NCBI GenBank assembly: GCA_017649925.1
Contig: JAGCFX010000062.1
Coordinates: 1-45,759 of the forward strand
Reading direction: 5' to 3'
Source: Paludibacteraceae bacterium
GTDB taxonomy: Bacteria; Bacteroidota; Bacteroidia; Bacteroidales; Paludibacteraceae
DNA length: 45,759 nt
The stretch's first letter is position 1. Each line of letters opens with the position of its first letter. This document shows positions 1 through 45,759 of this stretch, one piece after another. Made by a program: the position numbers and the translations under genes. Below the pieces are notes generated by a model that saw only the letters and a program-made list of their open reading frames with translations, was not told the origin of the DNA and ran no database searches.

Positions 1-557
1 CCGCCGGGATAAGGCAGTCCGAGCACTTTCGCGCACTTGTCAAACGCCTCGCCCGCCGCATCGTCTATCGTCTGGCCGATGATCTCCATATCATTATATG
101 CGCGCACCAGAACGATCTGACTGTTGCCGCCGCTGACGAGCAGACACAGGAACGGGAAAGACGGATGCTGCAGACCCGTGCCATCCTCCACAAAATGCGC
201 CAACACATGGCCCTGCAGGTGGTTCACGTCGATGATCGGCACACCCAGCGCCAACGCCAGGCCCTTGGCAAAAGACGTACCTACCAGCAACGAACCCAAC
301 AGACCCGGCCCGCGCGTGAAAGCAATGGCTGAGATATCATCTTTCGTCACGCCCGCACGTTTCAACGCCGTGTCCACCACAGGCAGGATATTCTGCTGAT
401 GCGCACGACTCGCTAACTCCGGCACTACACCGCCATACTCCTCATGCACCTTCTGACTTGCTATCACATTGCTGCGCAATATACCGTCCACAATAACGGC
501 TGCAGAAGTATCGTCACAACTCGACTCGATGGCTAATATGACTACCTGTTTTTTCAT
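1..557 (-). CDS. tsaD: tRNA N6-adenosine threonylcarbamoyltransferase TsaD, 5' part (runs off window)
   Basis: Reading the minus strand from the ATG at 557-555 gives about 185 residues of an open frame that continues past base 1, so the C-terminal half is missing only because the window ends. TsaD, with TsaB and TsaE, makes the t6A37 modification of ANN-decoding tRNAs in the cytoplasm. Visible family signatures are the N-terminal ESSCDDTSAAV phosphate-binding segment, a GPGLLGSLLVG loop, the metal-binding NHLQGHVLAH (two His four apart) and LLVSGGNSQIV. The start follows a clear promoter (574-605) after a short leader. The gene is divergent from dnaE. Identification is by motif and is firm. 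Confidence 0.95.
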   Translation of the reverse strand, partial: MKKQVVILAIESSCDDTSAAVIVDGILRSNVIASQKVHEEYGGVVPELASRAHQQNILPVVDTALKRAGVTKDDISAIAFTRGPGLLGSLLVGTSFAKGLALALGVPIIDVNHLQGHVLAHFVEDGTGLQHPSFPFLCLLVSGGNSQIVLVRAYNDMEIIGQTIDDAAGEAFDKCAKVLGLPYPG

Positions 558-573
558 TTTTTACAAATCGGCT

Positions 574-605
574 GCAAAATTACTAAAAAATTTGCATATG
601 TCAAA
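574..605 (-). promoter_or_regulatory. tsaD promoter (Bacteroidota -33/-7)
   Basis: On the minus strand the -7 element TAATTTTGC (plus-strand 574-582) lies 19 nt from a TTTG -33 element (plus-strand CAAA 602-605). The predicted start of transcription is about 10-15 nt upstream of the tsaD ATG. The element interleaves with the dnaE promoter on the opposite strand. Confidence 0.75.
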
Positions 606-623
606 ATATTTTTGTACTTTTGC
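591..623 (+). promoter_or_regulatory. dnaE promoter (Bacteroidota -33/-7)
   Basis: TTTG at 591-594 and TACTTTTGC at 615-623 are separated by 20 nt, the spacing known for the primary sigma factor of Bacteroides. The position of the -7 box excludes the TTG at 620 as the dnaE start and supports ATG 641. Confidence 0.8.
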
Positions 624-640
624 AGTCAAATTTTGAATTT

Positions 641-3600
641 ATGGGATTTACACATTTGCATGTTCACTCGCACTATTCGTTGCTGGACGGGTTGTCCAAA
701 GTGGAAGAGATTGTAGATAAATGTATTGCGACCGGAATGAACGCCGTGGCGCTGACCGATCATGGCAATATGTACGGTATCAAGGACCTGCTGGACTACT
801 GCAAAAAAGTGAACAGCGAGCGTTCGGCTAACGGCGTGAAGCCGGGTATCAGCGGAGAGCCCTTCGTGCCATTCAAACCCATCGTGGGTGTGGAGGCATA
901 TTGCGCACGCCGCGGACGACTGTCGAAAAGCGAGGACAAAGCCATCAACGGCGAGGGGCGGACATATGTCATCGACCGGTCCGGCTGGCACTTGATCCTG
1001 CTGGCGAAGAATATGGTGGGTTATCACAACCTCTGCCGGCTCGTGTCCGCGGGCTACATGTCCGATGCGTTCTATCATACGCCGCGTATAGATAAGGAGT
1101 TGCTGGAGCGCTGGCACGAAGGAATCATCTGCTGCTCCGCGTGCCTGGGAGGTGAGCTGCCGCAGAAAATTCTCGATGGAATCGCGAAAAACGGCGACTT
1201 CAGCGAGGCGGAAGCAACCGTACAGTGGTTCAAAAACCTCTTCGGAGAGGACTATTATATCGAGCTGCAGCGTCATGAGACGCAGAAACCCGGCGCAGAT
1301 GTGGAGGTTTACGAGCGGCAGAAACAAGTCAACCCCGTGCTGATCGACCTCGCCCGCAAATACGGCGTGAAGCTGATTGCCACCAATGATGCGCACTTCG
1401 TTAACGAAGAAGATGCCGAAGCACACGACCGCCTTATCTGCTTGAGCACCAACCACTACGTGAACGATGTCAACCGCATGCATTATACGAAGCAGGAATG
1501 GCTCAAAACACCCGATGAAATGGCGGAAATCTTCGCCGACATCCCCGAAGCGCTGGAGAACACGCAGGAGATAGCCGACAAGGTGGAAGTGTATGACATC
1601 GACCATGAGCCTATCATGCCGAAGTTCGACATCCCCGCTTCGTTTGGCAAAGAGGAAGACTATCCCGACCGTCTGGCATTCGAGAGCGCTTACCTGCGCC
1701 ACCTGACGATGGAAGGCGCCAAAGAGCGTTACGGCGAAGAGAGACTGGCCAACGACACGGAACTGAAAGAACGTATCGAGTTCGAGCTCAACACCATCAT
1801 CTCGATGGGTTTCCCGGGCTATTTCCTCATCGTGATGGACTTCATCCGCGCGGCACGTGAGGAACTGGACGTGTCTGTCGGACCCGGACGTGGTTCGGCT
1901 GCCGGCTCGGTGGTAGCCTACTGCCTCAAGATAACGGACCTCGACCCGCTGAAATACGACTTGCTGTTTGAGCGTTTCCTTAATCCGGACCGTATCTCCC
2001 TACCCGATATCGATACCGACTTCGAAGACTGCGGGCGAGGCAAAGTGCTGGACTACGTGAGTCAGAAATACGGCGAGACACATGTGGCGCATATCGTTAC
2101 CTATGGTAAGATGGCTACCAAATCGGCATTGGCAGACGTAGGACGCGTGCAACAAGTGCCGCTCCCGCGGGTCAACGAGCTGAAGAGTTTTATCCCTGAC
2201 CGCGAGTTCCCCGATACCATCATGAAGAACCTGCCGCCGGACGCCAAGAAACCCAAAGTGAACCTGCGGAACTGCTATAAGTATATCGAGGAACTGAAGC
2301 GCGAATATGAGCAAGGCGACCCGAACACACGCTCGATGCTCGAGTATGCGGCTCGGCTCGAAGGAACAATCCGGCAAGTGGGAGTACACGCCTGTGGCGT
2401 GATCATCGGCGCTGATGACCTGACGAACTTCGCACCACTGAGTTCCGTGGAAGACAAGAACAGCAAGAAACGTGTGCTGGTGACCGAATATGACGGACAT
2501 GTCGTGGAGTCTGTCGGATTGATTAAGATGGACTTTCTCGGGCTCATCACGCTTACCATCATCAAAGAATGTCTGCGTAATGTCAAAAAAGCCCGCGGCA
2601 TAGATATCGACATCGACCACATTCCTATTGACGACGCCGAGACTTACAAACTGTTTCAGGACGGCCGCACGGTAGCCGTCTTCCAGTTCGAGTCCGCCGG
2701 AATGCAAAAATACCTGCGCGAACTGAAGCCGACCGTCATCGGCGACCTCATCGCCATGAATGCCCTTTACCGGCCCGGACCGATGGATTATATCCCGCAG
2801 TTCATCAAGCGTAAACAAGGTCAGGAACCCGTGACATACGATATCCCCATCATGGAAAAGTATCTAAAAGATACTTACGGCGTAACGGTTTATCAGGAGC
2901 AGGTCATGTTGCTCAGTCGTCTGTTGGCGAACTTTACCCGCGGCGAGAGCGACAAACTCCGTAAAGCCATGGGTAAGAAGCAGATGACCGTTTTGGCTTC
3001 GCTGCAAGACAAGTTCATGGAAGGCGGTAAGGCAAACGGACATGACCCGAAAGTGCTGACGAAGATTTGGGAAGACTGGAAGAAGTTTGCATCCTACGCC
3101 TTCAATAAATCGCACGCCGCATGCTACTCTTGGGTGGCGTACCAGACGGGATATCTCAAAGCGCATTATCCTGCCGAATTCATGGCAGCCAACCTCACCG
3201 TCCACAAAGATGATATCAAGGAAGTGACGAAACTGATGGACGAGTGCAAAGCGCTGGGACTGAGTGTGTTAGAGCCGGACGTCAACGAATCGGAACTCTC
3301 GTTCACGGTCAATAAAGACGGCGCTATCCGTTTCGGTTTGGGCGGTATCAAAGGCGTGGGAGAAGGCGCAGCAGAAGCCATCATCAACGAGCGCGAGAAG
3401 AACGGCAAATACAAAGGTATCTTCGATTTCCTGGAGCGCGTGAACCTGCAGAGTTGCAATCGCAAGACCATAGAAAACCTCGCTCAATCCGGCGCTTTTG
3501 AGTGCTTTGACGATATCTACCGCGAGCAGTTCTTCGGCGCCGATGAAAACGGCAATTCTGGTCTTGATCTGCTGATGAACTACGGCAACAAATGGCAGGC

Positions 3601-4492
3601 GGACAAAGAGAACACCACCAATTCACTCTTCGGCGATCTGGAGGTGGCCATCGAAGTGAAGCACCCGGAACTGCCGAACGCAGCGCGATGGGACACCATT
3701 GAGCGGCTCAACAAAGAGAAAGAACTGATCGGTATCTACCTCTCCGCCCACCCGCTGGACGAATATGAATATGAAATCCGCGAGCTATGCAACATCACCG
3801 CCGATGAACTCAAGCAATTCGACAGCTGGCGTCGTCCGGACGTCCGGATGGAAGCGGAGAAACGCATTCGCGGCGAGCAGGCTGAACAGGAGGATGAGAA
3901 AGCGGTATTGCCGTCAGAATTCCTCGCCAAGCATAAGAACCAAGCCTGTCTGTTAGGCGGACTCATCACGCAAGCGGAACAGCTGCGCAGCCAGAAAGGA
4001 AACCCTTACGGCCGTTATACGCTGGAGGACTATACCGGCAGTTATCAGGTCGTACTCTTCGGCAACGCTTACGCACAGTTCGCACACCTGATGCTCAAAG
4101 ACCTGTATGTGATGATAACAGGCGTTGTGCAGCAGAAAGGAGCCGGAATGAAATGGTTCAAAGAAGGCAAAGACGAAGAGGCGGAGTTTGAGTTTGTGGT
4201 GCAGCGTGTGGACATGCTCTCCGATGTACAAGATAACCGCACGGAAGGACTGAATATTCGCCTGTCGCTGGACGCCGTAACGTCAGAAACTATCGATGAA
4301 ATGGCGGATATGGTAGATGAGAACCCGGGCAAAGGACGCTTGCATGTGAGCATCTATAACCCGCTGAACCGTCAGAATATTGCCCTCACAAGCCGCAATC
4401 ACGCCATCCGCATTACGCCGAAGTTTTATAAATGGCTGTATAGCAAACGCGCAGAGGGAGTTCTGGAATTCAAAGCAGTTGCACCCCAATGA
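641..4492 (+). CDS. dnaE: DNA polymerase III subunit alpha (DnaE)
   Basis: Replicative C-family DNA polymerase, 1283 residues from ATG 641; an upstream in-frame TTG (620) lies inside the promoter and is rejected. The N-terminal PHP domain (about 1-300) keeps the likely metal ligands: HLHVH, TDHGN, the Glu of GVEAYC, HLILL, the Cys of CSACLGG and NDAHF. This suggests an active PHP phosphoesterase, unlike E. coli DnaE. The palm carries GPGRGSAAGS, the catalytic pair in PDIDTDF and the third Asp in KMDFLGL. A fingers region, a helix-hairpin-helix region and a C-terminal OB-fold (near NQACLLGGLITQAEQLRSQKG) follow. The last codons overlap folC by 4 nt (ATGA), implying translational coupling. Confidence 0.97.
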   Translation: MGFTHLHVHSHYSLLDGLSKVEEIVDKCIATGMNAVALTDHGNMYGIKDLLDYCKKVNSERSANGVKPGISGEPFVPFKPIVGVEAYCARRGRLSKSEDKAINGEGRTYVIDRSGWHLILLAKNMVGYHNLCRLVSAGYMSDAFYHTPRIDKELLERWHEGIICCSACLGGELPQKILDGIAKNGDFSEAEATVQWFKNLFGEDYYIELQRHETQKPGADVEVYERQKQVNPVLIDLARKYGVKLIATNDAHFVNEEDAEAHDRLICLSTNHYVNDVNRMHYTKQEWLKTPDEMAEIFADIPEALENTQEIADKVEVYDIDHEPIMPKFDIPASFGKEEDYPDRLAFESAYLRHLTMEGAKERYGEERLANDTELKERIEFELNTIISMGFPGYFLIVMDFIRAAREELDVSVGPGRGSAAGSVVAYCLKITDLDPLKYDLLFERFLNPDRISLPDIDTDFEDCGRGKVLDYVSQKYGETHVAHIVTYGKMATKSALADVGRVQQVPLPRVNELKSFIPDREFPDTIMKNLPPDAKKPKVNLRNCYKYIEELKREYEQGDPNTRSMLEYAARLEGTIRQVGVHACGVIIGADDLTNFAPLSSVEDKNSKKRVLVTEYDGHVVESVGLIKMDFLGLITLTIIKECLRNVKKARGIDIDIDHIPIDDAETYKLFQDGRTVAVFQFESAGMQKYLRELKPTVIGDLIAMNALYRPGPMDYIPQFIKRKQGQEPVTYDIPIMEKYLKDTYGVTVYQEQVMLLSRLLANFTRGESDKLRKAMGKKQMTVLASLQDKFMEGGKANGHDPKVLTKIWEDWKKFASYAFNKSHAACYSWVAYQTGYLKAHYPAEFMAANLTVHKDDIKEVTKLMDECKALGLSVLEPDVNESELSFTVNKDGAIRFGLGGIKGVGEGAAEAIINEREKNGKYKGIFDFLERVNLQSCNRKTIENLAQSGAFECFDDIYREQFFGADENGNSGLDLLMNYGNKWQADKENTTNSLFGDLEVAIEVKHPELPNAARWDTIERLNKEKELIGIYLSAHPLDEYEYEIRELCNITADELKQFDSWRRPDVRMEAEKRIRGEQAEQEDEKAVLPSEFLAKHKNQACLLGGLITQAEQLRSQKGNPYGRYTLEDYTGSYQVVLFGNAYAQFAHLMLKDLYVMITGVVQQKGAGMKWFKEGKDEEAEFEFVVQRVDMLSDVQDNRTEGLNIRLSLDAVTSETIDEMADMVDENPGKGRLHVSIYNPLNRQNIALTSRNHAIRITPKFYKWLYSKRAEGVLEFKAVAPQ

Positions 4493-5760
4493 CCTATTCC
4501 CAAGCCGTAGAATATCTGTATAATGCTCGCCCGCCTTTTCATATGGTGGGCGCGGCTGCTTATAAGCCGGGACTGGAGAACACCTTACGGCTCATGGCGC
4601 ATTTCGGCAATCCGCATGAGCAACTCCGCGCTATTCACGTGGCAGGCACCAACGGAAAAGGTTCCACTTCCCACCTCATCGCAGCAGCATTACAGGCTTC
4701 CGGACTGCGCGTGGGACTATTCACCAGTCCGCATCTCGTGAGCCTGACAGAACGAATCCGCATAAACGGACAACCTATCGCCGAAACTAAAGTAGCCGAA
4801 TTCATCGAACAAAATCAAGCGTTTCTGGATGAAGTACAGCCTTCTTTCTTTGAGACCATGACCGCCATGGCGTTCGACTATTTCGTGCGCGAGAAAGTGG
4901 ATATCGCCGTTATAGAAGTGGGGCTTGGAGGACGATTGGATAGCACAAATGTGCTTAATCCCGTTCTATCCGTTATCACGAACATCGGTTTTGATCACAC
5001 AGAGTTCCTCGGCAACACGCTCACCAAGATAGCGCGCGAGAAAGCAGGGATCATCAAGCCACATGTACCGGTAGTCATCGGGGAAACACATCCGCAGACC
5101 ATCAACGTCTTTCTGGAACGCGCCAGAGAATGCGAAGCAGAAATCTTTTTTGCAGATGAATGCGAGTATTTACGACGTTGCAGACAGCGTATCGCACCGG
5201 ATTGCGAGTTGCACGGCAACTATCAGGAGCATAACCTGCAAACAGCATATGTGGCCCTGCGGGCGTTGCGGAACAGTTCCTATTCCCTACTCCTTACACC
5301 CGATGCCATCAGAGAGGGTTTTGCGCATGTTGGCAGCATGACGGGGCTGCGAGGCAGATGGGAAACACTATGCGAACAACCGCTGGTTATATGCGACACC
5401 GGACATAACAGTCACGGCATACAATATGTAGCCCGCCAACTCAAAGAGTTAACCAACCGGAACATATGGATTGTTTTCGGCATGGTTAATGACAAGGATA
5501 CAGACGTGGTGATGCGCCTGTTGCCCATAGGAAAACGGTATCATTATATCTTCACAACGCCGGACACCAAACGTGCCCGCACGGCACAGGAAATGCTGAC
5601 ATTATGGGGAAAGGAAGGCATAGCCGTTGACAAGCCGGAAGAGGCTTTCAGCTTGGCGCAAGAGAATGCAGAAAAGGATGACTGTATCTTTATCGGCGGA
5701 AGTAATTATCTGGTAGGAACGGCAATTGAATTTTACAAAAATGCAAAAATATTTGCATAA
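4489..5760 (+). CDS. folC: Bifunctional folylpolyglutamate synthase / dihydrofolate synthase
   Basis: A 423-residue cytoplasmic ATP-dependent ligase of the Mur ligase superfamily. It adds glutamate to dihydropteroate and/or tetrahydrofolate. The P-loop GTNGKGST is at residues 53-60, followed by LFTSPHL and the family motifs EVGLGGRLDSTN and FDHTEFLGNTL; GHNSHGI lies in the C-terminal domain. Length matches the family. The start ATG overlaps the dnaE stop. The last codons contain the -33 element of the lysS promoter, so the operon probably gives way to a new transcript here. Whether the enzyme does one or both reactions cannot be told from sequence alone. Confidence 0.95.
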   Translation: MTYSQAVEYLYNARPPFHMVGAAAYKPGLENTLRLMAHFGNPHEQLRAIHVAGTNGKGSTSHLIAAALQASGLRVGLFTSPHLVSLTERIRINGQPIAETKVAEFIEQNQAFLDEVQPSFFETMTAMAFDYFVREKVDIAVIEVGLGGRLDSTNVLNPVLSVITNIGFDHTEFLGNTLTKIAREKAGIIKPHVPVVIGETHPQTINVFLERARECEAEIFFADECEYLRRCRQRIAPDCELHGNYQEHNLQTAYVALRALRNSSYSLLLTPDAIREGFAHVGSMTGLRGRWETLCEQPLVICDTGHNSHGIQYVARQLKELTNRNIWIVFGMVNDKDTDVVMRLLPIGKRYHYIFTTPDTKRARTAQEMLTLWGKEGIAVDKPEEAFSLAQENAEKDDCIFIGGSNYLVGTAIEFYKNAKIFA

Positions 5761-5784
5761 ATCAAAAAAAAGCAGTAATTTTGC
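5752..5784 (+). promoter_or_regulatory. lysS promoter (Bacteroidota -33/-7)
   Basis: TTTG at 5752-5755, inside the last codons of folC, then 20 nt, then TAATTTTGC at 5776-5784. The lysS ATG is 26 nt further on. The -33 side shows the extended TTTGCATAAATCAAA pattern shared by other promoters in this window. Confidence 0.8.
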
Positions 5785-5810
5785 AGCGCAAATTGAAATA
5801 AAACACGATA

Positions 5811-7334
5811 ATGGAATTAAGTGAACAAGAAATTGTACGCCGGCAGAGTTTGCAAACGATGCGTGACTTGGGTATTGATCCCTACCCTGCGGCGGAGTAT
5901 GAAGTGACCGGTCATTCGACTGACATCAAGGAGCATTTTGACGAGTGGGACGGCAAGCCTGTGCGCATAGCCGGACGTTTGATGAGTAAACGTATTATGG
6001 GCAAAGCCTCGTTTATTGAGATACAAGACTCCAAAGGACGTATTCAGGTGTATGTTAGCCGTGACGATATTCAAGAGCCGGTTGAAGAAGGTCAGCAGCC
6101 TACGACGATTGAGCAACAGATGTATAACGTCGTTTTCAAAAAACTGCTCGATATCGGCGATTTCATCGGAATAGAAGGCTTTGTTTTCCGCACCCAAATG
6201 GGTGAGATTTCCGTGCATGCGAAGAAACTGACTGTGCTCGCTAAGAGTCTGCGTCCGCTGCCTATCGTCAAATACAAAGATGGTGTAGCATATGACGGCT
6301 TTAACGATCCGGAGCAGCGTTACCGCCAGCGTTATGTGGATTTGGTGGTGAACGAGGGTGTAAAGGACACTTTCCTCAAACGCGCTACGATCCTGCGCAC
6401 GATGCGTCAGGTGTTTGACGAGGCGGGTTATACGGAAGTGGAAACGCCTATCCTTCAGCAGATTGCCGGCGGCGCAAGTGCCCGTCCTTTCATCACGCAC
6501 CATAACACGCTGGACGTAGATATGTACCTCCGTATAGCTACGGAACTTTACCTCAAACGGCTTATTGTGGGCGGTTTTGAAGGCGTTTATGAGATCGGTC
6601 GTAATTTCCGCAACGAAGGAATGGACCGCAGCCATAATCCCGAGTTCACATGCATGGAATTGTATGTGCAATACAAGGACTACAACTGGATGATGACGTT
6701 CACAGAGAACTTGCTGGAGCGCATCGCAATTGCTGTCAACGGTACAACTAAAGTGCAGATTGGCGACCATGAGGTGGATTTCAAAGCGCCTTACCGCCGG
6801 CTGCCTATTCTTGACGCCATCAAGGAAAAAACCGGTTTGAATCTGGCTGCCATGAGCGAGGACGAGATCCGCATAGAAGCCAAGAAACTGGGCGTAGAAG
6901 ACACCGAACACATGGGTAAAGGCAAACTCATCGACGAGATCTTCGGCGAGACATGTGAGTGTACATTCATTCAGCCTACTTTCATCACGGACTACCCCGT
7001 TGAGATGTCGCCTCTGACGAAGATGCACCGCAGTAAACCCGGTCTTACCGAGCGTTTCGAGTTGATGGTAAACGGCAAAGAGTTGGCAAACGCCTACAGC
7101 GAACTGAACGACCCGATTGACCAATACAACCGCTTCGTGGAGCAAATGAAACTCGCCGACAAAGGTGATGACGAAGCGATGGTAATTGACCACGATTTCA
7201 TGCGCGCTCTCGAATACGGTATGCCACCTACCTCAGGTATCGGCATCGGCATCGACCGTCTGGCTATCCTGATGACCGGTCAGCCGACTATTCAAGAAGT
7301 GTTGTTATTCCCGACAATGAAACCTGAAGCATAA
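5811..7334 (+). CDS. lysS: Lysyl-tRNA synthetase, class II
   Basis: Charges tRNA-Lys in the cytoplasm; 507 residues. An N-terminal OB-fold anticodon-binding domain (about 55-160, including KPVRIAGRLMSKRIMGKASF) precedes the class II catalytic core. Motif 2 is visible as YEIGRNFRNEGMDRSHNPEFT broken around residue 265, and motif 3 as GIGIGIDRLAILMTG near the C terminus. The ERFELMVNGKELANAYSELNDP block is typical of class II LysRS. The gene has its own promoter and its TAA overlaps the gpsA ATG by one base (TAATG), so gpsA is likely co-translated. No anomaly seen. Confidence 0.97.
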   Translation: MELSEQEIVRRQSLQTMRDLGIDPYPAAEYEVTGHSTDIKEHFDEWDGKPVRIAGRLMSKRIMGKASFIEIQDSKGRIQVYVSRDDIQEPVEEGQQPTTIEQQMYNVVFKKLLDIGDFIGIEGFVFRTQMGEISVHAKKLTVLAKSLRPLPIVKYKDGVAYDGFNDPEQRYRQRYVDLVVNEGVKDTFLKRATILRTMRQVFDEAGYTEVETPILQQIAGGASARPFITHHNTLDVDMYLRIATELYLKRLIVGGFEGVYEIGRNFRNEGMDRSHNPEFTCMELYVQYKDYNWMMTFTENLLERIAIAVNGTTKVQIGDHEVDFKAPYRRLPILDAIKEKTGLNLAAMSEDEIRIEAKKLGVEDTEHMGKGKLIDEIFGETCECTFIQPTFITDYPVEMSPLTKMHRSKPGLTERFELMVNGKELANAYSELNDPIDQYNRFVEQMKLADKGDDEAMVIDHDFMRALEYGMPPTSGIGIGIDRLAILMTGQPTIQEVLLFPTMKPEA

Positions 7335-8329
7335 TGGACATGTATAGAAAAGTAGCAATCCTTGGTTCCGGTTCATGGGCTACGGCGTTGGCGAAAATCG
7401 TCATGCAAAACCAATGGGAGATCAACTGGTTTATTCGTCGCCAAGAAGTGATTGATGAGTTTATTGCCTCTGGCAAGAACCCTACTTATCTTGGCGCTAC
7501 AACATTTGATGTGGGACGTATTCATTTCTCGTCTGACATCAATCAAACGGTGGCACAGTCGGATGTGCTGATCCTGGCTATCCCTTCGCCGTACGTCAAG
7601 CAGTCGCTCAATAAGATTCGTCGCGACATGACGCATAAGGTGGTTATCTCTGCGGTGAAAGGTATGATCCCGGACGAGAACGTCATCGTTACCGACTATC
7701 TGCATGACCGTTTTGGTATTCCGATGGAGCAATTAGGTATTATTGCAGGTCCGTGCCACGCAGAAGAAATCGCGTTAGAGCGTCTGAGTTACCTTACCAT
7801 CGGTTGCGAGAACAGCCAAAACGCAGAGGTATGGTCCAAACTATTCCGCACATCATATGTGCATACTACCATTTCAAGCGATGTGATTGGTTTGGAATAC
7901 AGTTCGGTAATGAAGAACATCTACGCCATCGCTGCAGGTATGTGCCAAGCCTTGCATTACGGTGATAACTTCCAGGCCGTGCTGCTGTCCAATGCCATTC
8001 AGGAGATACAGCGTTTTGCATGTGCCACGAGTGAAGCGCCGCGTGATATCACGATGTCCGGTTACCTGGGCGACGTGCTCGTGACCGGGTATTCGCAATT
8101 CAGTCGCAACCGTCAGTTCGGCCAGATGCTCGGACTCGGTTATTCCGTCAAAGCCGCACAAATGGAGATGGAAATGATTGCAGAAGGCTATTACGGCACA
8201 AAAGCTATCTATGAGACGAACCGCCGCATCAAAGTGGCACTGCCGATAGTGGATGCCATGTATGAGATTCTGTACAATAAACAGAAGGCGAAACCTATTA
8301 TAAAATCGTTAACCAATAAACTGCAATAA
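7334..8329 (+). CDS. gpsA: Glycerol-3-phosphate dehydrogenase [NAD(P)+]
   Basis: 331 residues, about the usual GpsA length. Reduces dihydroxyacetone phosphate to sn-glycerol 3-phosphate, the head-group precursor of phospholipids. The N-terminal Rossmann loop is GSGSWATALAKI. The conserved lysine segment is AVKGMIP, and GPCHAEEIA and YSSVMKNIYAIAAGM are family signatures. Translation may start at 7334, overlapping the lysS stop, or two codons later at 7340; both are ATG. The gene lies in the lysS-gpsA-pgi run on the plus strand. Sequence gives no sign of separate regulation. Confidence 0.95.
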   Translation: MDMYRKVAILGSGSWATALAKIVMQNQWEINWFIRRQEVIDEFIASGKNPTYLGATTFDVGRIHFSSDINQTVAQSDVLILAIPSPYVKQSLNKIRRDMTHKVVISAVKGMIPDENVIVTDYLHDRFGIPMEQLGIIAGPCHAEEIALERLSYLTIGCENSQNAEVWSKLFRTSYVHTTISSDVIGLEYSSVMKNIYAIAAGMCQALHYGDNFQAVLLSNAIQEIQRFACATSEAPRDITMSGYLGDVLVTGYSQFSRNRQFGQMLGLGYSVKAAQMEMEMIAEGYYGTKAIYETNRRIKVALPIVDAMYEILYNKQKAKPIIKSLTNKLQ

Positions 8330-8335
8330 TCATGA

Positions 8336-8390
8336 AAGTTCGGGCAAATCGAATGTAAGTCTACTTACACGATTCGATGAAGCCGAAGTT
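8336..8390 (+). promoter_or_regulatory. Imperfect long hairpin upstream of pgi
   Basis: The arms pair as TTCGG (8339-8343) with CCGAA (8383-8387), ATCGAAT (8348-8354) with ATTCGAT (8372-8378), and GTAAGT (8355-8360) with ACTTAC (8363-8368), leaving a 2-nt loop and small internal loops. It has no following T tract, so it looks more like an mRNA leader or processing structure than a terminator. It covers the alternative ATG at 8377. Confidence 0.55.
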
Positions 8391-8412
8391 CCAAATTTTA
8401 ACTATTAAAATT

Positions 8413-9756
8413 ATGAAACTATGCTTAAAGAATGCTGCAAGCTTTGTTGATGCGGCAGCACTAAAGAAACTGAAGTCGCAGACGGAAGCCGCCAACCTGC
8501 TGTTGGAAAACGGCAAAGGTGCGGGAAATGATTACATCGGTTGGGTACATCTACCTTCTTCTATCACGCCGGCTTTTCTGGACGAAGTACAAGCTTCGGC
8601 AGATGAATTGCGCCGTCGTTGCGAAGTGGTTATCGTTGCCGGAATCGGCGGTTCATACCTCGGTGCACGTGCTGTAAACGAAGCACTCGCCTCGGCTTTT
8701 GACGCTTTCGTGGCCAAGGACCGTAAGAATCCATATGTGGTGTATGCCGGCAATAACATCGGCGAAGACTATCTGGCAGAACTGATGGAGTTCTTGGCTG
8801 ACAAACAGTTCGGTATCATCAACATCTCCAAATCCGGCACAACAACTGAGACAGCCCTTGCTTTCCGTCTGCTCAAGACCATGCTTGAGAAAAAGGTGGG
8901 CAAAGAGGAAGCACGTCATCGTATCGTAGCAGTTACTGACCGTGCGAAAGGCGCGTTGCGCAGCCTCTCTACCAAAGAAGGATACAAGACTTTCGTCATC
9001 CCTGATAATGTAGGTGGTCGTTTCTCTGTCCTCACGCCGGTAGGACTGCTGCCGATAGCTGTAGCAGGCGGTAACATCCACGAATTGGTGCGCGGAGCAC
9101 AAGAGATGGAGAAAGCAACGGATGTAAGCGTTCAGTATGCCGAGAACCCTGCATGCCAATATGCCGCTATCCGTAATGCACTTTATCAGAGCGGAAAGAA
9201 AATAGAGATACTCGTGAACTTCAATCCTAAGTTACACTATTTTAGCGAGTGGTGGAAACAACTGTACGGCGAGAGCGAAGGAAAAGACCATAAGGCTATC
9301 TTCCCTGCTTCCGTCGATTTCACAACCGACCTGCACTCTATGGGCCAATGGATTCAGGACGGCGAGCGCACAATCTTTGAGACCGTTATATCAATTGAGA
9401 AAGCCAACAAACACGTACTCGTGCCGCTGGACGAAGAGAACCTCGACGGACTTAATTTCCTTGCCGGCAAACGCGTGGATGAAGTCAATAAGATGGCAGA
9501 ACTCGGAACGCGCCTCGCTCATATAGATGGCGGAGTGCCGAACATCCTCATCGAGTTCGAGAAGATTGACGAGTTTAATATTGGTCAGTTCATCTATTTC
9601 TTCGAGCGTGGTTGCGGTATCTCGGGCTATGTACTGGACGTCAATCCGTTCAACCAACCTGGTGTGGAGGCTTACAAGAAAAACATGTTCGCCCTACTCG
9701 ACAAACCTGGTTATGAAGCAGAATCAAAAGCAATCAAGGAACGCTTGTCTAAATAA
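8413..9756 (+). CDS. pgi: Glucose-6-phosphate isomerase
   Basis: Interconverts glucose 6-phosphate and fructose 6-phosphate in glycolysis and gluconeogenesis. From ATG 8413 the protein has 447 residues, close to the short bacterial PGI class. The ATG at 8377 would add 12 residues that lie in a hairpin and resemble no PGI N terminus, so 8413 is preferred. Signatures are [27 protein letters not shown] (sugar-phosphate binding SIS motif), [14 protein letters not shown] (PGI signature 1) and a C-terminal [14 protein letters not shown] block with the active-site lysine. Co-directional with gpsA upstream, and 16 nt from the AraC-type gene downstream, suggesting shared transcription. Confidence 0.95.
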
Positions 9757-9772
9757 CAAGATGTAGTCATTC

Positions 9773-10963
9773 ATGTTCAAGCAGAATGCAAAAAAAATTG
9801 GCAAACTTCGTGTATTCTACTATGAATACCGTTCGGAAGTTTTGTTCGGCTTCTTATTATCCGCAGCAGTAGTATTGAGTTATGCGCTTTCTCCTCTCAT
9901 TCCTACTGAATTTTTTCGTACGGCATGTTCTTATGTTCAAAATACGGCTACCATAGTTGTTCCTCTGATTAGTTCGTGGATGTTATTTCGTCATCATGGC
10001 GGGATACGTGTTCGTAAGATATTCGCGTGGATTATGGCCGCGTTGGCCGTTTTGATGATAGCAGGAGTTTTCTATAGGAGCAAGGTGAATAGTGAACTTC
10101 AACCGGCAGAAGGTGTATTTAGTTTTGAGGGTTGGGAAATGCTTGCGGGCGATATCATCGCGTGGCTGCTATTGGCCTATCCATCCGAGTTGTTGCGTCC
10201 GGGCTGGCTTACGTGGAAAAATGCCACAACCCGTTTGCTTCCTGTGATTATTATCGGCGTGATAGATTGGTTTGTTCCATGGGATTTGCGGTGGTTATTG
10301 GCAATAGTTCCGTTGGTATGGATTATCCTACTATATCATCATGTGCGTTCGTATCGTAGATATTGCGAAGACAATTTCAGTTCGATGGAGGAAACCGATG
10401 AGCGCTGGGTAATTCGGTATTTGCTGATGATGTTGATTCTCGGTATTTCGTACGGCTATCTTTGTTTTTCGGAGGAGCCGAATCGTCTCTTTACACAGCA
10501 ATGGTTACTTTTCTTTATTTTTGTATATAGCAACGATCAAGTCTTTTTCCATTCCAAACCATGGATAGAGCGTGTAGAGAGCGAAGAAGCGAAAGAAGAA
10601 GATGCTGAGTCCGCAATGGAGACAAATGCCGAATACCGTCAAGTGTTGGAAGAATGGATGTCCGCGGAGAAACCTTATTTGAACAAAGATTTCCGCTTGA
10701 CGGATTTGCGTCGTGTATTGCCGTTGAACCGTACTTACTTGTCTCAATTGATCAATAGCGAATACGGCTGCACATTCTATCAGTTTGTGACGAATTATCG
10801 CGTAGAGGAGGCGAAGCGTTTGATGTGCGCGGATCCGAAAATGAAAATGCAGGATATAGCCGAGCAATGTGGTTTTTCTTCATCCACGGTATTCGGTAGG
10901 ATTTTTGCACGTGAAACGGGTATGACACCAAAGGAGTGGAGTGCAAAAAACGACAATTTGTAA
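9773..10963 (+). CDS. Membrane-bound AraC-family transcriptional regulator
   Basis: 396 residues. The N-terminal 270 or so residues hold about seven or eight hydrophobic helices, for example FGFLLSAAVVLSYALSPL, IFAWIMAALAVLMIAGVF and YLLMMLILGISYGYLCF. An acidic linker (EEAKEEDAESAMETNAE) leads to a C-terminal AraC-type double HTH (about 300-396) with the signature end DIAEQCGFSSSTVFGRIFARETGMTPKEW in two pieces. The fold suggests a membrane sensor that binds DNA from the cytoplasmic face; ligand unknown. It follows pgi by 16 nt and is closed by an intrinsic terminator (11006-11030). Its target could be the giant gene immediately downstream (inference only). Confidence 0.85.
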   Translation: MFKQNAKKIGKLRVFYYEYRSEVLFGFLLSAAVVLSYALSPLIPTEFFRTACSYVQNTATIVVPLISSWMLFRHHGGIRVRKIFAWIMAALAVLMIAGVFYRSKVNSELQPAEGVFSFEGWEMLAGDIIAWLLLAYPSELLRPGWLTWKNATTRLLPVIIIGVIDWFVPWDLRWLLAIVPLVWIILLYHHVRSYRRYCEDNFSSMEETDERWVIRYLLMMLILGISYGYLCFSEEPNRLFTQQWLLFFIFVYSNDQVFFHSKPWIERVESEEAKEEDAESAMETNAEYRQVLEEWMSAEKPYLNKDFRLTDLRRVLPLNRTYLSQLINSEYGCTFYQFVTNYRVEEAKRLMCADPKMKMQDIAEQCGFSSSTVFGRIFARETGMTPKEWSAKNDNL

Positions 10964-11005
10964 AAAAATATCGTTTTTTTTCGACTCTATATTTATATAT
11001 ATATA

Positions 11006-11033
11006 AGGAACTTGCGCGAGTTCCTTTTTTTTT
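11006..11033 (+). terminator. Rho-independent terminator after the AraC-type gene
   Basis: AGGAACT and AGTTCCT (11006-11012 and 11019-11025) form a stem around TGCGCG, followed directly by an uninterrupted T run to 11033. The hairpin overlaps the -33 region of the next gene's promoter. Confidence 0.85.
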
Positions 11034-11043
11034 GTATATTTGC
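11011..11043 (+). promoter_or_regulatory. Promoter of the giant secreted protein gene
   Basis: TATATTTGC (11035-11043) is a clear -7 box; CTTG at 11011-11014, 20 nt upstream, is an imperfect -33 box located inside the terminator stem. The ATG is 27 nt downstream of the -7 box. Confidence 0.7.
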
Positions 11044-11069
11044 ACCCGTCTTCAATGTGAATATTCGAA

Positions 11070-14000
11070 ATGCGTATGAATAAAGTCTGCTTTAATAAGG
11101 AACAATTTTGTGTAAGGGCGTGGTTGCTGTCTCTGGTGCTATTCGTGTCGGCACAGATATTTGCCGGTGATGGATGGACACCGAGCGACTGCGGTTTAGT
11201 AGTTGATTTGCAACCCGGTGACCAGATTCTTCTATCTGTCATGGTGGATGATGACAATAACCCATCCACTCCCGCAAAAGAGTATTTTGTCTGTGACTAT
11301 CCAGGGTATACGGGTGGTTATTTTAACTATTCTGCAGCCAACCGTTTGCGTCTTATTCCTCAGTCACCAAGTGCTACCGAACCTTCCGAGGTCTCGGTGT
11401 GGACAATAGATACCGCTCTTACACGTATCAAGAGCGGTTTGGATTACGCCTTAGGCGGCATTAGTTATACGATGTGGAGTTCCCGAGATTGGACGTTGAC
11501 GACATCGAATAACCAGCCATACTATTTTATTGGTGCTTTGAGTAATAATACTGCTGCGAATAATGGCTGGCTGTGCGATGTAATTTTCTCGACACCGACG
11601 GAGAACTCCCTTCAAACACCGGACCCGAATAATACATTGGGCCGCGCCGCGAGTGCAGGCGGTAAATTTAACGGCCGAACAGGCACGGGCTTTTTGGGAA
11701 TGACGTACCGCGAGGTATTCATGTTCGATAACACCCGTTGGAGCGAGGATCCTATTGCCTATGTCAATTCGGCGGTAGTTACCTTCAATACATCAAACGG
11801 AAATAAAACGTGGAACGGCAAGACAATAGCAAAGGGCGAGGCTTTCTACGCATATCGCGAGTCCAAACATAATGCTACCACTCGTACATTATTCCGCCTC
11901 TATATTCTGAATAGACCCATGCAAAGTTGTCCGGATTCGTATTTCTTCGGATATAATGAACAGGATTATAAAAAATACCGAACGGGGCCACGTCCTGTAA
12001 GTAATACTAACCCGACGCAACTATATTTTGAAGATAGTACGGATTATCGAAAGACGTACACGATGGACCGCTTGGAGTGCATGGAGCGAGTTTCAGATAC
12101 CAAGTATTATCAGTGCTGGATGAATGTTCCGGAATCGGATAGTACCTATTACTACGTTGGGTATGGAAACGAATTTCGCACCTCCGGTTTGGGTTCCGGC
12201 GGTGCCCGTTCGCAATTTGCGAAAATTGAGACGTTGCCGGTACAGCATTTAGGTCTTCCTGCTCCGCGAGGTGCATACGGCCGAATGATAGTGGATACAA
12301 CCTCCAGCGCTGATAATCTGCATGTAGAGTTTGCTCCCGGTGGTTATTTCCTGCGTACCAATACCGGCCGTAACATCCGTATGCGACCGAATGCGGACGG
12401 AACGATATGGACATGTGAGGAGATGTGGCATATAACGGATGCTTATGCAGCCCTTACTATCAAAGCAACGATGTTCACCGGGACGGAATTCAGCGATGAT
12501 GACGAGGGCGCAGATATTCCGGGTTGGAGTCAAATGGTAGTAGGTACATCTGTGCCATTAGCAAGTGGTGGCGGATATGTGACCGGTGGAATGAATGGTT
12601 GGGCACGTATTCATATCAATAATACAGACCCGAACGGTCACATGGAATTCGTTCTTGCAGAAGGAACAAAATGGATTCATTATGACAACAACGGTTGTGT
12701 AGGCGAACAGATTCCAGACCAGCATCCGGAGTCCGGTCAAACATCGGTGACAGTGCGAGAGCCTCGTCTTGTAGGAGGATTTGAATTTACAGAGTGGAAT
12801 ACTCAAGCAGACGGAAACGGAACTTCCTATCATCCGGGCGATGTGATTAATAATCTGCCGGATGGCGAAACGACACTCTATGCCATCGCTACTTATACCG
12901 GAACATATCACGTGGTCTTGTCGTTTGTAAAGGAAGACGGCAAGCGTTATTTCCTGACTCATCCGGGTACAGCAGCGCCGCGATTCTCCCGTGCACGTCA
13001 TATAGACGAATGGACCGATGCCTACCAGGGTATGGCAAATGCCGAAAATATCGACAATCATTATATCAACACGTTCAAACTCTTGAAAGGTCCGCTCTGT
13101 GCAGAGGGAGAGTATGTCCTGGATCCGCGCCGTGAGATGCGTTATGGTTCCAAAGATTCACTTCTGTTCTATGAGAACTTCGCTCCAGCAGAAGAAGAGT
13201 ATATCGGTTTGTATTATAGCGATCCGAATACGGTGATTGCTAATACCTCATGGGCTGGTCTGTTCACATCATCGTCCGGATGGCCGAACTATAGCGTGGC
13301 GGATGTGCAGAACACCAAACTCCGCTCTACCCACTATCTGCATACGGTAGCGGATGTGCTGACTCGTGACGAGCGCGAAAATAGCGCTGTTTCCTACGTG
13401 AAGTACAATACATCCGCCGATCAGTTTGACGGCGAGGCATTGGAGGCGAATGCAACAACATTCCAGATTTCCCGCGTCCGTGTGGCGGATGAACATTATG
13501 TGGTTCTGCCGGATACAACAATAGCGTGGACGGACGAGATTACGTTTGGTCTTCATCAAGGAGAACAGATGGAACAACAGGTGTGGTCCAAACTGATAGG
13601 TAAGCAGTTGATGGCGCTGATGAAGTTGGGTAATGATACCGTTTATTTCCATCCGAACCGCGACAAAATCTTGACCACAGCCAATGAGTTTCGTCTCTCT
13701 GCGGACTATCGTTTGGTAGAAACCTTTACATACATCCGTGATTCCCGTGCAACAACGCTTGATGCGAGTGACGAGACTAAAATGACTGAAACGGGCAACG
13801 ATTTCAGCCGCATGGTAACCACCGGAATGAATAGCCCGATGGATGTGCAATATATGGGTAGTTATATCGATATCGTCGATACTCTGCGTATCTCCCTTAG
13901 GACGTTAGGTCCTGTAAAGATTAAGGAGTATTACGGCCGTTGGAGAACAGGTGCGCCCGGTGTGCATGTGAACGCAGACGGCTCGCGTTATCGCGATATT

Positions 14001-17000
14001 ATTGTACGTACCAAAACATATCATTACGGAGCTACACAAAGCAAACTTGTGCTCACTCCTGAGTTTGAGACCTATAACTTTAGTCCGTTGGCAAATGCAA
14101 GCAAGCAGTTGAATTTCACTCTTGCCAAAGTATCTTCCCGCCAATTGCTTGATGTGGATGGTAATGTGATGGGCGAAGAGATATTGGCAACAGAAGATGT
14201 TACTTCTTCTCTTGCATTAGGTCCCGGGTATTGTAGTTTCCAAAGCGGAGGCGCTTATTTCAATGTAATCAACGAGCAAACGGTAGGTCAACACGTCACA
14301 CTTGTTACCAAAGCAGACAATAACGATGCGGGAGACAATAAAGATACCCTCATTATTTCTCTATCGGTAACAATCGGCGGAGTGGCTTATCCAGTAACAG
14401 CGCGCGTTCCACTGTTGCAACCATCATTAGAAAACAACGAAGTAGTATGGTCGGTGGTTCATGACGATCAGCGTTATTTCATAATGGCCGGTTCCGGAGG
14501 ATTGATTTTCCGTCAATATACGCTTAAGAACAATATCCTCTACAAACAGGGAACAACCAATGTCCATTTGCGTAAGGGTTCTGCCGATGCAGCAAACAGC
14601 GATACGCGTTATATCACTCCATGGAAGTATAATTATGTAAATCAAGCAGCAAAGCAACTGACTTTAGAGACAGAGTACGGAATTGGCAAAAAATTTGTTA
14701 TAGACGGAGAAACTCCCACTATATCAGACGCAAGTCCTTCCACTTTGACCTATGAATATGTCAGTGTCAATGTCAATGACAATGCGAATTTCGAGGAACT
14801 GGTACGTATCAAATACGGCGCAGATAAATGGCTGAAGTTCACAGTGACGGGCAGCACACCATCGTTGTCGTTGACTGAAAATGCGGCGGAAGCTTCTGTC
14901 TTCTCGTGGAGTTATCTGCTGCAAGAATACAATTTGCTCAATAGCGGCAATTATCCCGATAAAACCGAAGCGGAGTTTGGCTACAACAGTACAAGCGGAG
15001 TGTCTATTTCCACCCGCTACAAGGCGTACAAAGAGTTCTCGATGTTGTTGGATAACACGCTAACCTATTGCGGCCGCGAAGATGAAACCAATATTGCCAA
15101 CCTTATTTCTGCGGGCAAAGAGTGGCTGACTTCTTATTCTATCGTTCGTAAAGACGACAGCCGTTTCCCTGCAAATGCCAGCGGTTTGAATATATCCACG
15201 AATAGTGGTAATTTGCAGACAACGGTTACTCCTTCGGGTGATAGCCCAACCGAGATTCGTTATCCGGCAGGAACCGGTCCGTATGTGAATATTGTGGATA
15301 CACTTGATGTGACGTTATCGCTTCAAAGCGGTGCTCCTGCTTATCGTTTCAAAGACAAATGGAGCAGCTATACTTCCGTGGATGACGCACATCTGAAAAT
15401 ACCGCTTATCCGTAAGACTTACCACTCAGCGCCATTCGATTCGTTGGTCTGCATAGTGGAGAATGATGAATATAGTCATAACTTCCCGTCCACAATCGTA
15501 TTGGATGTTAACGATACTCATACCTTCACGTTGCGAACAGAGCACCACGAAGGAACCCATGTGCTTGACGTGAATAACAATTCCGTATCCTCAACAAGTG
15601 ATATTCATGATCATACGGACGCAATGCATTTGGATAATCCCGCGTTGGCAGAAATCCGTCTGATTGATGAATACGGAAATACGCCATCATGGTGCCACAT
15701 CAGCGGAAAGACCGCCAACACCATAACCGTGCAATGTACAGCGAACGGAATACGTGCACCTCGTGTGGCATATTTGTATTTGGCCTATACGATGCAACTC
15801 AAAGGAGAATGGCGATATATCAATTTCCGCCTTTCCGTGACGCAGTCCAGTCTTTTCCAATACGCGAATAACCAGACGCTTATCCATAGCAAAGGAGCGT
15901 CCGGAGATTCGTTAGTAAACGGTATGCAGCAAGTGCATACGAATACGCGGATACTTTACTATTATCCGAACCAGCGCGTAGAGTTGCCGCTCCGCGAACG
16001 TGGATTCTATGGTTGGTGGCGTTGGTTCCGTGAAGGGCCGGGCGAGATAGGCGATACGGATATACCTAACGAATCATGGGTTACTCCTCCAACCAATGTG
16101 GGAGCATTTAACTTCCCTTATCGTATTATTGGTGACTCGGTATGGATTGACGAGAACGACCATTCGCAAGGTAAGAAACTGGTAACAATGGGTCGATATA
16201 CAGTATTCCATAATTATACTTATCCGAATAAGTCGAAATATAGCAGAAATGATCCTCCGGCCAAGGCTCCTTTGGTAACACCTCCAGCCGGCAAGGCCGT
16301 TGTTACTTATGCGGTGGACATCAGTAACTACTATGACAATTTGCCGTTGTCAATGACTAATGTTAACCAGATAGATACGGCAAAATTGGATACGATGACC
16401 AATATCATAGAACCGACGTTGTCGCTTCGCGAGATATTTGAGTTGCACCCTTGGACCGAAATGGCAGAAAGGATGGAGAATTACAAGTCTCCGAACGGCG
16501 CAACTTATCCGTTGGCGGACGAGAAATACATGGAGGATCATGTAGTCATGGCTCCTACGGGTAATCTTTTGCTTCTCAGCACGGAGCAACGCTATAACTA
16601 TGCCAATATCCGAAAAGGTAATCACTCTGAGTCGCTTATGGGCTACTATATGCGTGATGATAACTGGGAAACCGGAGGTTGGGATGATGCCCGTAAGGAT
16701 ACAATGATCTGGTGCGCAGGCTGGGATGCCGATTGCTCATGGTACACTTATAACCCCAAGACGGGTGTTTATGCGTCCTGTTCACACCCTCTAACGGAAG
16801 GCGATGATTTCTTGAAAGTGCCGGCTAAGACATCAATTACAGCCGGTCAAGAAGCCGATACGGTATATTATTGTCTCCGCTCGCGCAGTAAAAAATCAAC
16901 ACATGCAGGAACTATAGGAGATCCTGATCCCGTAGAACCTGCTGATGGCGACTATTGGTTCAATATATGCCGATATATGGTAATTTACCATACTCCGGCC

Positions 17001-20000
17001 AAGTATGGTCCTCTTACAGAGAATGCGGAAAACAAGGCTATTATTACCAATGATGAGATAGAGCAAAATTATGAGGTGCTTGAGCGTTTGAACTTTGATT
17101 ATAACCGTCCGGGAAGCGATTATCAACTCTATCCGCACCCGCTACCTTGGGCGGATGCTTCCTATGGATATACATACCCGCTGTCGCCATCACTTCCATG
17201 TAACCGATTCCATAACGACTTTGCTCCCGATCTACCCAACATGGGCGAGTACGGACTTATCAATAAAATAGGTTACAGTAATTACTGGTATATGATGGAA
17301 CAGCACGGAGGTGCCGAGAACGGATATATGATTTACTGTGACGGAATGGCCTCTGCCGGTCAGGTAGCAGCACTCTCTCTGGAATCCAGATTGTGTGAAG
17401 GACAGAAGATGTACTTCTCCGGCTATGTGGGCAACCCGGCTACCCAAGTGAATAAATCATGTCCGAATTTCCTTTTCAGTGTGCAAGGTTCCTTGGATGG
17501 CGTAGTTTGGGAGGATATTACTTCCTATATGACCGGAGATATCCAGCCATCTAACAAATGGTATCAGATATTCTTCCCTATAGACCAACAGAAAACCTAT
17601 TATCATTTCCGTGTGCGTGTATACAATATGGCGTCCAGCAATGATGGTAATGACTTTATTATTGACGACATGTGTGTCTTTGCCACCAAGCCTCCTTTGA
17701 TTGCTTACCAAGCGAATACCACGTGTAAAAATGAGGCGGAGAATGACTCTTTGACGCACGTTGTGCTTCGTGTGGACTATCAAGGATTCAATGATGAAAG
17801 TTACAATGGAGGAAATGTAGTTTATACGGTCGAGAAAGTGACCAAGGGTGGCGAGACCAGTTTTATGAATCTGGTTGATGGTTATTATGACGAACATACA
17901 GCTCCCGCTATACCTCCTGCTACAATGGATACGGTATATGGCGTAGTTCCAATGCCTGCCCGCACCTACGAACCAACGGATCAAGATTCTGTATTCAATA
18001 ACTTGGGAGATCTTATTCTGAAGTTTGAACAGACCTTGGCGGCTAAGGAGGCTGGAGGCAGCGGAGAAGTATTCCGCCAGGGATATATCTATGAGAACTT
18101 GGATGGTGTTCTTCGTCCGGTAATGTATATTATTCACTCGGCGAAGATGGCATCTGACGATACGTATTATGTCCGCATGGCCGGTTCCTTGAAAGATCTG
18201 TTAGGCAGTATTTGCGCTATGACGAGCCAACTGAGGGTTAGAAATAGAATGATTCTGGAATTGAATGGTGAGGAACAAGCAGAAAAAGAAGTGGCCGGTA
18301 TGTGTGCAAATACAACATATGATGTCAGTCTGCGTGTCAAAGGTTCGCTTCTTTTGGATAACTCCGCACCTATTGATCTCAACGGTTCGTGCGTAAATGA
18401 CTGGTTGCTCTATGGAGATACTGCTGCGGCAACCAGTGTCACACGTTACGGTTATTCGTATAGCGATATAGTCAAGGTGGTTAAGGATATTCTGCGCTGC
18501 GAACCGGATTATGGAACCAATGCAAATCAGTTTGCTCGTAATTTGGCGGCAGTGAGTAGAAATGAGATGGAGCGTATGATGAACAGTCAAAACGTGGACC
18601 TTGAAACATCCGATCACCCGTATGATGTACTTTCTCATTTGGTAACCAACGGTTTCCTTACCTTGTATCGCTCTAAGTTGACAGTAACAACCAGTTCGGG
18701 CGATTCCATCCAATATGTTATTTTCCCGATAATAGGTACAGGTTCTGATGCGATGCTTAACATGGATGTAGAGGTTTGTCCGACACCTGTCTTTATCAAA
18801 CTCAAGCCGACAGAGGGAGGTGATGTACCGATGACAATAGGAGGTTTTGTCCGTGAGGAGACAGAGGCTGCTCAACCGGCTGTAGTACTTGCGGATGTCA
18901 CCACGGCAACTTCGGAGATTGTTATTCCTATTGACTCAATCATGCATAATGTAGCATTGGATACGATTATCTTCCTTTCGACCAATGATCCGGAATTCCT
19001 GGAGGGCGTTCATATATTGCGCTTGCAGCCGGATAGAGTATATGATATCAGTTCCGGTAGCGACAACTCCGGTTATTACAAGAATGGAGATGATCTCATC
19101 TTAACTCCGTCTTCCTCCAATAACTACCAGATGCGTCCGGGCTATAGTTATACTTTTGGTCTCCGGATGATGACTCGTACTGGTTCATCGACATTACCCG
19201 AAAGTGATTGCCAGGTTGGAACGATTCCTTTCGTTGTTTCTGTTGTACCGGACAATGTGCGTTGGGACCCGAAGAACGATGAGAATAATCAATGGAATAA
19301 TCCGGAGAACTGGATTGGGATAGACGAACAGAACCAACCTCTTCATCAAGATGCGCATTTTGTGCCGTTATCCACAACCAACGTCATTATACCGACGTTG
19401 GCAGATGGTTTGCCTTATCCGGAACTGCCGAATCCTGAAAGTATTAGTTCCAAAGACTCGGTAAAGCAAACGGGCTTCCAGTACAACACGTGCGAAGCTA
19501 TTCGCTTCATGCCGGGATCTGCTATGGGACAACAACAACGATTGGCATACACTAGTGCCATCGTGGATATGAGCATGCCGCAGAATAAGTGGGCACTGCG
19601 CTCTGCTCCGGTAACGGGTATGTTAAGTGGAGATATCTTCATGTCCGAGGCAGACCTTAGAGGGTACACTTCGCCTTGGGAAGTGGGTTCTTTCGATATC
19701 AACGGTCGTAATTACCAAACAGGCAACGCCTCATTCTGGCTCTCTTTGTACAGTCGCGAGACCATACATAAGGGTAATAATGATAACGTAGAGGACTCAA
19801 CCCGCACTGCTGATGCCGAGTGGTCCAAAGTAACGAATGTGATGCGATACTCGCTACCGCCTGCACAAGGTTGGGCAGTATATTCACGTACTGCTTCCGG
19901 CAATGACGCTGCATTCCGACTGCCGAAGAACGATGATATATATTATTATTACAATGAGAGTGGCGATAAGATTTTTGAACTCTACGAACAAAATCTGCAA

Positions 20001-21029
20001 GCTCTTCGTAGCACAAATGCAGGTGGTGCAGACAAGGTAGGAAAGTTAGCATTCCATCCGGGCGCTGCTGCAACTTGCAAGGAATATACGCTTACCAACG
20101 AAGCGGCATCCACATCTTTCGTCTTTGGTAATCCGACCATGGGTTACATAGACATTTGGGGCTTCATCGCGGATAATAGTGGTTTGGCAGAAGAGATTAG
20201 CTATATTAACTCCAGCGGCATTTACACTACTGTAACGAAATCGACAGCAGAAGCTACCACTAATAATCTCAGCAACCAAAGCCGTTATCTACCGCCTATG
20301 CACGCGATGGTTGTCACTACGTCATCCGGCACAGAGCTTACTGTGACGCTCAATACAAACCGTATCGTAACCAAAGTGAGCCAAGTGGTTCGTCCTGTTT
20401 CTCCGGCTCCGCGTCGCGTCGGCCCTTCAGGACTAAATAAAGGTATTATGACTATTACTGCAATCAATCCAGTATCGTCTCGATGCACCTCACGTTTGTT
20501 GCTTGGTCAAGGTTATCATTCCGATGTGTTAAAGGGTGAAGATGCTATGTTAACAACCCTCAATATTGATCATTATACAAACACCTCTACTCCTGCAACA
20601 CCGTTTAATATCTATGCCTCTGAGAAGGGATATGGCTTGAGTATAGACTTGCGCGACGAGGTAGTTAATGTTCCAATATCTTTCTATATGAGCAATTTGC
20701 CTTTCGGACCGGTAACGCAACTCTGGTTCACAGGGGTCAATAATATTGATGGCGAATTGGTATTATATGATGCCCTTACGGATAGTGAACGTCCGATTGT
20801 TGATGGTGTTTGTCTGGAGATAGAGACACCTGAGAGTAGTCACCAAGTGCGGTATTATATCCGTCGTCTCGGCTTCATACCGGGCGATTCAACGAATCCG
20901 ATAGCCACCGATATTACCATCCTTGAGCAAGAAGATAATGCATTGGCTGTTAAGATAATCAAAGACGGTAATGTGCTTATTCTGCGTAACGGAGAAGTAT
21001 ATACCGTATTAGGGCAGAAGATACGGTAA
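11070..21029 (+). CDS. Giant (3319 aa) secreted multidomain protein with short C-terminal sorting-like tag
   Basis: A signal peptide (hydrophobic AWLLSLVLFVSAQIFA, cleavage likely after residue 32) starts a 3319-residue extracellular or surface protein of unrecognised function. Near 569-610 is a Listeria-Bacteroides type repeat (FTEWNTQADGNGTSY ending in LYAIATY). Two diverged copies of one module begin near 930 and 1403 (YIDIVDTL and YVNIVDTL, each followed by a KTYH motif). Residues about 2069-2210 look like a jelly-roll, ending IIDDMCVFATKPP. A WNNPENW segment near 2742 starts a C-terminal block common in large Bacteroidales surface proteins. The last 25 residues (GNVLILRNGEVYTVLGQKIR end) match the tail of the protease at 34640. 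No catalytic motif was seen. It is followed 10 nt later by a small membrane-anchored protein gene. Confidence 0.8.
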   Translation: MRMNKVCFNKEQFCVRAWLLSLVLFVSAQIFAGDGWTPSDCGLVVDLQPGDQILLSVMVDDDNNPSTPAKEYFVCDYPGYTGGYFNYSAANRLRLIPQSPSATEPSEVSVWTIDTALTRIKSGLDYALGGISYTMWSSRDWTLTTSNNQPYYFIGALSNNTAANNGWLCDVIFSTPTENSLQTPDPNNTLGRAASAGGKFNGRTGTGFLGMTYREVFMFDNTRWSEDPIAYVNSAVVTFNTSNGNKTWNGKTIAKGEAFYAYRESKHNATTRTLFRLYILNRPMQSCPDSYFFGYNEQDYKKYRTGPRPVSNTNPTQLYFEDSTDYRKTYTMDRLECMERVSDTKYYQCWMNVPESDSTYYYVGYGNEFRTSGLGSGGARSQFAKIETLPVQHLGLPAPRGAYGRMIVDTTSSADNLHVEFAPGGYFLRTNTGRNIRMRPNADGTIWTCEEMWHITDAYAALTIKATMFTGTEFSDDDEGADIPGWSQMVVGTSVPLASGGGYVTGGMNGWARIHINNTDPNGHMEFVLAEGTKWIHYDNNGCVGEQIPDQHPESGQTSVTVREPRLVGGFEFTEWNTQADGNGTSYHPGDVINNLPDGETTLYAIATYTGTYHVVLSFVKEDGKRYFLTHPGTAAPRFSRARHIDEWTDAYQGMANAENIDNHYINTFKLLKGPLCAEGEYVLDPRREMRYGSKDSLLFYENFAPAEEEYIGLYYSDPNTVIANTSWAGLFTSSSGWPNYSVADVQNTKLRSTHYLHTVADVLTRDERENSAVSYVKYNTSADQFDGEALEANATTFQISRVRVADEHYVVLPDTTIAWTDEITFGLHQGEQMEQQVWSKLIGKQLMALMKLGNDTVYFHPNRDKILTTANEFRLSADYRLVETFTYIRDSRATTLDASDETKMTETGNDFSRMVTTGMNSPMDVQYMGSYIDIVDTLRISLRTLGPVKIKEYYGRWRTGAPGVHVNADGSRYRDIIVRTKTYHYGATQSKLVLTPEFETYNFSPLANASKQLNFTLAKVSSRQLLDVDGNVMGEEILATEDVTSSLALGPGYCSFQSGGAYFNVINEQTVGQHVTLVTKADNNDAGDNKDTLIISLSVTIGGVAYPVTARVPLLQPSLENNEVVWSVVHDDQRYFIMAGSGGLIFRQYTLKNNILYKQGTTNVHLRKGSADAANSDTRYITPWKYNYVNQAAKQLTLETEYGIGKKFVIDGETPTISDASPSTLTYEYVSVNVNDNANFEELVRIKYGADKWLKFTVTGSTPSLSLTENAAEASVFSWSYLLQEYNLLNSGNYPDKTEAEFGYNSTSGVSISTRYKAYKEFSMLLDNTLTYCGREDETNIANLISAGKEWLTSYSIVRKDDSRFPANASGLNISTNSGNLQTTVTPSGDSPTEIRYPAGTGPYVNIVDTLDVTLSLQSGAPAYRFKDKWSSYTSVDDAHLKIPLIRKTYHSAPFDSLVCIVENDEYSHNFPSTIVLDVNDTHTFTLRTEHHEGTHVLDVNNNSVSSTSDIHDHTDAMHLDNPALAEIRLIDEYGNTPSWCHISGKTANTITVQCTANGIRAPRVAYLYLAYTMQLKGEWRYINFRLSVTQSSLFQYANNQTLIHSKGASGDSLVNGMQQVHTNTRILYYYPNQRVELPLRERGFYGWWRWFREGPGEIGDTDIPNESWVTPPTNVGAFNFPYRIIGDSVWIDENDHSQGKKLVTMGRYTVFHNYTYPNKSKYSRNDPPAKAPLVTPPAGKAVVTYAVDISNYYDNLPLSMTNVNQIDTAKLDTMTNIIEPTLSLREIFELHPWTEMAERMENYKSPNGATYPLADEKYMEDHVVMAPTGNLLLLSTEQRYNYANIRKGNHSESLMGYYMRDDNWETGGWDDARKDTMIWCAGWDADCSWYTYNPKTGVYASCSHPLTEGDDFLKVPAKTSITAGQEADTVYYCLRSRSKKSTHAGTIGDPDPVEPADGDYWFNICRYMVIYHTPAKYGPLTENAENKAIITNDEIEQNYEVLERLNFDYNRPGSDYQLYPHPLPWADASYGYTYPLSPSLPCNRFHNDFAPDLPNMGEYGLINKIGYSNYWYMMEQHGGAENGYMIYCDGMASAGQVAALSLESRLCEGQKMYFSGYVGNPATQVNKSCPNFLFSVQGSLDGVVWEDITSYMTGDIQPSNKWYQIFFPIDQQKTYYHFRVRVYNMASSNDGNDFIIDDMCVFATKPPLIAYQANTTCKNEAENDSLTHVVLRVDYQGFNDESYNGGNVVYTVEKVTKGGETSFMNLVDGYYDEHTAPAIPPATMDTVYGVVPMPARTYEPTDQDSVFNNLGDLILKFEQTLAAKEAGGSGEVFRQGYIYENLDGVLRPVMYIIHSAKMASDDTYYVRMAGSLKDLLGSICAMTSQLRVRNRMILELNGEEQAEKEVAGMCANTTYDVSLRVKGSLLLDNSAPIDLNGSCVNDWLLYGDTAAATSVTRYGYSYSDIVKVVKDILRCEPDYGTNANQFARNLAAVSRNEMERMMNSQNVDLETSDHPYDVLSHLVTNGFLTLYRSKLTVTTSSGDSIQYVIFPIIGTGSDAMLNMDVEVCPTPVFIKLKPTEGGDVPMTIGGFVREETEAAQPAVVLADVTTATSEIVIPIDSIMHNVALDTIIFLSTNDPEFLEGVHILRLQPDRVYDISSGSDNSGYYKNGDDLILTPSSSNNYQMRPGYSYTFGLRMMTRTGSSTLPESDCQVGTIPFVVSVVPDNVRWDPKNDENNQWNNPENWIGIDEQNQPLHQDAHFVPLSTTNVIIPTLADGLPYPELPNPESISSKDSVKQTGFQYNTCEAIRFMPGSAMGQQQRLAYTSAIVDMSMPQNKWALRSAPVTGMLSGDIFMSEADLRGYTSPWEVGSFDINGRNYQTGNASFWLSLYSRETIHKGNNDNVEDSTRTADAEWSKVTNVMRYSLPPAQGWAVYSRTASGNDAAFRLPKNDDIYYYYNESGDKIFELYEQNLQALRSTNAGGADKVGKLAFHPGAAATCKEYTLTNEAASTSFVFGNPTMGYIDIWGFIADNSGLAEEISYINSSGIYTTVTKSTAEATTNNLSNQSRYLPPMHAMVVTTSSGTELTVTLNTNRIVTKVSQVVRPVSPAPRRVGPSGLNKGIMTITAINPVSSRCTSRLLLGQGYHSDVLKGEDAMLTTLNIDHYTNTSTPATPFNIYASEKGYGLSIDLRDEVVNVPISFYMSNLPFGPVTQLWFTGVNNIDGELVLYDALTDSERPIVDGVCLEIETPESSHQVRYYIRRLGFIPGDSTNPIATDITILEQEDNALAVKIIKDGNVLILRNGEVYTVLGQKIR

Positions 21030-21039
21030 GAAGAAACAA

Positions 21040-21477
21040 ATGCAAAGACGTTTTAAAATATATAAATATTTATTGATTGTATGTCTCCTATTCGTAGACA
21101 GCCATATTTATGCATACGATGAGAGTTTACCGTCTGCATCGTGGGGCTATAAGCCGCTATATACCACTTCTCAGAGCAAGCCGAATGTTCGAGGTTATGG
21201 TAGCGTAGTCGGTTCCAAGCTTAGCGGAGATAACTACCCTACCTATCGATTCCGTTCCACTTCGCCATACTCTTCAAAAGTAAATAACACATCGTTTGGT
21301 ATTCCGTTACCACAAGGTCCTTACAAATCAAGTTCGTGGAATTGGGATGAACCTGACGATGATCCAATCGGCGTAGTGCCAGATCCGGCGCCTATAGGCG
21401 AACCGGCTATACTGATTGTACTGGCGGCTATTTATCTCATTTGGCTACAGTCAAAGGGCAGAAGAAAACTGCAATAA
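21040..21477 (+). CDS. Small exported protein with C-terminal membrane anchor (unknown)
   Basis: 145 residues. An N-terminal signal peptide (YLLIVCLLFVDSHIYA, cleavage likely after residue 25) leads to a Ser/Tyr/Pro-rich, low-hydrophobicity middle and an acidic WDEPDDDP stretch. The C terminus has a PIGEP motif (118-122), a hydrophobic helix (about 123-136) and a basic end KGRRKLQ. That motif-helix-basic order resembles LPXTG or PEP-CTERM sorting tails, but I cannot assign it to a known sortase class. It lies 10 nt after the giant gene and is surely co-transcribed. Likely location: inner membrane, or transiently so. Function unknown; a role as a partner of the giant protein is inference. Confidence 0.75.
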   Translation: MQRRFKIYKYLLIVCLLFVDSHIYAYDESLPSASWGYKPLYTTSQSKPNVRGYGSVVGSKLSGDNYPTYRFRSTSPYSSKVNNTSFGIPLPQGPYKSSSWNWDEPDDDPIGVVPDPAPIGEPAILIVLAAIYLIWLQSKGRRKLQ

Positions 21478-21492
21478 CGCACTAACGTGTAG

Positions 21493-21521
21493 AAAATTAC
21501 CAAAACTGCAAAGGTAATTTT
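21493..21521. terminator. Hairpin between convergent genes, probable bidirectional terminator
   Basis: AAAATTACC (21493-21501) and GGTAATTTT (21513-21521) form a perfect 9-bp stem around an 11-nt loop. The AT-rich foot gives a short T run on both strands. It separates the plus-strand giant-gene operon from the minus-strand Plug gene. Confidence 0.6.
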
Positions 21522-21561
21522 GATACGCAAGTATAAAAGAGGATTTTATGGGGTAATCCGG

Positions 21562-22776
21562 CTATAATGCGGATTTTTGAATTTGCACACCGACAAGGCG
21601 ATCGTAACGTGCGCCGAAAGGACGCCAATAAACATAAACGGCGTATTCATTTTCGGCTTGCCAATAACTACCATCTACTCGCTGGGTGGTAGTTTTGTAT
21701 TGTGTACCTTTGCCTGAAAACCAATACTGATAGTCATACCCACCCTGCTTCACCAGCGCCGTGAGCCAATAGACTTTCGCATCCGGGTCGTACTGCATCC
21801 TATTTCGCAGGGTCTGTCCATTACTAAAGATGTCTCCGCCGACGTATATACTGCCGTCCAGCCAAGGCTTATCTACCGGCAACGTCCAATGCACCCAGAC
21901 ATATTCTGCCTCCGTGTCGCTATCCTGCGTGCGCTCGGCATTAACCACAAAGCGACCGTCGGAGTCATACTGGTGGATATACTGCCCGCGCGTCAGTTCG
22001 TCCGCAAAAAGGATTGCATGATAATCGCCCATCTCATAAACCATGCGATCAATACCTGTGCCTGCATAGAAACAGGAAAAAGCATCAAAATGATGGTACT
22101 CGTTACCGCCCTCAAAGATCAGGGCTTTGTTATTCATATAGCGCAGCCGGTTAGGCTCAACAAAGGTAGGTTGCGTGAGCGTGACAGCATTATCCAAGCG
22201 GTTATTCTGCGTCACCACTACCCTCACCTCTTTCGGGTCGCGGATATCCAACGCGGTGGTGTTGACATCGACATCTACCTGCTGAAAACGGCCGCTGAGT
22301 TCAATATCCGTGTTCGCGCGCACTCGTGTCTCTATCTTCACAAGCGGCTCTACAACACAAAAATCCACCTCCGCCACTTTGTTATCAGGATTACCGTCTT
22401 CGTAGATGAAAAGTCGATACTGCCCGCTTTTGGTCAGTTGCATGTCTTCGTTGGGGAACTCGAGCCAATAATGTGTATATTCACGACTGGTATTGAGCGA
22501 ATGCTCAAAGTTCGTAATATCCCGCGTGGTAAAGCCTTGCAGATACTCGCCGCTGAGCAAGTCACTGTTCAGCATCTGAACGCTATAGGTATAGAAATGC
22601 ACATCATGGCTCATCTCGTCAAAACTGATGTGCAGAGGTTTATCCTCGCCGAGCAACAAGACGTCCCGTTCCACGCGCAATGTGCGCACGTGCTCATTAA
22701 AAACACGCGTGTGTGTCTGCGCAAAAAGAGCCGTACAAACACACCAAAGTACTATGAGAGTACCTATTCGCTTCAT
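21562..22776 (-). CDS. Type IX secretion system Plug protein (DUF5103 family)
   Basis: 404 residues with a signal peptide (IGTLIVLWCVCTALFA, cleavage likely after residue 19). The start THTRVFNEHVRTLRV and the later YGxGDYHAI-like and WLTALVKQGGYDYQYWF segments fit the DUF5103 family. In Flavobacterium a member of this family occupies the periplasmic side of the SprA translocon as the Plug, so the expected place is the periplasmic face of the outer membrane (established for the family). The ATG at 22776 follows a promoter at 22785-22816. Its presence implies that the organism has a T9SS, although no other T9SS structural gene lies in this window. Confidence 0.8.
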   Translation of the reverse strand: MKRIGTLIVLWCVCTALFAQTHTRVFNEHVRTLRVERDVLLLGEDKPLHISFDEMSHDVHFYTYSVQMLNSDLLSGEYLQGFTTRDITNFEHSLNTSREYTHYWLEFPNEDMQLTKSGQYRLFIYEDGNPDNKVAEVDFCVVEPLVKIETRVRANTDIELSGRFQQVDVDVNTTALDIRDPKEVRVVVTQNNRLDNAVTLTQPTFVEPNRLRYMNNKALIFEGGNEYHHFDAFSCFYAGTGIDRMVYEMGDYHAILFADELTRGQYIHQYDSDGRFVVNAERTQDSDTEAEYVWVHWTLPVDKPWLDGSIYVGGDIFSNGQTLRNRMQYDPDAKVYWLTALVKQGGYDYQYWFSGKGTQYKTTTQRVDGSYWQAENEYAVYVYWRPFGARYDRLVGVQIQKSAL

Positions 22777-22784
22777 TTACGACT

Positions 22785-22816
22785 GCAAAGGTACAAAAAA
22801 TGTACCAAAGTACAAA
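22785..22816 (-). promoter_or_regulatory. Promoter of the Plug (DUF5103) gene
   Basis: On the minus strand TACCTTTGC (plus 22785-22793) lies 19 nt from TTTG (plus CAAA 22813-22816). The gene's ATG is 8 nt downstream of the -7 box, so the leader is very short. Confidence 0.65.
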
Positions 22817-22831
22817 ATATTTTATAAAAAA

Positions 22832-22864
22832 TTTGCACAATTCAAAAAAAAGCAGTACCTTTGC
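22832..22864 (+). promoter_or_regulatory. tRNA-Thr promoter
   Basis: TTTG at 22832-22835, a 20-nt spacer, and TACCTTTGC at 22856-22864. The tRNA begins about 79 nt further on, so the precursor has a leader of roughly 70 nt. The leader holds a 9-bp stem, ATTTATTGC (22891-22899) with GCAATAAAT (22920-22928). Confidence 0.75.
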
Positions 22865-22942
22865 ACCCGCTTTTGTGAGAAAGCCACGATATTTATTGCC
22901 ACTTAAAACTAAGTTCTTAGCAATAAATTGCTGGCGATCTTC

Positions 22943-23084
<142 letters not shown>

Positions 23085-23097
23085 TTCTTATCTCTCT

Positions 23098-23195
23098 TCG
23101 TTCGAACGATTATTGTGACAAAGTCACAATTTTCGAGTCCGGGAGAATTGCGAAGCAATAATCGTGCCCCTCCAGGGGCTAAGACGTGGCTCAAA
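23098..23195. repeat. Nested inverted repeats with split direct copy of the tRNA 3' end
   Basis: This stretch holds the palindrome TCGTTCGAACGA (23098-23109). ACGATTATTG (23106-23115) is inverted as CAATAATCGT (23156-23165), enclosing the hairpins ATTGTGAC-AAA-GTCACAAT (23112-23130) and ATTGC-GAA-GCAAT (23147-23159). The hairpin GCCCCT-CC-AGGGGC is at 23166-23179. TTCGAGTCCGGGA (T arm) recurs near 23132-23144 and GTGGCTCAA recurs at 23187-23195, in the same orientation as in the tRNA gene. No protein frame here is convincing. Confidence 0.75.
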
Positions 23196-23206
23196 TGATA
23201 GAAAGA

Positions 23207-24010
23207 TTATTCTAAAAAACGTTTGCGCAGAAGTTGAATGTCGTCAGGCGCAAGGAATAGCTGTTCTTGGAGGTAATTCATCATTCCTCCGAACTCACGG
23301 TCGATGAGATCCAGCGTGCGAATAAAATTGGGAGTCGAAACGCCCATAAAAGCCAGGATAACTTCTTTCTCGGGTTCTCCGCCACCTCGGGCATCTATTT
23401 CGGCATTCAGTTTAGCCACCAGCTCACGGTAAGCCGTATTGGACAAATCAAAATCAGCGATAATGGCTTCTCTCTCCACGCCCAGCGCAAAGAGCAGGTA
23501 AGCCGCCCCCCAGCCCGTTCGGTCTTTTCCCTGGAAACAATGCCAGAGAATACCACCGTCTTCAGGTGCCTCAACGATCAAGCGCAGAAACGCTGCATAT
23601 TGAAGTTGCGAGTACTCGCTGCGGATGAGCGACGGGTACATATTCGCCGCCATCTTCTGCACCTCGGGATAGAAAGAATAATTGACGATGTGTTTCTCAA
23701 GGTCCAGAAATGCCTCTTGCGGAATAGGCTGTTCGGTCAAGCGCTCAGCACTAAGGTCAATAGTCGGCAGCAAATGATGCTCCGCTCCTTCAACCGGTTG
23801 GTCCGGCAACGCTTCTGCCTCTCCCAACGACCGGAAATCAAAGATTTTCGCGAGGTTATATTCGGTATGCAAGCGTTTGAGATCTGCCGGCGAGGCATCA
23901 CAAAGATGGGCAGTACGCAGCAAGCGATGCGCACGAACTTTCTTTCCTCCCGCCCCCACCATTCCGCCCAAATCGCGTGCGTTAACTATGTTGTCGAAAA
24001 GAACTTCCAT
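23207..24010 (-). CDS. Tyrosine-protein phosphatase (Y_phosphatase3-type)
   Basis: 267 residues, cytoplasmic, no signal peptide. The N-terminal NARDLGGM motif, FDFRS (Asp58) and the P-loop WHCFQGKDRTG (Cys158, Arg164) identify a protein tyrosine/dual-specificity phosphatase of the IphP/Y_phosphatase3 type, which can act on phosphotyrosine or phosphoinositides. The catalytic residues are intact. It is the last gene of the six-gene signalling operon. Its ATG overlaps the stop of the HD-domain gene by one base (TAATG). Its substrate is unknown; the kinase two genes upstream is an obvious but untested counterpart. Confidence 0.88.
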   Translation of the reverse strand: MEVLFDNIVNARDLGGMVGAGGKKVRAHRLLRTAHLCDASPADLKRLHTEYNLAKIFDFRSLGEAEALPDQPVEGAEHHLLPTIDLSAERLTEQPIPQEAFLDLEKHIVNYSFYPEVQKMAANMYPSLIRSEYSQLQYAAFLRLIVEAPEDGGILWHCFQGKDRTGWGAAYLLFALGVEREAIIADFDLSNTAYRELVAKLNAEIDARGGGEPEKEVILAFMGVSTPNFIRTLDLIDREFGGMMNYLQEQLFLAPDDIQLLRKRFLE

Positions 24011-24585
24011 TATTTGAATACCTCATCAATAAGCCGGACAAACTCCTGATAAGCAAAGGTATCCTTGAGTTCGCTGAGCGATGCCGCCAAGCCGCGATAA
24101 TGCCATTCGTGGGCGGCTTTATCGGAGCAGTGGAAGATTTTCCACAATTCGTCACCTTGCTGCTGATAGTCACGCCAGATAGCCCGCATGTTGCTCAGTT
24201 TATCGCCCATCGCTACTATTTTCGCGTCATGCGAAGCAGCAGCGAGACGATCAATAGCCGCCTGTTTGCGCTCGTGCCAACTGTCTTCCTCCGAGACGCC
24301 TTCCGTAAACCGGTCGCTCTCCGCAAACACGAGATTGGCAATGCGGTCGCCGAATTCTGCCCGCAGTTGTTCAACGGTCACATCGGTATCCTCGATGGTA
24401 TCATGCAGCGCCGCGGCCGCCAGCAGTTCCTGGTCCGGTGTGATGGTAGCTACTATCTCCACCGCCTCCATCGGATGAACAATATACGGAAAACCTTTGC
24501 CACGCCGCTCGGTGTTATGATGCGCTTGCACGGCAAACACTATTGCGCGGTCCAGCAGATCGGTGTCGAGGTATTTGTTTGCCAT
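24010..24585 (-). CDS. HD-domain phosphohydrolase, MESH1/SpoT-hydrolase-like
   Basis: 191 residues. The HD-domain ligands are visible in the arrangement of RelA/SpoT hydrolases: YIVHP (His37), ALHDTIEDT (His61-Asp62 with Glu65-Asp66) and GDKLSNMRA (Asp128). There is no synthetase, TGS or ACT domain, so it resembles a stand-alone small alarmone hydrolase, expected to remove the 3' pyrophosphate of (p)ppGpp. The ESDRFTEGVSEEDSWHERK segment places it in an HD subfamily whose substrate I cannot settle; other nucleotides are possible. It starts 4 nt after the kinase gene and overlaps the phosphatase gene, in the same transcript as an alarmone synthetase. Confidence 0.8.
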   Translation of the reverse strand: MANKYLDTDLLDRAIVFAVQAHHNTERRGKGFPYIVHPMEAVEIVATITPDQELLAAAALHDTIEDTDVTVEQLRAEFGDRIANLVFAESDRFTEGVSEEDSWHERKQAAIDRLAAASHDAKIVAMGDKLSNMRAIWRDYQQQGDELWKIFHCSDKAAHEWHYRGLAASLSELKDTFAYQEFVRLIDEVFK

Positions 24586-24589
24586 GCTT

Positions 24590-25465
24590 TTAGTCCTTCA
24601 ATATATTCTCTTTCAATACCGCACGGAACTCCGGCATTGGACGATGCGTACAACTCTCAACGAGCAGAGTCTTTAATCCTGCATAAACACGCACGGTCTT
24701 CTCTATTTCTGCCAGATCTGCTTGCGGTCCACAGCCCTCTATCGGGCAATTCGGCGAATGGAAATACTCATCGGCAAACGCATCCCAGAAGCGTGCAGCT
24801 GTGGCGTTGGACATGTGATACTGCTCCAATGTCCATGATTCATCATTGAGTTTGCAGCACAGATAAACCATGCCTATGTCGAACATCGGATAGCCGTAAC
24901 AGAAATCGCCGAGGTCAATAAAATACGCCGTACGTTTGCCGTCTTTTTCCACAAAAATACCGTTACTGAACTGCAGGTCACCATGGATAGCGGTGTCTGT
25001 CTCGGGCGCTGCAGCAATGAAGGCACGGAGTTTGGCTTTCTCATCGTCTGTAAAGAAGGGATTTTCTTTCAGCCAGTTGTACTGACGGTCCTTGACGTTC
25101 TCAAACTTGGTGGTATCCACATGTATATTGTGCAACTTCAGACAGAGTTGTGCGAACTCACGGGCATATTCCTCGGTGTGCTCGGGATCGTCGCCACAAG
25201 CACGAGAATAGGATTTCTTGCCTTCAATACGGCGGAAACGAATGCCTAAGCGCTCTCCGTCCGTTACCAAGTCTCCGGGCTCGGGACTAGGGATGCCGAG
25301 GTCATAAACTTTCTTTGCCATCTCCAATTCCGTACGTGCGGACTCGAAATTGCGCAAGTACAGCTTCATCATGATCGACGGGTCGGTCTTATGGTTATAA
25401 CTGGCGCCGTTGGCTCCTTCGCCCGTGCGCACGTAATCGTTTAAATTTATTTTTATAGGTTCCAT
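24590..25465 (-). CDS. APH/choline-kinase-like phosphotransferase (TIGR02172-like)
   Basis: From ATG 25465 the protein has 291 residues. An in-frame ATG at 25507 would place the start in a hairpin, whereas 25465 has AGAAAGGAA just upstream, so 25465 is chosen. The fold is that of aminoglycoside/choline kinases: Lys34 in IMMKLYL, the catalytic loop AIHGDLQFSN (161-168) and the metal-binding YFIDLGDF (Asp184). It resembles the TIGR02172 family of putative kinases; the substrate is not known. It lies between the alarmone synthetase and hydrolase genes. A drug-resistance role is not suggested by context. Confidence 0.78.
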   Translation of the reverse strand: MEPIKINLNDYVRTGEGANGASYNHKTDPSIMMKLYLRNFESARTELEMAKKVYDLGIPSPEPGDLVTDGERLGIRFRRIEGKKSYSRACGDDPEHTEEYAREFAQLCLKLHNIHVDTTKFENVKDRQYNWLKENPFFTDDEKAKLRAFIAAAPETDTAIHGDLQFSNGIFVEKDGKRTAYFIDLGDFCYGYPMFDIGMVYLCCKLNDESWTLEQYHMSNATAARFWDAFADEYFHSPNCPIEGCGPQADLAEIEKTVRVYAGLKTLLVESCTHRPMPEFRAVLKENILKD

Positions 25466-25483
25466 AATTATTTCCTTTCTAGG

Positions 25484-25522
25484 CGGAGGCCGCTCTTCCC
25501 GTCTCATCGGGAAGACGCTCCG
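25484..25522 (-). promoter_or_regulatory. Intra-operon hairpin between synthetase and kinase genes
   Basis: CTTCCCG (25495-25501) pairs with CGGGAAG (25508-25514) around a 6-nt loop, and CGGAG (25484-25488) pairs with CTCCG (25518-25522), giving a long stem with small internal loops. There is no T tract in the direction of transcription. It is the only sizeable gap in the operon and could partially terminate, stabilise or process the mRNA. Confidence 0.6.
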
Positions 25523-25534
25523 GGTTCCATATGA

Positions 25535-26590
25535 TTATTTCTTTTTTTGCATAAACGGTAAATTAGATGCCTGCTCAAAGGTCAGTTGTGCGAGTGCGGC
25601 GTTCTGACTGCTCTCGCCGTTGACGACGTTGAAGAAGCGCTCGAGTCCCATCGTTCCACCGCCGATATCGAGGATACAAACGATACAGATATTCTGTATT
25701 CCGACAGACGAAGAAATGATGTCAAGGTCGGTGGTACCCAACTGGTGTCTTGCCAGCCGATAAGCATCGTCTTCGTATTTGACGATCAGTCTCTTCACAT
25801 CGCCTAAGGTGTTGCACTGCAGCGCTTTAAGCACGCGCAAATAACGGATAAGCGGCACATCCTGGATCTCCGCCTGGTTGATGGCAGCGATGCGTTTGTT
25901 GAGCGCATCGAACGGCCGGGCCTGCAGGAACGAACGGAAAGTATCGCCGTCCAGCAGCACATCGTCCAACTTGCCGTTCTGCACCAATTGTTGCACACGG
26001 CGACGGTAGTCGTTGATCTCCGTACGGATGCGGCTGAACTCATCGTCTGCCAACTCGAGCATTCCCGCCAGACGATTCATCTGGCGCAAGTACTCACGCG
26101 GGATCTCGACGCCGGTCTTATAGCCGTTGTCATGGTTAATTGCCGCCCACGCATGTTGCAACGTGGTGCGTAACTGCAGTTCAAAGCGGAAGTTGTACCC
26201 CGGCAGACGGCAGATATAATGCAGCGAGTTATAGCCGAAACTATCCAACTGATGCAATCTGCGCTTATCTACGGAGTTCTCCCAGTCGACATCGAACAGT
26301 TTCTCTGCGATGGCTGCAATACGGTCCACATCGTCGGTGTAGAACGTGATAACACGCGCGCCGAGGACATCCGTTATGTCCTCCAGAGTGGCGTATTTCT
26401 GTCCCTTGAGTGCCAGTTTGCCGGCAAGACTGTCTTCAGTCTTCACGCGCGCCTCGATAGCGGTAACGATAAGGCCGTTACGCGCCAAGGCGGAAGTGAG
26501 TTTGCTCACCACCTCCTCTTTCATGCGCTCAAAGACCGGAAGGTTTTCCCGGTACTCCTCTAAAATGAGTTCGCTGTGCAAATCCATCAT
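25535..26590 (-). CDS. RelA/SpoT-type nucleotidyltransferase (small alarmone synthetase-like)
   Basis: 351 residues. The (p)ppGpp synthetase fold is clear: EARVKTEDSLAGKL (Arg48, Lys50), DITDVLGARVITF (Asp74), SFGYNSLHYI (G loop, Tyr120/His124) and FELQLRTTLQHAWAAINHD (Glu137, Arg141). These carry the residues that bind ATP and GDP/GTP and position the metal. There is no HD hydrolase domain before it and no TGS/ACT region after it. About 190 further residues follow, with a sequence (IGIQNICIV-like, GGGTMGLERFF) I cannot assign. It overlaps the STAS gene by one base (TAATG). It is predicted to make an alarmone, or pyrophosphorylate another acceptor, under control of the upstream partner-switch genes. 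Confidence 0.85.
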   Translation of the reverse strand: MMDLHSELILEEYRENLPVFERMKEEVVSKLTSALARNGLIVTAIEARVKTEDSLAGKLALKGQKYATLEDITDVLGARVITFYTDDVDRIAAIAEKLFDVDWENSVDKRRLHQLDSFGYNSLHYICRLPGYNFRFELQLRTTLQHAWAAINHDNGYKTGVEIPREYLRQMNRLAGMLELADDEFSRIRTEINDYRRRVQQLVQNGKLDDVLLDGDTFRSFLQARPFDALNKRIAAINQAEIQDVPLIRYLRVLKALQCNTLGDVKRLIVKYEDDAYRLARHQLGTTDLDIISSSVGIQNICIVCILDIGGGTMGLERFFNVVNGESSQNAALAQLTFEQASNLPFMQKKK

Positions 26591-26892
26591 TACTCGATCT
26601 CAAACAGACTGATAAAGCCGGTCATTACAAACACCTGACGAATGTCGGCATTGATAGAACGAACCAGCACTTTCGAGCCGTGAGTAGCGGCATCTTTGCG
26701 GATAGAGAGGAAGATGCGCAGACCCGAAGAAGAAATGTACTCCAATTTGCTGCAGTCAAGGATGATCTCCTTGTTCTCCGCCTCCATAAGTGGCTTAACG
26801 GCCTCGGCTGTAGGGATAGCCGCTGCGGTGTCCAGACGTCCTTCAAAGAACGCGATCAGTTGTTTGCCGTTTTCTTGAATGGTTGTTGTCAT
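26590..26892 (-). CDS. STAS-domain protein, anti-sigma factor antagonist (RsbV/SpoIIAA-like)
   Basis: 100 residues, a single STAS domain. LEYISSSGLRIFLSIRK carries the expected phosphorylatable serine (Ser55 by alignment with SpoIIAA). In partner switching, an HATPase kinase phosphorylates this serine and a SpoIIE-type phosphatase removes the phosphate; the unphosphorylated form binds a partner. Its start overlaps the stop of the phosphatase/HATPase gene by 4 nt (ATGA), and its stop overlaps the synthetase start. Bacteroidota lack a sigma-B system of the Bacillus kind, so the final target is open. Confidence 0.9.
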   Translation of the reverse strand: MTTTIQENGKQLIAFFEGRLDTAAAIPTAEAVKPLMEAENKEIILDCSKLEYISSSGLRIFLSIRKDAATHGSKVLVRSINADIRQVFVMTGFISLFEIE

Positions 26893-28976
26893 AATTTTTT
26901 AACGAGCATTAGTATGTTTTTATCATCTTTTCTTTCGTAATGAATATCGTCCATCAGTTGCTTCACGAGATGGATACCGAGCCCTCCGATGGCGCGTTCC
27001 TCGGCCGAGAGGGTGATGTCCACTTCCGGTGTAGCGGTCGGGTCAAACGGGATACCGCTGTCGGAAATGGTGAACACCATTCGTTCGCCGTCTTTTGTCA
27101 GGCAACGCATGTATTCCACGAACACTTTACCGTCTTTTCTGCCCGGATAAGCGTAGAGCATAACGTTGCTCACAGCCTCTTCCAGCGCAAGGTTAATAGG
27201 CATGTTCAGTTCGTCAGGAATGCCCAGTCCGTCAAGCCACTCTGCCAACGTCGGTATCTGTTGAATGTCGTTGCGCATTACGATGGCGGGTATCTGATAA
27301 CGGATGGCAAGCATCGTCAGGTCGTCGCTCTGCTGCGCACCGTTGACGAACTCTGCCACGCTGTTTTGCATCGCATCAATCATGTCGCGCGGCGGCATGC
27401 CGTTCGTACGTTTGAGCGCCTCAAGCATGCGTTCTTCGCCATATAACTCATGTTTCTTGTTCTCCGCCTCGGTCAGACCGTCTGTGTAGAGGAAGAGCGT
27501 GTCGCCGTGATTGAGACGCGTGGTCTGCGATTGGAAGACAAAGCCCGGCTCAATACCCAGCGGCAGGTTCGGCAGCACATCAACCATCCTCCGGTCGCCG
27601 TTAGCCGTCACCACGGGCGCGTTATGCCCTGCGTTGCAGTATTCCAGTGTTCCGCTCTTCAGGTCAAGCACGCCGAGGAAAAGCGTCACGAACATGAACT
27701 GCTCGTTCTGGTCTGCCAAGGCTGTATTCATGTGCCCCATTATCTCCGCTGCCCGCTCCTCATGTGCCGTAACACTACGGAACAGCGAACGCGTCGTAGC
27801 CATCAGCAACGAGGCAGGCACACCCTTACCGCTCACGTCACCCACGCAGAAGAACAACTTCTCGTGACGTATGTAGAAATCGTACAAGTCGCCACCGATC
27901 TCTTTCGCGGGATCGACAATGCCGTAGATATTCAAATCCAAGCGGTCAAGGAACGGCGGGAACACTTTCGGCAACATTGCGCGTTGTATCGTCTGCGCGA
28001 TCTCCAACTCACCGCGCATGCGCTCCTGATGGGTGTTGAGCGTGATGATTTTCTGAATATCCCGCGCTGAGTGGAAGAGAATGAAAATCAGCAGTCCCAG
28101 ACCTACCAGCATCAACAACGAAACGATGGCACCGGTCTTGCGTAGGTCAGCAAACAGCACATCCTCAGGAATGATGATCGATAGTTTCCAACCCGTCGCA
28201 TCAACCACCTCGTCATATTTTAGATATTTGCGATTGGATTTGGTGTCCGGTCGCGCAACGATGTCCAGCCCCGTGCATGACTGTATCGAATAATAGCTGT
28301 CTTCATAAACCTGCAGGTGTTCCGACACTTTGTTTAAGCGCTCGAGCGACAAGTCCACCAGCGCCACTGCCACCACATTATGCGCGCGGTCCTTGACGGG
28401 ATAAGAAACACTCACCACCATCTTCTTTGCACCCGCGTCGTCATAATAAGGCTCAGACCACCAAGTGCTGTCAATGGATAAGCCGTTCTCATACCACTCC
28501 ATCGATAAATAGTCATGCTCCTCGCCGCCTATCTGCCGCGTGGTCACACGTTCCTTGATAGTCGGATCGCGACGCCCGGGACGGATCTCACGACTGCTGC
28601 AAGGCTCAAACCAATGGCCCTCTTCCGGATAATAGTCGGGAATAAAAGAAATACTTGCGCTTTCCACGTCCTCCAGCGTCTTCAGCAAGATGCGCGTACA
28701 AGTGTACATAGCTCGCGGTTGTTCAAGATTTCGCGCCGCCATCGAAGACAACATCTTCACTGCAGCCTCCATCTCCGTCGTCAGCACATTGACCTCCAAC
28801 TCCGCAGCGCGCAACTCCGTCCGAGCACGTTGCTCAGCCTCGGCTTTGATGGCCGCACGGCTGTAGAAATACTGAACGGCAGCCGTCGTTTCAATGATGA
28901 TAGCCGCCAACAGTAAGACGCCGAAATCCGACCGGAATCGTAGCGTTCTGCCCCGTTTCTTTTTGTTACGTTTCAT
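26889..28976 (-). CDS. Membrane sensor with SpoIIE/PP2C phosphatase and C-terminal HATPase (RsbU-RsbW fusion)
   Basis: From ATG 28976, 695 residues. A first membrane helix (about 18-40, LLLAAIIIETTAAVQYFY) leads to a periplasmic sensor of about 240 residues, dCache-like (inference), and a second helix (about 281-303). The PP2C/SpoIIE domain (about 320-545) begins ERMRGELEIAQTIQRAMLP and contains GGDLYDFY and VSGKGVPASLLMA with metal-binding Asp residues. The C terminus (about 566-695) is an RsbW-like HATPase with LALEEAVSNVMLYAYPG (N box) and SDSGIPFDP (G1). Phosphatase and kinase of one partner switch are thus fused. Longer starts (29027, 28988) fall in or at the promoter. First gene of the six-gene operon. 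Confidence 0.88.
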   Translation of the reverse strand: MKRNKKKRGRTLRFRSDFGVLLLAAIIIETTAAVQYFYSRAAIKAEAEQRARTELRAAELEVNVLTTEMEAAVKMLSSMAARNLEQPRAMYTCTRILLKTLEDVESASISFIPDYYPEEGHWFEPCSSREIRPGRRDPTIKERVTTRQIGGEEHDYLSMEWYENGLSIDSTWWSEPYYDDAGAKKMVVSVSYPVKDRAHNVVAVALVDLSLERLNKVSEHLQVYEDSYYSIQSCTGLDIVARPDTKSNRKYLKYDEVVDATGWKLSIIIPEDVLFADLRKTGAIVSLLMLVGLGLLIFILFHSARDIQKIITLNTHQERMRGELEIAQTIQRAMLPKVFPPFLDRLDLNIYGIVDPAKEIGGDLYDFYIRHEKLFFCVGDVSGKGVPASLLMATTRSLFRSVTAHEERAAEIMGHMNTALADQNEQFMFVTLFLGVLDLKSGTLEYCNAGHNAPVVTANGDRRMVDVLPNLPLGIEPGFVFQSQTTRLNHGDTLFLYTDGLTEAENKKHELYGEERMLEALKRTNGMPPRDMIDAMQNSVAEFVNGAQQSDDLTMLAIRYQIPAIVMRNDIQQIPTLAEWLDGLGIPDELNMPINLALEEAVSNVMLYAYPGRKDGKVFVEYMRCLTKDGERMVFTISDSGIPFDPTATPEVDITLSAEERAIGGLGIHLVKQLMDDIHYERKDDKNILMLVKKL

Positions 28977-28995
28977 GTACGCACACATTTCGGCT

Positions 28996-29028
28996 GCAAA
29001 GATAGTAAAAAATTTTGACATACGCAAA
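28996..29028 (-). promoter_or_regulatory. Promoter of the signalling operon
   Basis: On the minus strand TATCTTTGC (plus 28996-29004), a 20-nt spacer and TTTG (plus CAAA 29025-29028). The -33 side reads TTTGCGTATGTCAAAA, the extended pattern seen at other promoters here. It fixes the start of the first gene at or below 28988, most likely 28976. Confidence 0.8.
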
Positions 29029-29349
29029 TTTTTTCTACTTTTTTGTGCAACAAAGGTTTATTTTTAATGGAAAAATAAAACATAATGCTCTCGATGAAAC
29101 CTCGATATGCCTCCGAAATGACCTCGTAAGAAATATAGAACACTTAGAGTGCTTTAAAATTATTATTTAAAAATTATATATAGTAAGCGCCTCTAGCCCT
29201 GCTTTCTCTACACATAGTGTCTCTCTTTAAATAATAATAATTTTTTAATTTATTAAAAAAGGCAGTTGCGCTTTTTCTTTTGTAATTTTCTTTTGCTTCT
29301 TTTCTTTTATCGGTTTTCTTTTTCCTTTTTGCATTTTTTTGTTCAAAAA

Positions 29350-29382
29350 TTTGCATATGTCAAAAATTTGTTGTAAATTTGC
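29350..29382 (+). promoter_or_regulatory. Promoter of the OmpA/zinc-ribbon operon
   Basis: TTTG at 29350-29353, 20-nt spacer, TAAATTTGC at 29374-29382. The -33 side, TTTGCATATGTCAAAA, is identical over 16 nt to that of dnaE. The ATG is 61 nt downstream of the -7 box. Confidence 0.82.
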
Positions 29383-29412
29383 ACCCGAATTTGATTTAAA
29401 GAATCAAAATAG

Positions 29413-29440
29413 TTGAAAATTGATAATTGAAAATTGATAG
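29413..29440 (+). repeat. Tandem 14-nt duplication in the 5' leader
   Basis: TTGAAAATTGATAA (29413-29426) is followed directly by TTGAAAATTGATAG (29427-29440), ending 3 nt before the ATG. The A-rich, unstructured sequence suits Bacteroidota translation starts, which seldom use a strong Shine-Dalgarno. Confidence 0.8.
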
Positions 29441-29443
29441 TTT

Positions 29444-30982
29444 ATGAAAAAGTTCATCTTATTTACCACAATTATGGCGCTTGCCCTTCCGGTGAACGCT
29501 CAGTTCTGGCATCGTTTGGGTTCCGCAGTGGAGAACGCAGCCAAAGATGCAGCCGTTCACCAGGCGGAGCGCGTGACCGAGCGCGCCATCGACTCTGCCG
29601 TTGAGGGTGCTGAGAACGAGGCCTACAGTGCTACGGAGGAGGCCATCAACGACTCCAAAAGTAAAAACAAAAAGGACAAAGAAGAGAAAGCTAACACATG
29701 GAAATGTCCTAAGTGCGGTCATAAAGGCAACACCGGCAAGTTCTGTACCGAGTGCGGCGCTAAGAAACCCGAGGCTGAAGGTGCTTGGTTCTGCCCGAAC
29801 TGCGGCGCAAAGAACACCGGTAAGTTCTGTACCGAGTGCGGTACGCCGAAGCCAGGCGCACAGGCAGCACAACCAGCTCATCAACATGACGAGGACGAGG
29901 AAGCCGCGCCCGCACAGCAACCCGCTAAACCTAAAGAGAACGCTCGCGCAACTTCGGAATGGAATAAGTTCGACTTTGTTCCAGGCGATGAAGTGATTTT
30001 CTATGACCAATTGGATGGCGAGCAACTGGGCGAATTCCCAAGCAAATGGGAATTGCTTGAAGGCGAGGCAGAGATACAGAAAGTGGACGGCGAGAATGTG
30101 ATTGCCGTTATGAACGGCGCACGAATCATGCCGCTCATGAAGAATACATGGAACTACCTGCCTGATGTCTATACCATCGAGTTCGACTACTATGAGTTCC
30201 TAGAGAAAGACGGTGAAGACTATGGTGAAATTATGCTAAAGACCATGCCTGCCGACGATCACGGTTTGCACTGGAGCTTGTGGGAGATTAATTTCCATAA
30301 TTATATAGGAGAAGCTAACCACTCGTACTGGAAAGATGATAGCAAGGATATTCGCACCACCTTCTCTGACGAGGCAATCACTACGGGTAAAGGCATTAGC
30401 AACACGAATCACTTGGACAAGGTAGAAATCAACGCATGGCATCACATTTCCATTTCGGTGAACAAACGCGCTGTGAAAATCTATTATGACGAGACACGCG
30501 TGCTGAATGTGCCTAACTACAAGAACCCGAACGGCGGTTATTTCGGTTTCCACTACTGCTACGCAGATACACAATACCCCGCTTACATCAAGAACGTGCG
30601 CTTCGCCAAGGGTGCTAAACCGCTCTACGACCGTATGATGACGGATGGTAAGTTCATCACTTACGGTATCACGTTCGACGTAGGCAAAGCAGTCATCAAA
30701 CCCGAGTCAATGGGAGAGATCAACCGCATCGTCAAACTGATGAATGACAACCCCGAGTTAAAGTTTGAGGTACAAGGCCACACCGACAACACCGGTAATG
30801 CCGCTTCCAATCAGACGCTGAGCGAGAAGCGCGCACAGGCCATCGTTGCCAAACTCGTGGAAATGGGCATCAAAGCCGACCGTCTCACCGCCGTAGGTAA
30901 GGGTCAGACCAACCCCATCGCAGATAATAGTACGGACGAGGGCCGCGCTAAAAACCGTCGTGTAGAATTTGTAAAACAATAA
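29444..30982 (+). CDS. Exported OmpA-family protein with two zinc ribbons
   Basis: 512 residues. A signal peptide (FILFTTIMALALPVNA, cleavage near residue 19) and an Ala/Glu-rich helical stretch (about 25-80) precede two zinc ribbons, with Cys 88, 91, 101, 104 and Cys 117, 120, 129, 132 (CPKCG, CTECG; CPNCG, CTECG). An Ala/Pro/Gln linker follows, then a concanavalin-like region (about 170-390) and a C-terminal OmpA peptidoglycan-binding domain (about 400-512; EVQGHTDNTGNAASNQTLSEKRA in two parts, NRRVEF). Expected location: periplasm or outer membrane. Exported zinc ribbons are unusual. The two ribbons are near-identical at DNA level, suggesting recent duplication. First gene of a five-gene run. 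Confidence 0.87.
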   Translation: MKKFILFTTIMALALPVNAQFWHRLGSAVENAAKDAAVHQAERVTERAIDSAVEGAENEAYSATEEAINDSKSKNKKDKEEKANTWKCPKCGHKGNTGKFCTECGAKKPEAEGAWFCPNCGAKNTGKFCTECGTPKPGAQAAQPAHQHDEDEEAAPAQQPAKPKENARATSEWNKFDFVPGDEVIFYDQLDGEQLGEFPSKWELLEGEAEIQKVDGENVIAVMNGARIMPLMKNTWNYLPDVYTIEFDYYEFLEKDGEDYGEIMLKTMPADDHGLHWSLWEINFHNYIGEANHSYWKDDSKDIRTTFSDEAITTGKGISNTNHLDKVEINAWHHISISVNKRAVKIYYDETRVLNVPNYKNPNGGYFGFHYCYADTQYPAYIKNVRFAKGAKPLYDRMMTDGKFITYGITFDVGKAVIKPESMGEINRIVKLMNDNPELKFEVQGHTDNTGNAASNQTLSEKRAQAIVAKLVEMGIKADRLTAVGKGQTNPIADNSTDEGRAKNRRVEFVKQ

Positions 30983-30995
30983 CCCCCAAACACTC

Positions 30996-31721
30996 ATGAA
31001 AAAGATTTTACTGGCACTTATGTGCGTTTGCACGTTTACTTCGTGCGCTTTTAACGACATCTTCAAGTACTCCAAAGACATTAACGATGGCACCATCGCT
31101 GACTTCGATGAGTACCCCGGTATGAACGTCAACGAGTCGCCGCTGACAGGTATTCCTTTCGCTGCACCTGCGAACTTCGAGATCAACAATGTTATTATGG
31201 GTCTCCAAAACCAGAGTAGCGAGGAGGACCAGAACGAGGACCTCAAAGTGACCAAAGACATGTTCGGTAGCGGTCTTTTCGTTATCGTCACCCTAGATAT
31301 TACAAACCTCTCTTCCTCCAAGCAAACACTCACTCTCCCTTGCGGATTGCTTCTCCAATCGGCTAGTTCCAGCTACCAGAACGGTATTCTCGTCAAGGAC
31401 GTACTGATCCCGTTCAAGGCCAACGAACGCCGCCATGTAAGTGTGCGTTTCTACTGCCTCAACGCAGCTGCACACGGCTCCGACAGCGAAGCAATCTTCG
31501 GACTCGGCTATGTGACCAACATCCCTGCCTTCGAGCCGCTCTTCACCGTCTGCGCAGAGAAAAAACTCAACATCAGCGAGTATAACTCATCGAATATCCT
31601 CAGCTACTACTCTGCTTGTACGCTTGTCCAAGAAATCGTTTGGGCGATCACCAAGGGCAAGATCTTCGAGGAGTCGGACATTCGTAAATACCTCAAGCAC
31701 GTAAAGAAAACAACGGAATGA
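30996..31721 (+). CDS. Putative lipoprotein, unknown function
   Basis: 241 residues. The N terminus [16 protein letters not shown] is a lipoprotein signal with lipobox Cys17; the following residues AFND place an Asp four positions after the Cys. The mature part has a beta-rich middle ([28 protein letters not shown], split), reminiscent of a small immunoglobulin-like domain, and no recognised catalytic motif. It starts 13 nt after the OmpA/zinc-ribbon gene and overlaps the HerA-like gene by 4 nt (ATGA), so it belongs to the same transcript. Envelope location is predicted; function is not known. Confidence 0.75.
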
Positions 31722-33235
31722 TTTTCAACGGAAAAATACTGGTGGGTAAGGGCGATAATCAGGTCTTCCTTAACCCTCGCATGGCTAACCGCCACGGACT
31801 GATCGCCGGCGCTACAGGTACCGGTAAGACCATCACGCTCGAAGTACTCGCAGAAGGCTTCTCGGACATCGGTGTGCCTGTGTTCCTCGCCGACGTCAAA
31901 GGCGACATCTCAGGTATGTGCCGCGCCGGACACATGACCGAAGCGCTGCAGAAACGCCTCGCAAAGATCGGTGTGGATAACTTCAGTTTCAAGGCCTTTC
32001 CTGTGCGTTTCTGGGATGTTTACGGCGAAGCCGGACACCCTGTTCGCACCACCATCAGTGAGATGGGTCCTACCCTGCTCTCGCGTCTGCTGGACTTGAC
32101 GGAAGTGCAACAAGGTGTGCTGAATATCGTCTTCCGTATTGCGGACGACAAAGGACTTCTGCTCATCGACCTCAAGGACCTGCGCGCTATGCTGCAGTAC
32201 TGCTCAATGCACACTAAGGAGTTCATGGCAGACTACGGCACAATGACTTCGCAGTCGCTCGGTACGATCCAACGTGCGCTGCTCGAACTTGAGAACCAAG
32301 GCGGCGAACTCTTCTTCGGAGAGCCGAACCTCGATATCTTTGACTGGATTCAGCAGGACCAGTTTGGCAAGGGATTTGTTAACATCCTCAACTGCGTCAA
32401 GCTCTTCCAGCACCCGCTGCTCTACTCCACCTTCATCCTCTGGCTCCTCTCTGAGCTCTTCGAGCGTTTGCCCGAAGCAGGTGACCTTGATAAACCAAAG
32501 ATGGTCTTCTTCTTCGATGAGGCCCACCTCCTCTTTGCCGACGCACCGAAAGTGCTGGTTCAGAAAGTAGAGCAAGTGGTCAAACTGATTCGTTCTAAAG
32601 GTGTGGGCGTTTATTTCATCACCCAGTCGCCTTCTGACCTGCCGGCAACGGTACTCGCACAGCTCTCCAACCGCGTGCAACATGCGCTTCGCGCTTACAC
32701 GCCGCAGGAACTGAAAGCCGTCAAAGCAGCTGCGCAGTCTTTCCGCGCCAACCCTGCTTTCGATACCGAGCAGGCGATTACCGAACTGGGCGTAGGAGAA
32801 GCACTCATCTCGTGCCTCGACGACGAAGGAAAACCGACTATCGTAGAGCGCGCCAAAGTGATCTGTCCGCAGAGTAGCATGTCCGCCATCGACGATGAGT
32901 CACGCACGCAGATCATCCGTGCCAGCAGTATCTATGGCAAGTACGACCAGGCCATTGACCGTCAGTCGGCTTACGAAGATCTACAGCAGATCAATAGCGC
33001 ACCGCAGCCGCAGGCACAGCCGCAACAACCGGCTTACACGCCTTGGCAGCCCTCCACGCCTTCTCGTCCGCGCACTACCACGCGACCTGTGCAACCGTCT
33101 TACCAGCGCACCTATTCTTCGCCGAGACGTTACTCCCGCTCGTCAACACCGTTTGACTCGATGGCCAACACCATCGGACGGGAAGTGGGACGCTCACTCA
33201 TCCGCGGACTAATGGGCATTTTGACTGGCAGATAA
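31718..33235 (+). CDS. HerA-like ATPase (DUF853 family)
   Basis: 505 residues, no signal peptide. The P-loop GATGTGKT (31-38) is followed by [13 protein letters not shown], and a Walker [13 protein letters not shown] lies at about 262-272. [13 protein letters not shown] and [14 protein letters not shown] are typical of the HerA/DUF853 group of FtsK-HerA superfamily motors. A Pro/Gln/Thr-rich tail (about 425-475) precedes a short [22 protein letters not shown] end. Family members are annotated as helicase-like or DNA-translocating ATPases; a substrate for this subgroup is not established. The start overlaps the lipoprotein stop, tying it to envelope genes, and rlmD starts one base after its stop. 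Confidence 0.85.
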
Positions 33236-33236
33236 C

Positions 33237-34652
33237 ATGAGCAAGAAAAAGAACCTACCGATCATAGAAAACGTAGAGATCACGGGCGTCGCAGCGGAAG
33301 GCAAGGCGCTCGTGCGTCTTAATGACATAGTGACGTTTGTGCCCAACTGCGTGCCAGGGGACATTGTGGACCTGCAGATAACGAAGAAGAAACACAGCTT
33401 CATGGAAGCCAAAGTGTTGCGACTCGTGAAACCTTCCCCCACGCGCTGCGAAGCCAAGTGCAAGCATTTCGGCGTCTGCGGAGGGTGCAAATGGCAGATA
33501 CTGCCCTACGACGAGCAACTCAAATACAAACAGCAGCAAGTCATTGACAACCTCACGCGCATTGGGAAGGTTGAATTGCCGGAGATAAGTCCTATTCTCG
33601 GCTCCAAGCATATTTACGAGTACCGCAATAAACTGGAGTTCACCTTTGCGGACCGCAAATGGCTACCGTGGGAGGCCATCGAAGCAGCGGGAGGCCTGGA
33701 CCAAATAGACACCGCTTACGGTCTTGGTTTTCACATCCCCAACTGCTTTGACAAAGTGCTGGATATTGAGGAATGCCACTTAATGCCCGACATTAACAAT
33801 CGCATCCGCAATGGCATCCGCGAGTTCGCACGCTCACACGGACTTACATTCTATAATGAGCATGCACACGAAGGACAACTGCGCACGCTCATTCTCCGCA
33901 ACAACCATAAAGGAGAATTAATGCTCATTGTCTCCTTTGGAGAAAAGGTCAATGATACGTGCTTGGCTTTGCTGGAATGGCTCCACAATGAGTTCCCCGA
34001 GATAATTGCCCTGCTCTACGTCGAGAACCTGAAGTTCAACGACACGATCGGCGACCAGGAAGTGAAACTCTATTTCGGTCAAGACCACATCTTTGAGACG
34101 ATGGAAGGTCTGCAGTTCAAGGTAGGCCCAAAGTCCTTCTATCAGACCAATACCGAACAGGCTTACGAGCTCTACAAAGTAGCAAGAGACTTCGCTGAGC
34201 TGAAGGGCAACGAACTCGTTTACGACCTCTATACAGGCACAGGAACGATCGCCAATTTCGTTTCCCGTCAGGCACGACAAGTGATTGGTATTGAGTATGT
34301 TCCTGAGGCTATAGAAGACGCGAAAGTAAACTCCGCCATCAACGGCATTGAAAACACCCTTTTCTTTGCCGGAGACATGAAAGACATTCTCAATAACGAC
34401 TTTGTCTCCCGATACGGCAGACCTGATGTGATCATCACGGATCCGCCGCGAGCAGGCATGCATGAAGACGTGATTAATGTCATTCTTAATGCCGAACCAA
34501 AACGCATTGTTTACGTCAGTTGTAATCCCGCCACGCAAGCGCGAGACCTCGCATTGCTCGATACCAAATATCGCGTGACGAAAGTCCAACCCGTGGACAT
34601 GTTTCCGCACACACAACATGTAGAAAATGTAATACAACTATGCTTACGTTAA
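33237..34652 (+). CDS. rlmD: 23S rRNA (uracil-C5)-methyltransferase RlmD/RumA family
   Basis: 471 residues. An N-terminal TRAM-like OB domain (about 10-68) precedes the iron-sulfur ligands Cys71, Cys75, Cys81 and Cys84 (CEAKCKHFGVCGGC). The SAM-binding core has VYDLYTGTGTIANFV, and ITDPPRAGMH and VSCNPATQARDL carry the catalytic Cys429. The family methylates C5 of uridine in 23S rRNA (U1939 by RlmD) or in tRNA; which one here is not certain from sequence. Its 3' end overlaps the start of the protease gene by 13 nt. Confidence 0.9.
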   Translation: MSKKKNLPIIENVEITGVAAEGKALVRLNDIVTFVPNCVPGDIVDLQITKKKHSFMEAKVLRLVKPSPTRCEAKCKHFGVCGGCKWQILPYDEQLKYKQQQVIDNLTRIGKVELPEISPILGSKHIYEYRNKLEFTFADRKWLPWEAIEAAGGLDQIDTAYGLGFHIPNCFDKVLDIEECHLMPDINNRIRNGIREFARSHGLTFYNEHAHEGQLRTLILRNNHKGELMLIVSFGEKVNDTCLALLEWLHNEFPEIIALLYVENLKFNDTIGDQEVKLYFGQDHIFETMEGLQFKVGPKSFYQTNTEQAYELYKVARDFAELKGNELVYDLYTGTGTIANFVSRQARQVIGIEYVPEAIEDAKVNSAINGIENTLFFAGDMKDILNNDFVSRYGRPDVIITDPPRAGMHEDVINVILNAEPKRIVYVSCNPATQARDLALLDTKYRVTKVQPVDMFPHTQHVENVIQLCLR

Positions 34653-36025
34653 TCCTCCTTCTGGCTTACTTCGTGTCTTTTACAGACAAGCCGACAAACA
34701 CCACACCCGCCCTTTCTCCGCGGGCAGTTGAGCAACGCGAAAAATGGAATATTCAGATAGACAATCTTGATTTTCCCGTCAGCACGCTTTACATGGATAG
34801 TCTGCTCAAATCGGGTGTCACGAAAATATACCATACCAGCCGTTGGTTCAATGGTGTGACATGCGAAATGACAATAGAAAACGCAGAAAACATCAAGCAA
34901 TTAGACTTCGTGAAAAACATCGAAATAACGAGAGACGATTCTCCTGCCGGTATTTTTTATGCGAAACGCAAAATGCCCGTAAAGAAAGCAGATGAGAATT
35001 GGACGGACGATCAATTGGCATTGTATAACTTATTACCGTTACACGAAGCCGGATTCGAAGGGCAGGACATTCTCATGACCGTTTGTGACGGAGGTTTTTA
35101 CAAAGCGAACACCTTGGATTGCTTTCGGCAGGAAGATTTGGAACTTGGGCATTTCGATTTCACAGACGACACAGATGATTTCTACGGCATTACGGGCGCG
35201 CATGGCACCGAGTGCTTGAGTGTTATCACAGGCATAAAAGATGGCTTTTACGGAGCGGCGGCACGCGCAAAATATTATCTCATGCGCAGCGAAGAAAACG
35301 ACACCGAAAGCCCAAAAGAAATGGATAACCTTATCGCCGCATTGGAAACTTCCGATTCGCTGGGGGTCAATGTGTTCTCCGTCTCGTTGGGATATGCAAT
35401 CTTTGACAACAATGACTGGACGCTTCCCAAGAGTGCCCTGGATGGCAAAACAACACGCGTCAGCAGAGCGGCTACCATAGCTGCAAGAAAAGGCATGTTA
35501 GTTTGTGCGGCGGCAGGAAACGAAGGAGACAAGAACTGGAAAACAATCTGTGCACCGGCAGATGCCGATAGCATATTGACAGTCGGAGCTGTGAGCAGAG
35601 AGGGGGAGATAGGCTCATTCTCCAGTTACGGACCTTCTGCCGATGGTCGCGTCAAGCCCGATGTGTGCGCTGTGGGCGTCAATGCTGCCGTAATCTCTCC
35701 AGACGGCTTTTCTATGTTCGCCAACGGAACAAGTTTCGCAACTCCGCTGCTGGCTGGTATGGCAGCCGCTATATGGTCTGCCTTACCCAATGAGAACGCA
35801 ATGCAGATTCGCGAACGAATCATCCGTTCTGCCGACCGCTACAACAACCCGAGCAAAGACCGTTACGGCTACGGTATTCCTGACGCGTGGAAAGCTTATA
35901 AGATGGGCAGCGAAGGGCTTGAAACACAGAACACGGACCGTGCGCACAAGATCTTGCGTGAAGGACAGATACTGATTCTTCGTGGAGGTAAGACATACAA
36001 CCTTTCCGGACAACTTGTTGAGTGA
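34640..36025 (+). CDS. S8-family (subtilisin-like) serine protease with C-terminal sorting-like tag
   Basis: 461 residues. A short hydrophobic N terminus (LTLILLLAYFVSF) acts as the signal; a prodomain of about 80 residues follows. The catalytic triad is Asp150 (TVCDGGFY), His188 (GAHGTE) and Ser365 (NGTSFATP), with the oxyanion Asn in AAAGNEGD. All are intact. The last residues (HKILREGQILILRGG, then KTYNLSGQLVE) closely match the end of the giant protein at 11070. The start overlaps rlmD by 13 nt, so it is translated from the same mRNA. Likely exported, perhaps by the T9SS; substrate unknown. Confidence 0.88.
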   Translation: MLTLILLLAYFVSFTDKPTNTTPALSPRAVEQREKWNIQIDNLDFPVSTLYMDSLLKSGVTKIYHTSRWFNGVTCEMTIENAENIKQLDFVKNIEITRDDSPAGIFYAKRKMPVKKADENWTDDQLALYNLLPLHEAGFEGQDILMTVCDGGFYKANTLDCFRQEDLELGHFDFTDDTDDFYGITGAHGTECLSVITGIKDGFYGAAARAKYYLMRSEENDTESPKEMDNLIAALETSDSLGVNVFSVSLGYAIFDNNDWTLPKSALDGKTTRVSRAATIAARKGMLVCAAAGNEGDKNWKTICAPADADSILTVGAVSREGEIGSFSSYGPSADGRVKPDVCAVGVNAAVISPDGFSMFANGTSFATPLLAGMAAAIWSALPNENAMQIRERIIRSADRYNNPSKDRYGYGIPDAWKAYKMGSEGLETQNTDRAHKILREGQILILRGGKTYNLSGQLVE

Positions 36026-36040
36026 CCTACGGGCACAAAA

Positions 36041-36141
36041 AAAGGCAGGCTAACCATATCGCACCGCTACAACCTCGTACCCTTGCTACGGTCAAGTCCT
36101 GGGGGAGTTCGGAGGGAGCTGGTCGTATAGCACCTGCCTAT
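36041..36141 (-). ncRNA. ffs: Small signal recognition particle RNA (4.5S-like)
   Basis: On the minus strand the outer stem GGCAGG/CCTGCC (36133-36138 with 36044-36049) encloses the domain IV core: GAACTCCCCCAGG, a 10-nt apical segment ACTTGACCGT, then AGCAAGGGTA, as in small SRP RNAs (CCCAGG, apical hairpin, AGCAAGGG). The 3' stem is followed by a T7 run (36037-36043), so termination is intrinsic. A promoter lies at 36164-36196. The apical segment lacks the usual GGAA tetraloop. The RNA binds Ffh and FtsY in co-translational targeting. The gene is antisense to, and between, two plus-strand genes. Confidence 0.85.
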
Positions 36142-36161
36142 ACCTTGCTTTTCAAAAGCGG

Positions 36162-37619
36162 GTGCAAAATTACTACAAATTTTTGAATTGTGCAAATAAT
36201 TTTGTAAAAAAATTGCTCACTGACTTCATTATAGGACGTATTAAGGCAGAATTGCCCTTTGAACCGAACGCAGAGAAAGAAGGTTTATTCATTGCACTCG
36301 GCAACTTTTTAGTGTCCCGTGATGAACGCAAAGCATTTATTCTGCGCGGCTACGCAGGAACAGGCAAAACGAGTGTGATGAGTGCCTTGGTGCGGGCTTT
36401 GGAAGGACTCAAACAGCCCTGTATTCTGCTCGCTCCGACAGGCCGGGCAGCCAAGGTTCTGAGCCGTTATTCCGGCTTCCCTGCCTACACGATTCATAAA
36501 AAGATTTATCGGCAAAACCAATTGGGTGCAGAGGCCTTCTCGCTCAGTGACAACCTCCATAAACAAACACTTTTCATCGTAGATGAGGTCTCGATGTTAA
36601 GCGGGCAACGCGATAACGGGACATTCGGTAGCGGTTGTTTGCTCGACGACCTCGTTCGTTATGTCTATAATGGTCAAGGCTGCAGTCTGTTACTCCTCGG
36701 CGACGATGCCCAACTCCCGCCTGTAGGTAGCCTAAATAGTCCCGCGCTCGAGGCGGATTTTATGGTCTCCAACTACCAATTGCAAATCACCAATTATCAA
36801 CTAACCGAGGTTGCCCGCCAAGCCCTCGACAGCGGCATCCTTAGCGAAGCAACGAGGTTGCGCAATATACAGAATACTCCGAGGCTCCCGAGTTCTCAAA
36901 TCACTTTGACTCCCAACGCCCGCGACATTGTCAAAGTGCCCGGTGAAGAAGTGATCGAGACCTTGGAACGCAGTTGGCGGGAAGTAGGCGCAGAAGAGAC
37001 ACTCATCATTGCCCGCAGCAATAAAATGACCAACCTCTACAACGGCGCTGTGCGAGCACGGGTGCTTTGGAAAGAAGACGACATCTCGAATGGCGACCGG
37101 TTGATGGTCACAAAAAACAACTATTTTTGGTCGCAGGAATACAAGGACTTGGAGTTCATCGCCAACGGCGACATGTTTGAGATAGGGCGCCTTTACAACC
37201 GCCATGAGATGTACGGCTTTCAGTTCGCCAAAGCAGCCCTCCGTTCAGTAGATTATGACTGGGAAATTGAAGCTCTCATATGGCTTGATACATTGACAAC
37301 TGACAGTCCTGAAGCCAGCTATGCCCTGCAAAAAGAACTCTTCGCCCGCATTGCAGAAGACTACCCCGAGATTCACAATAAGAAAGAACTCATCAAACGC
37401 ATCTACGACTCACCGTACTACAATGCTTTACAGGTACGCTTTGCCTACTGCGTGACCTGCCATAAAGCCCAAGGCGGTCAGTGGAAACATGTCTATATTG
37501 ATTCCGGCTTAAGCGACGAATGGCTTAACGGATTGGAAACAACCGAAAAACGCGAATATCTCCGTTGGCTATACACTGCTCTCACCCGCGCCACAGAGAA
37601 AATTTACCTTTTGAGGTAA
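36162..37619 (+). CDS. RecD-like / Dda-like SF1B DNA helicase (start uncertain)
   Basis: Up to 485 residues if started at GTG 36162. GYAGTGKT (63-70) is Walker A, LAPTGRAAKVL motif Ia, LFIVDEVSML (Asp141-Glu142) Walker B, and the C-terminal UvrD_C_2 region has TCHKAQGGQW and YTALTRATEKIYL (motif VI). The length and order fit the short ATP-dependent RecD-like helicases. No in-frame ATG precedes the P-loop. GTG 36162 would overlap the SRP promoter, and TTG 36213, which gives 468 residues and begins just after a TAATTTTG -7-like box at 36197-36204, is the more plausible start. Involvement in DNA repair or replication is inferred from the family. Confidence 0.85.
   Translation: MQNYYKFLNCANNFVKKLLTDFIIGRIKAELPFEPNAEKEGLFIALGNFLVSRDERKAFILRGYAGTGKTSVMSALVRALEGLKQPCILLAPTGRAAKVLSRYSGFPAYTIHKKIYRQNQLGAEAFSLSDNLHKQTLFIVDEVSMLSGQRDNGTFGSGCLLDDLVRYVYNGQGCSLLLLGDDAQLPPVGSLNSPALEADFMVSNYQLQITNYQLTEVARQALDSGILSEATRLRNIQNTPRLPSSQITLTPNARDIVKVPGEEVIETLERSWREVGAEETLIIARSNKMTNLYNGAVRARVLWKEDDISNGDRLMVTKNNYFWSQEYKDLEFIANGDMFEIGRLYNRHEMYGFQFAKAALRSVDYDWEIEALIWLDTLTTDSPEASYALQKELFARIAEDYPEIHNKKELIKRIYDSPYYNALQVRFAYCVTCHKAQGGQWKHVYIDSGLSDEWLNGLETTEKREYLRWLYTALTRATEKIYLLR
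36164..36196 (-). promoter_or_regulatory. SRP RNA promoter
   Basis: On the minus strand TTTG (plus CAAA 36193-36196), a 20-nt spacer and TAATTTTGC (plus 36164-36172). The transcript should start near 36155 and begin with the small hairpin GCTTTTGAAAAGC before the SRP body. Confidence 0.8.
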
Positions 37620-37633
37620 AAAACTCCCAAAAA

Positions 37634-37666
37634 TTTGCACATATCAATTTTTTTTTGTAATTTTGC
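37634..37666 (+). promoter_or_regulatory. Promoter of the lipoprotein/DUF5723 operon
   Basis: TTTG at 37634-37637, 20-nt spacer, TAATTTTGC at 37658-37666. The ATG at 37712 is 45 nt downstream of the -7 box. Confidence 0.8.
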
Positions 37667-37711
37667 GCCCGATTTGTGAATTTTAAGGTGTAACAAACAA
37701 AATCTATTGAT

Positions 37712-39511
37712 ATGATTTCCTTCAAACCTCTACACGCATTGTTGGCTATTACAGCCGGGTGCTTGTTAATGAGTTGCCACTCCAAAGTGGATTTTGATAA
37801 CTTGGACACAACGTCCGAAGTCGAGATGGGCGTTGCCCTTCCCGTCGGCACATTACACGCCACGTTGGGCGATTTCTTCGGAGCCGGACAAGTGCCGCAG
37901 ATTTATGTGGGAGAGGACGGCATCTTCCATTTTATTGACACAGTGCCTATCCCTCAGAAGAGTTACCATAAGATTGATGTAGCTTCTTATATCATCAAGG
38001 ATAAAGCAACACTGTCCTTCCCTATCAAAGAGAAAATTGGCAAGTCTTCCATCTCGGGCGACGGTACAACAACCACAGAATTAGTCTTTGACGTCGTACT
38101 GAATATGGAAGGCATCAACGAAAATCCCTACCAGGAGCGTTTGGATAGTATCTGGGTTTCTGAGGCCAAGTTTATCTCCATTATCAATGTAGCGGACTTC
38201 GGGCTCAACTGGTCGGAGGTTAAGCGTGTGCGTCTGGAATTGGGAGAGCAGTTCCGCCGTCCGCAGGGAATGTTGGTAAATATTCCTATTTCCAGCAAAG
38301 GTTACGGTCAGGAAATTCCCATTGATGTTGATAATTTCACGTTGTCTCTGTTAAAGAACAACGACCTCTCGCAAGGCAACGTCACAAGCATCAATTGTAA
38401 AATACATTTCGACGTTTGTCCGGATAATGGTCATAACATACCCATCACAGACAATAGTAAATTCCTTTATAATCTGCAAGTTAAGGTCATTGATTACGAA
38501 GCTATTTGGGGTTGGTTCCAAGCTGGCAACGAAATGCAAGATGCCAACAGGCTGAATATGGATAGTCTTTGGGACGGATGGAAAGATTTCAAAAAACTGA
38601 AAGTTCGCTTCACCGAGCCGAGAATTGACGTGAGCCTTTGGCATAAGATTGCAGCTCCCCTGCGTATGTACATTGACTACATCACTGCTATTGACTCTAC
38701 AGGTAAAGCCACACATGCCACATGGCACGGAGAGGAGCGGACAGACTTCCCGTTACAGAAGATTATTTCGCCTTACTCGAAAAATCTAACCGATAGTATC
38801 CTGAATACCAAGGTCTTCTCCTATGATCCGGCAGACGGGCATATTGACCAGTTGTTTGATGTCAAACCGGATTATTTCGACTATAAATTCTACTTGGTAA
38901 TTGACCAGAACCCACGTACGGACTATCCGTGGAAGCAACACCGCATCACAAAGGATGTTAAAGTCCACGGTTACGCAGTTGTTGATGTACCGTTTAAGGT
39001 CAATACGGGCAGTGAACTTGAATACAACTCGATTATTGACAGTGTAGATATCAGCAGTATATCTCTCGACTCATTGTTGGCAGAGGCAGAAATCTTAGAT
39101 ACAGTTAAAGCCAGCGATCTCAAACTCATTTTGGAAGTACAGAACCGCATTCCGTTTGATCTCGAAGGTTGGTTCACGTTTCTCGACAAAGATAGCGTGG
39201 ATATGAAACTGGAGTTGCTGGAAGGTAACACCGAGAACCATATTAAGTTCCCTGCTCCGAAGATGAATCGCCCTGCAGGACAGAAATACGGATTTGTGGA
39301 AGAGCCCTCTGTCACACGCTGTATCATCAATGTGGACAAGAACGATTTCGACCGCCTTGCGGAAGTAAAAGCCATCCGCTTTGACGCGGCTATCACAGGG
39401 AACCCACAGCCGTGCGTGTTAGATACGGCAACGGACCTCCGCGTCACGGTAGGTATCTCCGCGCACGTCGATGCCGTGCTTAATTTCGATAATACCAACA
39501 ATAACAAATAA
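37712..39511 (+). CDS. Large lipoprotein of unknown function paired with a DUF5723/OmpA protein
   Basis: 599 residues. The signal LLAITAGCLLMSC gives lipobox Cys22; HSKVD follows. The rest is beta-rich with many Asp and Val residues and short repeats of the type VDISSISLDSLL. No enzyme motif is visible. The gap to the DUF5723/TSP3/OmpA gene is only 13 nt, and the promoter upstream serves both. Predicted to sit at the outer membrane, working with that protein (inference from arrangement). I do not recognise a named family. Confidence 0.75.
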   Translation: MISFKPLHALLAITAGCLLMSCHSKVDFDNLDTTSEVEMGVALPVGTLHATLGDFFGAGQVPQIYVGEDGIFHFIDTVPIPQKSYHKIDVASYIIKDKATLSFPIKEKIGKSSISGDGTTTTELVFDVVLNMEGINENPYQERLDSIWVSEAKFISIINVADFGLNWSEVKRVRLELGEQFRRPQGMLVNIPISSKGYGQEIPIDVDNFTLSLLKNNDLSQGNVTSINCKIHFDVCPDNGHNIPITDNSKFLYNLQVKVIDYEAIWGWFQAGNEMQDANRLNMDSLWDGWKDFKKLKVRFTEPRIDVSLWHKIAAPLRMYIDYITAIDSTGKATHATWHGEERTDFPLQKIISPYSKNLTDSILNTKVFSYDPADGHIDQLFDVKPDYFDYKFYLVIDQNPRTDYPWKQHRITKDVKVHGYAVVDVPFKVNTGSELEYNSIIDSVDISSISLDSLLAEAEILDTVKASDLKLILEVQNRIPFDLEGWFTFLDKDSVDMKLELLEGNTENHIKFPAPKMNRPAGQKYGFVEEPSVTRCIINVDKNDFDRLAEVKAIRFDAAITGNPQPCVLDTATDLRVTVGISAHVDAVLNFDNTNNNK

Positions 39512-39524
39512 GGAGGGCTGAGCA

Positions 39525-42101
39525 ATGAGAACAATGCGTAAAACAATTCTTTCTGCCCTGTTAGCCCTCACGGCCATAACGGTCAGCGCACAACAGGTAA
39601 CGACGCTCTATTTTTTGGAGAACGCTCCGATGCGTCATACCATTAACCCTGCTTTCCAACCGGTCAGCAATGGATTTGTGAACTTCAGTCCGTTAGGCTG
39701 GATGTCGATGGACTTCGGTACGAACTTCATGACCTTGCGGGATATCTTCTACGTTGATCCTACCACAGGCAAAACAATCACTATACTCCACCCGAGCATT
39801 GACAGGACCAAGTTCCTCCGCCAGATGCGTAGCATGGAACTGATAAACAGTAATCTTACTTTTGGTATCTTCAATTTCGGTTTCCGTATCAAAGATGCCG
39901 GCTACCTCACAATCGGTGTCAACGAGCGTATGGAGTTCGGACAAACGACACCGAAGACTTTGTATACGTTCCTGCTCGACGGAGGTATGACTGAATTGGA
40001 CGGCGGTATCAATACCATCAAGTTCAATGGTTTAGGCCTTGGCGCAACACTCTATACGGAGATTGGAGGAGGTTACAGCCACAAGTTGAACGACGAATGG
40101 ACGATTGGTGGTAAGTTCAAGTTCCTCTTGGGTTCCGCTAATGGTGGCTTTAACACCAAGAACCTCAAATTGGACGCCAGTACATCTGAGTGGCACTTGT
40201 ACGGCGACCTTGGATTGGACGTTGCCGGCCCTCTCAATACACAGTATATCGGTCGACAAGTAGAAGGCAAAACGGCTTATGATTTATATAATGATTTCGC
40301 CGAAGGAAACTTCCAAACAGACAGTCTGATTGATACCAGCAATATCCCTGCCCTGCTCAAACCCTCCGGTTACGGTTTTGCCATTGACTTCGGTTTTACA
40401 TGGAAACCTATTGAGCAACTGCAGATTAGTGCCGCTTTGAATGACCTCGGTTTCATCTATTGGACGGGCAGTCGTTTCAATTGTGCTATCGATACCACGT
40501 TCGTCGGCGTCGGAGAAATGGAATGGAACGATGAGCGTTATCAGGACGATGAAGGCAATTTCTCTGCAGATATATTGATGGATTCCGTTGTCAACAACCT
40601 CAAAGGTCTGTTGAATGGTGTTCAACTCGGACACAAGGGCAAAGGTTATGCTAAAATGGCTTCTGCACGCCTTAACGTAGGGTTGGATGCCAACTTCTGG
40701 GACAACCGCGTAGGTATCGGCATCGTGTCTGCAACGCGCCTTTACAACGCCCGTTTATACGAGGAGGTAACTATCGGTGCGGCTTTCAGGCCTTTCAACT
40801 GGCTCAGCCTCGCAGTATCCTACTCGCTGATGAATAACGGTAAATATAGTAACATCGGTGCAGGCCTCAGTATTATGCCTTACGACGGTATTAACATGAC
40901 GCTCGCCATGGATTATATACCGACGAGTTATGCCGCCGTCCCTGCATCCGCAGCCACACTCAAGAACCCTTACGTCATTCCCGATAAGATGAAGATGTTC
41001 AATATCGCATTGGGTTTCTCTATCTGTTGGGGTACCAATCGCAAGGATAGTGATAAGGATGGCGTATGGGATAAGATTGATATGTGTCCCGAGACGCCGC
41101 GCGGCGTGGAAGTGGATAGCATCGGTTGTCCGTTGGATGAAGACCATGACGGTGTTCCTGATTACCTCGACCACTGTTTGGGTACGCCTGCAGCAGCAAT
41201 TGGCTTCGTAGATAGCGTAGGTTGTATGCTGGATACCGATGGTGACGGTGTAGAAGACTACCGCGATAGTTGTCCTAAGACACCGGAGGCTGCTTGGGGG
41301 AAAGTGGATACTCTCGGATGTCCGCTGGATACCGATGGTGACGGTGTTCCTGATTATATCGATGAGTGCCCGGAGACTCCGGAAGCTGCATGGGGCAAGG
41401 TGGACAGCGTAGGTTGTCCGTTAGACTCCGATGATGATAGTGTGCCTGACTACCGCGATGAGTGTCCGAATACGCCGAAAGCGGCCCAAGGATACGTCGA
41501 TGAAAAGGGCTGTGAACTCGATAACGATGGTGACGGAGTACCCGATTATATGGACGAGTGTCCGGATACGCCAATCGAGGCTATTGGCTTCGTGAACGCA
41601 AAGGGTTGTGAGATTGACTCCGACGGTGACGGTGTTCCTGATTACAAAGACGAGTGTCCTTACGTTCCCGGATCGAAAGAGAACAAGGGCTGTCCGGAAG
41701 TGAAACGTGAAGTTCGTCTCTTGCTCCAAAAAGCAATGCAAGGTATCGAATTCGAGACCGGTAAGGCAAACATCAAGAAGAAATCCTTCCCGTTGATGGA
41801 TAAGATTGCTTCCATCTTCATCGAGAATTCCAATTATATCATTGAAGTGCAAGGCCATACGGACAATGTCGGTAAGGCAGACATGAATAAGAAACTCTCC
41901 GACAAACGTGCTAACGCAGTGATGGATTACCTTGTTAAGAAGGGTGTGCCTGCTGAGCGTCTGTCTGCTCACGGCTATGGAATGGAAGTACCTATTGCGG
42001 ACAACAAGACCGCTGCAGGGCGCCAGAAGAACCGCCGCGTAGAATTTAAGATCACGTTTGAAGAGATCCGCGTGGAGAGTATCAATGATCGTGCTAACTA
42101 A
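39525..42101 (+). CDS. Outer-membrane protein: DUF5723 barrel, TSP type-3 repeats, OmpA domain
   Basis: 858 residues (or 855 from the ATG at 39534). A signal peptide (ILSALLALTAITVSA) leads to a beta-barrel N-terminal region of about 480 residues with the DUF5723-like opening TTLYFLENAPMRHTINPAF. Residues about 506-725 are thrombospondin type-3 calcium-binding repeats, seven or so, of the form DTDGDGVPDYxDECPxTP. A C-terminal OmpA domain (about 726-850; EVQGHTDNVGKADMNKKL, GRQKNRRVEF) should hold peptidoglycan. The architecture suggests an outer-membrane pore linked to the cell wall. Starts 13 nt after the lipoprotein gene. The TSP3 repeats are visible as near-identical DNA blocks. Confidence 0.88.
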   Translation: MRTMRKTILSALLALTAITVSAQQVTTLYFLENAPMRHTINPAFQPVSNGFVNFSPLGWMSMDFGTNFMTLRDIFYVDPTTGKTITILHPSIDRTKFLRQMRSMELINSNLTFGIFNFGFRIKDAGYLTIGVNERMEFGQTTPKTLYTFLLDGGMTELDGGINTIKFNGLGLGATLYTEIGGGYSHKLNDEWTIGGKFKFLLGSANGGFNTKNLKLDASTSEWHLYGDLGLDVAGPLNTQYIGRQVEGKTAYDLYNDFAEGNFQTDSLIDTSNIPALLKPSGYGFAIDFGFTWKPIEQLQISAALNDLGFIYWTGSRFNCAIDTTFVGVGEMEWNDERYQDDEGNFSADILMDSVVNNLKGLLNGVQLGHKGKGYAKMASARLNVGLDANFWDNRVGIGIVSATRLYNARLYEEVTIGAAFRPFNWLSLAVSYSLMNNGKYSNIGAGLSIMPYDGINMTLAMDYIPTSYAAVPASAATLKNPYVIPDKMKMFNIALGFSICWGTNRKDSDKDGVWDKIDMCPETPRGVEVDSIGCPLDEDHDGVPDYLDHCLGTPAAAIGFVDSVGCMLDTDGDGVEDYRDSCPKTPEAAWGKVDTLGCPLDTDGDGVPDYIDECPETPEAAWGKVDSVGCPLDSDDDSVPDYRDECPNTPKAAQGYVDEKGCELDNDGDGVPDYMDECPDTPIEAIGFVNAKGCEIDSDGDGVPDYKDECPYVPGSKENKGCPEVKREVRLLLQKAMQGIEFETGKANIKKKSFPLMDKIASIFIENSNYIIEVQGHTDNVGKADMNKKLSDKRANAVMDYLVKKGVPAERLSAHGYGMEVPIADNKTAAGRQKNRRVEFKITFEEIRVESINDRAN
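41044..41695 (+). repeat. Tandem DNA repeats coding TSP type-3 units
   Basis: Six or seven units of about 105-110 nt coding the pattern DGDGVPDY, then DECPETP, then a short Gly-Cys-Pro-Leu link. Units near 41240-41400 are the most alike at nucleotide level (GATACCGATGGTGACGGTGT recurs), implying recent expansion or gene conversion. Copy number may vary between strains. Confidence 0.8.
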
Positions 42102-42118
42102 TTTAAAAACATACAATT

Positions 42119-42838
42119 ATGGGACGCGCATTTGAATATCGCAAAGCAACCAAACTGAAAAGATGGGGACATATGTCCCGTACATTTACCAAACTGGGTA
42201 AAGAAATCACTATTGCCGCTCGTGAAGGGGGACCGGATCCCGATTCCAACCCTCGTCTCCGCACACTGATCATGCAGTGTAAGAAGGAGAATATGCCAAA
42301 GGATAACATCGATCGCGCTATCAAAAAAGCCACCGATAAATCCTCTGAAGGCTATAAGGAGATCAATTATGAAGGATACGGACCACATGGTATCGCTATC
42401 TTCATTGAGACCGCTACGGACAACCACATGCGTACTGTAGCCAACATCCGTTCGTACTTCACCAAGTTTGGCGGTACACTTGGCACACAAGGCTCGCTGC
42501 AATTCCTCTTTGATCGCAAGGCATGCTTTACAGTAACGATGAAAGAGGGTATTGATCTGGAGGAACTGGAACTCGAACTCATCGATTTCGGCGTTGAAGA
42601 ACTCGGCGTAGATGAGGAGGAGAACACGATTGTTATCTATTCGGATTTCAACGAGGCTATCAACATGCAGAAATATCTCGAGGACAACGGCTTTGAGATT
42701 CAATCCTGCGAGTTCGTTCGTATTCCGAATGATACCAAACAGCTGCCGGAAGACCAGCGTGAGTCAGTACAGAAACTGATTGACAAGATTGAAGAGGACG
42801 AAGATGTACAAAATGTCTTCACCAACCTCGCAGATTAA
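42119..42838 (+). CDS. yebC: YebC/PmpR (TACO1) family protein
   Basis: 239 residues. The N-terminal GRAFEYRKATKLKRWGHMSRTFTKLGKEI block and IMQCKKENMPKDNIDRAIKKA identify the family; the central EGYGPHGIAIFIE and C-terminal acidic end also fit. Members are called DNA-binding regulators, and the family has more recently been linked to relief of ribosome stalling at proline-rich stretches; neither is proved for this copy. It is 17 nt after the OmpA gene and 5 nt before rsmG, so it is probably in the same transcript. No separate promoter was seen. Confidence 0.93.
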   Translation: MGRAFEYRKATKLKRWGHMSRTFTKLGKEITIAAREGGPDPDSNPRLRTLIMQCKKENMPKDNIDRAIKKATDKSSEGYKEINYEGYGPHGIAIFIETATDNHMRTVANIRSYFTKFGGTLGTQGSLQFLFDRKACFTVTMKEGIDLEELELELIDFGVEELGVDEEENTIVIYSDFNEAINMQKYLEDNGFEIQSCEFVRIPNDTKQLPEDQRESVQKLIDKIEEDEDVQNVFTNLAD

Positions 42839-42843
42839 TCTGA

Positions 42844-43455
42844 ATGCTGATTTCCGAGTATTACAAATTAAGCGATCGTCAGGCTGAGCAATTCGCTCAG
42901 CTTGATGCGCTTTATCGTGATTGGAACAGCAAAATCAACGTTATCTCGCGCAAGGACATTGACAACCTCTACGAGCATCATGTGTTGCACTCGTTAGCCA
43001 TTGCCAAGCTATTGCCTTTCCAACCGGGAACCACAATTCTCGATGTAGGTACAGGAGGCGGTTTTCCGGGTATTCCGTTAGCTATTATGTTTCCGGAATG
43101 TCAGTTCACGCTGATTGATTCTATCGGCAAGAAGATCAAAGTAGCAAGTGAAGTAGCGAAGGCTCTGGGACTGACGAACGTAGTATGCAAACAGGAGCGC
43201 GCGGAGGAAGAGAAACAGAAATTTGACTTTGTCGTTTCCCGCGCAGTCATGCCCCTACCCGATTTGGTGAAACTGGTACGTAAGAATGTATCCAACAAGC
43301 ACCGCAATGCTGTGCCTAACGGTCTTATTGTTCTCAAAGGCGGTGATTTGAAAGCGGAGATAGCTCCATTTAAAGAAGTGGAAGTAACGCCTTGTAGCAA
43401 TTACTTCCACGGTGAGTGGTTTATCGGAAAACAGGTTATTTACCTGCCTCTTTAG
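42844..43455 (+). CDS. rsmG: 16S rRNA (guanine(527)-N7)-methyltransferase RsmG
   Basis: 203 residues, the usual size. The SAM-binding motif is ILDVGTGGGFPGIPLAI (65-81), and the family blocks LYRDWNSKINVISRKDI and FTLIDSIGKKIKVASEVA are present, as is VVSRAVMPL. It methylates N7 of G527 in 16S rRNA. The stop codon overlaps the stop of the convergent kinase gene (43453-43455 against 43452-43454). It follows yebC after 5 nt. Confidence 0.95.
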   Translation: MLISEYYKLSDRQAEQFAQLDALYRDWNSKINVISRKDIDNLYEHHVLHSLAIAKLLPFQPGTTILDVGTGGGFPGIPLAIMFPECQFTLIDSIGKKIKVASEVAKALGLTNVVCKQERAEEEKQKFDFVVSRAVMPLPDLVKLVRKNVSNKHRNAVPNGLIVLKGGDLKAEIAPFKEVEVTPCSNYFHGEWFIGKQVIYLPL

Positions 43456-44483
43456 TCGGTTTTCAGTTTAGCAGTCATGAGCGGATATAGTTCATTGTCT
43501 ATCTCCGTTTCTTTATGCGTCCATATAAGGAACAGTTGCTCTCTCAAAGGATCGTTCTCGCCATAAGTGGCAACCAACGAATCGCGTACTGCCCAATAGC
43601 GCTGCCTCATATCGGTCATCTCGGTGATATACGCCGCATAAGCTATCACATCGGCAGAGACAGTCCGATCAAAGGTGACAGGACGGTTGACCAATTCCTG
43701 ATATTCGCTGCGTTCTTGCGCAATATAGACATCGATTTGCGCTATCATTGCATCGTAGCGTTGCTGCTCGGCATGGCGTTCATGCCAGGCCATATAGAAT
43801 AGTGCAGCAGCTGCGATGAGCAGAAGAGAGGAAAATATTACGGGCAACATGCGGACGATTCTTTTGCGACGCTGTATAGCACGGCGCAATGCAGCTATGT
43901 TGGCGAAGTTTCCTTTGGGAACGAGTGACGGGAAAATGCGCCGCAAGGCCTCTATGTCAGCTTGAGGATCATTCGGTACGGGCGAAAGCGTAGAGTCTAA
44001 AGTTGATAGTCCAAAGTCGATCAACTTAACGTTCAAGCCATTACGTGTAATGAGTATGTTGTCAACTTTGAGATCATGGTGGACGAGTTGTAATCCGTGG
44101 AGATATTCCAATGCATCAAGAGTTTGGTTAAACACGCGTTTTTGCGCAGCTTTAGAGGGTTTTGTCTGTAACCATTCTCCGAGTGTTACACCGTCTATCC
44201 ACTCTTGCACGATACACCGCCCTACTCCTTCTATTTCCTCCAGACTATAAGTCGCAGCGATATTGGGGTGAACGAGTTGGATGCCCAATTGGAATTCCTG
44301 TTCCTGCTGTAAGCGGTAATCTGTTAAATCAGCGCACTCCGTAGCTAACGCCTTGAGCACATATCGTCGTCCATAGCGCGTGGCGGTATAGACGAAGGTG
44401 CGCGAACGTTTTTGCGTAAGAGTAATATCCTGCCATTCGGCGGAAAAATCAGCCGGCACTATGAATGCAGAAGAGGATTCCAT
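43452..44483 (-). CDS. Truncated Ser/Thr protein kinase-like protein with C-terminal membrane helix
   Basis: 343 residues. Kinase features are Lys44 in RYVLKAL, the catalytic loop LVHHDLKVDNILI (Asp137, Asn142) and LIDFGLS (Asp156). The glycine-rich loop is not recognisable, and after DFG only about 50 residues remain before a membrane helix (209-233, LPVIFSSLLLIAAAALFYMAW). There is no APE motif and most of the C-lobe is missing. The periplasmic tail (about 110 residues) is helical and charged. It may be a reduced active kinase or a pseudokinase. The helical protein gene upstream (44484-45053) abuts it with no gap, and the two are likely one operon. Confidence 0.83.
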   Translation of the reverse strand: MESSSAFIVPADFSAEWQDITLTQKRSRTFVYTATRYGRRYVLKALATECADLTDYRLQQEQEFQLGIQLVHPNIAATYSLEEIEGVGRCIVQEWIDGVTLGEWLQTKPSKAAQKRVFNQTLDALEYLHGLQLVHHDLKVDNILITRNGLNVKLIDFGLSTLDSTLSPVPNDPQADIEALRRIFPSLVPKGNFANIAALRRAIQRRKRIVRMLPVIFSSLLLIAAAALFYMAWHERHAEQQRYDAMIAQIDVYIAQERSEYQELVNRPVTFDRTVSADVIAYAAYITEMTDMRQRYWAVRDSLVATYGENDPLREQLFLIWTHKETEIDNELYPLMTAKLKTD

Positions 44484-45053
44484 TTATATCTTTTTTGCTG
44501 TTAACAGGCCATTTTTTGCCCCTGCCACATAAGCAGTTGGCGGTTCATCTCCTCGCACAAGGCGGTCGATGTATAGAGGTTTGTCTATGATGAAACATGC
44601 TGCTTCGAATCGGTCCCCCACTTTGAGTTTGGCGTTCTCCGCAGTCATGACAAGGAAATGTGCATCGCCTTCGTAGCGAAAGACACAACGTCTATTCGGC
44701 AACCAGGTCACTTCTATTGTATCGCCCACTTGCAGGTCGTCTATATTTAGTCCTTCTCCTGCAAAAGCTTCACTCTCCACGTCTGTCCGCGTAGCAAGGT
44801 CGGCCAGATAAGCTTCCCAATCAGCATAGCCGAGGAATTGAGATAAGAGACATAGCGTTGTACGACGCGTAGTATCTGCGCCATCAATGTAACCCCAGAG
44901 GCGTTTGAGCGTCGTAGGAGAGATGTTCTCATGCAAACGTTCCCAGATGACGCCGACGAGAAACTCGAAGTCATAAGGGGTACGAATACGGCGTTTCACT
45001 TCACGCTCAATATCCATCCGCAGGGTTGTTATTTCGGGTGCGTATTTGTTCAT
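44484..45053 (-). CDS. Bacteroidales helical-domain protein of unknown function
   Basis: 189 residues from ATG 45053; a longer frame from 45092 would start inside the promoter. The N-terminal block RTPYDFEFLVGVIWERLHENISPTTLKRLWGYIDG then TLCLLSQFLGYADWEAYL (each under 35 residues in the protein) recalls a helical, HTH-like domain I associate with many short Bacteroidales proteins. A C-terminal beta-rich part (VGDTIEVTWLPNRRCVFRY) follows. Function unknown; DNA binding is possible. Its stop directly abuts the kinase start, so the pair is probably a small signalling operon. The leader is almost absent: the ATG is 8 nt from the -7 box. Confidence 0.75.
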   Translation of the reverse strand: MNKYAPEITTLRMDIEREVKRRIRTPYDFEFLVGVIWERLHENISPTTLKRLWGYIDGADTTRRTTLCLLSQFLGYADWEAYLADLATRTDVESEAFAGEGLNIDDLQVGDTIEVTWLPNRRCVFRYEGDAHFLVMTAENAKLKVGDRFEAACFIIDKPLYIDRLVRGDEPPTAYVAGAKNGLLTAKKI

Positions 45054-45060
45054 ATCGGGT

Positions 45061-45093
45061 GCAAAGGTACAATATTTTTTTGATATATGCAAG
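45061..45093 (-). promoter_or_regulatory. Promoter of the helical-protein/kinase operon
   Basis: On the minus strand TACCTTTGC (plus 45061-45069), 20-nt spacer, CTTG (plus CAAG 45090-45093). The pattern CTTGCATATATCAAA matches the extended -33 element seen elsewhere with one change. Confidence 0.7.
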
Positions 45094-45528
45094 TCCTTTT
45101 TGGTTCTTTTAATAAAAAAAGGGAGCGGTATAGGTGGGGAACAGACAAGGAATAAGCAGGTAATACCCTCGGTAATGACTAATAATCATTAAGAATCATT
45201 AAGAACAACTAACGCTGAGTTTTCGAACAGAGCGTTCGAAAAAAAAATGCATTGCACTATTTCACTATTGCACTTTGGAGGGAGAAAATGCAATGCAAAA
45301 AATGATATGTCAGTATTGTCAGTATTGTCAGTTTGGAGGTTCATTGATCAGTTCACAAGACAGATTGAACAGAGAAATAAAGGAAACTGACAAAACTGAC
45401 TGTGCAAATTTTTACTATTTATCAATTTTATGCCACTTATGCCGTTTATGCCAGTGCAAAAAAAATAATATGAGTAAAACGAACGCACAGATATGCGTAT
45501 GTAGAGAAAAAGATAGGTTTTTTTGCAG

Positions 45529-45583
45529 AATCGGCTCAAAAAAGTAAGTTTTTTGTATTTTTTTGGCTCAAAGTGAGCCGATT
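45529..45583. promoter_or_regulatory. Candidate operator: three GGCTCA elements before the last gene
   Basis: AATCGGCTCA (45529-45538) is inverted as TGAGCCGATT (45574-45583); a further GGCTCA (45565-45570) with AAG and TGAGCC makes a compact hairpin. They occupy the place where a -33 box would be for the -7 box at 45600-45608. Confidence 0.5.
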
Positions 45584-45599
45584 ATTGAAATATTTTTTG

Positions 45600-45608
45600 T
45601 AATTTTGC
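45600..45608 (+). promoter_or_regulatory. -7 box of the last gene's promoter
   Basis: TAATTTTGC is a full -7 element, but no TTTG stands 19-21 nt upstream; that position is AGCC inside an inverted repeat. This suggests activator-dependent or repressed transcription. The ATG follows after 14 nt. Confidence 0.6.
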
Positions 45609-45622
45609 ACCGATTTTGAAAA

Positions 45623-45759
45623 ATGACTATGGAAACATCTCGTGAAATACTGCATTTTTTGCACTATCATCCTCTCTCTTCACGTGAGGATATTCGTCTT
45701 GGTATTAACTTTCAAGGAAGCGATGCAACTCTTAAAAGACTCATTGCTGCTGCAATAGA
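45623..45759 (+). CDS. Unidentified gene, 5' part (runs off window), HTH-like N terminus
   Basis: Open from ATG 45623 (ATG 45629 also in frame) to the window end, about 45 residues. The text EILHFLHYHPLSSREDIRLGI followed by SDATLKRLIAAAI resembles the winged-helix openings of Bacteroidota regulators and of some Fic- or HipA-type proteins, but it is too short to assign. The promoter-like -7 box and the inverted repeats directly upstream support that it is a real, possibly self-regulated gene. Confidence 0.55.
   Translation, partial: MTMETSREILHFLHYHPLSSREDIRLGINFQGSDATLKRLIAAAI

Follow-up and report, generated by a model that had tools for sequence, protein, structure and literature searches.

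The window, a stretch of 45,759 nucleotides from a Paludibacteraceae bacterium (contig JAGCFX010000062.1) that was analysed as a whole, carries an operon in which a membrane-anchored partner switch is encoded together with alarmone enzymes, and on balance we think it probable that this switch governs how active an accessory alarmone cassette is. At the level of sequence, the parts of this module are present with intact active-site residues, cluster in a conserved manner, are inherited together and are fused in some genomes; phosphorylation of the STAS protein by its partner, action of the STAS protein on the cassette and the sign of this effect are what we infer from them. Because the gene set recurs across several bacterial families, it suggests a new mode of control of an alarmone nucleotide. 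Alarmone synthesis is usually controlled via long Rel enzymes, with ribosome or starvation sensing, or via transcription of small alarmone synthetases (SAS). In its fullest form our model is tentative and one on which we would not yet bet: it would be the first partner switch with an output in alarmone metabolism, in which one phospho-form of the STAS protein would bind a RelP/RelQ-like synthetase at its C-terminal domain, or else the APH/hydrolase unit next to it, so that an extracytoplasmic signal would set (p)ppGpp-type levels without recourse to stalled ribosomes or to the cell's long Rel enzymes. If true, alarmones would gain a new input route, from an extracytoplasmic sensor through a STAS phospho-switch to a synthetase-hydrolase pair, the second-messenger enzymes under STAS control would no longer be limited to those of c-di-GMP, and at least one output could be assigned to STAS switches of a kind present in 96 of the 393 Bacteroidales genomes sampled.

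Organization of the operon

The six genes, G1 to G6, run on the minus strand from 28976 to 23207 downstream of a single Bacteroidota-type promoter, TTTG-N20-TATCTTTG (28997..29028, minus strand), and are spaced, in this order, by an overlap of 4 nt, an overlap of 1 nt, gaps of 69 and 4 nt and another overlap of 1 nt. Scanning for the pattern TTTG-N17..22-TAnnTTTG gave 9 matches in the window versus 0.75 expected, among them the one upstream of G1 and none within the operon itself (23207-28976); a scan for sigma-70-type sites (12 found versus 7.1 expected) was uninformative for the operon. The initial annotation had described six co-directional genes with these spacings behind one promoter, encoding a phosphatase-kinase fusion, a STAS protein with a Ser55, an alarmone synthetase, an APH-like kinase, an HD protein and a tyrosine phosphatase, and open reading frame positions, the promoter pattern, Pfam and STAS alignments bear out each of these points. 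What it had overlooked is that G5 belongs to the alarmone-hydrolase kind and that the operon therefore carries both a synthetase and a hydrolase. A tRNA-Thr gene adjoins the operon in the window, though of 21 scanned related loci 7 have any tRNA and one (L069) a tRNA-Thr, so that location at a tRNA integration site does not characterise these clusters in general.

Components of the partner switch

G1 (26889..28976, minus strand; 695 aa) joins in one chain a membrane sensor of the PDC type (MCP-like_PDC_1, residues 120-215, 28332..28619, Pfam 5.6e-14), a SpoIIE-type PPM phosphatase (residues 372-560, 27297..27863, 1.4e-55) and an RsbW-like GHKL kinase (HATPase_c_2, residues 577-693, 26898..27248, 1.3e-22). 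Across 22 proteins including the one of the window, the six tested metal-binding aspartates of the SpoIIE domain and the N-box and G-box residues of the HATPase domain are invariant. RsbW models match the kinase part with scores below their cut-offs, and the SiaA model matches the phosphatase part at 49 bits versus a curated cut-off of 700. The best PDB match of G1, over residues 358-611, is 3ke6 (3.1e-18), i.e., Rv1364c of Mycobacterium tuberculosis; there too a GHKL kinase comes after a PPM phosphatase within a single chain, but the STAS domain is fused as well and the sensor is different.

The adjacent G2 (26590..26892, minus strand) encodes a STAS protein of 100 aa (Pfam STAS 4.4e-15, TIGR00377) whose predicted phosphorylation site, Ser55 (codon 26728..26730, minus strand), lies two residues ahead of a conserved Gly and is Ser in 14/14 aligned STAS proteins and in 22/22 of a second comparison. 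SpoIIAA and RsbV are phosphorylated STAS proteins, and by analogy with these and with HsbA/SypA we would expect phosphorylation of Ser55. As far as sequence can tell, everything that an RsbU/RsbW/RsbV-type partner switch requires – a PPM phosphatase, a GHKL kinase and the STAS serine – is present.

The alarmone cassette

G3 (25535..26590, minus strand; 351 aa) is a RelP/RelQ-like SAS in which Pfam finds RelA_SpoT (3e-17) as the only domain, i.e., a SYNTH domain without HD, TGS or ACT; the RelP/RelQ fold and catalytic motifs are recovered by PDB profile search, predicted model and fold searches, and the tested active-site residues are invariant among aligned homologues. Since G3 is RelP/RelQ-like, its product is probably (p)ppGpp or pGpp. 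No GGDEF domain was found by Pfam in any of the six genes, and the linked nucleotide synthase is RelA_SpoT. Compared to single-domain RelP/RelQ of ca. 210 residues (209-255 aa for the PDB chains), G3 has two parts, of which the second, a C-terminal domain (residues 204-351, 25538..25981, minus strand), is a candidate regulatory domain. It is kept in 21/21 aligned homologues and folds separately in the predicted model (pLDDT 93.5); one Foldseek search of the PDB with one model stayed above the threshold of E<=0.001, its best match having an E of 2.0, which does not make this domain a new fold.

G5 (24010..24585, minus strand; 191 aa) is a stand-alone HD_4 domain (Pfam 2.9e-19) with an H...HD...ED...D motif of which H37, H61, D62, E65, D66 and D128 are invariant in 10 sequences, and its best PDB matches are enzymes of the small-alarmone-hydrolase type. 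Between the two enzymes lies G4 (24590..25465, minus strand; 291 aa), an APH-like kinase with HGD-x4-N and D-x-x-D motifs (Pfam APH 2.5e-17, NCBIfam TIGR02172), for which an upstream ATG at 25507 is likewise in open frame. The last gene, G6 (23207..24010, minus strand; 267 aa), encodes an accessory tyrosine-phosphatase-like protein (Pfam Y_phosphatase3) with relatives in 66 of 80 related loci and none found in the clusters of families f2, f79 and f81.

Conservation and co-inheritance of the cluster

A gene order confined to one genome, which the initial annotation had named as the outcome that would speak against its reading, is not what we found: the full six-gene order is kept in 59 of the 80 related loci, and STAS and SAS are neighbouring genes in 77, with an overlap in 51 of these 77 if the longest frame is taken. 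We also sought the eight genes flanking the operon in all 80 loci (BLASTP at E 1e-10 with half or more of the query aligned), with sequence reaching more than 3 kb upstream of the cluster in 66 loci and more than 3 kb downstream in 61. The sole flanking gene to recur was the downstream neighbour, a T9SS-plug gene, in 7/80 loci (upstream neighbour, an OmpA gene: 0/80), and chance neighbours or background synteny are therefore excluded, the flanks of the operon mostly differing among loci.

Co-occurrence of the synthetase with STAS/SpoIIE genes, which had been proposed as a check, is likewise seen across Bacteroidales families in the form of a linkage that is conserved, re-ordered and co-inherited. 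The order is SAS-HD-APH-[SpoIIE+HATPase]-STAS in family f2, HATPase-SpoIIE-STAS-SAS-[HD+APH] in f81, SpoIIE-HATPase-STAS-SAS-[HD+APH] in f79 and HD-[SpoIIE+HATPase]-SAS-Cytidylate_kin2-STAS in f1/g40. Of the order's 393 genomes, 9/9 with SAS and 0/384 without have a close relative of the hydrolase (E below 1e-90), and in a set of 19 genomes that we picked ourselves, a standalone STAS protein with a strong SpoIIE match is found in 8/8 SAS genomes versus 0/11 sisters without SAS. In family f101 (genus g133), switch and enzymes are unlinked yet co-occur (2/2 versus 0/2).

The cluster is not uniform. STAS and SAS genes are non-adjacent in L195, L252, L131 and f101, the operon is split over two contigs in genome G029, the hydrolase gene is on a separate contig in genome G008, and L071 has a SAS without adjacent hydrolase. 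Distant SAS homologues (L057, L058, L196, L198, L259-L265 and L269, in a survey that left out L266-L268) have no match to STAS/SpoIIE models in the neighbourhood parts listed, and near L259 there is a weak HD-type match only (2.4e-4).

Possible targets of the switch

In the mechanism that we propose, the PDC domain of G1 would sense an extracytoplasmic ligand or stress, which would tip the protein towards SpoIIE phosphatase or towards RsbW-like kinase activity and thereby set the phosphorylation state of STAS Ser55. One form of the STAS protein would then dock on the cassette and set the balance of synthesis by G3 versus removal by G5, with the APH-like kinase G4 as a further effector or as the link between STAS protein and hydrolase. 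That the STAS protein contacts the C-terminal domain of the synthetase is a possibility that we regard with some doubt. Mirror-tree analysis covered 57 of the 80 loci, those in which all six genes are full-length, and related STAS divergence to that of the G1 SpoIIE domain (partial r 0.63, p 0.002) and of the G1 HATPase domain (0.13, p 0.05). A weak signal that would favour this contact came from the C-terminal domain of the SAS (0.15, p 0.03), one of eight comparisons with uncorrected p; STAS correlated negatively with the APH-like kinase (-0.12), the catalytic domain of the SAS (-0.13) and the sensor of G1 (-0.23). The initial annotation had built its reading on partner switch and alarmone enzymes being linked, and this linkage is conserved; the further step that it proposed, gating of the synthetase itself by STAS phosphorylation, is hypothetical, and the STAS domain is found fused to APH.

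These fusions bring up a different wiring in which the direct output of the STAS protein is the APH-like kinase (TIGR02172) and not the synthetase, with APH working with or on the hydrolase and the alarmone being changed indirectly. STAS-APH fusions, the sole fusion of STAS to another module part that we found (no STAS-SAS fusion was seen), are encoded next to a SpoIIE+HATPase protein in genomes G408 (f30) and G323 and G463 (f19, one genus), all three without SAS. Among STAS matches in frames of ca. 320-420 aa, L393, L405 and L406 are such fusions, L404 and L407-L410 showed a STAS domain but no accompanying APH match, and L411 runs off the end of its contig. Fusions of hydrolase and APH occur in four genomes of families f79 and f81, and given both kinds of fusion the switch may act via kinase and hydrolase, consistent with the intact APH motifs in the window. 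We nevertheless consider it rather unlikely that the STAS protein acts through APH/hydrolase: the clusters without APH (L195, L103, L107) retain STAS, SAS and HD, no APH was seen next to SAS-HD in the f101 loci, the STAS-APH mirror-tree correlation is not positive, and the APHs of the STAS fusions may be another branch since they score 104-121 bits against TIGR02172 versus 218-232 for four module APHs.

It is unlikely, in our view, that the target of the STAS protein is a remote transcription factor, anti-sigma factor or transporter and that the alarmone genes are merely a co-expressed stress cassette, even though the switch by itself is widespread. Roughly one in four of the sampled Bacteroidales genomes has STAS relatives, as do 87 of the 384 without SAS, and some of 14 fetched SAS-less STAS neighbourhoods contain transporter-type, NMT1-type or AraC-type genes. 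In a tree built from the STAS, SpoIIE and HATPase regions of 23 modules, SAS-linked switches are not monophyletic: those of f79/f81 group with SAS-less L206 and L201-L205, and SAS-less L199 falls among SAS-linked modules, as does the unlinked f101 pair (support 92 with L199 and 78 with L123/L131/L138). Moreover, 3 of 11 SAS-less genomes of the window's own genus (G005, G025, G031) carry a diverged STAS protein and a kinase, two of them with the phosphatase. The partner switch therefore has other outputs besides the alarmone cassette, but co-expression leaves unexplained why the unlinked halves in f101/g133 are co-inherited, why the parts are retained through repeated re-ordering, and why there are fusions. 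Very improbable, finally, is a toxin-antitoxin or phage-defence module in which G3 would act as a toxSAS (pyrophosphokinase of tRNA or adenosine) triggered by the switch and neutralised by G5, as a hydrolase does for FaRel. In line with it, the close hydrolase accompanies the synthetase in 9/9 genomes and the PADLOC candidate PDC-S33 matches G3 (3.7e-13; the sole PADLOC match among the six operon proteins). In PDB profile and fold searches, sequence and fold of G3 lean towards RelP/RelQ rather than toxSAS.

Relation to known systems

For the diguanylate cyclases HsbD, SiaD and BgrR, regulation by STAS or STAS-like proteins is described (PMC5085249, PMC6482189, PMC8457831), and we liken the control of an alarmone cassette to this and count it as a precedent for our model. 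Among the closest systems is HsbR-HsbA-HsbD of Pseudomonas aeruginosa, where a single protein has both the PPM phosphatase and the kinase domain that determine the phosphorylation of HsbA, an anti-anti-sigma (STAS) protein that binds a second-messenger synthase, as our sequence-based reading proposes for the operon. Going by the same excerpts, HsbRAD differs in having a receiver domain as input (a membrane PDC sensor in G1) and a diguanylate cyclase as output (an alarmone synthetase in the operon), and they do not mention a linked hydrolase or APH kinase, both of which the operon has (PMC5085249, PMC6482189). In SiaABCD of P. aeruginosa, the phosphorylation state of a switch protein likewise decides whether it binds and activates a second-messenger synthase, but from what is excerpted SiaC is a DUF1987 protein, the kinase SiaB is separate and the output is the diguanylate cyclase SiaD (PMC8457831). 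SypE-SypA of Vibrio fischeri shares dual kinase/phosphatase action on a STAS-only protein (at Ser56) and differs in its output, biofilm through an unknown target, with no RSH enzyme described in the excerpt (PMC8256260). FaRel/FaRel2 toxSAS are small synthetases with a neutralising neighbour as well, but have lower sequence and structure similarity to G3, and the part of the source considered does not mention a partner switch (PMC11782079).

Titles and abstract openings outside subscription papers and preprints yielded no literature joining STAS switches to alarmone synthetases, and papers with both STAS/partner-switching and ppGpp terms exist (e.g., PMC12440627, PMC3340395 and PMC11109978). 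With RelP/RelQ, G3 has in common the catalytic domain, active-site motifs and fold, to which it adds the conserved 148-residue C-terminal domain and the linkage to a partner switch.

Organization of the operon

The operon reads on the minus strand from 28976 to 23207 and opens with G1 (26889-28976), which joins a PDC sensor, a SpoIIE phosphatase and an RsbW-like HATPase, followed by the STAS-only protein G2 (26590-26892) and by G3 (25535-26590), a small alarmone synthetase (SAS) with a RelA_SpoT synthetase domain and no hydrolase domain. Downstream lie an APH-like kinase of family TIGR02172 (G4, 24590-25465), an HD_4 protein (G5 or HD, 24010-24585), for which small alarmone-type hydrolases are the top PDB matches, and a Y_phosphatase3 protein (G6 or PTP, 23207-24010). 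Re-examination bore out the initial annotation as to the number, strand, spacing and domain content of the genes. A pattern scan placed one Bacteroidota-type promoter match ahead of G1 (28997-29028) and none within the operon. Over the whole window the pattern has nine sites (575, 591, 5752, 22786, 22832, 28997, 29350, 36165 and 37634) against 0.75 expected, six of which share TTTGC-N5-TCAAAA at the upstream box.

The tested phosphatase aspartates, N- and G-box residues of the kinase and STAS serine are invariant across 22 modules (the window included, locus L032 left out), as are the tested RxK, D, GYxSxH, ExQxR, H and K positions in 21 SAS sequences and the tested HD motif residues in 10 hydrolases; their presumed catalytic roles are assigned from alignments and general knowledge. 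The same genome carries genes for a long Rel (L002), which has both a hydrolase and a synthetase domain, and for a shorter Rel-like protein (L001), in whose translation we read no more than the end of a hydrolase domain; G3 is therefore a third, accessory synthetase. A SAS is unusual in this group, since Rel plus RshB is the typical RSH set of Bacteroidia according to a survey of RSH proteins (PMC3153485).

Conservation and rearrangement of the cluster

The gene order is not peculiar to this genome, so the first refuting condition named in the initial annotation did not hold. Of 37 genomes in the window's genus, 26 have a G3 ortholog, and among the best 80 of 247 relatives from a scan of named genomes (labelled Bacteroidales, Paludibacteraceae or Bacteroidaceae, many of ruminant origin), 59 loci carry the complete order G1-G2-G3-G4-G5-G6 at matches of at least 55 bits. 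The other orders, written as gene numbers, are 12345 (six loci), 123 (four), 3456, 12356, 23456 and 23451 (two each) and 1234, 12346 and 34512 (one each); contig ends truncate some of these. STAS and SAS are direct neighbours in 77 of the 80 loci and overlap in 51 of these pairs (longest frame taken). The window operon's upstream neighbour appears in none of the 80 and its downstream neighbour, a protein with a type 9 secretion plug domain (T9SS_plug_1st, 21562-22776, minus strand), in seven; the cluster is therefore kept while its surroundings change. Among the same loci, L123 and L138 have the order STAS-SAS-APH-HD-G1, and in L131 the STAS gene is placed downstream of a transporter-like gene. 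Genome G029 has G1 and STAS on one contig and SAS-APH-HD-PTP on another, and in G008 HD and PTP are on a different contig from the rest.

Across 393 genomes of the order, SAS matches at E below 1e-140 were found in nine, the window's own included, and weaker ones in 17 more; a search of 61 genomes from the window's family added three at the same threshold. Re-ordered clusters comprise SAS-HD-APH-[SpoIIE+HATPase]-STAS in family f2 (L252), HATPase-SpoIIE-STAS-SAS-[HD+APH] in f81 (L253-L255), SpoIIE-HATPase-STAS-SAS-[HD+APH] in f79 (L258) and HD-[SpoIIE+HATPase]-SAS-Cytidylate_kin2-STAS in genus g40 of family f1 (L195). L193, from another genus of f1, has the window's order, and L194 reads G1-STAS-SAS-APH up to a contig end. 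The window's genus, f2 and f101 encode SpoIIE and HATPase in a single chain; in f79 and f81 they are separate proteins. In f101, SAS and HD adjoin an amino-acid-type ABC transporter (L256, L257), with G1 and STAS at a separate site next to an NMT1-type protein (L290, L291). L206 has STAS (4836-5132), SpoIIE (6110-7996) and HATPase (9136-9543) interleaved with apparent ABC transporter genes that recall those beside SAS-HD in L256. A Cytidylate_kin2-like kinase gene recurs within or next to the module in L195 (9484-10116) and L207 (8900-9574) by Pfam, with further ones in L123 (9004-9651) and L137 (13726-14391) assigned by resemblance of their first residues.

Co-inheritance and other possible outputs

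The hydrolase model A4, scored on at most four candidates per genome, matched at E <1e-90 in exactly the nine SAS genomes and in 0 of the 384 others of the order; because A4 was built in part from the very genomes searched, SAS genomes are bound to score high, and what carries information is the lack of strong matches in SAS-less genomes. The next match reached 3.6e-42 (G396); long Rel enzymes made up most of the remainder, along with some other small hydrolases. Among 22 genomes of the window's genus, strong hydrolase matches occurred in 10 of 11 with SAS and 0 of 11 without, the exception (G012) carrying its SAS on a 5-kb contig.

Co-occurrence of the synthetase with STAS/SpoIIE genes, the search proposed in the initial annotation, was likewise found: in 19 hand-chosen genomes of the same families, a standalone STAS and a SpoIIE match better than 1e-43 were each present in 8/8 with SAS and 0/11 without, with two genomes in each group coming from genus g133, in which the switch genes are not linked to the enzyme genes. 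Nine of the SAS-less genomes have STAS domains only in frames of 550-590 aa, as is typical of SulP transporters, and two have none. The naive probabilities (1.8e-18 for the hydrolase, 1.3e-5 for STAS in the 19 genomes) are too small because the genomes are related.

STAS relatives (model A3, E<=1e-15) occur in 96 of the 393 order genomes, 9/9 with SAS and 87/384 without (naive p 2.3e-6). Within the window's genus, close STAS orthologs were found in 8/8 SAS genomes tested versus 0/11 without; three of those 11 hold a diverged STAS and kinase, two of them a phosphatase too. Some of 14 SAS-less STAS neighbourhoods fetched contain transporter-type, NMT1-type or AraC-type genes, and the SAS-linked switches do not form a single clade in a tree of 23 modules, where those of f79 and f81 group with SAS-less ones. 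Either the switch is therefore a general device that serves several outputs or it has been exchanged, the SAS-hydrolase cassette being one probable output. CitMHS-type transporter genes lie beside STAS genes in L123 (14752-16548) and L394 (5509-7299) by Pfam, and in L395 (5827-7623) and L396 (7782-9578) by resemblance of first residues.

Possible wiring of the switch and comparison with known systems

Comparative evidence gives good support to a predicted functional link between the partner switch and the alarmone cassette. That STAS gates the synthetase directly, as initially proposed, remains one of two live wirings; in the other, the APH-like kinase would be the STAS output. HD and APH form a single protein in four genomes (G176, G279, G432, G433), and STAS and APH do so in three SAS-less ones (G408, G323, G463), adjoining a SpoIIE+HATPase protein; APH therefore bridges switch and hydrolase, which lends this second wiring its weight. 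STAS also continues into roughly 300 aa of further sequence in L404 (3612-4781), L407 (3828-5066), L408 (3797-5038), L409 (3603-4835) and L410 (2639-3889), with transporter-like neighbours; this added part gave no match to the search models or, for L404 and L407, to Pfam.

Among known systems, the diguanylate cyclase HsbD is a binding partner of phosphorylated HsbA (PMC5085249; PMC6482189), SiaD is activated by unphosphorylated SiaC, and BgrR is regulated by BgrV (PMC8457831). The likeness lies in a switch protein acting on a second-messenger synthase, a logic that is here read from the genes. Those systems have a cyclase as output, whereas the window module has an alarmone synthetase and hydrolase instead, and because the output enzyme differs it is not a member of them. 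Literature text searches, judged from listings and the starts of abstracts, found no STAS switch joined to an alarmone synthetase.

Other features of the window

An open frame of 3319 aa (11070-21029, plus strand) gave no match either to Pfam at E<=0.001 or in the 80 related loci. The region 22943-23194 holds a tRNA-Thr (CGT), after which fragments of its 3' part recur (13 nt at 23132 and 12 nt at 23183), together with several inverted repeats.
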